Shown one piece after another: positions 1 to 47,364 of a DNA stretch of 47,364 nt. This stretch comes from Chromatiales bacterium (GTDB taxonomy: Bacteria > Pseudomonadota > Gammaproteobacteria > Thiohalomonadales > Thiohalomonadaceae), in the NCBI GenBank assembly GCA_003251535.1, contig QKFD01000129.1, forward strand, positions 1 to 47,364, written 5' to 3'. The notes under the pieces were generated by a model. That model had not been told where the DNA came from. It searched no databases and saw only the letters and a program-made list of their open reading frames with translations. How positions within the stretch are numbered: the stretch's first letter is position 1; each line of letters starts with the position of its first letter. A program made the position numbers and the translations under genes.

Positions 1-140
1 CTTCCTTTGACTCCATCACGGGCAATTTTGGCTTGGTACCAGCGCTGAACATCCGGATCCTTGTAGATGAGGCGAAGCACTGCAAAGTAGATGTATTTGC
101 GGACCACGCTCGGTCCTCGCTTCGTCAGCTTGAGGCGTCC
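1..140 (-). pseudogene. IS110-family transposase, C-terminal fragment (cut by window edge)
   Basis: Read on the minus strand, this stretch encodes a Transposase_20-like segment with the motifs GRLKLTKRGPSVVRKYIYF and RWYQAKIARDG, which resemble the C-terminal part of IS110/IS116/IS902 transposases. The frame is closed immediately upstream by a TAG at 141-143, and none of the upstream sequence looks like the rest of the protein, so the 5' part of the gene is missing. The 3' end runs off the window. The piece is most likely a decayed insertion-sequence remnant. Family assignment rests on motif memory over about 46 residues. Confidence 0.65.
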
Positions 141-187
141 CTACCGACTGGCCGAGCAGCGAGACAGCAAAACCGAGCCCAACCAAA

Positions 188-219
188 GTAGGTCGGCGTT
201 AGCGCAGCGTAACCCGACA
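188..219 (+). repeat. REP-like palindromic repeat, copy 1
   Basis: This 32-base unit begins GTAGGTCGG and ends CGTAACCCGACA. It is internally palindromic (GTCGG..TTAGCG / CGTAACCCGAC) and recurs in inverted orientation at 320-350 with only a few differences. The layout resembles the short intergenic palindromes (REP/BIME type) that many proteobacteria carry in high copy. It lies in the non-coding stretch between the IS110 remnant and the nifS terminator. Confidence 0.6.
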
Positions 220-319
220 ACCCTCCAGGAGCGCAACCGCATTCCACTGGCCCTATGGGTGCTACTCGGTGTGGTTGTTCCGCTGCCGCGTTTGTGGAGG
301 TGTGTGCCGGGGTGGGGAT

Positions 320-350
320 TGTCGGGTTACGCTCCGCTAACCCGACCTAC
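320..350 (-). repeat. REP-like palindromic repeat, copy 2 (inverted)
   Basis: The reverse complement of this stretch begins GTAGGTCGGGTTAGCGGAG and is nearly the same as the copy at 188-219. The two copies face each other across about 100 bases. I see no gene between them. The remainder of 141-416 has no supportable coding potential. Confidence 0.6.
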
Positions 351-416
351 CGACGATGCCCTCTTTCTTGCTTCCTTGGGCCTCAAAACTCCATGCGTTA
401 GCGGCGCAACGGGGCA

Positions 417-444
417 GAAAAAAAGAGGGCGGCCTAAGCCGCCC
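417..444 (-). terminator. Intrinsic terminator of iscA-nifU-nifS
   Basis: On the minus strand, 22 bases past the nifS stop codon, a perfect 7-bp GC-rich stem (GGGCGGC / GCCGCCC, 427-433 with 438-444) with a 4-base loop is followed by a T-rich run (A's at 417-424 on the plus strand). This is a textbook rho-independent terminator closing the operon. Confidence 0.9.
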
Positions 445-466
445 AACAGAGGAGCACCTGATGGCC

Positions 467-1666
467 TCAGGCGTAGGTTGGAGCAAATGATTCGCTGGCC
501 GGCCCTTTGGTACCCCAGTAGGGGGAGAGCTTGCGCAGTTGTTCTACCACCGGCGGCACGGCCTCGATCACCCGCTCAATCTCCTCTGCGGTGGTGTAGC
601 GCGAGAGGGAGAAGCGTACGGTGCCGTGGGCGGCGGTGTAGGGGATATCCATGGCCCGCATCACGTGGGAGGGCTCTAGGGAGCCGGAGGTGCAGGCGGA
701 GCCGCTGGAGGCGGCGATGCCCACCTTGTTGAGGAGCAGCAGGATCGCCTCACCCTCGATGAACTCAAAGGCGATGTTGCTGGTGTTGGGCAGACGGTTG
801 CTGGGATCGCCGGTGGGGAAGGCGTTGGGTACCTGGGCCAGGATCCCCTGCTCTAGCCGGTCGCGCAGGTCACGCACGACGGTCTGCTCGTGCTCCATGG
901 CGGCCATGGCCTGTTCCGCTGCCACCCCCAGGCCGATGATGCCGGCCACGTTCTCGGTGCCAGCCCGCCGTCCCCGCTCCTGATGGCCACCGCGCAACAG
1001 CGGGCGGAAGCGGGTGTTGCGCCGCAGGTAGAGCACCCCGATCCCCTTGGGGGAGTGGAGCTTGTGGCCAGAGAGGGAGAGCATGTCGATCTTGCTGTTT
1101 TTCAGATCGAGCGGGATCTTGCCCACCACCTGCACGGCGTCGGTGTGGAACTGCACCCCGGCGGCGTTGGCCAGCTCGGCCATCTCCTCCACCGGGAAGA
1201 GGGTGCCGGTCTCGTTGTTGGCCCACATCACGGAGACGATAGCCACCTGCGGTGAGAGCAGGGCGCGATACTCGTCGAGGTTGAGCCGCCCCTTGTTATC
1301 CACCTTGAGCCGATGGATGGTGTAACCCTCTTTCTCCAGATGCTCGCAGAGGGTCAGGACCGCCGGATGCTCGACCGTGGTGGTGATAATCTCTCGCCGA
1401 TCCGGGTAGGCGCGCAGCGCCGAGAGGATGGCAGTGGAGTTGGACTCGGTACCACAGGAGGTAAAGATCACCTCGGAGTCGTGCTCAGCACCCAACAGCG
1501 TCTGCACCTGGCGACGGGCATTTTTCAGCGCCCGCCCCACCTTCTCACCAAAGGCGTGCATGGAGGAGGGGTTGCCGTACTGCTCGGTGAAGAAGGGGAG
1601 CATCGCCGCCACCACCGCGTCATCGACGCGGGTGGTGGCGTTGTTGTCGAGGTAGATGGGGTCCAT
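467..1666 (-). CDS. nifS: Cysteine desulfurase NifS
   Basis: This 399-residue PLP enzyme removes sulfur from cysteine as a persulfide and passes it to the NifU scaffold for Fe-S cluster assembly, typically for nitrogenase. The N-terminus MDPIYLDNNATT is typical of the family. The PLP lysine is K202 in SGHKLHSPKG and the catalytic cysteine is C325 in SSGSACTSGSLEPSHV. These are the positions known for Azotobacter NifS, and the loop is NifS-like (SGSLEPSHV) more than IscS-like. The start at 1666 was chosen because it begins the conserved N-terminus and lies one base after the nifU stop (TGATATG). A longer frame reaching 1738 would overlap nifU and adds an unconserved Arg/Pro-rich leader. It is the last gene of the operon. 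Confidence 0.95.
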   Translation of the reverse strand: MDPIYLDNNATTRVDDAVVAAMLPFFTEQYGNPSSMHAFGEKVGRALKNARRQVQTLLGAEHDSEVIFTSCGTESNSTAILSALRAYPDRREIITTTVEHPAVLTLCEHLEKEGYTIHRLKVDNKGRLNLDEYRALLSPQVAIVSVMWANNETGTLFPVEEMAELANAAGVQFHTDAVQVVGKIPLDLKNSKIDMLSLSGHKLHSPKGIGVLYLRRNTRFRPLLRGGHQERGRRAGTENVAGIIGLGVAAEQAMAAMEHEQTVVRDLRDRLEQGILAQVPNAFPTGDPSNRLPNTSNIAFEFIEGEAILLLLNKVGIAASSGSACTSGSLEPSHVMRAMDIPYTAAHGTVRFSLSRYTTAEEIERVIEAVPPVVEQLRKLSPYWGTKGPASESFAPTYA

Positions 1667-1667
1667 A

Positions 1668-2561
1668 TCAGTGTCCCCCGCAGGCGTGGGCCGCCTGCTT
1701 GGCCGGCACCACCCGCACCAGCTCGCCCAGCGCCTCAACGATCTGCTGCTGGATCCCGCCCAGGGTCATGGCCGCCATCTGGCAACCGGAGCAGGCACCG
1801 ATCATGTTGACGTAGATGGTGTTGCCATCCACATCCACCAGTTCTACGTCACCACGGTCACGCTGGAGCTGGGGGCGGATCTTCTCGATGGTCTCTTCGA
1901 TGATGCGAATGCGCTGGAGGTTGGTCAGCTTGCCTTTGGCCGCTGGGGCCTGGGCAGGGGCCGGCTCAGCGGCCACCGGCGCTGCCGTGGCCCGCTCCGC
2001 CATCACCTTCGCCAAGATCTCTTCGATCCCTTCATGACAGGAGGAGCAACCACCGCCGGCCTTGGTGTAGTGGGTCACCTCTTGCACCGTGGTGAGATTG
2101 TTGGCGCGGATAGTCTCTTCGATCAACACCGCGTCCACGGCGAAACATTTGCAGATGAGCGCCCCCTCTTCGTGGTCGTCACTCCACTCCTCGCCGCGGA
2201 AGTTGGCCACTGCCGCCTGTAGCGCCTCACGCCCCATCACTGAGCAGTGCATCTTCTCCGCCGGCAGGCCATCTAGGAAGTCGGCGATATCCTGGTTGGA
2301 GACCTTGAGCGCCTCTTCAAGGGTCATGCCCTTGATGATCTCGGTCAGGGCCGAGGAGGAGGCGATGGCAGAGCCGCAACCGAAGGTCTGGAAGCCGGCA
2401 TCCAGGATCCGCTCGTTGTCTGGATCTACCTTTAAGGTGAGACGCAGGGCATCACCGCAGGAGATAGAGCCCACCTCGCCGATGGCGTTGGCGCCATCGA
2501 TGGCACCGGCGTTGCGCGGATTGAAGAAGTGATCTTTGACCTTTTCGGAGTAGTCCCACAT
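1668..2561 (-). CDS. nifU: Fe-S cluster scaffold protein NifU (three domains)
   Basis: This 297-residue modular scaffold assembles Fe-S clusters for nitrogenase proteins. Residues 1-125 form an IscU-like domain with C35, C62 and C106. Residues 133-180 form a BFD-like [2Fe-2S] domain with C137, C139, C172 and C175. After an Ala/Pro-rich linker (about 190-210), a C-terminal Nfu domain carries the C257-x2-C260 motif. The first seven cysteines fall at the positions I recall for Azotobacter NifU, which marks it as true NifU. The IscU-like domain has LPAEK in place of the LPPVK chaperone motif, as expected for a protein that does not rely on HscA. It is translated between iscA (12-base gap) and nifS (1-base gap). 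Confidence 0.96.
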
Positions 2562-2573
2562 GGCCTGGTCCCC

Positions 2574-2897
2574 TTACGCGGAAAACGACTTGCCGCAGCC
2601 GCAGCTGTGGGAAGCGTTGGGATTCTGGAAAGCGAAACCGGATTCAGTAAGGGTTTCGACGAAATCGATGGTGAGGCCTTTGAGCAGCTCGGCGCTGGAG
2701 GGATCCACCAGGACCTTGATCCCATCCTGCTCCAGCACTACATCGTCGGCCCCGCTCTGCTCGGGGAGGTCCAGCGCATACTGGAAGCCAGAGCAGCCGC
2801 CCCCCGTCACAGCGATGCGTAGTCCAGCGACCGGCCGACCAGCGGAACGGATGAAACGGCGGGCGGCTTTCACGGCATTCGGGGTGAGGGTGATCAT
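2574..2897 (-). CDS. iscA: IscA/HesB-type Fe-S carrier, nif-associated
   Basis: This 107-residue A-type carrier probably transfers Fe-S clusters or iron to apo-proteins during nitrogenase maturation (the IscA-nif role). It has the three conserved cysteines of the family: C35 in GGGCSGFQY and C99/C101 in the SCGCGKSF tail. It is the first gene of the operon. The start is preceded by GGAG nine bases upstream, and a predicted sigma-54 promoter places transcription about 30 bases further up. Assignment to the nif-specific branch comes from linkage to nifUS and is not clear from sequence alone. Confidence 0.9.
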   Translation of the reverse strand: MITLTPNAVKAARRFIRSAGRPVAGLRIAVTGGGCSGFQYALDLPEQSGADDVVLEQDGIKVLVDPSSAELLKGLTIDFVETLTESGFAFQNPNASHSCGCGKSFSA

Positions 2898-2938
2898 GGT
2901 TCAGGCTCTCCGAGCTGAGGGATGTGTGAAGGGTTAGG

Positions 2939-2954
2939 AGCAACCGCCATGCCA
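2939..2954 (-). promoter_or_regulatory. Sigma-54 promoter of iscA-nifU-nifS
   Basis: The minus strand reads TGGCATGGCGGTTGCT, an almost perfect match to the -24/-12 consensus TGGCAC-N5-TTGCW, with the required GG and GC dinucleotides ten bases apart. It would start transcription near 2928, about 30 bases before the iscA start codon. Confidence 0.82.
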
Positions 2955-2970
2955 GCCCAAGCCAAAAAGG

Positions 2971-2983
2971 CAACATCATGATT
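2971..2983 (-). promoter_or_regulatory. Possible IHF site
   Basis: The minus strand reads AATCATGATGTTG, one mismatch from WATCAANNNNTTR. It sits between the sigma-54 promoter and the upstream activator element, where IHF normally bends DNA at NifA-controlled promoters. The motif is short and degenerate, so position is the main support. Confidence 0.4.
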
Positions 2984-3040
2984 ATAAAGGAGTTATTTTG
3001 GGGCATCTTTCCGACTGGTATTGTCGGAGATATCCCTGTT

Positions 3041-3056
3041 TGTCATCTTCACGACA
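3041..3056. promoter_or_regulatory. NifA-type upstream activator sequence
   Basis: TGTCATCTTCACGACA fits TGT-N10-ACA, the classic NifA binding motif. It lies roughly 115-130 bases upstream of the predicted iscA start of transcription, inside the usual window for enhancer binding. The rest of 2898-3176 is a divergent intergenic region holding these signals and the leader of the FecR-domain gene. Confidence 0.65.
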
Positions 3057-3176
3057 ACCTTTCGCACCTTGCTGGTGCAGCTCCCTACCCCCAACAGCGA
3101 CCCCATCCATCTGCATCTATCTCCGGTCATCCCACTCCCTTATTGTCCGCCGCCGCTGCCCACCAGGAGTCCCATC

Positions 3177-6100
3177 ATGCCCAACTACCGCCCCCTGCTG
3201 GCCGCCATCCTTGCCGCCACCCTCTGGAGCCCTGCCCACGCCACCGTTGCCCGCAGCGGCGAGCCGGCAGGCAGCGTACTCACCACCCAGGGGGATGAGC
3301 AGATCCGTTTCCTGGATCAGGGTCCGTGGGCAGCCGTGGAGCGGGAGCAGGCGCTGCTCGGTGGCGACCATCTGCGCACGGGTCCCTATGGCGCCCTGGC
3401 ACTGCTGTTTGCCGATCGCACCCAGGTGCGGGTGCAGCGCAATAGCTCGCTGTTGGTGAAGCAGGTGAGCGGCCCCGGACCGGCCCAGCTGCGGCTTGAT
3501 CGGGGCGGCGCCTGGTCACGCGCCGCCACCCATGGGAAGGGGTTGGAGATCCAGACCCCCTCCGCCACCGCGGCCATCCGCGGCACCGAGTGGAGTTTGG
3601 CGGTCAATGACCAAGGCCGCTCCACGCTGGTGGTGATCGCCGGTGAGATCGAGTTGAGTAATGAGTTCGGTGCGGTCCGCGTGGGCCCCGGCGAGGTGGG
3701 TACCGCCGAGGTGGGGCGAGCACCGCAGAAAAATGTGTTGGTACAACCGGAGTTACGCGCCCAGTTTGCCCTCCATCTCGATGTCCGTTATGCCCTGCCA
3801 CTCCTTCCAGCCAGTGACATCAAGGGACCCCAGCTAGAGAGCCGGCAAGCGGCCCTGCAGGCGCTCACGAGCGATCAGCGCAGTGTGGCCCAGTGGGCCG
3901 AACTGGCGGCCATCGAGATCGATCTGGGCCACTATAGCGAGGCCCGCAGGGCCCTCGCCCACCTCCCCTCTGACCACCCAGACCGCCCCTATCTGGCGGG
4001 CTATCTAGCGGCTACCGATGGCCACTTTGCCATCGCCGCAGAGCTGCTCGGGCGGACCCTGCAACAGGGCCCAGCCCAACGCCGCACCACCGCCCGCATC
4101 GCCTACTACTGGTCACTCTTCGCCCTCGGCCAGTTCCGCGAGGCCGACGCCCTGCGCAGCGAGCTGGCAGCCACCGAAGGCCCCTATCCGGCCCTTGCCA
4201 TCGCCTGGACCCTCGCCTTCCAGGGCGAACTACCAACGGCGGCGACCCAGCTCGATCAAGCGCTGGTCCGCTATCCCAACCACCCGGCGCTCACCATCCT
4301 CGCCGCCAATATCGCCATCCTGCTGGGGCGTACAGAGCAGGCCGATAGGCTGAGCCAACAGGCGATCAAGGCCGCCCCCGACTCCGCCCTGGCCTGGGTG
4401 GTCCGCGGCCAATATCTGGACGGCTTCACCCCTCAGCGTGACGAGACCCTGACCACCTACCGCCGTGCGGTGGCGCTGGCACCGGAGAACGCCATCGCCC
4501 AAAACAACCTCGGTCTGGCGCTCTACGACCAGGACTACCCCATCGCCGCGGAAGAGCGGCTGCGCTACGCCATGGAGTTGGCCCCTCAGGACCCCATTCC
4601 CCCGCTCAATCTGGCCATCCTGCTGCTCGATCGCCACCGCATCGATGAGGCGACGGCACTGGTGGAGCGGTTTGCCGATCAGGGGGCGCTCAGCTATCTG
4701 GTGGAGGGGCGCATCGCCGCCCAGCGGGGGGAGCTGGAAACCGCCATCGACCGGCTGTTGGCCGCCACCACCGCCGCCCCGCTGCTGGCAAATGCCGAAT
4801 CGGGCGCTGCCATCGTCTACCACGAGCTGGGTGAGGGGGCGCGGGCCGAGCAGGCGCTGGCCAATGCCGATCGCCTCGATCCCCACGACCCACTCCCGCC
4901 CCTCATCTCCTCCATCATCGCCATCGATGACTACCGTGCCGACCACGCCATCAACGGCGCCCGGGAGGCGCTGCGCCGCATCCGCCAGCGCGATGGCGAG
5001 GACCTCGGCCAGCTCGCCGCCTCCCGTAGCGGCGCCATCAGCGTCGGCTCGGCCCTGGGTAATGTGGGGCTGCTCGACTGGGCCGACTTCTACAACGACC
5101 TGGCCTACTCCCCTTTTGATGCCAACAGCAATTTCGTCCGCGCCCACCGTGAGGTGGGTGGCCTCGGCTACCTCACCACCGGCTTCACCTTGGATCCGCT
5201 GGCGATCTACCGGCGCCACCGCTACACCGATCTCTTCTACCGCCCCTTCACCGATCTCACCCTCGCGGGTGGCTACGCCACCGATGCCGACCGCGATTGG
5301 CAGCGGAAGGAGGGGAGTATCGCCCTCTCCGGCTTCGACAATAGCGCCCTGCCAGTGGCCTACGACCTCTCGCTGAGCAGCAGTCGCCAGCGCGATCTGG
5401 CGGGCCCTGCCGAGGGTCCCGCCGGTGCCAGCGTGGCCACCGCGGCGCTCGGTACCCAGCTCGGACAACGCCTGAGCCTCAATCTGTTCTACAACGGCGA
5501 GCGCAACTACCAAGGCAATTCACTGGACGCCATCCTCCGGAGCGAGGAGGAGAACCGCGATCGGGAGTGGGTGGTGGGGATGGGCTACAAGCTGGGCGAC
5601 CGCGACATGCTGATGGGGGTGGTCACCCGCAGTTATCAGCAGTCATTTGCCGATTGGCGCCACGGGACCCTGCGCTATGCCAAGGAGACCGAGCTGGATG
5701 CCCCCACCGTCGGCCTGCGGCGCTTGACCCAGTTGGGGGAGACCACCGTAGGGATCGGGGTGGAACGGGCCGAAGGGGAGGTCAAACAGTACGAGCGACT
5801 GGAGAAGTTCTTCGACCGAGACGCCATCGATGTCACCTCTACCCGTGCCGATCTCGATCTCCTCTGGCAACCCCACCCCAGCGTCGATCTCCAAGGGGCC
5901 GTCAGCCTCGCCCGGTTCGAGACCCGGGGTACCGACGAACGCTATGTGGCACCGCGCCTCGGCATCGCCTGGCGCCCCAGCCAAGATCAGATGGTGCGCC
6001 TGGCCTATCGCCAGGATCCCCCCACCGTGGTGATCTACTCCCTCACGCCGCCCGACACGGTGGGGCTCATCCCCTATCAGCGCTCCATCGTGCTGGATAT

Positions 6101-6614
6101 CGAGAGCTGGCTGGCGCGCTGGGACAAGGAGTGGAACCAGCGGCTCTTCACCGCCGTTAGCGCCCAGCGGTTGCGGGCCGAAGACCCCACCCGTGCCGAT
6201 CCGCCGATGGAGGCGACCCGGCTGGGGGCCGCCGGCAACCTCTGGCTGGGGGATGGCGTAGGGCTGGCGGCCAGCTACTACCATGTCGATAGCGAGTGGC
6301 GTGGCGGCGACCTTGCCGGCCAACCACTCCCCTGGCAACCGGAGTACAACGGTAGCATCGGCCTCAGCTGGGTCCACCCCGCCTATGTACGGATCGATCT
6401 CGCCTGGGAGACCATTGGCCCCCAGCGCAACGATGAGCAGCAGGCACTCAACGGCTACGATCTGCTCAATCTCACCACCCGCTGGGAGCCGCTCAACAAA
6501 CACCTGATGCTGGGGGTCAAGGTGGACAACCTACTCGATCAACGCCACACCGCCGATGCCCTCTACCCCGACGAGGGGCGTGCCTATTACCTGTTTGGTG
6601 AAGTGCGCTTCTGA
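3177..6614 (+). CDS. FecR-domain / TPR / outer-membrane beta-barrel protein
   Basis: This is a 1145-residue exported protein. A signal peptide (MPNYRPLLAAILAATLWSPAHA) is followed by a FecR-like domain (about 30-190, with SATAAIRGTEW and a GEIEL strand). A long run of TPR-like helical repeats spans about 230-600 (for example NNLGLALYDQDYPIAAEERL and LNLAILLLDRHRIDEA). About 450 C-terminal residues follow, rich in alternating strands, with a TonB-receptor-like end (VKVDNLLDQRHTADALYPD and terminal GEVRF) that suggests an outer-membrane barrel. The start at 3177 has AGGAG nine bases upstream and begins the signal peptide. An earlier in-frame start at 3021 would add an implausible leader. The CHASE2 cyclase gene follows 15 bases later, so the two probably act together in envelope sensing. 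Its ligand is unknown. Confidence 0.8.
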   Translation: MPNYRPLLAAILAATLWSPAHATVARSGEPAGSVLTTQGDEQIRFLDQGPWAAVEREQALLGGDHLRTGPYGALALLFADRTQVRVQRNSSLLVKQVSGPGPAQLRLDRGGAWSRAATHGKGLEIQTPSATAAIRGTEWSLAVNDQGRSTLVVIAGEIELSNEFGAVRVGPGEVGTAEVGRAPQKNVLVQPELRAQFALHLDVRYALPLLPASDIKGPQLESRQAALQALTSDQRSVAQWAELAAIEIDLGHYSEARRALAHLPSDHPDRPYLAGYLAATDGHFAIAAELLGRTLQQGPAQRRTTARIAYYWSLFALGQFREADALRSELAATEGPYPALAIAWTLAFQGELPTAATQLDQALVRYPNHPALTILAANIAILLGRTEQADRLSQQAIKAAPDSALAWVVRGQYLDGFTPQRDETLTTYRRAVALAPENAIAQNNLGLALYDQDYPIAAEERLRYAMELAPQDPIPPLNLAILLLDRHRIDEATALVERFADQGALSYLVEGRIAAQRGELETAIDRLLAATTAAPLLANAESGAAIVYHELGEGARAEQALANADRLDPHDPLPPLISSIIAIDDYRADHAINGAREALRRIRQRDGEDLGQLAASRSGAISVGSALGNVGLLDWADFYNDLAYSPFDANSNFVRAHREVGGLGYLTTGFTLDPLAIYRRHRYTDLFYRPFTDLTLAGGYATDADRDWQRKEGSIALSGFDNSALPVAYDLSLSSSRQRDLAGPAEGPAGASVATAALGTQLGQRLSLNLFYNGERNYQGNSLDAILRSEEENRDREWVVGMGYKLGDRDMLMGVVTRSYQQSFADWRHGTLRYAKETELDAPTVGLRRLTQLGETTVGIGVERAEGEVKQYERLEKFFDRDAIDVTSTRADLDLLWQPHPSVDLQGAVSLARFETRGTDERYVAPRLGIAWRPSQDQMVRLAYRQDPPTVVIYSLTPPDTVGLIPYQRSIVLDIESWLARWDKEWNQRLFTAVSAQRLRAEDPTRADPPMEATRLGAAGNLWLGDGVGLAASYYHVDSEWRGGDLAGQPLPWQPEYNGSIGLSWVHPAYVRIDLAWETIGPQRNDEQQALNGYDLLNLTTRWEPLNKHLMLGVKVDNLLDQRHTADALYPDEGRAYYLFGEVRF

Positions 6615-6629
6615 TAGCGCGCGCGCCCG

Positions 6630-8648
6630 ATGGAGAGCCGCCAGCTCACCCCCACCCCACCGCTGCGCTGGTGGCTGCCGCCGCTCCTGCTGTGGCCGCT
6701 GCTGGCGCTGCTCGGCACCACGCCCCTCTGGCAGGTATCCGTAGAGGGGCGGGCGTTTGATCTCCTCACCACCCTCCGGCCACCACAACCGCCCAGCGAT
6801 ACGGTGCTGGTGGTGCTCGACGAACCCTCCTTTGCCGAGGTGAACCAGCAGTACCCCTGGCCACGGGCACTCCATGCCGATCTGCTGCGGGCGCTCCAGC
6901 GGGCGGGGGCGCAGGTGATCGCCTTCGACATCATCTTTGCTGAACCATCACGCTTCGGCCCCGAGGATGATGCCGCCCTGGCTGAGGCCATCCAGGAGGC
7001 GGGCCGGGTGGTGCTGGCGGGCGCCGAGGAGTACATCGAGCGGCCACAGTGGTTGCAGTACTCCCGTATCGAGCCGCTGCCACTACTGGTGGCGGCGGGG
7101 GCCAGCGTCGGGCTGGCCACCATAGAGGTGGATGGGGATGGCGTGGTACGCAGCCTCCCGCTGCAAACCGACAGCTTTAGCCGCCAAATAGCGCAGCTGA
7201 CGGGCCGGCCCCTCCCCCCGCCAGTGGCCGGCCAGCAGATCCAATATTTCGGCCCGCCGGGCCACTTTAGTCGCGTCTCCTACTACCAGGCCCTCGACCC
7301 TGAGCACTACCTACCCCCCCATATTTTTCAGGGTAAACGGGTCCTGGTGGGGCTCGATCTGCGTAACACCGTCCAGCTTGAGCAGCGTGCGGCCGATCTG
7401 TTTGAGACCCCCTTCACCCTCACCAGCCAGCGCTACAGTGCCGGGGTGGAGATCCACGCCACCATTCTCGACAACCTGCTTTATGACACGGCCATCGATC
7501 CACTGGCTGTACCCACCCAGCTCACCCTCCTGGCACTGACGCTGCTGCTCAGTGGCTACCTCAACCGCCATTGGGAACCCACCCGCAGCAGCCTCAGCGC
7601 GGCGCTGTTGATCGCCGCGCTACTCACCGTTGCTCTGCTGCTGCTCTATCTCGGGCGGCTCTGGCTCCCCCCTGGACTCCCTCTGCTCGGTGTTATCCTC
7701 CCCTATCTGTTACAGGGGCTGTGGGCGGTGCTCCAGGAGCGCCGCCAGCGGCTGGCCATCGCCCGCGCCTTCAGCCACTACCTCTCGCCCGCGATGGTAG
7801 AGCGGCTCCAGCGGGAACCACAGCGGCTCCAGCTCGGGGGCGAGCTACGGCCAATGACCCTGCTGTTCCTCGACATCCGCGGCTTTACCACCCTCTCCGA
7901 GCGCTACCAAGAGAACCCGCAGGCCCTCACCCGGCTCATCAACCGCTTCCTCACCCCCATGAGCGCCGAGATCCTGCGGGAGGATGGCACCATCGATAAG
8001 TACATCGGCGACTGCATCATGGCCTTCTGGAACGCCCCGCTCGATGAGCCCCACCACCCGCTACGGGCCTGCCACACCGCCCTCGCGATGGTGGAGGCGA
8101 TGCACCGCTTCAACCGGGAGTTGGTTGCTGAGGGAGAGGAGACGCCGGTGCAACTGGATGTCGGCATCGGCATCAATAGTGGGCCGTGTGTGGTGGGAAA
8201 CATGGGCTCAGAGCAGCGCTTCGACTACTCGGTGCTGGGCGATACGGTCAACCTCGCCGCCCGGCTCGAAGCCGTTAGCAAGCTCTACGGCACCCGTATC
8301 GTGCTGGGGGCACAGACCGCCATGGCCGTCGCTGGGCAGCTCGCAGTGGTGGAGATCGACCTCATCGCGGTCAAGGGCAAGCAGCAGGCGGTCCCTATCT
8401 ACACCCTCTTGGGGGATGGGCAGATGCGCGCCCAGGCGGCGTTTCAAACCCTGGCAGCGGCCACCGACGCGCTGCTGCGCGCCTATCGCGCCGGCGACTG
8501 GGAGGCCGCCCTCGCCGCCCTGGCGGAGGGGCGGGCCAGCGGCCTACTGCCAGGGCTGTTTCAGCTCTACCAGCAGCGCATTGAGCACTACCGCGCCACC
8601 CCGCCGGGGCCGGAGTGGAATGGCGTCTACATCGCCGAGAGCAAGTAG
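6630..8648 (+). CDS. CHASE2-domain class III adenylate/guanylate cyclase
   Basis: This 672-residue membrane sensor should make cAMP (possibly cGMP) in response to a periplasmic signal. One membrane helix lies at about 14-33. A periplasmic CHASE2 domain spans about 35-290 (VLVVLDEPSFAEV, WPRALHADLLRALQ, VIAFDIIFAEPS). Three closely spaced helices follow at about 295-370, then the cyclase domain at about 405-580. The catalytic parts look intact: metal-binding Asp in LLFLDIRGFTTLSE, Lys/Asp in KYIGDCIMAFW, GINSGPCVVGNMGS, and the Asp-Asn-Arg set in VLGDTVNLAARLE. The Lys and Asp residues favour ATP as substrate. CHASE2 cyclases are often encoded beside FecR-domain proteins, as here. The family is clear. 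The signal is not known. Confidence 0.93.
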   Translation: MESRQLTPTPPLRWWLPPLLLWPLLALLGTTPLWQVSVEGRAFDLLTTLRPPQPPSDTVLVVLDEPSFAEVNQQYPWPRALHADLLRALQRAGAQVIAFDIIFAEPSRFGPEDDAALAEAIQEAGRVVLAGAEEYIERPQWLQYSRIEPLPLLVAAGASVGLATIEVDGDGVVRSLPLQTDSFSRQIAQLTGRPLPPPVAGQQIQYFGPPGHFSRVSYYQALDPEHYLPPHIFQGKRVLVGLDLRNTVQLEQRAADLFETPFTLTSQRYSAGVEIHATILDNLLYDTAIDPLAVPTQLTLLALTLLLSGYLNRHWEPTRSSLSAALLIAALLTVALLLLYLGRLWLPPGLPLLGVILPYLLQGLWAVLQERRQRLAIARAFSHYLSPAMVERLQREPQRLQLGGELRPMTLLFLDIRGFTTLSERYQENPQALTRLINRFLTPMSAEILREDGTIDKYIGDCIMAFWNAPLDEPHHPLRACHTALAMVEAMHRFNRELVAEGEETPVQLDVGIGINSGPCVVGNMGSEQRFDYSVLGDTVNLAARLEAVSKLYGTRIVLGAQTAMAVAGQLAVVEIDLIAVKGKQQAVPIYTLLGDGQMRAQAAFQTLAAATDALLRAYRAGDWEAALAALAEGRASGLLPGLFQLYQQRIEHYRATPPGPEWNGVYIAESK

Positions 8649-8709
8649 CCCCTTGGCATTTTCGCCGGAGGTCGGCAGGCTATGGTCTCCGCCCTCGCCC
8701 ACCACCACC

Positions 8710-10251
8710 ATGGCCCGCACCTCTCTGTGGTTGCTCCTGCCGCTGCTGCTCACCGGCTGCTTCACCTCACCACCGGCCCCTCTGGGAGAACGCCTGACAC
8801 AGCAACCGTGCTGGTTTGAGAGCGACCCCGCAGAGCCGCCGACGCGCTGTTACTTCATGACGGTGCCCGAAGATCACCACCACCCCGAAGGGCGGAGTAT
8901 CCGCTTCCCGGTGGTGATCTTCAGTGCCGAACGCTGGTGGTGGCAGACCCCCCCCGCGCCGGTGCTCCATCTGGGAGGGGGTGGGCCAGGGAGTGCGGTG
9001 GGCCTCAGTGCCGAGCAGGGGGGCGACTGGCTGCGCAATGAGTATGCCGCCATGGCAACGGCCCGCGGCCGGGATCTCATCGTCATCGATCCCCGTGGGG
9101 TGGGCCAGGCCCAGCCGACCCTCAACTGCCCCGAGTTCATCACCACTATCCAGTCGCTACTGGCGCAGGCCCCCTCGGTCGAGGAGGAGCAACAGCAGAC
9201 CCTGACCGCCTACGCCGAGTGCCGCGCCCGGCTGGTGGCCGGTGGCATCGATCCAGCCCACTACACCAGCGCCGATATCGCCGCCGACGTGGAGCTGTTG
9301 CGCCAAGCGCTGGGGGTTGAGCGCTGGTATCTCTACGGTGTCTCCTATGCCAGCCGCTACGCCCTCACCGTCGCCCGTGACCACCCCCAGGGGGTGGCCG
9401 CGATGGTGCTGGATGGCACCGTATTTCCCCAGGTGCGCTACGCCGAGCAGGACCCCATCCTCCTGCGCACCGCCATCAACCGCGCCATCAGGCGCTGCAC
9501 CCGCAACGGGCCTTGTGCCGCCCAGCACCCCCACCTGGAGCAGAGCCTGATCACCCTGTTGCAGCGGCTGGATGCCGAGCCCATCCGCACTGAGGTAGAC
9601 AACCCGTGGAATGGTGAACCCATCACCATTGCGGTCACCGGCCGCCGCCTGAGCGAGGCGCTCTTCCTCGCCCTCTACGACGACGCCTATTACGACCAAC
9701 TACCCAATCTGATAAGCCAGCTCTCCGCCGGCGATCAGCAGTCGCTCCAGGCACCGCTGGAGGAGCTACTCGCCCTGCTATTCGATCCCTATTTTGCCGA
9801 TGGCGTGCAGTTCTCCTCCTTCTGTGCCGAGGAGCTGCCATTTGCCGATCTCAACCGGCTCCGCCAGGGCCTCGATGGGGATAACTACTTCGATCAGCTG
9901 GTGCTAGCGGACATCGATAGCAGCAGCCAGCTGTGCCAGCTGTGGCAGATCCCGGCGGCCTCGACCATCGAATCGCAACCGGTGGTCACCGCCATCCCCA
10001 CCCTGCTACTCCACGGCGCCCTCGATCCCGTACTGCCCGCCGAACAGATCGCCCCGCAACTGCGCTACTTCAGCGATGCCCGCCTGCTCATCTTCCCTCA
10101 GCTCAGCCACAGCGTGCTCTCCTACAGTGACTGTGCCACCCAAGCGGTGGGCCGCTTTTTTGATAGCGGTTGGGAGGCGGTGGCGCAGCTGGCCTGCCTG
10201 GGGGATGAGGCACAGTGGGTAGATCCACCGCACCCGGCCGAGCCGCCTTAA
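8710..10251 (+). CDS. Lipoprotein alpha/beta-hydrolase with TAP-like C-terminal domain
   Basis: This 513-residue secreted hydrolase has a lipoprotein signal (MARTSLWLLLPLLLTGC, lipobox LLTGC), so it should be membrane anchored outside the cytoplasm. The fold resembles proline iminopeptidase / tripeptidyl-aminopeptidase (TAP) enzymes: oxyanion-type HLGGGGPGSA, IDPRGVGQAQP, nucleophile elbow LYGVSYASRYA with Ser near residue 212, Asp in HGALDPVLP near 438, and His in QLSHSVLSYS near 467. The elbow is GVSYA, with Ala where the usual GxSxG has its last Gly, an unusual but not disabling change. The start at 8710 is the one that begins the lipoprotein signal. The gene follows the cyclase by 61 bases. 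A peptidase or esterase role is inferred and the substrate is unknown. Confidence 0.85.
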   Translation: MARTSLWLLLPLLLTGCFTSPPAPLGERLTQQPCWFESDPAEPPTRCYFMTVPEDHHHPEGRSIRFPVVIFSAERWWWQTPPAPVLHLGGGGPGSAVGLSAEQGGDWLRNEYAAMATARGRDLIVIDPRGVGQAQPTLNCPEFITTIQSLLAQAPSVEEEQQQTLTAYAECRARLVAGGIDPAHYTSADIAADVELLRQALGVERWYLYGVSYASRYALTVARDHPQGVAAMVLDGTVFPQVRYAEQDPILLRTAINRAIRRCTRNGPCAAQHPHLEQSLITLLQRLDAEPIRTEVDNPWNGEPITIAVTGRRLSEALFLALYDDAYYDQLPNLISQLSAGDQQSLQAPLEELLALLFDPYFADGVQFSSFCAEELPFADLNRLRQGLDGDNYFDQLVLADIDSSSQLCQLWQIPAASTIESQPVVTAIPTLLLHGALDPVLPAEQIAPQLRYFSDARLLIFPQLSHSVLSYSDCATQAVGRFFDSGWEAVAQLACLGDEAQWVDPPHPAEPP

Positions 10252-10292
10252 ACGGCCGGGCGCCACACCATCGCCGCGCCCCGCCGTCTCCG

Positions 10293-11285
10293 CTAGTCGG
10301 CCATATCGGAACTGAGGGTGGTGGTGGCGGCAATGGTCACCTCCGCCGACTGCTCGGCCTGGTCCACCTCAAAGTGGGCATCCATCAGTCCAATGAAGCG
10401 CTTCGCCTGCGGTGACAGGAAGCGCCCCTTGCGCAAGACCAGCCCGTAACTGCGTTTGGGGAAGTATTGATCCAGCCGGATGCTCTTCAACCGCTCCTCG
10501 CCGGTGAGGCAGACATCAGTGACGATGGAGATGCCGAGCCCCAGCTCCACATACTTCTTGATCACCTCCCAACCGCCCGCCTCCAGCGCCACCTTGTAGG
10601 TGAGGTTGTGCTGGCGGAACACCAGCTCGACGATGCGCCAGGTGGAGAGGTGACGCGGCGGCAGGATGAGGCCATAGGGGCTCACCTCCTCCAGGGTCAC
10701 CGTGTCACGCTCCGCCAGCGGGTGATCCAGCGGCACGATGAGGGCGGGGTTATAGGTGACGATGGGGCGGTAGACGATATCGTCAGGCACCTCCAGCATC
10801 GAGCCGACGGCAAAATCGACCTCATCCGCCCGCAGCATCGCCAGGCCATCGCGGCCGGTGACGTTGTGCAGCTTCATGCGGATATTGGGGTGGGCCTCGG
10901 TGAACTGCTTCATCGGCCCCGGGAGGATATAGAGGATGGTGGACTCGCCCGCGGCGATATCGAGGTCGCCCGACTCCAGTTTGCCGGTGGTGGCGGCGAA
11001 GGTCTCGTGCAGCTTGTCCATCCCCTCCACCAGCGGGTCCGCCAGGGTGTAGAGGATCTCTCCCTCGGGGGTGAGCTTGATGTTGGGGCCACGCCGCTCA
11101 AACAGGATGATCCCCAGCTCCCGCTCCAACGCCTGGATCTGCAAGGAGACGGAGGGTTGGGAGAGGAACAGTCGTTCGGCGGCGAGGGAGATGCTGCCGG
11201 CCCGGGCGGCGTGGCAGAAGGCGCGTAGCTGCTTGAGTCGGTTCTGCTTGTAATAGAGAGGCGGGGTCGAGGTCACGGGGGGCAT
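10293..11285 (-). CDS. LysR-family regulator, CysB/Cbl type
   Basis: This 330-residue transcription regulator has an N-terminal winged helix-turn-helix (about 13-75, LKQLRAFCHAARAGSISLAA and LSQPSVSLQIQALERELG). A long effector-binding domain of the CysB/Cbl kind follows (about 100-305, with DLDIAAGESTILYILP and GLGISIVTD). It is divergent from rnfB across 152 bases, the usual position for a LysR regulator controlling its neighbour, so control of the rnf/nifJ genes is likely but inferred. The inducer is unknown. CysB homologs sense sulfur metabolites, and that need not apply here. It ends convergently with the hydrolase gene. Confidence 0.9.
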   Translation of the reverse strand: MPPVTSTPPLYYKQNRLKQLRAFCHAARAGSISLAAERLFLSQPSVSLQIQALERELGIILFERRGPNIKLTPEGEILYTLADPLVEGMDKLHETFAATTGKLESGDLDIAAGESTILYILPGPMKQFTEAHPNIRMKLHNVTGRDGLAMLRADEVDFAVGSMLEVPDDIVYRPIVTYNPALIVPLDHPLAERDTVTLEEVSPYGLILPPRHLSTWRIVELVFRQHNLTYKVALEAGGWEVIKKYVELGLGISIVTDVCLTGEERLKSIRLDQYFPKRSYGLVLRKGRFLSPQAKRFIGLMDAHFEVDQAEQSAEVTIAATTTLSSDMAD

Positions 11286-11305
11286 CCCTTGGGAGTATTA
11301 AGTTT

Positions 11306-11324
11306 TTCAATATTAAGCATTGAA
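11306..11324. promoter_or_regulatory. Candidate LysR operator
   Basis: TTCAATATTAAGCATTGAA is a perfect inverted repeat (6-base arms, 7-base spacer) in an AT-rich island 21 bases upstream of the divergent lysR start. LysR regulators bind such interrupted dyads, often containing T-N11-A. It would serve both lysR and rnfB. Confidence 0.5.
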
Positions 11325-11370
11325 ATAATTGCCGTGTCAAATAGTGAGACGAATCATACACTACCGCCCA

Positions 11371-11388
11371 CCCCGCATTTAGGCGGGG
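11371..11388. repeat. Hairpin in the lysR-rnfB intergenic region
   Basis: CCCCGC and GCGGGG are separated by six bases, forming a compact GC-rich hairpin about 50 bases before rnfB. No T-run follows on either strand, so it is not an obvious terminator. It could shape the rnfB leader RNA. Confidence 0.35.
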
Positions 11389-11437
11389 AATCCGGAATAT
11401 TGTTCTCAGCTACTGTCAAGGCACGAGGCAGGAACGA

Positions 11438-12337
11438 ATGGCGGTTTCCCTCACGACGATTGCGATTGCGGGCGGCTTCATGGCTGGCCTTGGTGTGGCG
11501 CTGGCCTCGGTGCTGGCGGTAGCCAACCGCAAGCTCTACGTCTACGAAGATCCCCGTATCGACCAGGTGGAAGAGATGCTGCCCAGCGCCAACTGCGGCG
11601 CCTGCGGCGCGGCCGGCTGTCGCCAGTTTGCAGAAGAGCTGATCGCTGGCAATGTGACCCCTGGCAAGTGCACCGTCAATAGCGAGGGGGGGAATGAGGT
11701 CATCGCCCAGTTCCTGGGGGTCGATGTCGGCGCCGAAGAGAAGCGCGTCGCCCGCCTCGCCTGCCATGGCGGCAACCACGTCGCCTACACCCGCGCCCTC
11801 TATCAGGGGTTGAAGTCGTGCCGCGCCGCCGCCCTGGTGGGGAATGGTGGCAAGGGCTGCACCTGGGGCTGCATCGGCCTCGGTGAGTGCGAGTCGGTGT
11901 GCGATTTCAACGCCATCTCCATGAATAAGTACGGTCTGCCGGTGGTGGATGCCGAGCGCTGCACTGCCTGTGGTGACTGCGTGGAGATCTGCCCGAAGGA
12001 CCTCTTCTCGCTGGAGCCGGTCAGCCACCAGCTCTGGATCGCCTGTAAAAATCAGGATTTGGCCGATGAAGGGGCCGCCGATTGCGAGGTGGTCTGCACC
12101 GCCTGCGGCCGCTGCGCAGCGGATGCGCCGGAGGGGCTCATCACCATGGCCAGTAACCTGGCCGTCATCGACTACACCAAGAACGAATTAGCCTCAAAAG
12201 TCGCCATAGAGCGCTGTCCTACCGGCGCCATAGTTTGGTTCGACAACAAGAAGGGCGTCCTCAAGGGGGCCGACGCCAAACGGGTGACTCGCAAAGAGCC
12301 CCTGCCCCCTCGCATGGAACCACTGCCCCGAGTCTGA
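11438..12337 (+). CDS. rnfB: Rnf electron-transport complex subunit RnfB (long form)
   Basis: This 299-residue ferredoxin-facing subunit of the ion-pumping Rnf complex has a membrane anchor at about 5-28. It is followed by the Fe-S domain C53/C56/C61/C78 (NCGACGAAGC) and ferredoxin-type motifs C141/C145/C151/C155 and C175/C178/C181/C185. A last region carries C220, C223, C226 and a distant C260. In that last pair only one cluster can form: the fourth Cys of the first motif is Ala230, and the first three cysteines expected around residues 249-256 are missing. It is longer than the roughly 190-residue RnfB of enterics and resembles the multi-cluster form of anaerobes. It is the first gene of the rnf/nifJ region, and a terminator-like hairpin follows. 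Confidence 0.93.
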   Translation: MAVSLTTIAIAGGFMAGLGVALASVLAVANRKLYVYEDPRIDQVEEMLPSANCGACGAAGCRQFAEELIAGNVTPGKCTVNSEGGNEVIAQFLGVDVGAEEKRVARLACHGGNHVAYTRALYQGLKSCRAAALVGNGGKGCTWGCIGLGECESVCDFNAISMNKYGLPVVDAERCTACGDCVEICPKDLFSLEPVSHQLWIACKNQDLADEGAADCEVVCTACGRCAADAPEGLITMASNLAVIDYTKNELASKVAIERCPTGAIVWFDNKKGVLKGADAKRVTRKEPLPPRMEPLPRV

Positions 12338-12368
12338 CCGCCGCGCATGAGCGCAACGAATAACGTCC

Positions 12369-12395
12369 GGGGCCGCCGGGCGGGCGGCCCCTTTT
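12369..12395 (+). terminator. Terminator or attenuator between rnfB and nifJ
   Basis: A perfect 9-bp stem GGGGCCGCC / GGCGGCCCC (12369-12377 with 12383-12391) with a 5-base loop is followed by TTTT. The stem is very stable but the T-run is short, so partial read-through into nifJ is plausible. It would let rnfB and nifJ be expressed at different levels. Confidence 0.7.
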
Positions 12396-12427
12396 GACCC
12401 GAAATCCCAGGAACGCAGGACACCGAC

Positions 12428-15400
12428 ATGCTCAGAAACAAAGATAAGGCGAAAGAGTTCAAGTACCCCGGCACCCGCCAGGCGATGGACGGCAATACCG
12501 CCGTTATCATGTGCGAGCGCGAGGCTTCTGATGCCGCGGGCGCCTACCCCATCACCCCCTCGACCCAGATGGGCGAGTTTTGGGCCGAAGAGGCGGCAAA
12601 GGGTCACGTCAACATCTCCGACCGACCGCTCATCTTCATCGAACCAGAGTCAGAGCACGCCGCTGCGGCGGTCACCGCCGGCCTGGCCATGACCGGCCTG
12701 CGCGCCACCAACTTCTCCTCTGCCCAGGGCGTCGCGTTCATGCACGAGTCGCTCTATGCGGCGGTGGGCAAGCGCCTCACCTATGTGCTCAACATCGGCT
12801 GCCGCGCCATCACCAAGGCGAGCCTCAACGTCCACTGCGCCCACGACGACTTCCACTCCATCGACGACACCGGCTTCTTCCAGTTCTTTGCCAAGAGCGC
12901 GCAGGAGGCGGCGGACCTCAACCTGATCGCCCACAAGGTGGCGGAGCTGGCGCTCACCCCCGGCGTGATGGCGATGGATGGCTTCCTCACCACCCACCTC
13001 ATCGAATCGCTCAACGTCCCTGAGCGCAAGCTGGTGGAGGAGTTCCTCGGCAGCTCCGACGACCTCATCGAGACCCCGACCCCGGCCCAGCGGGTCATCT
13101 ATGGCGCCACCCGTCGCCGCATCCCGGAGGTGTGGGATGTGGATAAGCCGGTCTCCTCCGGCTCGGTGCAGAACCAAGATGCCTACATGCAGGCGGTGGC
13201 GGCCCAGCGCCCCTACTTCTTTGAGCACATCCCGGAGCTGACCGACCGGGCGATGCAGGAGTTCTATGGGCTGACCGGCCGCGCCTATGGCCGCGTCAAC
13301 AGCTACCGCATCGAAGATGCTGACTACGTCATCATTGGCATGGGCTCCATGCTCTCCACCGCCGAGGCGGTGGCCGACTACATGCGCGAGCAGCGCGCGA
13401 TCAAGGTCGGGGTGATCAACCTCACCATGTTCCGCCCCTTCCCTGGCGATCAGCTCGGCCAGCTGCTGAAGGGTAAGAAGGGGGTGGTGGTGCTGGAGCG
13501 TACCGACCAGCCGCTGGCGGAGGACCTGCCGCTGATGCGCGAGGTGCGCGCCACTGTCTCCAAGTGCATTGAGAACGGTCTGCTCGGCGGTCACGATGGC
13601 CACGTCGGCTACGCCGCCTTCAAATCCAATGAGATCCCGCAGCTCTACTCCGGCTGCTACGGCCTCGGCTCCCGCGATCTCCAGCCCGAAGCGCTGGTGG
13701 GCGCGGTGGAGAATATGCTGCCCGATGGCGGCAAGCGCCGCTTCTTCTACCTCTCCGTAGACTTCCTGCATGACGCCCCTGACTCACCGAAGCAGGAGAT
13801 CTACATGCAGGAGCTGCTGGAGTCCTATCCGCGCATCCGTGACCTGGCGGTGAAGGGGAGCGACAACCCCAACTTGCTGCCCAAGGGCTCCATCACGGTG
13901 CGGATGCACTCCGTCGGTGGCTGGGGTGCCGTCACCACCGGCAAGAACCTGGCAATGACCCTGTTCGAGCTGCTCGGCTACGACATCAAGGCCAACCCCA
14001 AATACGGTTCGGAGAAGAAGGGCCAGCCCACCACCTACTATCTCGCCGCCGCGCCGGAGAAGATCCGCGTCAACTGCGAGTTTAAGCATGTGGATGTGGT
14101 GCTCTCGCCCGATCCCAATGTCTTCGATCACAGCAACGCCCTGGCCGGTCTGCGTAAGGGCGGCGTGCTGGTGATCCAGAGCAACCTCGCCTCACCCGAG
14201 GAGGTGTGGCGCTCGTTCCCGGTGTCGGCCCAGCAGTACATCGTCGATAACGAGATCAAGCTGTTCTATATCGACGCCTTCAAGGTGGCACGTGAAGAGG
14301 CCTCCAATCCTGAGCTCCAGTACCGGATGCAGGGTATCGCCTTCCAGGGCTCCTTCTTCGCCGCCTCCGGCATCATGGAGCAGGCCAACCTCAACGAGAC
14401 CTCGCTCTTCAATGCCATCAAGGCGCAGCTCCAGGCCAAATTCGGATCCAAGGGCACCCGCGTGGTGGAGGACAACCTGCGGGTGGTACGGCGCGGCTTC
14501 GAGGAGCTGATCGCCGTCCCGGTACAGCCGGTGACCCAGCTCACCGCCGCCGGCCTGCGGCGCACGACGGTCCTGCCGGTGATGCTGAAATTGAAACCCG
14601 CTGCCAGCGAGAAGGTGAGCGATATCCACCGCTTCTGGGAGCAGACCGGCAACTTCTATCTGGCCGGTAAGGGCAACGACAACATCGTCGATCCCTTCAT
14701 CGGCATGTCGCTCATCCCCGCCGCCACCGGCGTCTTCCGCGACATGACCCAGGTCCGCTTCGAGCACCCCACCTGGATCCCGGAGAACTGCACCGCCTGC
14801 GGCGACTGCTACACCCAGTGCCCCGATAGCGCCATCCCCGGTCTGGTCACCCCGGTGGCCGATCTGTTCGAGACCACTATCCGTCGCATCGAGTCCCAGG
14901 GCCAGACCACCCGCCAGCTGCGCCGTGCGGCACGCACGGTGGAGAAGAAGCTGCGCGCCCTGGTTGAGCCCCAGGCCGAGGCCGCCAAGATCGGCGAGCT
15001 GCTGCGCCAGGCGATCAACGACACCATCGCCGAATCTGAACTGGCGCCGGAGGACAAGAATCAGCTCGCCACCGAGTTTGACTGGTTCGAGCAGTCCCTG
15101 GGTGAGTTCAAGTTCGCCATCACCAAGCCCTACTACTCCATCTTGGAGAAGCGGGCCAAGGGCAGTGGCGGCCTCTTCTCCATCACCATCAACCCCTACA
15201 CCTGTAAGGGCTGCATGGAGTGCGTCGATGTCTGTGATGACAACGCCCTGATAGTGGAGAGGCAGACCCCCGATTCAGTTGAGCAGATGCGCCGCGACTG
15301 GCAGTTCTGGCTCGACCTGCCCACCACCCCGCAGAACTACATCCGCATCGATGACCTCGATGAGCGCATCGGCGCCCTGGAGACGCTGCTGCTGGATAAG

Positions 15401-17368
15401 GTCAACTACAACTCCATGGTCTGCGGCGATGGCGCCTGCCTCGGCTGTGGCGAGAAGACCTCCATCCACCTCTTTACCGCCACCGTCTCGGCGCTGATGC
15501 AGCCGCGGGTAAAGCGCCATATGGAGAAGGTGGACAACCTGATCCAGGGGCTGGAGAAGCATATCCGTCTCAAGCTGGCCGAGAGCATGGATCTCTCCGA
15601 CACCCAGGCCATCGCCCAGGTAGTGGATGCCCATCAGGAGGTCGATCTCACCCTCGCCCGCCTCTCCGGTGCCCTCGACCAGCACAACGCCAGCACCGTC
15701 GATGCCGATTGGCTGAAATGGGCCTCCGGCCTGCTGGCCCAGCTCAAACACCTGAAGTGGCAGTACACCCAGGGGGTGAGCAACAACGGTCGCTCCCACA
15801 TGGGGGTGGTCAACTCCACCGGTTGTACCTCGGTGTGGGCCTCCACCTTCCCCTACAGCCCCTATCCGTTCCCCTGGACCACCCACCTGTTCCAGGACGC
15901 CCCCTCCATGGCGATGGGGCTGTTCGAGGGTCATATGGCCAAGATGGCCGATGGCTTCCGCGCGGTGCGCATGGCGGAGCTGGAGATCGCCGGCAACTAC
16001 AACCCGGAGAAGCACAAAGAGTTCTTCACCCACTTCGCCTGGAAGGACTTCAGCGAAGAGGAGTGGCTACTCTGTCCGCCGGTGGTGGCCATGGGGGGTG
16101 ACGGTGCCATGTATGACATCGGCTTCCAGAACCTCTCCCGCGCCATGATGTCGGGGATGCCGATCAAGGTGGTGGTGGTGGACACGCAGGTCTACTCCAA
16201 CACCGGCGGCCAGAACTGCACCTCCGGCTACATCGGCCAGGTGGCAGATATGGCCCCCTACGCCAAGCGGCAGAAGGGCAAGAACGAGATCCGCAAGGAG
16301 ATCTCCCTCATCGGCCTGGCCCACCGCAGCGCCTACGTGATGCAGGGCTCCGTCTCCCACGCCAACCACCTCATTGAGGGGTATATCGAGGGGCTCAACA
16401 GCCGGCGGCCGGCGCTCTTCAACATCTATGCGGTCTGCCCGCCGGAACACGGCGTGGGCGATGAGACCTCCTTTGCCCAGTCCAAGATGGCGGTGGAGTC
16501 GCGCGCCTATCCGCTGTTCCGCTTCAACCCGGATCGCGGTATCACCTTGGCGGAGTGCTCGGATATCGAGGGCAACCCGGCCATTGAAGGTGATTGGCCC
16601 ATCTACACCCTCACCTATCAGGATGAGGCGGGCAAAGAGCAGAAGCTGGAGGTGCCGTTCACCTTCGCCGACTTCGCCCTCACTGAAGGTCGCTTCCGCA
16701 AGCACTTCAAGAAGGCGCCGAAGGAGACCTGGAACGAGCAGATGGTGCCGGTCCACGAGTTCATCGAGCTGGAGTCGGATGACCGTGATGGGCTCTTCCC
16801 CTACATCTGGGCAGTGGATGCCAAGCAGCGCCTCGGGCGGGTGCTGGTCTCCCAGGAGATCATCGAATCCACCTTGGAGCGGCGTGCCTTCTGGCGCCAG
16901 CTGAAGGGTCTGGTGGGTGCCGACCAAGAGGTGGTGGATGTCGATAGCGTGGTCAATCAGGCACGGGTGGAGATGGCGCAGAAGCTCACCGCCAGCCTGC
17001 TCTCACTAGCGGTTGGCAACGCCAGCAACTTGACCAATGTGCTGAATCTGCCGAACGATGGCGGCCATGGTGTCGCCAGCGTCGGTGCCAACGGCGGCGG
17101 CAACGGTGCAGCGGCCGACTATGAGGCGGTGTGGGTCGATACGCCCGAGTGCACCGCCTGTGACGAGTGCATCAACATCGCCCCCAAGGCGTTTAAGTAC
17201 AACGACCAGAAGCAGGCCGTCGTGCTGGATCCCAAAGGGGCGAGCTTCAAGGACCTGGTGAAGGCCGCGGAGAAGTGCACCGCGTCCTGCATCCATCCGG
17301 GGACTCCCTGGAACATGGGTGAGCCCGGTATTGACAAGCTCATTAAGCGTGCGGAGAAGTTTCACTAA
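12428..17368 (+). CDS. nifJ: Pyruvate:ferredoxin (flavodoxin) oxidoreductase, extended form with C-terminal ferredoxin
   Basis: This 1646-residue TPP enzyme interconverts pyruvate + CoA and acetyl-CoA + CO2 with ferredoxin. All NifJ/PFOR regions are seen. The N-terminal pyruvate-binding domain has AYPITPSTQMGEFW and FIEPESEHAA. Further in are a gamma domain (SVGGWGAVTTGKNLA), two [4Fe-4S] motifs (C788/791/794/798 and C926/929/932/936), the proximal-cluster cysteines C999 or C1004/C1007 and C1133, and the TPP motif GGDGAMYDIGF with VYSNTGGQ. Usual NifJ is about 1170-1230 residues. The excess comes from extra helical residues between the two ferredoxin motifs (128 between C798 and C926), about 100 between C1007 and C1133, and a Gly-rich linker leading to a single-cluster ferredoxin domain (C1575/1578/1581 and C1617 or C1621). 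It is placed between rnfB and rnfC. The reaction direction is not fixed by sequence. Confidence 0.93.
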   Translation: MLRNKDKAKEFKYPGTRQAMDGNTAVIMCEREASDAAGAYPITPSTQMGEFWAEEAAKGHVNISDRPLIFIEPESEHAAAAVTAGLAMTGLRATNFSSAQGVAFMHESLYAAVGKRLTYVLNIGCRAITKASLNVHCAHDDFHSIDDTGFFQFFAKSAQEAADLNLIAHKVAELALTPGVMAMDGFLTTHLIESLNVPERKLVEEFLGSSDDLIETPTPAQRVIYGATRRRIPEVWDVDKPVSSGSVQNQDAYMQAVAAQRPYFFEHIPELTDRAMQEFYGLTGRAYGRVNSYRIEDADYVIIGMGSMLSTAEAVADYMREQRAIKVGVINLTMFRPFPGDQLGQLLKGKKGVVVLERTDQPLAEDLPLMREVRATVSKCIENGLLGGHDGHVGYAAFKSNEIPQLYSGCYGLGSRDLQPEALVGAVENMLPDGGKRRFFYLSVDFLHDAPDSPKQEIYMQELLESYPRIRDLAVKGSDNPNLLPKGSITVRMHSVGGWGAVTTGKNLAMTLFELLGYDIKANPKYGSEKKGQPTTYYLAAAPEKIRVNCEFKHVDVVLSPDPNVFDHSNALAGLRKGGVLVIQSNLASPEEVWRSFPVSAQQYIVDNEIKLFYIDAFKVAREEASNPELQYRMQGIAFQGSFFAASGIMEQANLNETSLFNAIKAQLQAKFGSKGTRVVEDNLRVVRRGFEELIAVPVQPVTQLTAAGLRRTTVLPVMLKLKPAASEKVSDIHRFWEQTGNFYLAGKGNDNIVDPFIGMSLIPAATGVFRDMTQVRFEHPTWIPENCTACGDCYTQCPDSAIPGLVTPVADLFETTIRRIESQGQTTRQLRRAARTVEKKLRALVEPQAEAAKIGELLRQAINDTIAESELAPEDKNQLATEFDWFEQSLGEFKFAITKPYYSILEKRAKGSGGLFSITINPYTCKGCMECVDVCDDNALIVERQTPDSVEQMRRDWQFWLDLPTTPQNYIRIDDLDERIGALETLLLDKVNYNSMVCGDGACLGCGEKTSIHLFTATVSALMQPRVKRHMEKVDNLIQGLEKHIRLKLAESMDLSDTQAIAQVVDAHQEVDLTLARLSGALDQHNASTVDADWLKWASGLLAQLKHLKWQYTQGVSNNGRSHMGVVNSTGCTSVWASTFPYSPYPFPWTTHLFQDAPSMAMGLFEGHMAKMADGFRAVRMAELEIAGNYNPEKHKEFFTHFAWKDFSEEEWLLCPPVVAMGGDGAMYDIGFQNLSRAMMSGMPIKVVVVDTQVYSNTGGQNCTSGYIGQVADMAPYAKRQKGKNEIRKEISLIGLAHRSAYVMQGSVSHANHLIEGYIEGLNSRRPALFNIYAVCPPEHGVGDETSFAQSKMAVESRAYPLFRFNPDRGITLAECSDIEGNPAIEGDWPIYTLTYQDEAGKEQKLEVPFTFADFALTEGRFRKHFKKAPKETWNEQMVPVHEFIELESDDRDGLFPYIWAVDAKQRLGRVLVSQEIIESTLERRAFWRQLKGLVGADQEVVDVDSVVNQARVEMAQKLTASLLSLAVGNASNLTNVLNLPNDGGHGVASVGANGGGNGAAADYEAVWVDTPECTACDECINIAPKAFKYNDQKQAVVLDPKGASFKDLVKAAEKCTASCIHPGTPWNMGEPGIDKLIKRAEKFH

Positions 17369-17430
17369 GGGGTGTCTTGCGAAACCGGGGACCCACTCTA
17401 CCCCAACGGAGTGACGTCCCTTTGTTCGGG

Positions 17431-17503
17431 CGTAGGAGCGGAGAGACGTATTCGCGTTTCTGGGCATGTGCCGCGTATACGGCCGCTCCTACGGTTTTTT
17501 TTT
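17431..17503 (+). terminator. Long hairpin with T-run after nifJ
   Basis: CGTAGGAGCGG (17431-17441) pairs with CCGCTCCTACG (17483-17493). Inside it a second stem forms between CGTATTCGCG and CGCGTATACG with one mismatch. A run of nine T's follows. It has the form of a strong terminator between nifJ and rnfC, although GTAGGAGCGG arms also recall REP-type repeats, so a mobile repeat acting as terminator is possible. No clear promoter is visible in the 47 bases left before rnfC. Confidence 0.7.
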
Positions 17504-17550
17504 CCGAACCGCAGACCTATCCATTGGCTCCCGCAACGAGGGCTTGAACC

Positions 17551-18891
17551 ATGGGCCTATTGTCAATTTTTGGCATAAAGAGTTTCGCTCACGGCGTCCA
17601 TCCGCCGGAGCATAAGGACGATACGGCCAGCCGGCCCATCCGCCGGTTGCCGTTCGCCTCTAGATTTGTCATCCCCCTCTCCCAGCACTTCGGTGCCCCA
17701 GCGGTGCCGCTGGTGCATGTCGGTCAGGAGGTGGTGCGGGGTGAACCCATCGCCACCGCGGATGGCTTCGTCTCGGTGCCCCAGCACGCCCCTATCACCG
17801 GCGTGGTGGAGGCGATCCAGCTGATGCCGAGCGCCCGCGGCCCGAAGGTCCCCTCCATTGTGCTGCGCGCCTATGACGCCGCCAGCCAACACGTCCTCTA
17901 CGGCGCGCCGTGGGACGTGGAGCAGCTCTCGCCAGAGCAGCTGATCCAGGGGATCCAGGAGACCGGCATGGTCGGCCTCGGCGGCGCCGGCTTCCCCACC
18001 CACGTCAAACTCCAGGTGCCGGCGGACTGGCCCATCGACACCCTGGTGATCAACGGCTGCGAGTGTGAGCCCTACCTCACCGCCGACCACCGCATCATGT
18101 TGGAGCACACCGATCAGCTGCTGGCCGGCACCCGTCTGGCGATGCGGGCGGTGGGCGCCAAGCGGGCGGTGATCGGGGTTGAGGACAACAAGCTCGATGC
18201 GGTGGAGGCGATCAAACGCCGTATCCGGGTCGATGACAGCATCACGGTGGAGGCGGTCAAGACCAAATACCCGCAGGGCTCGGAGAAGCTGCTGATCAAG
18301 GCGCTGCTGGGCCGTGAGGTCCCCTCCGGCGGCTTCCCATTCCAGGTGGGGGTGGTGGTCAATAACGTCGGCACCCTGGCGGAGCTAGGCACCCTGCTGC
18401 CCAAGCGCCAGGGTCTGGTGGAGCGGGTGGTGACGGTGGCCGGCCCCGGGGTGGCCAAACCGGGCAACTACCTCATCCCCATCGGCACACCGCTGCGCTA
18501 TATCCTCGACCACGTGGGCTACAGCGGCGACGCCCGCCGCATCATCCTGGGCGGGCCGATGATGGGACAGACCGTGGCCTCGCTGGACGTGCCGATCACC
18601 AAGCCCGTCTCGGGGGTGATCGTGCTGCCGGAGCGGGCCAAGAGCGGCGACTCGGAGCGGATCTACCCCTGTATCAAGTGCGGCGCCTGCCTTGACGCCT
18701 GCCCGATGCACCTCAATCCGTCACAGCTCGGCCAGCTGGCCGGCAAGCGGCGTTATGAGGAGATGGCGGCCCACTTCCACCTCAACGACTGCTTCGAGTG
18801 CGGCTGCTGCTCTTATGTCTGCCCCAGCAATATCCCGCTGGTGCAGTACTTCCGCATTGCGAAGTCCATCAACCGCGAGCGTATCTCCTGA
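17551..18891 (+). CDS. rnfC: Rnf electron-transport complex subunit RnfC
   Basis: This 446-residue peripheral subunit binds NADH and FMN and passes electrons through two [4Fe-4S] clusters. The N-terminal RnfC_N/biotinyl-like region (about 20-105) precedes a complex-I 51-kDa-like domain (GLGGAGFPTHVKL near 140; NGCECEPYLTADH). The ferredoxin motifs are CIKCGACLDACPMHLNP near 375 and CFECGCCSYVCPSNIP near 412. The protein is shorter than E. coli RsxC, which carries a long Ala-rich tail. Its stop overlaps the rnfD start by one base (TGATG). Confidence 0.95.
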   Translation: MGLLSIFGIKSFAHGVHPPEHKDDTASRPIRRLPFASRFVIPLSQHFGAPAVPLVHVGQEVVRGEPIATADGFVSVPQHAPITGVVEAIQLMPSARGPKVPSIVLRAYDAASQHVLYGAPWDVEQLSPEQLIQGIQETGMVGLGGAGFPTHVKLQVPADWPIDTLVINGCECEPYLTADHRIMLEHTDQLLAGTRLAMRAVGAKRAVIGVEDNKLDAVEAIKRRIRVDDSITVEAVKTKYPQGSEKLLIKALLGREVPSGGFPFQVGVVVNNVGTLAELGTLLPKRQGLVERVVTVAGPGVAKPGNYLIPIGTPLRYILDHVGYSGDARRIILGGPMMGQTVASLDVPITKPVSGVIVLPERAKSGDSERIYPCIKCGACLDACPMHLNPSQLGQLAGKRRYEEMAAHFHLNDCFECGCCSYVCPSNIPLVQYFRIAKSINRERIS

Positions 18892-19940
18892 TGCCCCCCT
18901 CCATCTCTCCCGTGGAGCTGCGCACCTCGCCCCATGTGCGCACCACCCAGAGCGTTGAGCTCATCATGCGCAACGTGGTCTATGCGCTGCTGCCCATCAG
19001 CACCTGGGCCATCTGGCAGTTTGGCCTCTCGGCGCTGGCCCTCATCCTGACGGTCACCGCCACCTGCGTGGCCACCGAGCGCTTCTTCAACTGGATGGCG
19101 GATCGCCCCAGCACCCTCTCCGACTGGAGCGCCACCATCACCGGCCTGCTGTTGGCCCTCACCCTCCCGCCCGGCTTCCCGCTGTGGATGGCGGTGGTGG
19201 CCGGTTTTGTCGGCATCGCCCTCGGTAAGGCGCTGTTTGGCGGCCTCGGCTTCAATGTCTTCAATCCGGCCCTGGTGGGGCGCGCCTTTGTCCAGGCCGC
19301 CTTCCCGGTCTCCATCACCAGCTGGACCCCCGCCTTCGCCCCGGGCCGCTTCACCGAGTTCATCCCCACCACCTTCACCGCCCCCTTCACTATCCCGCCG
19401 GATCTCGGCGCCTGGGTGAAGGCGGCCGGTGTGGATGGCTTCACCGGCGCCACCCCGCTCTCGCTGTGGAAATTTGATGGGGTGGTCACCTCCAGCAGCG
19501 ATCTGTTCACCGGCATGAGCGCCGGCTCCGCGGGGGAGACCTCGGCCCTACTCATCCTGCTCTGCGGCGCCTATTTGGCGGTGCGCAAGATGATGGATTG
19601 GCGCATCCCGGCCGCCGTGCTCGGGGGTGCCTTTGCCACCGCCCTCGCCTTCTGGCTTTGGGGCGGCGAGCACTTCCCGCAGCCGCTGTTTGTGCTCTTC
19701 TCCGGCGGTCTGATGCTAGGGGCGGTGTTCATGGCGAGCGATATGGTCGCCTCGCCGGTGACCCCGCTGGGGATCTGGATCTATGGCCTCTTCATCGGCT
19801 TCATCACCGTCATCATCCGCTACTTTGGCGGCCTGCCGGAGGGGGTGATGTATGCCATCCTTCTAGGGAACGCGGTGTCGCCGCTCATCGAACAGGTGAC
19901 CCAACCGCGCATCTATGGTGCCAAGGAGGCGAAGAAGTGA
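18891..19940 (+). CDS. rnfD: Rnf complex membrane subunit RnfD
   Basis: This 349-residue integral membrane subunit carries covalently bound FMN. Several hydrophobic helices flank a periplasmic loop with GFTGATPLSLWK, where T188 of the SGAT-like motif is the predicted flavin attachment site. GLGFNVFNPALVGRAFVQAAFP is also typical (the NPAxxGR region). The start at 18891 overlaps the rnfC stop (TGATG), so translation is coupled. A frame open from 18798 lies inside rnfC and was not used. Confidence 0.95.
   Translation: MPPSISPVELRTSPHVRTTQSVELIMRNVVYALLPISTWAIWQFGLSALALILTVTATCVATERFFNWMADRPSTLSDWSATITGLLLALTLPPGFPLWMAVVAGFVGIALGKALFGGLGFNVFNPALVGRAFVQAAFPVSITSWTPAFAPGRFTEFIPTTFTAPFTIPPDLGAWVKAAGVDGFTGATPLSLWKFDGVVTSSSDLFTGMSAGSAGETSALLILLCGAYLAVRKMMDWRIPAAVLGGAFATALAFWLWGGEHFPQPLFVLFSGGLMLGAVFMASDMVASPVTPLGIWIYGLFIGFITVIIRYFGGLPEGVMYAILLGNAVSPLIEQVTQPRIYGAKEAKK
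19923..19929 (+). promoter_or_regulatory. Ribosome binding site of rnfG (decides GTG start)
   Basis: AAGGAGG, seven bases before the GTG at 19937, is a full Shine-Dalgarno match located inside the end of rnfD. It supports the GTGA overlap start of rnfG over any internal start. Confidence 0.8.
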
Positions 19941-20626
19941 GCGCGCCCCACACCTCAACGCTGTCCGCCACGCCGCAGACCCCCTCCTTCCGGCTCATCG
20001 CCGTGTTGGGGACCGTGGCCATGCTCTCCGGGCTGCTCATCGTCTTGGTCTATCAGTGGACCCTGCCCACCATCACCGAACAGAAGCGCCTGGCGCTGGA
20101 GCGGGCGGTGCAGGCGGTGATCCCCGGTGCCAGTAGCATCGAGACCTTGGTACTGGAGGGGGGGCAACTCCACCCCGATAGCGCCAACGTCAATGGCCTG
20201 CACGTCTATCTCGGCTACGACCAGGCCGGCACCCTCCAGGGGATCGCCGCCGAAGGCTCCGGGCAGGGCTACGCCGACCTGGTGAAGATCCTCTATGGCT
20301 ATGACCCCGCCTGTCAGTGCATCAGCGGCTTCAAGGTGGTGGCCAGCCGAGAGACGCCGGGGTTTGGCGACAAGCTGGATCGGGATCCCAAGTTCCTTGC
20401 CAACTTCCAGGCATTGGATGTGCAACTCGATGCCGAGCAGCAGGCGCTGGCCAACGAGGTGGTGACGGTCAAACACGGCACCAAGAGCAAGCCGTGGCAG
20501 ATCGACGCCATCTCCGGTGCCACCGTCTCCTCGCGTGCCGTCGGCCGGGCCATCAACGACAGCGCCAGCAAGCTGCTGCCGGTGCTCACCCCCCGCCTCT
20601 CTGAATTTGCCAAGCGGAGCCCATGA
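19937..20626 (+). CDS. rnfG: Rnf complex subunit RnfG
   Basis: This 229-residue periplasm-facing subunit has one N-terminal membrane helix (about 17-38, LIAVLGTVAMLSGLLIVLVY) and an FMN-binding domain. The predicted flavinylation threonine is T196 in DAISGATVSSRAV, and ASRETPGFGDKL is a typical RnfG/NqrC motif. A GTG start at 19937 overlaps the rnfD stop by four bases and has a perfect upstream Shine-Dalgarno. The stop overlaps the rnfE start (ATGATG). Confidence 0.94.
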   Translation: MSAPHTSTLSATPQTPSFRLIAVLGTVAMLSGLLIVLVYQWTLPTITEQKRLALERAVQAVIPGASSIETLVLEGGQLHPDSANVNGLHVYLGYDQAGTLQGIAAEGSGQGYADLVKILYGYDPACQCISGFKVVASRETPGFGDKLDRDPKFLANFQALDVQLDAEQQALANEVVTVKHGTKSKPWQIDAISGATVSSRAVGRAINDSASKLLPVLTPRLSEFAKRSP

Positions 20627-21276
20627 TGGACAGCAAACAGACGCCCATCACCATGGACACCTTCCTCGCCCAGGTGTGGCGGGATAACCCGGTCTTTGTC
20701 ATGGCCCTGGGGATGTGTCCGGTTCTTGCGGTCACCAGCTCCGCCACCAATGGCCTGGCCATGGGGATCGCCAGTACCTTTGTACTCATCGGCTCCAATC
20801 TGCTGGTGTCGATGCTGCGCAAGCTGATCCCCAAGCAGGTGCGCATCGCCACCTACATCGTCATCATCGCCACCTTTGTCACCATGGTGGACTACATCCT
20901 CCAGGCGATGGCGCCGGCGATCTATGCCGCCCTGGGGGCCTTCATCCAGCTCATTGTGGTCAACTGCATCATCCTTGGCCGGGCCGAGGCCTACGCCTCG
21001 AAAAACGGCGTGCTCGCCTCGGTCGTCAACGGCGCCGGTACCGGCGCCGGCTTTACCCTGGCGCTACTGTTGTTGGGCGGCGTGCGGGAGATCTTGGGGG
21101 CCGGTACCCTGTTTGGTATCGATCTATTCGGCCCCCATTTCCAGCCGTGGCTGGTGATGATCCTGCCACCCGGCGGCTTCTTTGCCCTCGGCGCCTGGCT
21201 GCTACTGTTTTCCTGGCTGAAGCAGCGCAAGACGCGGCGCGCAGAACTCAAGGGGGAACCGCTCCATGCAGGGTGA
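20623..21276 (+). CDS. rnfE: Rnf complex membrane subunit RnfE
   Basis: This 217-residue subunit has about six membrane helices and is homologous to NqrD. Conserved cysteines in ALGMCPVLAVTSSA and IVVNCIILGRAEAYAS match those that, with RnfA, hold an intramembrane [2Fe-2S] cluster in Rnf/Nqr complexes. It overlaps rnfG by four bases and rnfA by 11 bases, consistent with tight translational coupling. Confidence 0.95.
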   Translation: MMDSKQTPITMDTFLAQVWRDNPVFVMALGMCPVLAVTSSATNGLAMGIASTFVLIGSNLLVSMLRKLIPKQVRIATYIVIIATFVTMVDYILQAMAPAIYAALGAFIQLIVVNCIILGRAEAYASKNGVLASVVNGAGTGAGFTLALLLLGGVREILGAGTLFGIDLFGPHFQPWLVMILPPGGFFALGAWLLLFSWLKQRKTRRAELKGEPLHAG

Positions 21277-21850
21277 ATCACTCTCTTTCATCTTTCTCAA
21301 CGCGGCGATCATCAACAACTTTGTGCTCGCCATGTTCCTTGGGATCTGTCCGTTCCTGGGGGTCTCCGCCAAGTTGAAGACCGCTGGCTCCATGGGGGCG
21401 GCCACGCTGCTGGTGATGCTCATCAGCTCTGCCTGCGCCTATGGTCTCAACTATTTATTGGTGGAGTTTGAGCTGGAGTTTCTGCGCCTCATCAGCTACA
21501 TCGCCGTTATCGCCTCATCGGTACAGCTGGTGGAGATGGTGATGAAGCGGTTCAGTCCGGCGCTGTTCCGCGCCTTGGGCATCTTTCTGCCGCTCATCAC
21601 CACCAACTGCGCCATCCTCGGCGTGGCACTGTTCCAGACCACCCATGAGTTCAACCTGGTGCAGTCGCTGGTCTACAGCTTCGGCGCCGGGGTGGGCTTT
21701 ACCATCGCCCTGGTGTTGATGGCCGGTCTGCGGGAGAAGTTGGAGCTATCCGATGTCCCTACCGTCAGCTCCGGGCTGGTGATGAGCCTGATGTTGGCTG
21801 GCCTCCTCTCCCTCTCGTTTATGGGCTTTGCCGGCCTGGGAGGACACTGA
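21266..21850 (+). CDS. rnfA: Rnf complex membrane subunit RnfA
   Basis: This 194-residue subunit has about six membrane helices and is homologous to NqrE. It carries NNFVLAMFLGICPFLGVS and ITTNCAILGVAL, whose cysteines pair with those of RnfE to hold the shared cluster across the membrane. The gene lies last among the standard rnf genes, whereas in many genomes rnfA is first. The stop overlaps the start of a small Cys-rich gene (TGATG). Confidence 0.95.
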   Translation: MQGESLSFIFLNAAIINNFVLAMFLGICPFLGVSAKLKTAGSMGAATLLVMLISSACAYGLNYLLVEFELEFLRLISYIAVIASSVQLVEMVMKRFSPALFRALGIFLPLITTNCAILGVALFQTTHEFNLVQSLVYSFGAGVGFTIALVLMAGLREKLELSDVPTVSSGLVMSLMLAGLLSLSFMGFAGLGGH

Positions 21851-22038
21851 TGATCGCCAAATTTCTCATCGCTATGGGGGCCATCCTGCTGATGTTGGTG
21901 GGCTGGATTGGGGTGCAGCAGGCGGCACGCCACTATGCGCTCCGCCACCCCGAATTTGGACCGCCCCGCGAGGAGGGGGGCGGTTGTGGTGGCAGCTGCT
22001 CTTGTAAGGGCGGGGGCAGCTGTAAGACCAAAGGCTGA
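21850..22038 (+). CDS. Small Cys-rich single-pass membrane peptide of the rnf operon
   Basis: This 62-residue peptide has one N-terminal membrane helix (about 4-22, KFLIAMGAILLMLVGWIGV), a short charged stretch and a Gly/Cys-rich tail with C46, C50, C52 and C58. It is translationally coupled to rnfA through a TGATG overlap, so it is a real member of the operon. The layout recalls NqrM (DUF539), a small membrane protein needed to insert iron into Na+-NQR. A role in metal delivery or assembly of the RnfA/RnfE cluster is plausible. I cannot assign the family with certainty. Confidence 0.75.
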   Translation: MIAKFLIAMGAILLMLVGWIGVQQAARHYALRHPEFGPPREEGGGCGGSCSCKGGGSCKTKG

Positions 22039-22046
22039 AATATAGA

Positions 22047-22087
22047 GGCCGCACCAACAGGGTGACGGCCAGACATTTTGGTTTTTT
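22047..22087 (+). terminator. Probable terminator of the rnf operon
   Basis: GGCCGCACC pairs with GGTG(A)CGGCC (one bulged A) across a 5-base loop, followed a few bases later by TTTTGGTTTTTT. The T-run is displaced from the stem, so termination may be imperfect. The remaining bases to 22173 hold the leader of ppsA. Confidence 0.5.
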
Positions 22088-22173
22088 CTTGAACGCAAGG
22101 AGGCCCGCCGGGTGACGCCGCCGGGCTGGGTGTAAACGCAAACTCTGGTAACCGATACCAAGGGGGATTCAAC

Positions 22174-24570
22174 GTGGGTGAATACATCGTCTGGTTCGAC
22201 GCGCTAGGCATGGAAGATGTGCCGCGCGTCGGCGGCAAAAACGCCTCGCTCGGCGAGATGATCAGTGGCCTCTCCGGGGTCGGCGTGCGGGTCCCCGGCG
22301 GGTTTGCCACCACCGCCTACGCCTTCCGTGAGTTCCTGCGCCACGACCGCCTCGAAGAGCGTATCAATACCCTGCTCGCTACCCTCGACGTGGAGGATGT
22401 CAAGGCGCTGGCCGAAGCGGGCCGCACCATCCGCCAGTGGATAGTGGATACGCCGTTCCCCGAGCCGCTGCTGGATGCGGTAGCCAACGCCTTCCGCAAG
22501 ATGGAAGAGGGGGCCGGCGGCGAACTGTCAGTGGCAGTGCGCTCCTCCGCCACCGCCGAGGACCTGCCGGATGCCTCCTTTGCCGGCCAGCAGGAGACCT
22601 TCCTCAACGTCTGCGGGCTCGATAACGTCATCGACGCCATCAAGCACGTCTTCGCCTCGCTCTACAACGATCGCGCCATCTCCTACCGCGTCCACAAGGG
22701 GTTCGACCACGCCAATGTCGCCCTCTCCGCCGGTATCCAGCGCATGGTGCGCTCCGACATCGGCGCCGCCGGGGTGATGTTCACCCTCGATACCGAATCG
22801 GGCTTCCGGGAGGTGGTGTTCATCACCGGCTCCTACGGTCTGGGTGAGACCGTGGTGCAGGGTGCAGTCAACCCGGATGAGTTCTACGTCCACAAACCCA
22901 CCCTTGCCGCCGGCCGGCCGGCAGTGCTCTCCCGCAAGCGCGGTAGCAAGGCGATGAAGATGGTCTACACCGCCGAGAAGAGCGCCGGCAAGAGCACCCG
23001 CACCATCGATGTTGAGGGTGACGATCGGATGCGCTTCTGCCTCACCGATGAGCAGGTGATGGAGCTGGCGCGCCAGGCGGTGATCATCGAGAAGCACTAC
23101 GGCCGACCGATGGATATCGAGTGGGCCCTGGATGGCAACGACGGCCAGGTCTACATCGTTCAGGCGCGGCCGGAGACGGTGAAGAGCCGCGACAGCGCCA
23201 ACGCCATCGAGCGCTACAAACTGAAGCGCCCCGGCGAGGTGCTCACTGCGGGCCGTGCCATCGGCCAGAAGATCGGCGCCGGCGTCACCCGCCTGGTGAA
23301 GGATATCTCCGAGATGGGTAACGTCCAGCCCGGCGACGTGCTGGTCACCGACATGACCGATCCCGACTGGGAGCCGGTGATGAAGCGTGCTGCCGCCATC
23401 GTCACCAACCGGGGTGGCCGCACCTGCCACGCCGCCATCATCGCCCGCGAGCTGGGGATCCCGGCCGTGGTCGGCTGTGGCAACGCCTCTGAGGTGTTGA
23501 AGGAGGGGCAGGAGGTGACCGTCTCCTGCGCCGAGGGCGACACCGGCTTTGTCTACAAAGGGCTGCTGCCGTTCGATGTGGAGCGCTCCACCACCACCTC
23601 GATGCCGCAGCTGCCGGTGAAGGTGATGATGAATGTCGGCAACCCGGGGCGCGCCTTTGACTTCGCCATGATCCCCAATGCCGGGGTCGGTCTGGCCCGC
23701 CTGGAGTTCATCATCAACACCACCATCGGCATCCACCCGAAGGCGCTGTTTGAGGTGGAGGCACAGAGCCCAGAGGTGCAGAAGGAGATCCAGGAGCGGG
23801 CGGCTGGCTACGCCGGGCCGATCGACTTCTATGTCGAGAAGCTGACCGAGGGGATCGCCACCCTGGCCGCCGCCTTCCACCCCAATCCGGTGATTGTGCG
23901 GATGTCCGACTTCAAGTCGAACGAGTACGCCAATCTCATCGCCGGTGATCGCTACGAGCCGCACGAAGAGAATCCGATGATCGGTTTCCGCGGCGCCCTG
24001 CGCTACATCTCCGAGAGCTTCCGCCGCTGCTTTGAGCTGGAGGTGAAGGCGATCCGCAAGGTGCGCGAGGAGATGGGGCTGACCAACGTGCAGGTGATGA
24101 TCCCCTTCGTGCGGACCCTGGATCAGGCCAAGCAGGTCTCTGAGCTACTGGTCGCCAACGGCCTGGAGCGGGGTAAGAGTGGTCTCAAGCTCATCATGAT
24201 GTGCGAGATCCCCTCCAACGCCGTGCTGGCCGATGAGTTCCTGGAGTACTTCGACGGCTTCTCCATCGGCTCCAACGACATGACCCAGCTCACCCTGGGA
24301 CTGGACCGCGACTCAGGCGTGGTGGCCACGCTGTTTGACGAGCGCGATCCGGCGGTCAAGAAGATGCTCTCCATGGCCATCACCGCCTGCAAGGCGCAGG
24401 GCAAGTATGTCGGCATCTGCGGCCAGGGCCCCTCCGACTACCCGGACCTGGCGAAGTGGCTATTCGAGCAGGGGATCTCCAGCATCTCCCTCAACCCCGA
24501 TACGGTGGTCGAGACCTGGCTGCACCTGGCGGAAGATAACGCCAGTGACGGCTCGGCGGCCGCCGGCTGA
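22174..24570 (+). CDS. ppsA: Phosphoenolpyruvate synthase
   Basis: This 798-residue enzyme converts pyruvate + ATP + water to PEP, AMP and phosphate, the entry to gluconeogenesis from pyruvate. The N-terminal ATP-binding domain (about 1-340, [23 protein letters not shown]) is followed by the swivelling phosphohistidine domain with the catalytic His in [21 protein letters not shown] near residue 418. A C-terminal PEP/pyruvate barrel has [17 protein letters not shown] and the catalytic Cys in [13 protein letters not shown] near 750. The start is GTG with an AGGGGG site eight bases upstream. Its regulator ppsR lies directly downstream. It follows the rnf/nifJ genes, which places pyruvate synthesis and use side by side. 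Confidence 0.97.
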
Positions 24571-24601
24571 TCCCCACCACCCGGGTACAAGGAAGTGCCC
24601 A

Positions 24602-24640
24602 CGCCCCTGCGGAGCGAACGCTCCCCAGGGGCGCCCTATT
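24602..24640 (+). terminator. Hairpin after ppsA
   Basis: CGCCCCTG-c-GGAGC pairs with GCTCC-c-CAGGGGCG around a GAAC loop, a long 13-pair stem with one C-C mismatch. It is followed by CCCTATTTC, a weak T-tract. It is probably a terminator or an mRNA-stabilising structure separating ppsA from ppsR. Confidence 0.55.
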
Positions 24641-24670
24641 TCCCGCCCTGCTCCCCATTGAGGTCCGCCT

Positions 24671-25492
24671 ATGAAGCGCGCTGTCTTTTTCGTCTCCGAT
24701 CACACCGGCATCACTGCCGAGACCCTGGGACGCTCGCTACTGGCACAGTTTGAAGGGGTGCAGTTCAACTTCAACGCCTGGCCCTTCCTCGACAACGTGG
24801 AGAAGGCGCGCCAAGCGGTGACCCAGATCGACTACTACGCCGCGGAGGATGGGCTGCGGCCGCTGGTCTTCAGCACCCTGGTCAATCCGGAGCTGCGCTC
24901 CATCATCAAAGAGAGCCAGGGGCTGCTCATCGACTTCTTTGAGACCTTTACCACCCAGCTGGAGGCGGAGCTGGGGGCCAAGCCGGCCCTGGCGGTGGGG
25001 CGCTATCACAACGTGGGCAACTATGCGAAGTACACCGCCCGCATCGATGCCCTCAACTTCGGCCTGGCCAACGATGATGGCGTCATCTCCAGCAACTACG
25101 CCGCCGCCGATATCATCCTGTTGGGGGTCTCGCGCTCTGGGAAGACCCCCACCAGCCTCTATCTGGCCCTCCAGTACGGCATCCTGGCCGCCAACTACCC
25201 CATCACTGAGGATGACCTGGAGATGAGCCGGCTGCCCAATGTGCTGCGTCCCTTCCGGGAGCGGGTGTTTGGCCTCACCATCGATCCGGAGCGTCTCCAG
25301 CAGATCCGCAGTGAGCGGTTGCCCGACTCGCGCTATGCCACCTTCAAACAGTGTGAGTTTGAGGTGCGGGCAGTGGAGGGGCTCTACCGCAGCGAGAAGA
25401 TCAAATTCCTCAACACCACCGCCATGTCCATCGAAGAGATCGCCGCCACCATCCTCCAACAGGCGGGGATCAAACGACGCCTCTACAACTGA
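24671..25492 (+). CDS. ppsR: PEP synthase regulatory protein (bifunctional kinase/phosphorylase)
   Basis: This 273-residue DUF299-family protein inactivates PEP synthase by ADP-dependent phosphorylation of a threonine beside the catalytic histidine and reactivates it by phosphate-dependent removal. It begins with the typical FFVSDHTGITAETLGRSLL and has a P-loop in GVSRSGKTPTSLYLA at about 153-160. Residues such as FKQCEFEVRAVEGLYR are typical of the family. The pairing with ppsA fixes its target. Confidence 0.95.
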   Translation: MKRAVFFVSDHTGITAETLGRSLLAQFEGVQFNFNAWPFLDNVEKARQAVTQIDYYAAEDGLRPLVFSTLVNPELRSIIKESQGLLIDFFETFTTQLEAELGAKPALAVGRYHNVGNYAKYTARIDALNFGLANDDGVISSNYAAADIILLGVSRSGKTPTSLYLALQYGILAANYPITEDDLEMSRLPNVLRPFRERVFGLTIDPERLQQIRSERLPDSRYATFKQCEFEVRAVEGLYRSEKIKFLNTTAMSIEEIAATILQQAGIKRRLYN

Positions 25493-25569
25493 CGGAGACC
25501 CCAACCCACCCAACGCGGGATCCGGGTTAGAATCGCCGCCGACTTTGAGAAGAGACGGCGGCGAGAGAG

Positions 25570-26403
25570 ATGGCAACCTACGCGATCGGCGATATTCAAG
25601 GCTGCTTCGACCAGCTGCAACAGCTGCTGGCGGCGGTGGCGTTCGATGCCACCGTGGACCGACTCTGGTTCACTGGCGATCTGGTCAACCGGGGGCCGCA
25701 GTCGTTGGAGACACTGCGCTTCGTCAAGGGGCTGGGGGAGCGGGCGGTGACGGTCCTCGGCAACCATGACCTCCACCTGCTGGCGGTGTGGCACAACCGC
25801 GACAACCTGAAGGGGAGTGACACCCTAGATGCGGTGCTGGCCGCCCCTGACGCCGCCGAGCTGCTCGCCTGGCTCCGCACCCGCCCCCTGCTCCACCACG
25901 ACCCGCAGCTCGGCTTCACCATGGTCCACGCCGGCCTCTCGCCGCAGTGGGACCTGGCCACCGCCCAGCGCTGCGCAGGGGAGATCGAGGCGGTGCTGGC
26001 CGGCCCGGATCACCCCCGCTTCTTCAAACATATGTATGGCAACAAGCCACGCCGCTGGTCAGAGTCACTGGCGGGGTGGGAGCGGCTGCGCTACGCGGTC
26101 AACTGCTTCACCCGGATGCGCTTCTGCGCCGAGGATGGGACGCTGGAGTTTGGTCAGAAGGGGGCGCCGGGACAGCAGGATCCCGGCTTCAGGCCGTGGT
26201 TTGAAGTGGCGGGGCGCCGCCACGCCGGTGAGCGGGTGGTGTGCGGCCACTGGTCCACCCTGGGCCTCCACCTGGGTAGCGATGTGTTTGCCCTCGATAC
26301 CGGCTGTCTCTGGGGGGGTGGGCTGACGGCACTCCGGCTGCCCGATCTAGCGGTGACCCGCATCGACTGCCCCACCATCGCCGACCCCAACGACCACAGC
26401 TGA
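25570..26403 (+). CDS. apaH: Symmetrical bis(5'-nucleosyl)-tetraphosphatase ApaH
   Basis: This 277-residue metallophosphatase hydrolyses Ap4A to two ADP (and acts on Np4-capped RNA in enterics). The calcineurin-like motifs are in order: YAIGDIQGCFDQL at the N-terminus, FTGDLVNRGPQS near 35-46, and VLGNHDLHLLAV near 60-71. The length matches the family. It begins 77 bases after ppsR and ends 15 bases from the convergent carbonic anhydrase gene. Confidence 0.95.
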   Translation: MATYAIGDIQGCFDQLQQLLAAVAFDATVDRLWFTGDLVNRGPQSLETLRFVKGLGERAVTVLGNHDLHLLAVWHNRDNLKGSDTLDAVLAAPDAAELLAWLRTRPLLHHDPQLGFTMVHAGLSPQWDLATAQRCAGEIEAVLAGPDHPRFFKHMYGNKPRRWSESLAGWERLRYAVNCFTRMRFCAEDGTLEFGQKGAPGQQDPGFRPWFEVAGRRHAGERVVCGHWSTLGLHLGSDVFALDTGCLWGGGLTALRLPDLAVTRIDCPTIADPNDHS

Positions 26404-26418
26404 GGTAGGGGGCGTCCG

Positions 26419-27057
26419 CTACCCCTTATCCTCGTCATCCTCGTCCTGGGTCAGCTTGGCGAGCCGCTTCAGCTCCCCAGCGGCCAGGTCAAAGTACCAG
26501 CCGTGGAGTTGCAGCCGGCCATCCGCCACCCGCTCGCGGATCCAAGGGAAGGTGAGCAGGTTCTGGAGCGACACCTCCACCGCCGCCTGCTCGCAGGCGC
26601 GTAGCCGCTCATCGGGAGAGAGATCCGGGGGGACCCGCATCAGGGCAGGGCGCGCCAACTCCACCCAGTGGTCGATAAATTCACCGTCCACACCGCCATC
26701 CACCAGCGCCTTGATGCCACCGCACTGGGCGTGACCCAGCACCACCAGATGCTCCACCTCCAGACAGCGCACCGCAAACTCGATGGCGGCGGAGGTGCCG
26801 TGGTAGGTCCCCTCGGGTTCACAAGGGGGGACCAGGTTGGCTACGTTGCGGATGGTGAAGAGTTCACCAGGGGCACAGTCGGTGACAATGGCGGGATCCA
26901 CCCGGGAGTCACAGCAGGCCACCACGGCCACCTTGGGGGCTTGGCCTGTGGCCAGCTGTTCATAGACCTGCGGCTCGACTTTGAAGTAGCGATCGCGGAA
27001 CCTTTCAAAACCGGCCAGAAGGCGGTCAATGGGATCGTCAGGCTGGTCGGTCATCAT
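26419..27057 (-). CDS. can: Beta-class carbonic anhydrase
   Basis: This 212-residue zinc enzyme interconverts CO2 and bicarbonate, supplying substrate for carboxylations. The zinc ligands are C48 and D50/R52 in ACCDSRVDP and H109 and C112 in VLGHAQCGGIKAL. The fold motif FTIRNVANLVPP is also present. The start has two adjacent ATG codons, and either could be used. It ends tail-to-tail with apaH. Confidence 0.94.
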   Translation of the reverse strand: MMTDQPDDPIDRLLAGFERFRDRYFKVEPQVYEQLATGQAPKVAVVACCDSRVDPAIVTDCAPGELFTIRNVANLVPPCEPEGTYHGTSAAIEFAVRCLEVEHLVVLGHAQCGGIKALVDGGVDGEFIDHWVELARPALMRVPPDLSPDERLRACEQAAVEVSLQNLLTFPWIRERVADGRLQLHGWYFDLAAGELKRLAKLTQDEDDEDKG

Positions 27058-27126
27058 CTCACCCTATTTCGTTGCAGTAGTGGCGCGCCGAAGGCGGGCG
27101 ATTCTAACATCAGCGGCGCACGGGTG

Positions 27127-27146
27127 AGCCGATAGAGTGATCGGCT
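27127..27146. repeat. Hairpin downstream of slyX
   Basis: AGCCGAT and ATCGGCT are perfect 7-base arms around a 6-base loop, between the ends of the can promoter region and the slyX stop. No T-run follows, so the role is unclear. Confidence 0.35.
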
Positions 27147-27160
27147 GGCGCTGCCCCCCC

Positions 27161-27364
27161 TCAATAGTGGGGCGGCGGTGTCTCCTCTTCTGGTCGGGCG
27201 ATGTCACTCAACGGTAACGCCGCCAACCGCTGTCGCAGCTGCTCCAGCTGTAGCCCCAAAGTGGCGATCTCCTGCTGCTGGCGGGCCACCACATCGGAGA
27301 GTTCCGCGATGGCCTGCTCCTGAAAGGCGAAACGGGTCTCTAGATCGATGAGACGATCGTCCAT
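27161..27364 (-). CDS. slyX: SlyX family protein
   Basis: This 67-residue predicted coiled-coil protein begins MDDRLIDLETRFAFQEQAI and has a Gln/Leu-rich heptad region followed by a Pro-rich tail (PEEETPPPHY), the usual SlyX pattern. The start at 27364 overlaps the rlmKL stop by one base (TGATG), which supports it over an upstream start at 27391. The function is not established. The name comes from a lysis-suppressor screen. Confidence 0.85.
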   Translation of the reverse strand: MDDRLIDLETRFAFQEQAIAELSDVVARQQQEIATLGLQLEQLRQRLAALPLSDIARPEEETPPPHY

Positions 27365-29586
27365 CAGTGTGCCTCCCGGGTGATGAGCCAACAGGTGTGG
27401 ATGCGCGGATTGCGGGCGAAGTCCTCCGGCAAGGTAGCGCGGGTGATCTCCTCAAAGTGGAGCCCAGGATGGGCCTCCGTCCGCAGCTTGAAGCGGCGGT
27501 GGTTGGTGGAGAAGATGAGGATCCCATCCTCATCCAGCAGCCGTGCCGCGAGGGTGATCAGCCGCTCCTGATCACGCTCCACATCGAAGCTCTCCTCCAT
27601 CCGCTTGGAGTTGGAGAAGGTGGGGGGATCGAGGAAGATAAGCCCGTAACGTCGCCGCTCCCGCGGCGCCCCCTCCAACCAGGCGAAGCAGTCGGCCCGC
27701 ACCAAGCGGTGGAACGCCCCCTCCTGGATCCCATTCAGCGCCAGATTGCGGCGCGCCCAGTCGATATAGGTATTGGAAAGATCCACTGAAGTGGTGCTGG
27801 CCGCTCCGCCCAAGGCCGCATGGACGGTGGCGGTGGCGGTGTAGCAGAAGAGGTTGAGTACATCCCGCCCCTGGGCCAGCTCACCCACCATACTGCGGGT
27901 GGTGCGGTGGTCGAGAAACAGGCCGGTATCCAGATAGTCGGTGAGATTGACCCAGAAGCGGCAGGGATCCTCGCGCACTTGATGGCGCTGGCCACTCTCC
28001 CCCAGCTTCTCGTACTGTGCCCGCCCCTTCTGCCGTTGCCGCACCTTGACCACCAGCCGCTCCGGCGCCAACTCCAGTAGCTGCTGCACCACCGTAGCCG
28101 CCTCTCGCAGCCGGAGGGCCGCCTTGCGCGGATCGATGGCGGCCGGTGGGGCATACTCCTGGAGATGGGCGTAGAGCCCCTCTTGGGTGGTGTAGAGGTC
28201 GAGGGCGAAGGCGTACTCCGGTAGATCGGCATCGTAGAGCCGATAGCAGTCTACGGCGTTGCGACGTGCCCAGCGCCCCAGATGCTTGAGGTTCTTGCGC
28301 AACCGATTGATCAGCATCTGCGCCCCCTCCCCCAGCGCCTCTTGGGAAAGCGGCCGCAGGGCCGGCCGCGCACTGCCGGGGGGTGGCTGAGCCGTGACGT
28401 AGGCCTCTGGCGCGAGGGTGAGGGTCAACAACCGGCACTCGATGGGACCGTTCCAGAAGGTATGACTGCGCCGCGCCTTGAGACCCAGGCAGAGACCCAA
28501 GGGTGGATTGCCGGTGAAGATGGCGGCCCGCCACCCCTCGAACCGCTCCCGCAGGGTCGCCCCCAGATCGGCATAGAGCCTCCCCAGCCCCTCCTGCGCC
28601 TCCAGCCGCTCGCCATAGGGGGGGTTGGTGATGACCAGTCCAGCCCCCTCCCCCACTGGCTGAACCGCCGTCAGGGGGGCGACACTAAAGTGGATCTTCC
28701 CCGCCAAACCTGCCCGGGTGGCGTTGGCCTCCGCCAACGCCACCACCGCCCCATCACTATCGCTGGCGGCGATGGCGGGCAGCCGCCCAAGACCCACACT
28801 GCGACGCTCCCGCGCCTCGGCGTGGAGCTGCTGCCACAACGCCGGCATATGGCCCAGCCAGCCCTCGAAGCCGTAGTAGTCACGATCGATCCCTGGGGCA
28901 CAGTCGGCGGCGATGAGCGCCGCCTCGATGGGCAACGTACCGGAGCCGCAAAGTGGATCCACCAATCCGCCGCCGGCGGCGGCGATCTCCGGCCAACCGG
29001 CCCGCAGCAGGAGGGCAGCGGCCAGGCTCTCTTTGAGCGGTGCCGCCCCCGCCTCTAACCGATAACCGCGCCGGTGCAGGGGCTCACCCGCCAGATCGAT
29101 ATAGAGCTGCGCCTCACCACGGGCAAGATGCAGGTGGATGCGCAGATCGGGCCGCGCCGGGTCCACCGATGGCCGCCGCCCGGTGCGCTCGCGCAGTCGA
29201 TCCACCACCCCATCCTTTACCCGCTGGGCGCCGAAGCGGGTGTGGTCGATACCGCTACCTCCGCCGGTGAACTCCACCGCCAGGGTGCCATCGGCGGTGA
29301 GGTGCTGCTCCCACGCCACGGCCTTGATGGCGGCATAGAGGTCATCGGCGTTGGTGATGGTGAAGTGGTCCAGCAGTAGCAAGATACGGCTCGCCAGACG
29401 GCTCCAGAGGCAGGCACGATAGGCAAGCTCAAGGTCGCCGGTAAATGCAACGCCGGCCCGCGTGGGGCGCACATCGCTGGCGCCCAGGGCGGTCAGTTCA
29501 TCGGCCAGGAGCGGTTCGAGCCCTTTGGCGGTGGTAGCAAAGAGGGTGTGGGTCACGGCTTGGCTCACTGTGGGACCGCCCACCAT
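27364..29586 (-). CDS. rlmKL: 23S rRNA methyltransferase RlmKL (m2G2445/m7G2069)
   Basis: This fused enzyme of about 740 residues methylates two guanines of 23S rRNA. From the N-terminus it has a THUMP domain (LFATTAKGLEPLLADEL; VKDGVVDRLRERTGRRP), an RlmL-type SAM domain with LVDPLCGSGTLPIEAALIA and TNPPYGERL, and a C-terminal RlmK domain with VLNLFCYTATATVHA and FLDPPTFSNSKRM. The frame is open further upstream to 29751, but the family's conserved start (LFATTAKGLE) argues for the ATG at 29586 or the GTG at 29568. The 182-base gap to the divergent peroxiredoxin gene then holds both promoters. Confidence 0.92.
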   Translation of the reverse strand: MVGGPTVSQAVTHTLFATTAKGLEPLLADELTALGASDVRPTRAGVAFTGDLELAYRACLWSRLASRILLLLDHFTITNADDLYAAIKAVAWEQHLTADGTLAVEFTGGGSGIDHTRFGAQRVKDGVVDRLRERTGRRPSVDPARPDLRIHLHLARGEAQLYIDLAGEPLHRRGYRLEAGAAPLKESLAAALLLRAGWPEIAAAGGGLVDPLCGSGTLPIEAALIAADCAPGIDRDYYGFEGWLGHMPALWQQLHAEARERRSVGLGRLPAIAASDSDGAVVALAEANATRAGLAGKIHFSVAPLTAVQPVGEGAGLVITNPPYGERLEAQEGLGRLYADLGATLRERFEGWRAAIFTGNPPLGLCLGLKARRSHTFWNGPIECRLLTLTLAPEAYVTAQPPPGSARPALRPLSQEALGEGAQMLINRLRKNLKHLGRWARRNAVDCYRLYDADLPEYAFALDLYTTQEGLYAHLQEYAPPAAIDPRKAALRLREAATVVQQLLELAPERLVVKVRQRQKGRAQYEKLGESGQRHQVREDPCRFWVNLTDYLDTGLFLDHRTTRSMVGELAQGRDVLNLFCYTATATVHAALGGAASTTSVDLSNTYIDWARRNLALNGIQEGAFHRLVRADCFAWLEGAPRERRRYGLIFLDPPTFSNSKRMEESFDVERDQERLITLAARLLDEDGILIFSTNHRRFKLRTEAHPGLHFEEITRATLPEDFARNPRIHTCWLITREAH

Positions 29587-29768
29587 GGGGGCAGTGAAGG
29601 AGAAGATCAAGCGTTTTAAAACCAGTCTAAATTGGGTATAAATTTGTACGGACGTAGGGTTGATATTCGCTCTGGCGCCACTACCTTTGTAACCGATTCT
29701 CTCCCGGGACACTGCGGACCCGGTCAGCCAAATACCCCATAACCATACCAATCATTCAGGAGGTTTCC

Positions 29769-30371
29769 GTGGCTGTTCTCGTAGGCAAGAAGGCACCCGA
29801 TTTCACTGCTGCCGCCGTCCTCGCCGATGGCACCATCGTCGATAGCTTCACCTTCTCTGAGGCGGTGAAGGGCAAGTATGCCGTGGTCTTCTTCTATCCC
29901 CTCGACTTCACCTTCGTCTGCCCCTCCGAGCTGCTGGCGTTTGACCACCGCATTGAGGAGTTCAAGAAGCGCAATGTCGAGGTGATCGGTGTCTCCATCG
30001 ACTCCCACTACACCCACAACGCCTGGCGCAACACCCCGGTGGATAAAGGCGGCATCGGCGCCGTGAAGTATCCGCTGGTGGCCGACATCAGCCACGCCAT
30101 CTGCCGCGCTTACGATGTCGAGGCCGATGCAGGCGTCGCCTTCCGCGGCTCCTTCCTGGTAGACAAAGAGGGCATGGTGCGCCACCAGGTGGTGAACGAC
30201 CTGCCGCTCGGCCGTAACGTTGACGAGATGATCCGCATGGTTGACGCCCTCCAGTTCTGCGAAGAGCACGGCGAGGTCTGCCCCGCTGGTTGGAAGCAGG
30301 GCGACAAGGGTATGACCGCCAGCCCCAAGGGCGTTGCTGATTACCTGGCAGAGAATGCCGATAAGCTGTAA
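29769..30371 (+). CDS. Typical 2-Cys peroxiredoxin (AhpC/Prx1 type)
   Basis: This 200-residue thiol peroxidase reduces hydrogen peroxide and organic peroxides. The peroxidatic cysteine is C51 in FYPLDFTFVCPSEL and the resolving cysteine is C171 in GEVCPAGWKQG, the standard pair of typical 2-Cys enzymes. GTG is the likely start, with AGGAGG five bases upstream. No AhpF-like reductase lies nearby, so thioredoxin is the probable reductant. A hairpin terminator follows. Confidence 0.95.
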   Translation: MAVLVGKKAPDFTAAAVLADGTIVDSFTFSEAVKGKYAVVFFYPLDFTFVCPSELLAFDHRIEEFKKRNVEVIGVSIDSHYTHNAWRNTPVDKGGIGAVKYPLVADISHAICRAYDVEADAGVAFRGSFLVDKEGMVRHQVVNDLPLGRNVDEMIRMVDALQFCEEHGEVCPAGWKQGDKGMTASPKGVADYLAENADKL

Positions 30372-30391
30372 TCGCTAAAGCGATCCAGCCC

Positions 30392-30426
30392 AGGCCGGCG
30401 CGGAGCCATCCGGGCCGGCCTTTTTA
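30392..30426 (+). terminator. Terminator of the peroxiredoxin gene
   Basis: AGGCCGGC (30392-30399) pairs with GCCGGCCT (30414-30421) and runs into TTTTTATT. It ends the monocistronic peroxiredoxin transcript before the convergent folD. Confidence 0.9.
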
Positions 30427-30444
30427 TTGTGGCCACCTTGCGGG

Positions 30445-31299
30445 TTATACGCCCCGCAGCTCTGTCGCCTCCAGGGTGTTCTGTAGCAACAGGGCGCGCG
30501 TCATGGGACCCACCCCGCCAGGCACCGGGGTAATGGCACTGGCCACCGCCTTGGCGGAATCAAAGTGGACATCACCCACCAACCGCCCATCTTCTCGGCG
30601 ATTGATACCGACATCCACCACTACCGCCCCTGGCCGGATCCACTCACCACGGATCATCTCTGGCCGCCCCACCGCCACCACCAGCACCTCGGCACGCCGA
30701 ATATGGCTCTCCAGATCCTGGGTGCGGCTATGGGTCACTGTCACGGTGCAGCCGGCTGCCAACAGCTCAAGTGCCATCGGGCGACCCACGATGTTGGAGG
30801 CCCCCACCACGACCGCCTCTTTGCCCGCCAAGGCGATGCCACTACGCTCCAGTAGCACCATCACCCCGCGCGGGGTACAGGGGCGCAGCAGCGGCATCCG
30901 CAAGGCCAGGCGACCGACATTGTAGGGGTGGAATCCATCCACGTCCTTATCGGCCCGGATACGCTCGATCACCTTCTCGGCGTGGATATGGCCGGGTAGT
31001 GGCAGCTGTACCAAGATGCCATCCACCTCGGGATCTTCATTGAGCCGATCGATCAGCGCCAGTAACTCGGCCTCCGAGGTGCTCTCTGGCAGGTCATAGG
31101 CGAGGTCGCGGAACCCCACCTCGGCACAATCCTTCCGCTTATGGCTGACATAGACCTGCGAGGCGGGATTGAGCCCCACCAGCACCACCGCCAACCCCGG
31201 TGCCCGCTTACCGGCCTGGAGGCGGGCGCCCACCCGCGCCTCGATATCTCGGCGCATCTCCTTTGCCGCTGCATTCCCGTCGATGATGGTTGCGCTCAT
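30445..31299 (-). CDS. folD: Methylenetetrahydrofolate dehydrogenase/cyclohydrolase FolD
   Basis: This 284-residue bifunctional enzyme of one-carbon metabolism interconverts 5,10-methylene-THF and 10-formyl-THF with NADP. The catalytic lysine region is YVSHKRKDC, the substrate loops are [11 protein letters not shown] and [11 protein letters not shown], the nucleotide-binding motif is [13 protein letters not shown], and the C-terminal signature is [10 protein letters not shown]. Length and order are normal. It points away from the tRNA genes. Confidence 0.97.
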
Positions 31300-31364
31300 G
31301 CTTCTCCCCTGGGGAAAAGGGCGCTATTTTTCCACGCTCTAACCCCCATCCGCCAGGGGCGGTG

Positions 31365-31393
31365 CTGGTACATTTTGGGATTTCAGGTATAAT
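31365..31393 (+). promoter_or_regulatory. Probable sigma-70 promoter of the tRNA cluster
   Basis: A perfect -10 TATAAT (31388-31393) lies 17 bases after a weak -35 (CTGGTA, 31365-31370). It is followed by a GC-rich discriminator (CCGCCGCG) typical of stringently controlled stable-RNA promoters. Transcription would begin about 75-80 bases before tRNA-Pro. Confidence 0.6.
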
Positions 31394-31476
31394 CCGCCGC
31401 GTTCCCAACCGGAGCTTGACGATGTTTGGAGGCGGGCGTATCATCGCCGGCTTTCCCACTCCGGGGGAGAAGCCTT

Positions 31477-31553
31477 CGGGGTATAGCGCAGTCTGGTAGC
31501 GCGCCTGCTTTGGGTGCAGGATGTCGGGGGTTCGAATCCCTCTACCCCGACCA
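31477..31553 (+). tRNA. tRNA-Pro (anticodon TGG)
   Basis: This 77-base cloverleaf has acceptor stem CGGGGTA / TACCCCG, anticodon loop CTTTGGGTG with anticodon TGG, T-loop GTTCGAATC, and an encoded CCA. It is the first of three tRNAs in a row. Confidence 0.96.
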
Positions 31554-31591
31554 TTTTTGTCCAGACGTTTTGTTAGTAGGGCTCGATTGCA

Positions 31592-31668
31592 GCGCCCGTA
31601 GCTCATCCGGATAGAGCATCGGCCTTCTAAGCCGAGGGTAGCAGGTTCGAGTCCTGCCGGGCGCGCCA
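31592..31668 (+). tRNA. tRNA-Arg (anticodon TCT)
   Basis: This 77-base cloverleaf has acceptor GCGCCCG / CGGGCGC, anticodon loop CCTTCTAAG with anticodon TCT, T-loop GTTCGAGTC, and an encoded CCA. Confidence 0.96.
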
Positions 31669-31699
31669 ATACTGGCCGCTTGGCGGTATCGTTTTCAAT

Positions 31700-31776
31700 G
31701 GCGGACGTAGCTCAGTTGGTAGAGCCCCGGATTGTGATTCCGGTTGTCGTGGGTTCGAGCCCCATCGTTCGCCCCA
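31700..31776 (+). tRNA. tRNA-His (anticodon GTG)
   Basis: This 77-base tRNA has an 8-bp acceptor stem (GGCGGACG / CGTTCGCC), including the extra G at position -1 that is specific to tRNA-His. The anticodon is GTG in ATTGTGATT and CCA is encoded. It is the last of the Pro-Arg-His set. Nothing further is seen up to 31887. Confidence 0.96.
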
Positions 31777-31887
31777 TCTCTTCGTAGGCCCCGGCCCTGC
31801 CGGGAGCCCACCTCTTAGTGGCACCCCTCCCGCAGCAAAACCCTCCATCGGCGCACTATTGACACCCGCTGATAGAGGATTGGCCTG

Positions 31888-32553
31888 CTATTTACCGACG
31901 AGATAGCGGCGATCATCGAAGGTGGTGATCCACTCCGGTCGCATCAGCGCCATCCCCGCGGCGAGCATTCCGGAGAAGAAGCCCTCCGCGAAGATCATGA
32001 AGGGGGCAAAGGGGAGGTAGGCATTGGCGATCTTGGCGAAGCTATAGGTACCGGAGAGGACCAGTAGCGTGGAGCCGACAACCACGGTGAGACCCATCGC
32101 CAAACCACCACAGAGATAGGCGTTGACGATAACGTAGATAAAAAAGTGGTGAGGCAGGTAGCGCAACGCCAACCACAACATACCCTGGGTCACCAACACC
32201 GGCAGCGCCCCCATCAACAGGATGTTGAGGGAGAAGCTCATCCAGTCCGCCCCGGAGAAGGCGGTGAAGCCCAGCATGACCAAACTGACCCCCACCAGCG
32301 CCAACTCCCAGCCAAACATCAGGGTAAACAGCGTCCCCCCCAACAGGTGGAAGTCGAGCCCTGGGTTGATACCCGCCTTGAGACTCCACACCAGCAGCAG
32401 TGCCACCGCACTGCCAAGAAAGACGTGTAGATTCTCGCTCCTCTCTAGCCGCGCCCATGGCGCCCGCAGCACGGCATAGCCAAGCAGCGCCCCATAGATG
32501 GGATGGGCGGACCACAACACCAGATCAGGTAGCAGGCCGACGGAGAGGTTCAT
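31888..32553 (-). CDS. CbiM-like ECF transporter permease (stand-alone)
   Basis: This 221-residue protein has about six membrane helices, beginning MNLSVGLLPDLVLWSAHPIYGALL. It contains GLDFHLLGGTLFTLMFGWELALVG and FFIYVIVNAYLCGG, resembling the CbiM/energy-coupling-factor permease family linked to cobalt or nickel uptake. No CbiN, CbiQ or ATPase gene is near, so it may act alone or with distant partners. The start at 32553 was chosen because the hydrophobic protein begins there and AGGAG lies upstream. The frame is open to 32775, but that extension is Arg/Pro-rich and overlaps iscU. The metal is not predictable from sequence. Confidence 0.75.
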   Translation of the reverse strand: MNLSVGLLPDLVLWSAHPIYGALLGYAVLRAPWARLERSENLHVFLGSAVALLLVWSLKAGINPGLDFHLLGGTLFTLMFGWELALVGVSLVMLGFTAFSGADWMSFSLNILLMGALPVLVTQGMLWLALRYLPHHFFIYVIVNAYLCGGLAMGLTVVVGSTLLVLSGTYSFAKIANAYLPFAPFMIFAEGFFSGMLAAGMALMRPEWITTFDDRRYLVGK

Positions 32554-32670
32554 GGCGCTGGAGTACTCCTGTGGCGACGGTACAAGCGGCGGCAGCCCCC
32601 CACCGAGTCCATGGGGGACTACCGAATAGGGCGGCCTCCATGGCCACCGCCGCCGTTGGGCTTTAGGGAA

Positions 32671-32703
32671 TACCGCAGCAAACCGCCTATCTCCGCTGCG
32701 GTA
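32671..32703. repeat. Perfect inverted repeat between iscU and the CbiM-like gene
   Basis: TACCGCAGC and GCTGCGGTA form 9-base perfect arms around a 15-base loop, 20 bases past the iscU stop and about 120 bases upstream of the permease start. There is no T-run on the minus strand. It could be a metal-regulator operator or an RNA hairpin. I cannot tell which. Confidence 0.45.
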
Positions 32704-32722
32704 CCAATCCGCCCATGGTAGC

Positions 32723-33109
32723 TCAGTCGACTGCCTGCTTACCGCGATAATTGTCAATGGCGGCCCGGATGGCATCCTCGGCCAATACCGAGCAGTGGAT
32801 CTTCACCGGTGGCAGTGCCAACTCCTCGGCAATATCGGCATTCCTGATGGCGAGCGCCTCCTCCAACGTCTTGCCCTTGACCCACTCAGTCACCAGCGAA
32901 CTGGAGGCGATAGCGGAGCCACAGCCATAGGTCTTGAAGCGGGCGTCCTCGATCACCCCCTGGGCATTGACCTTGATCTGCAACCGCATCACATCACCAC
33001 ACGCCGGTGCCCCCACCATGCCCGTTCCCACATCCTGTTCACCCTGATCAAAGGCACCCACGTTGCGCGGATGTTCGTAGTGGTCAATCACCTTATCGCT
33101 GTAGGCCAT
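32723..33109 (-). CDS. iscU: Fe-S cluster scaffold IscU (orphan gene)
   Basis: This 128-residue scaffold builds [2Fe-2S] and [4Fe-4S] clusters for general use. The three ligand cysteines are C37, C63 and C106. The chaperone-recognition motif LPPVK (99-103) just before C106 marks it as an HscA/HscB client, unlike the NifU of this window. The usual neighbours iscR, iscS, iscA, hscB, hscA and fdx are absent here. An IscR-like site overlaps its promoter region, so it probably still belongs to the IscR regulon. Confidence 0.94.
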   Translation of the reverse strand: MAYSDKVIDHYEHPRNVGAFDQGEQDVGTGMVGAPACGDVMRLQIKVNAQGVIEDARFKTYGCGSAIASSSLVTEWVKGKTLEEALAIRNADIAEELALPPVKIHCSVLAEDAIRAAIDNYRGKQAVD

Positions 33110-33128
33110 GTCGCATCTCCGAGAGGAA

Positions 33129-33153
33129 ATAGATGACTATTATTCTCAACTAT
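33129..33153 (-). promoter_or_regulatory. IscR-type (type 1) binding site upstream of iscU
   Basis: On the minus strand the 25 bases begin ATAGTTGAG and end AGTCATCTAT. Against the type 1 IscR consensus as I recall it (ATASYYGAC...AGTCRRSTAT), 22 of 25 positions agree. The site lies 19 bases before the iscU start codon and overlaps a plausible -35/-10 region (TTGGGA...TAATAG), the placement expected for repression by [2Fe-2S]-IscR. Confidence 0.6.
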
Positions 33154-33362
33154 ACCACTCCCAAGGGGACAATCAACAAAACGCACTATGCTTCTTCGAG
33201 GATCGGCTGCGTGCCATAATGCCCTGAATCCACTCACCCACTACGCGCTGATAACACTGCCGTCGCCATGGTGCCCGCCCCCCGCCGTAGCGAGACACCT
33301 AGCAGTAGTACCCACCACCACCGATCCCGTTCCCGTACCACGGCTGCTTAGGACACGAGCGC

Positions 33363-34076
33363 ATGTACTCCGCCTCCGGTCGCTTATCCAATGATGACTT
33401 GGTCACCCGCTACACCCCACTGGTCAAGCGGATCGCCTACCACTTGATAGGCCGCCTGCCCGCCAGTGTGCAGGTGGATGACCTCATCCAGGCAGGCATG
33501 ATCGGTCTCCTAGATGCCGCGACTCACTATGACGAGCGACAGGGCGCCAGCTTTGAGACCTACGCCACCATCCGGGTACGGGGGGCCATGCTCGATGAGC
33601 TGCGACGCAACGACTGGGCACCGAAATCGGTTCACCGTCGGGGACGGGAATTGGCCGAGGCCATCCACCACCTTGAAGGGCGGCTAGGGCGAGACGCCAC
33701 CGACACCGAGATTGCCGAGGAGATGGGGATCCCGTTGGCGGAGTATCACGAGATCCTGCAAGACATCAGTACCAGCCGGATGGTGAGCCTCAATCAGGCG
33801 GAGGAGGATGAAGAGGGCAGTACTCACGCCATCATCCCCAGTGACGGTCCAGCACCGATGGAGCTGCTACAGCAGCAGCGGTTTCAGCAAGGCTTGGCCA
33901 AAGCGATAGAACAGTTACCCGAGCGAGAGCGCCTCATCCTCGCGCTCTACTACGACAAGGAGCTTAACCTCAAGGAGATCGGTGCCATCCTCAAGGTTAC
34001 CGAGTCGCGGATTAGCCAGCTGATGAGCCAAGCCCATCTCCGCTTGCGGGCCCGCCTGCGCGACTGGCTGGAATAG
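33363..34076 (+). CDS. fliA: RNA polymerase sigma-28 factor FliA
   Basis: This 237-residue flagellar sigma factor directs late flagellar genes (flagellin, chaperones, chemotaxis). Region 2 is DLVTRYTPLVKRIAYHL with DDLIQAGMIGLLDAA and FETYATIRVRGAMLDELRR. Region 3 includes the extended -10 reader (GRLGRDATDTEIAEEMG). Region 4 has the helix-turn-helix NLKEIGAILKVTESRISQL. In many gammaproteobacteria fliA follows flhF-fleN. Here it stands alone, divergent from iscU, 650 bases from the main flagellar block. Confidence 0.96.
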   Translation: MYSASGRLSNDDLVTRYTPLVKRIAYHLIGRLPASVQVDDLIQAGMIGLLDAATHYDERQGASFETYATIRVRGAMLDELRRNDWAPKSVHRRGRELAEAIHHLEGRLGRDATDTEIAEEMGIPLAEYHEILQDISTSRMVSLNQAEEDEEGSTHAIIPSDGPAPMELLQQQRFQQGLAKAIEQLPERERLILALYYDKELNLKEIGAILKVTESRISQLMSQAHLRLRARLRDWLE

Positions 34077-34272
34077 CGCCAACTACGCCCAGCTGACCCA
34101 CTCGCCCCAGCCGCCGTACTGACCGGATAGACAGCCGTGCGGGTGGCCAACCTCCGCGCTGTGGCGTGAACATTGCGGGTATGAAAGCGCTGCTGGAGGG
34201 GCGAGATCGAGAAATGAAAAAAAAGTGCGGAGCTGCGGAAGTGGCCGCCAACGCTATGGTACCTTTGCTCCC

Positions 34273-34689
34273 ATGACCGAGATCACTCTGACTTCATGGC
34301 AGCTTTTTGAAGAGAACTACCAGCTCATGCTGGGGCTGTTCCCCACGTTACGCCACTGCGATCGCTACAGCGTCAACGACCGCCACGGCCGTTTTGATCT
34401 CCAGCTAGAGGTGGTAGATCGTGGCCCCTATACCACCACCCTGCGGCTCGATAAGTTTTTCCACGCCAGCCAACTCCTGCGCGACGTCACCATGACCGTA
34501 CGGGTCTATCACGACGCCAAACTGGTGGAGGTGACCGGCTACCAAGAGTGTCAGCGCGTACCACCACCCCATCGGGTGAGTGGCCACGGTCGCTACCACC
34601 GAGGCGAGCGGCGACAGACCAATCGCCTGCTCAATCTGCTACTGCGTCAATACCACACCCACAGCGAGCAGCCCTGCCCAAGCCTTTAA
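34273..34689 (+). CDS. DUF1249 family protein (YqiB-like)
   Basis: This 138-residue cytoplasmic protein of unknown function has the family's conserved features: WQLFEENYQLMLGLFP near the start, LQLEVVDRGPYTTTLRL, and DVTMTVRVYHDAKLVEVTGYQ. The start at 34273 is the ATG that begins the conserved region. A longer frame from 34225 adds an unconserved leader. In enterics the gene sits by nudF and cpdA, which are absent here. Its place between fliA and fliK does not reveal a role. Confidence 0.85.
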   Translation: MTEITLTSWQLFEENYQLMLGLFPTLRHCDRYSVNDRHGRFDLQLEVVDRGPYTTTLRLDKFFHASQLLRDVTMTVRVYHDAKLVEVTGYQECQRVPPPHRVSGHGRYHRGERRQTNRLLNLLLRQYHTHSEQPCPSL

Positions 34690-34725
34690 AAGGCACCCTG
34701 CTCACAGCGGCAGGGGCCTACCGCT

Positions 34726-36036
34726 CTATGCGTAGTAGTCTAGGCCACCCCCGCCCACTGCTATGGTAGTGGTCACCACGCCGGTCTCACCCATCTCACC
34801 ACTTTCATCACCCCAACGCCCTCTCTCGCCACCACCTTCACCGCCCGCGGCAGAGGGATCACGCTCGGAGTAAGGGTTGTCGGAGACCTCGCTATCGGCC
34901 AGCTGGATCCCCACATCGCCAAGCATGTCACGCAGCCGGGGTAACGCCTGCTCCAGGGCATCGCGGGTGGCAGGATGGGTGGCAACAAAACTCACATGGG
35001 CATGATCCTGCTGCATCGAGATGCGCACCTCCACCGGCCCCAGCTCCCGGGGATTGAGCTGGATCTGCGCCTCCTGTACCCCCTGCCGACTCATCCAACT
35101 CACCCGCTGGGCAAACGCCTCATCCCATCCTGGACGATTCACCGGCACCTGTACCGACAGTTGGGTTGGGGGAGGGGTGGCAGAGGTCGTAGTCGTTGGC
35201 GAGGTGGTTGCCGCCGTGACGGCGGCCGGGGCGGGAGTAGCCGCCGAGTTGGCTTGCTGAGTCGTTGCCTCTCGCGTGGCGGCAGCGGTGGCCACCAGCT
35301 CCTCTTGCAGTTTACCTTCCGCAGTCGCCAATCGCGCCTGCTTGGCCGCGGCGTCGGCATTGGGTTGATTGGGCTGGCTCACGCTAGCGGAGAAGCGGTT
35401 GAGCCGTACCTCTGCCAGTAGACGTTCGAATGGCAGCGCCTGATCTTCTGCGGCACCCTCACTCCCCTCCTCCCCCGTGGCAAGCGGTTGTTCCGCGGCA
35501 TTGCCGGTGGGTAAGAGACGCAACTTCAACTCGCGCGCCAGCTGCTGGCCAGAGAGCATCTGGTCCAGAGCCCCCTGCTGCGGCAACGCCTTGCCCTCGG
35601 CCGGCAACCCTTCGCCGCGCTTGGCCAGTAGCGCCAATAGGGCCTCGGCCGCTACCTGGTCGGCCTGCTCGGCGACGGCCCCCTCCTCCGCTTCAGTAAC
35701 AGCCGCCTCGCCTTCGCCATCGGCTGGCTCGGCCTCAGCCTTGGCATCATCGCGGCTCGGGGTGGCAGCAGCCTCCTCCGCTTGTGCGGCGGTGGTAGTG
35801 CCATCCTCCTGCTCCGCTGAACTCTCCTTGGCGCGCTTCTCTTCTGGCTTGGCCTCGCTCCGCTGCTGGCGGCTACGCTCAGCATCACTGCTGCGGGCCG
35901 CCTGCCGCTCACTATCCAGCTGTTTCAATTGGCGATTGAAGGTATCAGCAAAATCGCCATCGCTACTATTGGTAGCGAGGTCTCGTGGGGTATTGGTGGT
36001 GTTATTAGTACCAAGGAGCAGAGAGATATTGTTCAT
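34726..36036 (-). CDS. fliK: Flagellar hook-length control protein FliK
   Basis: This 436-residue secreted ruler protein sets hook length and switches export from hook to filament subunits. The first 300 residues are low-complexity and rich in Ala, Glu, Gln and Thr (Glu/Lys-rich about 40-130, Ala/Thr/Pro-rich about 230-290). The conserved Flg_hook domain spans about 300-400 (QRVSWMSRQGVQEAQIQLNP, RELGPVEVRISM, HVSFVATHPATRDALEQALP). A Gly-rich tail follows. It has its own candidate sigma-54 promoter and lies 95 bases after fliJ. Confidence 0.92.
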   Translation of the reverse strand: MNNISLLLGTNNTTNTPRDLATNSSDGDFADTFNRQLKQLDSERQAARSSDAERSRQQRSEAKPEEKRAKESSAEQEDGTTTAAQAEEAAATPSRDDAKAEAEPADGEGEAAVTEAEEGAVAEQADQVAAEALLALLAKRGEGLPAEGKALPQQGALDQMLSGQQLARELKLRLLPTGNAAEQPLATGEEGSEGAAEDQALPFERLLAEVRLNRFSASVSQPNQPNADAAAKQARLATAEGKLQEELVATAAATREATTQQANSAATPAPAAVTAATTSPTTTTSATPPPTQLSVQVPVNRPGWDEAFAQRVSWMSRQGVQEAQIQLNPRELGPVEVRISMQQDHAHVSFVATHPATRDALEQALPRLRDMLGDVGIQLADSEVSDNPYSERDPSAAGGEGGGERGRWGDESGEMGETGVVTTTIAVGGGGLDYYA

Positions 36037-36074
36037 GGAGAGGCTCCGCTGGGTGTTCGTCCTATGCTCCTTTC

Positions 36075-36090
36075 AGCACGAGCCATGCCA
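36075..36090 (-). promoter_or_regulatory. Candidate sigma-54 promoter of fliK
   Basis: The minus strand reads TGGCATGGCTCGTGCT. The -24 element is near perfect and the GG-N10-GC spacing is exact. The -12 element is GTGC instead of TTGC. Transcription would start about 27 bases before fliK. Confidence 0.55.
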
Positions 36091-36131
36091 ATCTCGCTAG
36101 CGGTGGCCGACGCCCCCAATCGAATACCGAC

Positions 36132-36572
36132 TCACTCCTCTGAACGGCGGCGGCGCTGGGCTATTTCATCGGTCTCTTTCTGATCGCGGCGCGCCTCATC
36201 ACGCGCCTCCTCTGCCCCCAGTCGATCCACTACCCGCTCCAACACCTTGGTTTTACCGTGGGCATCAAACCACTGACGGCGCCGCTGCTCGCGCCCCTGT
36301 TCAGCACGTAGCACCATCTTCTCCTGCTCACTTACGGCCTGATCAAGGCGCGTCAGAAAACGCTGAAGCTCCAAAAAGCGGGAGACGGTGATCCCAGCGG
36401 CCCCGCGCTGTTGGGCCTGGCTGCGGTACTCCTCTCGGTAGCGCTTCAGCTCCTCCAGCCGCTTGAGCTGATCCGCCAAAAACTGCTGTGCCTCGCCGAG
36501 CGCCTTGGCAGCCGCTTGCTCGCGGGACTCAGCCACCCGAATCACCGGCTTCATGCGTTCAGATTTATTCAT
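36132..36572 (-). CDS. fliJ: Flagellar export chaperone/stalk protein FliJ
   Basis: This 146-residue, highly charged, almost wholly helical coiled-coil protein acts as the central stalk of the flagellar export ATPase and activates the export gate. Sequence such as RLEELKRYREEYRSQAQQRG and FLELQRFLTRLDQAV matches FliJ. It is seven bases downstream of fliI and has normal length. Confidence 0.9.
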   Translation of the reverse strand: MNKSERMKPVIRVAESREQAAAKALGEAQQFLADQLKRLEELKRYREEYRSQAQQRGAAGITVSRFLELQRFLTRLDQAVSEQEKMVLRAEQGREQRRRQWFDAHGKTKVLERVVDRLGAEEARDEARRDQKETDEIAQRRRRSEE

Positions 36573-36579
36573 GTCTCAC

Positions 36580-37989
36580 TTATCGCCGGAGATTCTGCTG
36601 CTGCGGTGGCGTGCGACTGGGCCGCGGTGGCGGCGTCTCCAGTACGGCCTTGAGGTCATGGAGGCTATCGGCTAAGGCCACGGGCTGATGCATGTCTTGG
36701 GCTAGAAAGTTCATCAACCGGGGATAGAGTTCAATCGCCTCGTCAATACGGGCATCGGACCCACGGACGTAGGCACCAACGCTGATGAGATCACGGTTTT
36801 GAGTATAGGTGGAGTAGACCTTTTTGAAACGTCGCGCCAACTCTTGGTGCGCCTTATCGGTGATCTCCTGCATGGCGCGGCTGATGGATGCCTCGATATC
36901 GATGGCAGGGTAGTGACCCGACTCTGCCAGGGTACGCGAGAGCACGACATGCCCATCCAGGATGGCGCGGGCGGAGTCGGCGATGGGGTCTTGCTGATCG
37001 TCCCCCTCGGTGAGCACGGTATAGAAGGCCGTGATTGAACCGCCCCCCACATCACCATTGCCGGCCCGCTCCACTAGCTGCGGGATCTTGGCAAATACCG
37101 AGGCAGGGTAGCCTTTGGTCGCCGGTGGTTCACCGATGGCAAGGGCCAACTCGCGCTGGGCCATGGCAACTCGGGTAAGGGAGTCCATCAAGAGGAGTAC
37201 ATCTCGCCCCTGATCACGAAAATATTCAGCGATGGCGGTAGCAATGGCCGCACCGTGGAGCCGAATCACTGGCGGTGTGTCGGCCGGGGCGGCAACCACC
37301 ACGGCTCGGGCCATCCCCTGTTCACCCAGGATGGTTTCAATAAACTCCTTCACCTCACGGCCACGCTCGCCGATGAGTCCCACCACAATGACATCGGCCG
37401 TGGTGAACTTAGTCATCATGCCGAGCAACACCGATTTGCCAACACCCGAGCCGGCAAACAGCCCCATACGCTGACCGCGCCCCACCGTGAGCATGGCGTT
37501 GATGGCACGCACCCCCACATCAAGCGGCTCACGGATTGGCTTACGCGCCATCGGATTGATGAAACGGCCGGTGAGTGGCATCCGCTCACTGCTGTCGAGA
37601 AGACCGTGGCTGTCGAGGGGGTTACCTGTGCCATCCAGCACCCGCCCCAGTAGCCCATCACCCACGGGCGCCTCGTAGACCGATCCGGTGGGGATGACGC
37701 GGGAGTTGGGACCAATCCCTTGGATGTCACCGGTGGGCATCAAGAACAGGCGGTCACCGGAGAAGCCGACGACCTCGGCCTCCACCTGACCACCATGGGG
37801 ATTGACTACAATGCAGCGAGTTCCGATGGTGGCCTGCACCCCTGCGGCCTCTAAGGTCAAGCCCACCATCCGCGTGAGTCGCCCCTCAGCCAGGATGGGG
37901 CGCACCGCCTCGGCTAACCGTCGCTGCTGCGCTAGGCGGGCGGCCCAGCGCTTGGCCCGGCTCTCACTCTTGCGGCTCGGAGCCGTCAT
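36580..37989 (-). CDS. fliI: Flagellum-specific export ATPase FliI
   Basis: This 469-residue F1-beta-like ATPase powers export of flagellar subunits. The Walker A motif is in [16 protein letters not shown] near 175, Walker B is in [18 protein letters not shown], and [17 protein letters not shown] and [17 protein letters not shown] are family motifs. The ATG at 37989, with GGAG eight bases upstream, is a better start than the GTG at 38004. It overlaps the end of fliH by 26 bases, so the two are coupled. Confidence 0.95.
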
Positions 37990-38683
37990 CCCCCCGCTCT
38001 CCACCCAGTAGCTGGCTGACCACGGCGTTGAGCCGCTTCTCTACGGTGGCATCCACTTGCGAGTGCTCGGTGACTATGCGGCATCCACCTCGGGTCAACA
38101 CCGGATCCTCCACCAGACGCCACGCCTCCTCCTCCCGCTCACCGATGAGCATATGCTCTCGGATAATGGCGATGTCTTCCGGATGGAGCTGGATACGCAC
38201 CTTGCGGGTTTGGGCCGGCAGGGCCGACATCGCCTCCCGCACCACCCCAACGATCTGTTTAGGGTCCCCCTTCAACTCCCGCCGAATGAGCTGCCGTGCA
38301 ATGGCCACTGCCAGTGCTACCAACTCCGTCTCGACTACCTCATCCACCTCAGCGAGCGGGGCGGTAAAGGCTTCAATGATCTGCTGCAAACGCTGCACTT
38401 CAGCCGCTGTCTGCTTGGCCCCCACCTTGAGGGCCTGCTCCATCCCCTCCTTGTGGCCCGCCGTCAGCCCCTCCTCCTTGCCTAACTTAAAGCCTTCGTC
38501 ATAGGCCTCTTTCTGGATCTGCTCCAGCTGCTCTAAGGTGAGGGGTGCCACTGTATCCAGCGGCAACTCCTCCTCTGTTGCGGATGGCTCTGGCTCTGCG
38601 GGTGGCGGATTGTGATTGGGCAGCTCCCACCGCTCATAGGCGGTGAGCTGCTCAGCGCGTAGTAACTTGCTGTTTTGGGTCAT
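37964..38683 (-). CDS. fliH: Flagellar export regulator FliH
   Basis: This 239-residue protein holds FliI at the export gate and limits its ATPase activity. It has an acidic/proline-rich N-terminus, a GxxxG-like central segment ([20 protein letters not shown]) typical of FliH, and the conserved C-terminal domain ([54 protein letters not shown]). It sits 28 bases after fliG. Confidence 0.94.
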
Positions 38684-38711
38684 GGCTCACCCCCCCTCCC
38701 GCAGGCGGGCA

Positions 38712-39725
38712 CTACACATACTCGTCTCCGCCACCACCCAAACTGATATCACCCGCCTCGGCCATACGCCGGGCGATGGCCAGGATCTCCTTCTGCGCCT
38801 GTTCCACCTCAGAGAGACGGACTGGACCACGGGCGTCGAGGTCATCCTGCAGCATCTCCGCAGCACGCCGCGACATGTTCTTTAGCACCTTATCCTTGAC
38901 CGAATCATCTGCCCCCTTGAGGGCGGTGATGAGGGTCTCAGAGGAGACCTCCCGCAGCAGTGCCTGGATGCTGCGATCATCCACCTCTGCCAGGTTGTCA
39001 AAGACAAACATGAGATCCTGGATCTGCTGGCCGAGATCGGGATCCAGCTCTTTGACCTTATCGAGGATGGTGACCTCGATAGCGCTATCCATGAAGTTCA
39101 GGATGTTGGCTGCGGTCTTGATGCCACCCACGCTGGAGGATTTGAGGTTGCCGCTCGAACCCGAGAACTGCTTCTCTAGGATCTCATCCAGCTCTTGCAG
39201 TGCCGCAGGTTGAATACCATCCAAACTGGCAATGCGCATCAACACATCAGAGCGGAGGTTCTCCGGCAGTAGGGCCAGCACCTGGGCCGCTTGGTCGGAG
39301 TCGAGATAGGAGAGGACGATGGCGATGATCTGGGGGTGCTCCAGCCGCACGATCTCGGCGATGGCGCGTGGCTCCATCCACTTCAACGCCTCCAACCCCT
39401 TGGAGGAGCGCCCGAGGAGGATGCGGTCGATGAGGTTATTGGCCTTGTCCTCACCCAGGGCATTGACCAATACCCGCCGCATGTAGTCCTCGGAACCGAC
39501 CCCTAAAGCGGTCTGGGTACCGGCGGTGTCGGCAAAGTCAAACAGTACCTGATTGACCTGTTCACGCGCCACATTGCGGGTCAAGGCCATCGCCTCACCG
39601 ATGGCCTGGACCTCCTTCGGGCCCATGTGACGCATCACTCCAGCAGCGGCATCTTCGCCCAAGCTCATCATCAAGATGGCCGCGCGTTCGGCGCCTGTCA
39701 GCTTAAGTGGCTTTTTATCGGCCAT
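38712..39725 (-). CDS. fliG: Flagellar motor switch protein FliG
   Basis: This 337-residue rotor protein transmits torque from the stators. The EHPQ motif is in RLEHPQIIAIVLSYLD and the C-terminal torque helix with charged residues is in DDRSIQALLREVSSETLITALKG. The N-terminal domain binds FliF, whose gene lies six bases upstream. Confidence 0.96.
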   Translation of the reverse strand: MADKKPLKLTGAERAAILMMSLGEDAAAGVMRHMGPKEVQAIGEAMALTRNVAREQVNQVLFDFADTAGTQTALGVGSEDYMRRVLVNALGEDKANNLIDRILLGRSSKGLEALKWMEPRAIAEIVRLEHPQIIAIVLSYLDSDQAAQVLALLPENLRSDVLMRIASLDGIQPAALQELDEILEKQFSGSSGNLKSSSVGGIKTAANILNFMDSAIEVTILDKVKELDPDLGQQIQDLMFVFDNLAEVDDRSIQALLREVSSETLITALKGADDSVKDKVLKNMSRRAAEMLQDDLDARGPVRLSEVEQAQKEILAIARRMAEAGDISLGGGGDEYV

Positions 39726-39731
39726 GGTGCG

Positions 39732-41393
39732 CTACTTCTCTTCGTCTTCGCTCAACCAGGTACGGAGCACCTGGGCGATATGTTTTGGATCGGCCCGGGC
39801 CATATCACGGGCCAGCGCCAAGTTCTCATCATAACCATCTTCCGGTTTGGGCAGGGTGGCGATGGTCGGAGGACCGGAGAGGGCAAGCTGCCCATCGGGT
39901 CCCATCAAGGCGCCACCTTCACCGGCCTCGCCCTCCTCACCCCCCACCACTACCTCGCCCTTACCCAAGGCAATCCGCAAGGTGGGCACCACCAAGAATA
40001 GGATCAGCGCCAACAACACCAAACCGAACAGCACCTGCTTAACGAGATCGATAAACCAAGTCTGTTGCCACAGCGGCGGTTCCGGCAGCGCCTCGATGGG
40101 GGCGAGATTAAAGGCGGCATTAATTACATTCACCGAATCCCCCCGACTGGCGTCATAGCCAACGGCCTCGCGCACCAACGCCGTTAATCGATCCATCTCC
40201 TCTGGTGTACGTGGCTGGCGTGTCGCCTGCCCATCGGCGCCATAGGAGACCCGGTCATCGATCACCACCGCCACCGAGAGCCGCTTCACCCCGCCAGTGG
40301 ACTGTCGGGTGTGGCTGATGGTGCGATCCAACTCGTAGTTGTTGGTGGAACGCTTAGTGGTGCGGGCAGGGGTGGTGGTACCAGCTGCGGCATTGGCCCC
40401 TTGGGCGACCTCGGGTGCCGTACCGGCAGCGGGTGGTTGATTGGTGAGCGCCCCTGGCACCCCTTCGGGCCCATTGTTGTTGCTCACCTCTTCAAACAGC
40501 TGTTGACTACGTAGGGCGGGGAGATCGGGGTTGTAACTCTCTTGTGTCTGCTCGATTAGGGCGTAGTCCACCTCCGCCTTAACCTGGGCCCGCACCCCAT
40601 CGCGGCCGACCACCGGCGCCAAGATATCTTCGATGCGATCGATATAGGCACGCTCGATCTGCATGGTGTGTTCAAACTGCTCACGGCTCGCCGCCAGCTC
40701 GGGATTGCTCTCCCGTTCACTCAGCAGATTGCCGGTCTGATCCACCACCGTCACCCGTGACGGCAACAGATTAGGGATGCTGGAGGCCACCATATGGGTG
40801 ATCGCCTCCACCTGCTCCCGCTCCAACCGACGCCCTGGATGGAGGGTCACCAAGACAGAGGCGGAGGGCTCCTCCTTTTTGCGGATAAAGGAGGACTGTT
40901 TGGGTAGGGCCAGGTGGATACGCGCCTGCGCCACCGCCGCTAAGGTCATAATGGAGCGGGCCAGCTCCCCCTCCAAGGCGTGTTGATAGCGCGCCGTTTC
41001 GAGGAACTGGCTAGTGCCAAACTCATGTTTCTGGTTGAGTAGGTCGAGCCCGCTCGGGGCGCTCTGCGGTAGCCCCTCGTTGGCCAGCGATAGTCGCAAC
41101 TGATGCACCTGACGGGAGGGGACCATCAGCGCACCGGTGCGCTCATCCAGGCGATAGGGGATCCCCTGCCGCTGGAGGCTCTCCATCACTGCCATGGTAT
41201 CTGTCTGATCGAGGTTGCCGAACAACATGCCGTAGCTCGGCTCACGGCTCCACTGCCACGCCGCAAACCCCAGCGCTACCGCCGCAGCTACCCCAATCAA
41301 GAAGCCCAGTTGGCGCGCCACCGGCAGCTGCAGAAAGGCCTCAACCCGTTGCAGTCGATTCTCTTTGCTCGTCTCGCTGGCCACTTGTTCCAT
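39732..41393 (-). CDS. fliF: Flagellar MS-ring protein FliF
   Basis: This 553-residue protein forms the membrane-embedded base ring. It has two membrane helices (about 29-47, LGFLIGVAAAVALGFAAWQW, and about 452-472, LVKQVLFGLVLLALILFLVV) flanking the periplasmic ring-building domains (YRLDERTGALMVPS; RIHLALPKQSSFIRKKEEPSASVLV; VTVVDQTGNLLS). A Pro/Ala/Gly-rich stretch lies at about 310-350, and an acidic C-terminus binds FliG. The length is typical. Confidence 0.96.
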   Translation of the reverse strand: MEQVASETSKENRLQRVEAFLQLPVARQLGFLIGVAAAVALGFAAWQWSREPSYGMLFGNLDQTDTMAVMESLQRQGIPYRLDERTGALMVPSRQVHQLRLSLANEGLPQSAPSGLDLLNQKHEFGTSQFLETARYQHALEGELARSIMTLAAVAQARIHLALPKQSSFIRKKEEPSASVLVTLHPGRRLEREQVEAITHMVASSIPNLLPSRVTVVDQTGNLLSERESNPELAASREQFEHTMQIERAYIDRIEDILAPVVGRDGVRAQVKAEVDYALIEQTQESYNPDLPALRSQQLFEEVSNNNGPEGVPGALTNQPPAAGTAPEVAQGANAAAGTTTPARTTKRSTNNYELDRTISHTRQSTGGVKRLSVAVVIDDRVSYGADGQATRQPRTPEEMDRLTALVREAVGYDASRGDSVNVINAAFNLAPIEALPEPPLWQQTWFIDLVKQVLFGLVLLALILFLVVPTLRIALGKGEVVVGGEEGEAGEGGALMGPDGQLALSGPPTIATLPKPEDGYDENLALARDMARADPKHIAQVLRTWLSEDEEK

Positions 41394-41438
41394 AGTCTCA
41401 ATCTCAGAAAGAGACGGGTATTACCGCGTGCAGGCAGG

Positions 41439-41768
41439 TCAAACCTGCATCCGCATCACCTCTTGATAGGCCTCGACCAGCTTGTTACGCACTTGCACCA
41501 TCCCTTGGAAGGCGAGGCCGGCTTTATTACTGGCAATCATCGCCTGCGCCAGAGAGACATTGGGATCACCCAACTCAAATGCCTGCTTGAGGCCAGAGGC
41601 CTCCTGCTGCAATTGGTTGACCTGATCGATGGACTGGGCAAGGAGCTGGGAGAAACTCTCGCTCTCCGCCTGCCCGGCCTCCGAAGGGAGCAGCTCGGGT
41701 GCCCTCGCTTCAGCGGCGTAGCTCTTTAGCTGGCTGAGCAAGGGGGTGGGATCGATTGTATTGTTCAT
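41439..41768 (-). CDS. fliE: Flagellar hook-basal body protein FliE
   Basis: This 109-residue protein joins the MS ring to the rod. The conserved C-terminal half reads SLAQAMIASNKAGLAFQGMV and VRNKLVEAYQEVMRMQV, ending as FliE proteins do. The start at 41768 has GGAGG nine bases upstream. The frame is open to 41858, but that would place the start within the promoter. It is the first gene of fliEFGHIJ. Confidence 0.94.
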   Translation of the reverse strand: MNNTIDPTPLLSQLKSYAAEARAPELLPSEAGQAESESFSQLLAQSIDQVNQLQQEASGLKQAFELGDPNVSLAQAMIASNKAGLAFQGMVQVRNKLVEAYQEVMRMQV

Positions 41769-41820
41769 CTGCGCCTCCAGTGACGGGATCTCGCCAACAC
41801 TGCCGTCGTGGGCGACTCCT

Positions 41821-41836
41821 TGCAGGATATGGGCCA
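41821..41836 (-). promoter_or_regulatory. Candidate sigma-54 promoter of fliEFGHIJ
   Basis: The minus strand reads TGGCCCATATCCTGCA, which keeps the GG-N10-GC core with TGGC and TGC intact. It would start transcription about 42 bases before fliE. It is weaker than the fleSR and nif sites, but a sigma-54 promoter here fits class III flagellar control by FleR. Confidence 0.45.
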
Positions 41837-41915
41837 TACGGCACAGTATCAATAGCAATGAGAGACACTATACCGCGCAGTTATCCAGTTGAGGCATTGG
41901 GGCAGTTCCAATGCG

Positions 41916-43298
41916 TCACGCGCCTTTGGGGCCCCCTTCATCCACCAACCACCCCTCCTCCCGCATCCGCTGGAGTTTGTAGCGTAACGTTCTTGGACTG
42001 ATGCCAAGACGCTCCGCCGCCTCTTTGCGGCTCCCCTGTCCCAGCGCACTGCGAATCAACTCATACTCGCGGTGCCGCAGCTCACGAGAGAGCTCCTCAC
42101 CCTCATCAGCGGCCTCTGCCGGGGGTTCGGAGGGCACCGCGCCAGAGGCGGGGAGGAGTGAAGGGGAGTCGATGGTCAACTCCCCCTCAAATTGAAGGGA
42201 TTGAGGGGTCACCTCGCCGGCCAACTGGAGGATGGTGGCCCGCTGCATCAAGTTATCCAGTTCACGCACATTACCAGGGAATGGGTAGACGGTGAGGAGC
42301 TTGGCTGCGGCCTCGCTGATGCGGGGTGCCGCCATCCCCATGCGACCTGCCGCCCGTGCCAACAGGCGGGCAGCCAGCGGCAAGATATCGGCAGTGCGCT
42401 CCCGCAACGCTGGGATCCGGAGCGGGAACACATTGAGTCGGTAGAACAGGTCCTCGCGGAAGCGACCGGCCACCACCTCCTCCCTCAGCTGCCGATTGGA
42501 GGTAGCAATCACCCGCACATCGAGGCGGAGAGTCTCTCTCCCCCCGAGCCGCTCCACCTCCCGCTCCTGCAATACCCGTAGCAGCTTGGCCTGGAGCGGC
42601 AGTGCCATCTCTGACACCTCATCAAGCAGCAAAGTGCCGCCGTCAGCCTGTTCAAACTTGCCAGGAGTGGCCTTGACGGCCCCCGTAAAGGCCCCCTTCT
42701 CATATCCAAAGAGGGTGGCCTCCAACATGGACTCTGGAATGGCGGCACAGTTAATGGCGATAAATGGTTTTTGTGCCCGAGCAGAGTGGCGGTGGAGGTA
42801 GCGGGCCAACACCTCTTTGCCAGTACCGCTCTCTCCGGTGAGGAAGAGGGTGACATCGGTAGCCGCCACCCGTCGCGCCAGGGCGAGCAGTTCACGGGAG
42901 CGGGGATCCTCCGCCACCGGTTCGTCATCGGCAGCGGGTGGGGCCAGGTGACGCGCCACGGCATCTAGCAGTGTGGCCGCCTCAAACGGTTTGACTAGAT
43001 AGTCAGCAGCCCCCAGGCGCATCGCCTCCACAGCCCGAGGGATGGAGCCGTAGGCGGTAATGAGCAGCACCGGTAGCTCAGGCCGCCGCCCCTTGATATG
43101 AGAGAGCAGCTCAAAGCCATTCATACCTGGCATATTGACGTCGCTCACGACCAGATCGAACGGAATCTCAGCCAACAGCCGTAGGGCCTGTTCGGCATCG
43201 CTGGCGGTGGTCACCACGTAGTCCGCCAGCTCCAGCGAATCGGCCAGGGCGGCCGCCAGGGCAGCATCATCTTCGACCACCAGCAGTTTAGGCTCCAT
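41916..43298 (-). CDS. fleR: Sigma-54-dependent response regulator FleR/FlrC
   Basis: This 460-residue activator of class III flagellar genes has a receiver domain (1-120, phosphoacceptor D53 in VSDVNMPGMNGFELL, K in YLVKPF). An AAA+ sigma-54 interaction domain spans about 135-370, with [36 protein letters not shown] and TLLLDEVSEM. A C-terminal Fis-type helix-turn-helix follows (KEAAERLGISPRTLRYKLQ). The GAFTGA loop needed to contact sigma-54 is intact. It lies nine bases after its kinase gene fleS. Confidence 0.95.
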   Translation of the reverse strand: MEPKLLVVEDDAALAAALADSLELADYVVTTASDAEQALRLLAEIPFDLVVSDVNMPGMNGFELLSHIKGRRPELPVLLITAYGSIPRAVEAMRLGAADYLVKPFEAATLLDAVARHLAPPAADDEPVAEDPRSRELLALARRVAATDVTLFLTGESGTGKEVLARYLHRHSARAQKPFIAINCAAIPESMLEATLFGYEKGAFTGAVKATPGKFEQADGGTLLLDEVSEMALPLQAKLLRVLQEREVERLGGRETLRLDVRVIATSNRQLREEVVAGRFREDLFYRLNVFPLRIPALRERTADILPLAARLLARAAGRMGMAAPRISEAAAKLLTVYPFPGNVRELDNLMQRATILQLAGEVTPQSLQFEGELTIDSPSLLPASGAVPSEPPAEAADEGEELSRELRHREYELIRSALGQGSRKEAAERLGISPRTLRYKLQRMREEGWLVDEGGPKGA

Positions 43299-43307
43299 AG
43301 CGTCTCC

Positions 43308-44330
43308 TCAACCGACAGCGGCAGCCGCCTGCTCAATTGGATGGGCCGGCAGACGCAGAATGAAGCGGCTGCCACCCCCGGGGTTCTCTTCGTACCATAC
43401 CTCCCCACCATGGGCGCGAGTGACGCTACGCACCACAGCGAGACCGAGCCCAGTCCCACCAGGGCGGCGGCTGACAAACGGCTCGAATAGCTGTGCCCGC
43501 AGATCGGCAGGCACCCCAGGCCCTCGATCCGCCACAACCATATCAATACTCCCCGGAGGTCCAGCCCGTAGCATTAGCTGCAACTCCCCCCCTCGCCCCA
43601 TCGCCTGTACCGCGTTGACCATGAGGTTCTGGATAGCTGACTGCAACAGCACCGCATTACCCCGCAGCCGTTGATTGACCGGCAACGACTCCACAATGCA
43701 GTGGGTAGCGCTCTCCTCTAACAGCCCAGCTAGGGTGCGTTGAGCACCGAGCAGCGGTGCCGCAGGCTCCACCCACTCCTCTCCCCCCATTGCATCGGCG
43801 CGGGCATAGGCCAGCATGTCGGCGATGAGCCGCTCCAACGCCCGCAGGCTCTCTCGGGCACGCTCGGCAAAACGTTGCCGCTTCTCCTCGGAGAGCGCAC
43901 TAGAGGCGAGTTGAGATACATAGAGTAGGGCAGCAGAGAGCGGAGTCCGGATCTGATGGGCCAGGGTGGCCGCCATACGCCCCAGCTCCACCAAGCGCTC
44001 CTGCCGTACTAGGTGGGATTCGATGCGCCGCTGTTCAGTCACATCCTCCATGAGGAGCAGTTGACCTGGCGTACTCCCCATTGGACAAGTGGTGAGTTTG
44101 ACTAAGCGGCCATCCCGCAGCTGGAGATCAGGACCACGGGCCGGCTGCGGGGCAAACCAGTCATTGATGGCTTCGCGCCAGAGGCGACCGTCCAAGTCAT
44201 TGCCAAAGAGACGGGTGGCCGCAGGGTTGTGATCACAGATGCGGCCCGCTTCATCAAGCACAATGACCGCAGCTGGCAGGGCAGTCAAAATGGCGGCGCA
44301 GCGATCCGCCGGTTGGCTGGTAGGGCTCAT
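43308..44330 (-). CDS. fleS: Flagellar sensor histidine kinase FleS/FlrB
   Basis: This 340-residue soluble kinase phosphorylates FleR. It has an N-terminal PAS domain (about 10-95, AVIVLDEAGRICDHNPAATRLFG), a HisKA domain with H125 in ATLAHQIRTPLSAALLY, and an HATPase domain (QNLMVNAVQAMG, DRGPGVPADL, GGTGLGLAVVRSV). No membrane helix is present, so it senses a cytoplasmic cue, likely basal-body assembly state. Confidence 0.94.
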   Translation of the reverse strand: MSPTSQPADRCAAILTALPAAVIVLDEAGRICDHNPAATRLFGNDLDGRLWREAINDWFAPQPARGPDLQLRDGRLVKLTTCPMGSTPGQLLLMEDVTEQRRIESHLVRQERLVELGRMAATLAHQIRTPLSAALLYVSQLASSALSEEKRQRFAERARESLRALERLIADMLAYARADAMGGEEWVEPAAPLLGAQRTLAGLLEESATHCIVESLPVNQRLRGNAVLLQSAIQNLMVNAVQAMGRGGELQLMLRAGPPGSIDMVVADRGPGVPADLRAQLFEPFVSRRPGGTGLGLAVVRSVTRAHGGEVWYEENPGGGSRFILRLPAHPIEQAAAAVG

Positions 44331-44363
44331 GGGAGCAACTCCGGATCGGTTTGCCCGAACCGA

Positions 44364-44379
44364 AGCAAGCGTTATGCCT
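44364..44379 (-). promoter_or_regulatory. Sigma-54 promoter of fleSR
   Basis: The minus strand reads AGGCATAACGCTTGCT, which has the exact GG-N10-GC spacing and a perfect TTGCT -12 element. It would start transcription about 22 bases before fleS. Control by FleQ at this position is known in related flagellar cascades. Confidence 0.65.
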
Positions 44380-44435
44380 GCCCGGGATATACGTTATGAA
44401 TCAAATCACTGTGGGTGTTGCTTAGCAAGGCGATG

Positions 44436-44459
44436 AAAAATGTGACGGTTTACCGTCAC
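44436..44459 (-). terminator. Terminator of fleQ overlapping its stop codon
   Basis: GTGACGG and CCGTCAC form a perfect 7-bp stem around TTTA/TAAA (44442-44459), followed on the minus strand by ATTTTT. The upstream arm contains the fleQ stop codon (44456-44458), so it is an economical terminator separating fleQ from fleSR. Confidence 0.8.
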
Positions 44460-45883
44460 TCGACCCGAGAGATATTGTATTTACGCATTTTCTCCACCAG
44501 CGTGGTACGTCGCATCCCTAGTAGCTTGGCGGCGTGGGCAACAACCCCACCAGCGGCCCCCAGCGCCTGGTTAATGAGGTTGAGTTCCAGATCCGCCAGA
44601 TACTCTTTGAGATCGATCCCATCCTCCGGTAGCCGCACTGCCCCTGGTGCAGGAAAGGTGGCGGCCTGAATGGCAGGGAGCGGTGCGATGGGCGGTTCTG
44701 GTGGAGCGGGCAGCTCAACGGTGGGGATCGGCTCTACTCCCTCCATCTGGAACTTACGCGGCAGCTCCCGCAGATCCACCACCCCGTGGGGATACATGAT
44801 CACCAGCCGCTCGATGAGGTTAGCCAGCTCGCGGACATTACCTGGCCAGCTATAGCGCATGAGGGAGGTGACTGCCCCGCTGGTAAGGCGTACTGAACCA
44901 CGCCCCTCCCGCTCCAGGCGAGCGATAAACTCGTTGACCAGTAGCGGCAGGTCCTCTACTCGCTCCCGCAGCGGCGGCAATTCAATGGGAAAGACATTGA
45001 GACGGTAGTAGAGGTCCTCGCGGAAACTCCCCTCGCTGATCCGAACCTCCAGATCGCGGTGAGTGGCAGCGATCACCCGGACATTGGCGGGGATGGAGCG
45101 GTTACTGCCCACCCGCTCAAAGGTGCGCTCTTGGAGTACCCGCAGTAACTTGACCTGCATCGGCAGTGGCATATCGCCGATCTCGTCGAGAAACAGGGTG
45201 CCACCCTCCGCCAACTCAAACCGCCCCTGACGGGTGGAGATAGCCCCAGTAAAGGCCCCCTTCTCATGGCCAAACAGCTCGCTCTCCAACAGATCGGCCG
45301 GAATAGCGCCACAGTTGACTGGAACAAAGGGGTGTTCCCGCCGCTGAGAGAGGGCGTGTAACCCCCTAGCCACCACCTCTTTACCCGTCCCAGACTCGCC
45401 CAGAATCAGGACATTGGCCTCAGACTCCGCCACCTGCTCCATCAGCCGTCGCACCTGCCGCAGCTCTGGGGTATTACCCACCAGGGCGCGGGCCAGCTCA
45501 GGCACTCGCGGCAGGCGGTGCAGTTGCTGACTATCACGGTAAATATCAGCGCGATAGAGTTGACTCAGCAGCTGGGTATAGGAGAACGGCAGCTCCACCC
45601 GTCCCAGCACCCCATCGGGTAGTGGCATATCCCCCTCGCCTACCAGCAGCAGAGGCACCCGTGGCAAGCTGTGGTGTAGTTGCTCAAACATCGAAGGGGT
45701 ATCGGTGCCATCATCGGCCAGAAAGATGGCGCGCAGCTGCTCAGGGACAACCCCTAACCGCTCCATGGAAGAGGTGCCCTCCGCGACTATGACGGCACCG
45801 AAGTCAACAAATTCGAGGATAGTACGCAGCTGCTGGCGGCGATCAGCGCAGTTGTCGACAATGAGCACCGTTTTGGCGGTCAT
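44456..45883 (-). CDS. fleQ: Master flagellar regulator FleQ/FlrA
   Basis: This 475-residue sigma-54 activator stands at the top of the flagellar cascade. The N-terminal receiver-like FleQ domain (about 1-120, [19 protein letters not shown]) lacks a clear phosphorylation pocket. The AAA+ domain has [36 protein letters not shown] and [14 protein letters not shown]. The C-terminal helix-turn-helix reads [21 protein letters not shown]. In Pseudomonas, FleQ also binds c-di-GMP. The start at 45883 has GGAGG ten bases upstream. The frame is open to 45931. Confidence 0.95.
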
Positions 45884-45984
45884 GACCAACAGCCCTCCAT
45901 ACGGAAGCGACACGACACAGGCCCGGCGCAAACTGGGGATCCCAGAGAGCGCGCCGCTAGCTGGTCAGTCAAAGAGTGGAGAAC

Positions 45985-46012
45985 AGATTAGCACGAACCG
46001 CCCGGCAGTCAA
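45985..46012 (-). promoter_or_regulatory. Possible sigma-70 promoter of fleQ
   Basis: On the minus strand, TTGACT (46007-46012) and TAATCT (45985-45990) are spaced by 16 bases, about 95 bases before the fleQ start. The -35 is good and the -10 is poor. Confidence 0.35.
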
Positions 46013-46060
46013 TTTTTTGTCAGTGAGGGAATGACAGAGGTATGGACGACAAAACGTGGT

Positions 46061-46372
46061 TCAGCGATTTCGAGCGTAGGCGGCTGAGGCCTTACGACCC
46101 GTGGAGAGGGTAGCCAACTCACCGCCGATGCGCTGCTGCTCGGTGCGACCCAACGCCAATATCTCTTGGTCACTCTGCAACATCGCCCGGATCCCCTCCT
46201 CCAGCACCGACGCCTCTTCCGAGGTGGCGGGTTGGGAGAAGAAGGCATCCAGTAGCTCCCGCCGCACGGCCTCGGTCTCGATGACCTGATCCCACAAGCC
46301 GTTGTGCGCCGCCTCCAACATCGATTCGGCGAGGCGGCGAATCTCTCCCCATTGATGGAGGCGGTTACTCAT
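46061..46372 (-). CDS. fliT: Flagellar chaperone FliT-like protein
   Basis: This 103-residue helical protein follows fliS by three bases. Composition and pattern (IRRLAESMLEAAHNGLWDQVIETEAVRREL) fit FliT, the export chaperone of the filament cap FliD. FliT is poorly conserved, so the call relies partly on position. Confidence 0.75.
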   Translation of the reverse strand: MSNRLHQWGEIRRLAESMLEAAHNGLWDQVIETEAVRRELLDAFFSQPATSEEASVLEEGIRAMLQSDQEILALGRTEQQRIGGELATLSTGRKASAAYARNR

Positions 46373-46375
46373 TGC

Positions 46376-46813
46376 CTAAGCACCGTATGAGAAAGAGGGG
46401 GTCTCAGGGCGTGCTGGCGGCTGCTCATCAGGTTTAACCTGCTGCCCGATGCCATCCCACGCCTCTTTTAGATCCCGCAAGAGATCGGCAACCTCACTCA
46501 ACGCATCAAGGTCGTTTTTGAGGTTGGCCATCAATAGACGCCGTTCCATATAGTCATAGAGGGACTCAAGGTTGGTGGCAATCTCCCCCCCTTTGTCCTT
46601 ATCTAAGCTGGCCCGCAAGCCGTCCACAATGGAGATGGCGCGCGAGATATGCCGCCCCTTCTCTGCCACATCACCGCGCTCCATGAACCCCTTGGCCAGG
46701 GCAATCTTGTCCATCGCCCCTTGCAGGAGCATCTGGATAAGCCGGTGCGGATCTGCGGCATAGACACCGCTCTGGGTCTCCACTGTCCGGTACTGCTGGA
46801 TCGCGCTGTACAT
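46376..46813 (-). CDS. fliS: Flagellin export chaperone FliS
   Basis: This 145-residue helical chaperone binds the flagellin C-terminus. Conserved features are the N-terminal YSAIQQYRTVETQSGV, PHRLIQMLLQGAMDKIALAKG, and YDYMERRLLMANLKND. Two in-frame ATG codons exist. The second (46813) has AGGAGG six bases upstream, while the first (46819) abuts that site, so 46813 is preferred. It is preceded by a strong sigma-28 promoter match. The fliC and fliD genes are not in the window. Confidence 0.93.
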   Translation of the reverse strand: MYSAIQQYRTVETQSGVYAADPHRLIQMLLQGAMDKIALAKGFMERGDVAEKGRHISRAISIVDGLRASLDKDKGGEIATNLESLYDYMERRLLMANLKNDLDALSEVADLLRDLKEAWDGIGQQVKPDEQPPARPETPSFSYGA

Positions 46814-46857
46814 CGTCATCCTCCTGACCTTATGTAGTGAGGCCGTCTATGGTTATC

Positions 46858-46884
46858 TTATCGGACCTCGGCAGAACAACTTTA
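46858..46884 (-). promoter_or_regulatory. Sigma-28 (FliA) promoter of fliST
   Basis: On the minus strand TAAAGTTG, exactly 11 bases, then TCCGATAA: 7 of 8 matches at each element to the flagellar consensus TAAAGTTT-N11-GCCGATAA. It lies about 45-70 bases before fliS. The fliA gene itself is in this window. Confidence 0.8.
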
Positions 46885-46979
46885 GCCCGTGTTTTTCGCT
46901 AGATAGCGAAGCATAGACCCTTCGACGCTGAGCGGTGAGTGGCTACGCGCATAGGGCAAGAGGGTGGAAGAGACAGAGG

Positions 46980-46998
46980 CCTCTCCCTACGGGAGAGG
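46980..46998. repeat. Hairpin in the fliS-transposase intergenic region
   Basis: CCTCTCCC and GGGAGAGG form a perfect 8-bp stem around a 3-base loop, in a purine/pyrimidine-skewed stretch (46960-47090). Apart from this and the fliS promoter I see no gene in 46885-47242. Confidence 0.4.
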
Positions 46999-47242
46999 AG
47001 GGAGAGTAGAGGATCTTCAGAGCGGCAGACACCAGCGGTGCTTCACCAAAAAGCCCCCTCCCCCCCTCATCGAGGGAAAGGGGGTAATCGCCCTTAGGAA
47101 TCCCCTCATTTTCCGGCCAAGATAGGCGAAGTTCGACACCATAAAAACAGGCTTGATCGGCTCATAAAGAGATTCGATCACCAAGAGACTGTTCCTCTGT
47201 CAGGCTACGCGGCGCCCCCGTCACCCGACCCGGAGTTTCGCC

Positions 47243-47364
47243 GTGAAGACCCAGTCCAAGAAGAAGCCGAAGCTGCCCGAAGGTCTTACCCGTTCCGACA
47301 TCCATGCCTTCGTGGCCGGCGTTTGCGGAGATGACATCCATGCTAAGCGTGTCCTGTCACTTAG
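47243..47364 (+). CDS. Transposase, N-terminal fragment (probable IS4-type; runs off window)
   Basis: A frame opens at GTG 47243 with GGAG seven bases upstream and stays open to the window end (40 codons). It begins MKTQSKKKPKLPEGLTRSD and contains CGDDIHAKRVLSL, which resembles the N-terminus of a group of IS4-type transposases. No in-frame stop occurs before the edge. The insertion-sequence terminal repeat cannot be placed without its other end. Confidence 0.55.
   Translation, partial: MKTQSKKKPKLPEGLTRSDIHAFVAGVCGDDIHAKRVLSL

Follow-up and report, generated by a model that had tools for sequence, protein, structure and literature searches.

Whence organisms that are not strict anaerobes draw electrons low enough in potential for carboxylations of the PFOR (pyruvate:ferredoxin oxidoreductase) type is an open question in the field. 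Both PFOR and the Rnf ion pump are reversible. When run in reverse, Rnf supplies ferredoxin for nitrogenase, as summarized in a review for Azotobacter vinelandii Rnf1 and nif-linked Rnf (PMC12174285). The genes rnfABCDGE are also found within rTCA gene clusters of tubeworm symbionts, and it has been suggested that they could make the cycle more efficient (Rubin-Blum 2019; PMC6315080); the words 'pyruvate' and 'PFOR' are absent from the main text of that report. No PFOR inside rnf was described in the open-licence literature searched, nor in the available text of PMC6593406, PMC4853749, PMC12174285, PMC11636981, PMC7414866 and PMC6315080; an earlier description may exist.

The window analysed here is a stretch of 47,364 nucleotides (contig QKFD01000129.1, assembly GCA_003251535.1) from a Chromatiales bacterium, in which a long nifJ lies between rnfB and rnfC.

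Gene arrangement and Rnf subunits

The genes of the row are all on the plus strand, in the order rnfB-nifJ-rnfC-D-G-E-A-Cys-rich peptide, followed by PEP synthase and its regulator (Table 1). The original prediction had given this order as far as the peptide, on one strand, and every gene was found in its place. The overlaps of 1-11 bases that it described were also borne out (C/D 1, D/G 4, G/E 4, E/A 11, A/Cys 1), using starts of rnfD and rnfG read by eye from the sequence, as the mechanical ORFs start too early. The spacing is 90 bp from rnfB to nifJ and 182 bp from nifJ to rnfC, the latter gap holding a weak terminator-like site at 17481-17496. PEP synthase, its regulator and the divergent LysR gene had been absent from the prediction; the top NCBIfam match of the LysR gene is a CysB family, below cut-off. 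A nifU-type gene is also present in the window (1668-2561).

Table 1. Features of the rnf-nifJ locus and its flanks, in window coordinates
Feature	Position	Strand	Basis or remark
LysR-type regulator (CysB-like)	10293..11285	-	divergent from rnfB; Pfam LysR_substrate and HTH_1
rnfB, 299 aa, ferredoxin-facing subunit	11438..12337	+	FeS and Fer4 domains; TIGR01944 over cut-off
long nifJ, 1646 aa	12428..17368	+	POR_N, PFOR_II, POR, TPP_enzyme_C, Fer4_13; matches 6cin, 1b0p
NifJ insert 1, residues 813-911	14864..15160	+	comparison with 6cin; structure model
NifJ insert 2, residues 1024-1119	15497..15784	+	comparison with 6cin; structure model
NifJ C-terminal [4Fe-4S] ferredoxin domain, residues 1567-1646	17126..17365	+	Fer4_13, Foldseek
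rnfC	17551..18891	+	TIGR01945 over cut-off
rnfD	18891..19940	+	ATG 18891, 1-base overlap with rnfC; TIGR01946 over cut-off
rnfG	19937..20626	+	GTG 19937; FMN_bind; TIGR01947 95.4 bits vs cut-off 102
rnfE	20623..21276	+	TIGR01948 over cut-off
rnfA	21266..21850	+	TIGR01943 over cut-off
Cys-rich peptide, 62 aa	21850..22038	+	relatives after rnfA; alignment
PEP synthase	22174..24570	+	PPDK_N, PEP-utilizers, PEP-utilizers_C
kinase-pyrophosphorylase (PEP synthase regulator type)	24671..25492	+	PF03618

The Rnf set comprises six subunits, A, B, C, D, E and G; A to E are over their TIGR cut-offs, and RnfG is under its own yet has its FMN_bind domain. Judged by its sequence, RnfB is nearest to the Rnf of anaerobes, the closest solved chains being 9eri_B (E 7e-52) and 7zc6_B (7e-49), which we take to be from Acetobacterium woodii and Clostridium tetanomorphum. 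Chain 8ahx_B, presumably of the Azotobacter vinelandii Rnf1 type, is far behind (2e-11).

The Cys-rich peptide has a single hydrophobic stretch, an HPEFGP motif and a Cys-rich tail (alignment of 23), and a relative follows rnfA in 34 of 56 testable loci among the best 80 of 582 relatives. It reached no Pfam family over cut-off, and three members compared with Pfam, with hits accepted to E 1, gave no NqrM (DUF539). The peptide presumably resembles NqrM, and it is possible that it acts as an NqrM-like maturation factor for Rnf.

The long NifJ protein

The predicted NifJ is related to PFOR: all catalytic and Fe-S residues checked are intact, two inserts have been added, and a ferredoxin closes the chain at its C-terminus. 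Its PFOR domain set is complete, with POR_N, core II, gamma domain, two ferredoxin clusters and ThDP domain. In an alignment of 80 rows (79 loci and the window; L115, whose match is in two pieces, was left out), T43, R126, GDG 1224-1226, N1258 and twelve cysteines are invariant in 80/80, covering substrate and cofactor sites and three [4Fe-4S] clusters. These columns come from the alignments, and we take the roles of the residues to be those of DaPFOR. The fused ferredoxin that had been predicted is present (Fer4_13 at residues 1570-1623), with C1575, C1578 and C1581 in all 80 rows and C1617 in 79; over the 22 key residues of NifJ there is one gap. Because its TIGR02176 score (425.8 bits) is under the narrow equivalog cut-off of 911.35, the protein was filed as a PFOR variant.

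Insert 1 adds about 82 residues beyond 6cin, sits between the two ferredoxin-type clusters and is helical in the predicted model (pLDDT 84-93 in blocks of ten). Insert 2 adds about 113 residues beyond 6cin across 971-1123, precedes the ThDP domain and is modelled as long helices (pLDDT 69-93 in blocks of ten). Conservation is 0.57 and 0.61 in the inserts versus 0.77-0.87 in the catalytic and cluster parts. The fold was compared for residues 690-1646 of the model, which match 6cin_B with Z 22.6 and rmsd 4.7 over 471 residues; the ferredoxin domain has a Foldseek match to 1fxr_A (TMt 0.81, E 0.046).

Conservation of the locus

Loci were compared for the best 80 of 582 listed relatives, all named and with at least 60% identity in the best segment, so the synteny counts apply to the nearest relatives and not to all. 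These 80 span eight phyla by title. Among them, rnfB is at most 400 bp upstream of the long nifJ in 75 of 78 testable loci, and in 71 of the 72 loci that could be tested for rnfC this gene starts at most 1 kb downstream. Short contigs such as L066 and L108 allow the comparison on one side at most. No rnfB match was found in the 10 kb upstream of nifJ in L128 and L136 or in the 488 bp upstream in L107, and no rnfC in the 454 bp downstream in L117; each of the four has an rnf gene at the opposite side of nifJ. The order varies in G249, where rnfA is followed by rnfB. In G036 there is no rnf match in the 18 kb after nifJ, and its RnfC opens another contig. One genome search covered 50 of these 80. 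Because nifJ has the same position in distant bacteria of several phyla, the idea of a merely local arrangement was rejected.

The flanking genes are kept less regularly among these best 80 of 582: the divergent LysR gene in 19/57 testable loci, a ferredoxin-NADP reductase-like gene after rnfA in 24/47, PEP synthase adjoining the module in 8/47 and the kinase-pyrophosphorylase within 5 kb of rnfA in 6/47. By record title, cultured strains with the module include Allochromatium, Thiocapsa, Marichromatium, Ectothiorhodospira, Rhodocyclus, Sulfurisoma and Sedimenticola, and the module is therefore open to laboratory testing.

Of 274 genomes of the class, 21 match the window's NifJ at E 1e-100, and 15 were counted as carrying long NifJ (at least 54% identity to the window's). 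Those not counted are G034, which has the sister module described below (module 2), G227, G110, G208 and G084, which have two-subunit relatives, as well as G196, whose match is 36% identical and on a contig of 4 kb. The 15 carriers are the same 15 genomes whose best RnfC is at least 52% identical to the window's, while some RnfC is present at E 1e-50 in 158/274. Hence the possibility that the long NifJ is equally common without rnf fails for the group of at least 54% identity, where 15/15 have the window-type RnfC. The pairing stands for that group and does not extend to every long NifJ-like protein: around L250, a paralog of 35% identity, 19.9 kb of sequence contain no rnf match. The two-subunit relatives L149-L152 (39-42%), whose matches skip the NifJ region of about 700-925 and everything past about 1430, likewise lack an rnf match in the stretches examined.

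In a tree of 98 RnfC rows, the module RnfC proteins form one clade (78 rows, SH-aLRT 99). The 14 'other' RnfC rows were chosen, not random, and consist of two further own copies, eleven best-scoring loci and one Calditrichales copy, which falls beside the module-2 clade. Across the 71 rows having NifJ, RnfB and RnfC all present, distances correlate with r 0.83 for NifJ-RnfC and 0.79 for NifJ-RnfB (0/999 permutations), values that include shared ancestry.

A sister module

The sister module was found in 13 loci, in which 2-oxoglutarate:ferredoxin oxidoreductase genes and rnf share one gene row. korAB is present in 12/13, the remaining contig being too short, and the NifJ of this module (NifJ2) adjoins rnfB in 13/13. 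T43, GDG and the third-cluster cysteines are absent from NifJ2 in 13/13, and R126 is still R in 7/13. The eight Fe-S cysteines of two ferredoxin-type clusters are retained in 12/13; the NifJ2 row of L248 is without cluster cysteines, and at that locus rnfC is present with no rnfD-A match in the following 8 kb. NifJ2 looks catalytically dead, with its clusters kept as an electron adaptor would keep them. The module is accompanied by sucCD in four loci. The nearest solved relative of its KorA is 6n2n (E 3e-84), which is also among the nearest for KorB. A second PFOR-derived protein of 824 aa gave a poor model (pLDDT 59) with weak ThDP-like fold matches (Z about 11-14). The sister module amounts to a natural experiment, in which an enzyme seemingly without catalysis retains its electron wire within an operon of this type.

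The original prediction of a pyruvate-Rnf module is strongly supported by the gene order across phyla, the matching RnfC clade, the agreeing distances and the sister module.

Proposed function and alternatives

The locus probably encodes a dedicated PFOR-Rnf module, a single electron-transfer unit most likely used for pyruvate synthesis from acetyl-CoA and CO2. The direct observations behind this reading are the gene content, conserved order, intact residues, private RnfC clade and a sister-module NifJ without catalytic motifs. That a pump and a CO2-handling enzyme form one machine is suggested by the same nifJ position in distant bacteria and by the sister set with its 2-oxoglutarate enzyme. 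From here we infer physical contact between NifJ and Rnf, with RnfB as the most likely contact point, as well as the substrate and direction. The inserts and fused ferredoxin of NifJ may serve docking on the Rnf pump or direct electron exchange with it, and the Rnf genes of the module would be private partners of NifJ, not housekeeping or nitrogenase-linked Rnf. The ion gradient would push NADH electrons uphill via Rnf to the Fe-S clusters lined up in NifJ, NifJ would join acetyl-CoA and CO2 to pyruvate, and the PEP synthase in the window would pull pyruvate towards sugars. Read in this way, the genome would name a dedicated supplier of low-potential electrons for PFOR-type carboxylation. Points that weigh against the reading are the lower conservation of the inserts, the deviating loci of G249 and G036, the distant paralog L250, and, for the sister module, the L248 locus and the R126 retained in 7/13 NifJ2 rows.

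A broader reading has about an even chance of being correct: such modules would form a class of oxoacid synthases bound to the membrane, with the PFOR body as an Rnf subunit, an adaptor wiring 2-oxoacid:ferredoxin oxidoreductases to the ion pump. In module 1 the adaptor would be the pyruvate synthase itself. In module 2 an adaptor without catalysis and the second PFOR-derived half would link Rnf to 2-oxoglutarate synthase, joined in some operons by succinyl-CoA synthetase. If so, an ion gradient would directly drive both ferredoxin-dependent carboxylations of reductive carbon metabolism.

Alternatively, the coupled module may run oxidatively, converting pyruvate to acetyl-CoA and passing electrons via Rnf to NAD+ while ions are pumped, and so stand in for pyruvate dehydrogenase (PDH) with a saving of energy. 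This use is rather unlikely. The reversibility of both enzymes favours it, as do the nearness of RnfB to 9eri and 7zc6 and the ferredoxin-NADP reductase-like neighbour, which against the few PEP synthase neighbours in the same best 80 of 582 means that the neighbours point to no general synthesis role. The module-2 genomes G102 and G219 have no match of 2-oxoglutarate dehydrogenase E1 size, so that KorAB could be the oxidative enzyme there. Against it, a PDH E1-type gene is present in 15/15 carriers and 19/19 genomes examined, so that pyruvate is apparently oxidised by a different path, and the window's PEP synthase works in the opposite direction. aceE is over cut-off in 8/19 genomes, with a partial aceE in G102, and the ten genomes without aceE have an E1alpha of PdhA size, identified by length and family only, which could belong to another 2-oxoacid dehydrogenase. 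With these E1alpha genes, the argument that PDH is missing and NifJ must be oxidative was dropped. The reductive direction is favoured by the PEP synthase of the window and of 8/47 loci, by a strong isocitrate lyase match in only 2/15 carriers and by a RuBisCO-family match in 12/15. Reductive pyruvate synthesis remains the more likely use of the module.

NifJ and Rnf might also be mere co-regulated neighbours that share a soluble ferredoxin and never touch. Operons often group the partners of one pathway, and the gaps on both sides of nifJ with the weak terminator-like site would suit such an arrangement. However, nifJ lies between rnfB and rnfC, not beside the operon, in eight phyla by title (best 80 of 582), and its ferredoxin is fused to it. 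The sister-module NifJ, with its catalytic motifs gone and its clusters intact, would have little reason to be retained if only free ferredoxin were involved. The neighbours-only arrangement is quite improbable.

The original prediction had also offered nitrogenase as the recipient of low-potential electrons. In its favour, nifD, nifK and a gene of the vnfK type occur in the window's genome, and nifH is over cut-off in 5/15 carriers versus 20/259 other genomes. However, 10/15 carriers are without nifH over cut-off, and three of the other five (G125, G184, G249) have a separate rnfC, about 40% identical to the window's, 15-32 kb from nifH; nitrogenase supply was set aside as the main role after this co-occurrence test. 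The window's Rnf is not of the nif-specific kind, nif-linked and present only with nitrogenase. The sister module is associated with korAB, and at four loci with sucCD as well; feeding of nitrogenase is very improbable.

Comparison with known systems

In the rTCA clusters of tubeworm symbionts, the available text names four-subunit KorABCD with Hdr-Flx and no enzyme inside rnf (PMC6315080). Azotobacter vinelandii Rnf1 differs in that the window's RnfB is far from 8ahx, and the nifH-family matches of the window's genome are on contigs other than that of the module. From nif-linked Rnf the module is set apart by the rnfC near nifH in G125, G184 and G249, which is only 40% identical to the window's. 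The nearest solved relative of module-2 KorA, 6n2n, is the 2-oxoglutarate:ferredoxin oxidoreductase of Magnetococcus marinus; unlike that system, module-2 KorAB is encoded alongside rnf genes, a NifJ whose catalytic motifs are missing and another protein derived from PFOR.

The single-chain PFORs of Moorella thermoacetica (6cin) and Desulfovibrio africanus (1b0p) share with the long NifJ their domains, the catalytic T/R/GDG/N and three [4Fe-4S] sites. They have 1171-1232 residues, whereas the long NifJ has about 1650, with two extra helical inserts and a C-terminal Ferredoxin I-like domain. Unlike them, it has one or more rnf genes beside it in 79/80 loci (best 80 of 582), L108 being too short. 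The Rnf of anaerobes (9eri, 7zc6) has all six subunits in common with the window and is closest in RnfB. Unlike it, the module in the window holds a PFOR gene between rnfB and rnfC, and among the rows of the tree the window-type RnfC is a clade of its own.

Organization and conservation of module 1

Pfam and NCBIfam scans revealed a row of genes in one direction, coding for RnfB, a NifJ-type protein of 1646 amino acids, RnfC, RnfD, RnfG, RnfE, RnfA and a 62-amino-acid Cys-rich peptide (module 1). The gene overlaps described in the original prediction are correct with the rnfD and rnfG starts tabulated below. A divergent LysR gene lies 5' of the row. Immediately 3' are the gene for PEP synthase and one for a kinase-pyrophosphorylase, of the kind that regulates this enzyme. 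No sigma-70-like sites were detected in 11250-26500, against an average of 3.1 in shuffled sequences. A weak terminator-like hairpin between nifJ and rnfC is a possible attenuation point. The Cys-rich peptide contains a single hydrophobic stretch and an HPEFGP motif, matches no Pfam family over the cut-off and is conserved 3' of rnfA in 34 of 56 loci; it may correspond to NqrM on the Rnf side.

Coordinates of features in the window and in fetched loci (L handles, each with its own coordinates; G handles are class-level genomes, G000 being that of the window)
Sequence	Position	Strand	Feature
Window	467-2561	-	Aminotransferase class V gene adjoining full-length nifU-type gene
Window	17481-17496		Hairpin with T run
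Window	18891		rnfD start (ATG)
Window	19937		rnfG start (GTG)
Window	21850-22038		Cys-rich peptide
L036 (G249)	992-12347		Rearranged module 1
L046	17138-18982		Sister module korA match, in three overlapping pieces
L047	4265-18905		Sister module; further loci L046, L175-L178, L216, L244-L248, L251
L087	19629-20492		Ferredoxin-NADP reductase-like gene after rnfA; less than 3 kb of room, outside the 24 of 47 count
L144 (G000:C85)	207538-208354		Alternative (V-type) nitrogenase genes near contig end; nifH-type gene reads split over two frames
L249	4505-9031		Long NifJ-like paralog
L250	7994-12688		Long NifJ-like paralog

A single scan of the species-level genome collection, using an alignment of 11 long NifJ sequences as query, identified at least 582 relatives, of which the best 80 were kept. 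The recurrence of nifJ inside rnf clusters was borne out in these 80 by mechanical gene calls: rnfB lies within 400 bp upstream of nifJ in 75 of 78 testable loci, and 71 of 72 have rnfC no more than 1 kb downstream. The order C-D-G-E-A is kept in 55 of 56 loci reaching rnfA, rnfG being undetected in the sole exception (L098). By record title, the 80 belong to the Pseudomonadota, Acidobacteriota, Verrucomicrobiota, Kiritimatiellota, Hydrogenedentota, Calditrichota, Bacteroidota and Myxococcota, plus one 'PVC group', although single titles may be wrong because most are MAGs. The closest relatives suggest that the organism of the window is a gammaproteobacterium.

The long NifJ was also found in 15 of 274 class-level genomes (carriers). 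Among testable carriers, counted by hand and with the window included, 13 of 14 have rnfB upstream and 13 of 14 have rnfC downstream. In G249, rnfB follows rnfA instead of preceding nifJ. In G036, no rnf match was found in the 18 kb after nifJ, and RnfC opens another contig. Distant long NifJ-like paralogs (35%) are not uniformly adjacent to rnf: that in L249, with intact catalytic residues and no C-terminal ferredoxin cysteines, lies after an rnf end, and the 19.9 kb examined for that in L250 contain no rnf match.

The long NifJ and its Rnf partner

The long NifJ can be aligned to the PFORs 6cin and 1b0p. Compared with 6cin, it is longer by about 82 residues behind the first ferredoxin motif and by about 113 ahead of the ThDP domain, and it has an additional C-terminal ferredoxin domain. 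Across 80 rows (the window plus 79 named loci from the best relatives), the invariant positions comprise T43 and R126, which are substrate residues, N1258, the GDG motif, all twelve cysteines that make up three clusters and three cysteines of the fourth cluster; C1617 of that cluster is gapped in one row. An AlphaFold model of residues 690-1646 (39 sequences, mean pLDDT 76) matched 6cin_B with Z 22.6 and rmsd 4.7 over 471 residues, and the two inserts are helical in it. Since it scores 425.8 bits with TIGR02176 (cut-off 911), the long NifJ is a branch outside that model.

RnfC was detected at E 1e-50 or better in 158 of the 274 class-level genomes. The 15 genomes with an RnfC at least 52% identical to that of the window are the same 15 that carry the long NifJ; the remaining RnfC, among the matches listed, are at most 49% identical. 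In a tree, the 78 RnfC of the module group in a single clade (SH-aLRT 99), to which the two further RnfC of the window's genome do not belong. The two additional rnf clusters of that genome (L142 and L143, contigs C45 and C76) have RnfC 42% and 39% identical respectively. NifJ, RnfC and RnfB distances correlate (r 0.79-0.83, 71 rows, 0 of 999 permutations; shared ancestry not removed), and the three trees agree exactly on one seven-row group, in which Calditrichota, Myxococcota and proteobacterial rows are mixed. Because of this agreement, the genes seem to move together as a unit.

A sister module with korAB

A second arrangement, first found in two class-level genomes, has the order korA-korB-824-aa protein-rnfB-NifJ2-sucC-sucD-rnfC-D-G-E-A. 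Thirteen loci have it, from six class-level genomes and from seven of the 50 named genomes that were searched, and they fall in Calditrichota, Bacteroidota and the class of the window; G218 and G167 contain both modules. NifJ2 adjoins rnfB in all 13, korAB is present in 12 (the L216 contig is too short), and sucCD separates NifJ2 from rnfC in four of 12 testable loci (L046, L047, L177, L178). The full rnfC-D-G-E-A set follows NifJ2 in nine; contig ends cut L175, L216 and L245, and L248 has rnfC with no rnfD-A matches in the next 8 kb.

KorA is nearest to 6n2n, a 2-oxoglutarate:ferredoxin oxidoreductase, and KorB, which retains the ThDP domain, to 5b46 and 6n2n. From these features and sucCD, we infer that the substrate is probably 2-oxoglutarate; the sister module would then wire a 2-oxoglutarate-type enzyme into rnf. 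In 13 of 13 rows, NifJ2 has lost the GDG motif, T43 and every one of the four third-cluster cysteines; N1258 survives in a single row, the poorly aligned L248, and R126 remains in seven. All eight cysteines of two ferredoxin clusters are retained in 12 rows, L248 being the exception. The 824-aa protein looks like the final third of NifJ with motifs missing, and its C-terminus is a ferredoxin; the four cysteines of this ferredoxin are seen in 11 of 12 rows, the L046 row being truncated. We read NifJ2 and the 824-aa protein, from these sequence patterns, as a dead PFOR that may be retained as an electron wire between KorAB and Rnf. This reading is the strongest hint that the NifJ body of module 1 may contact Rnf too.

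Proposed role of module 1

Pyruvate metabolism was checked in 19 genomes, the 15 carriers plus G034, G098, G102 and G219. As aceE is over the cut-off in eight and partial in G102, and a PdhA-size E1alpha is found in the other ten, pyruvate oxidation is seemingly covered otherwise. Isocitrate lyase family matches are over the cut-off in nine, strong only in G167 and G265 (the seven weaker at 38-62 bits), and RuBisCO-family matches occur in 16. PEP synthase is next downstream in 8 of 47 testable named loci. A gene with NAD_binding_1 and FAD_binding_6 domains, which from its motifs we take to be ferredoxin-NADP reductase-like, occurs soon after rnfA in 24 of 47 (3 kb of room); the window has PEP synthase in its place.

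Weighed together with the nitrogenase evidence, these counts favour a role of module 1 in pyruvate synthesis from acetyl-CoA, derived, for example, from a storage polymer or acetate; operation in the oxidative direction is a serious rival. Of the two uses originally proposed, reductive pyruvate synthesis is thus preferred and nitrogenase supply is not favoured as the main role: nifH is over the cut-off in five of 15 carriers versus 20 of 259 other genomes, an enrichment that kinship may explain, and nifD, nifK and a vnfK-type gene are present in the window's genome, but ten carriers have no nifH over the cut-off, and a different rnfC lies about 15.5, 16 and 32 kb from nifH in G125, G184 and G249 respectively. 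No contig is shared by rnfC and nifH in G000 and G240.

Comparison with known systems

No description of PFOR inside rnf was found in the literature searched, and PFOR and oxoglutarate do not occur in the main text of a 2025 RNF review (PMC12174285). According to excerpts of the published accounts, PFOR is highly expressed and Rnf present in Kentron symbionts, where acetyl-CoA carboxylation via PFOR was proposed during storage-polymer use, PFOR and Rnf being left unconnected in that excerpt (PMC6593406). Thiomargarita is listed with a pyruvate enzyme encoded by one gene and with two copies of rnf (PMC4853749), and tubeworm symbionts are reported to carry rnfABCDGE inside rTCA clusters (PMC6315080). 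A 'PFOR-like' gene and korAB were reported in another study to drop together when sulfide is limiting (PMC11636981); this would fit the sister module, presuming its presence there.
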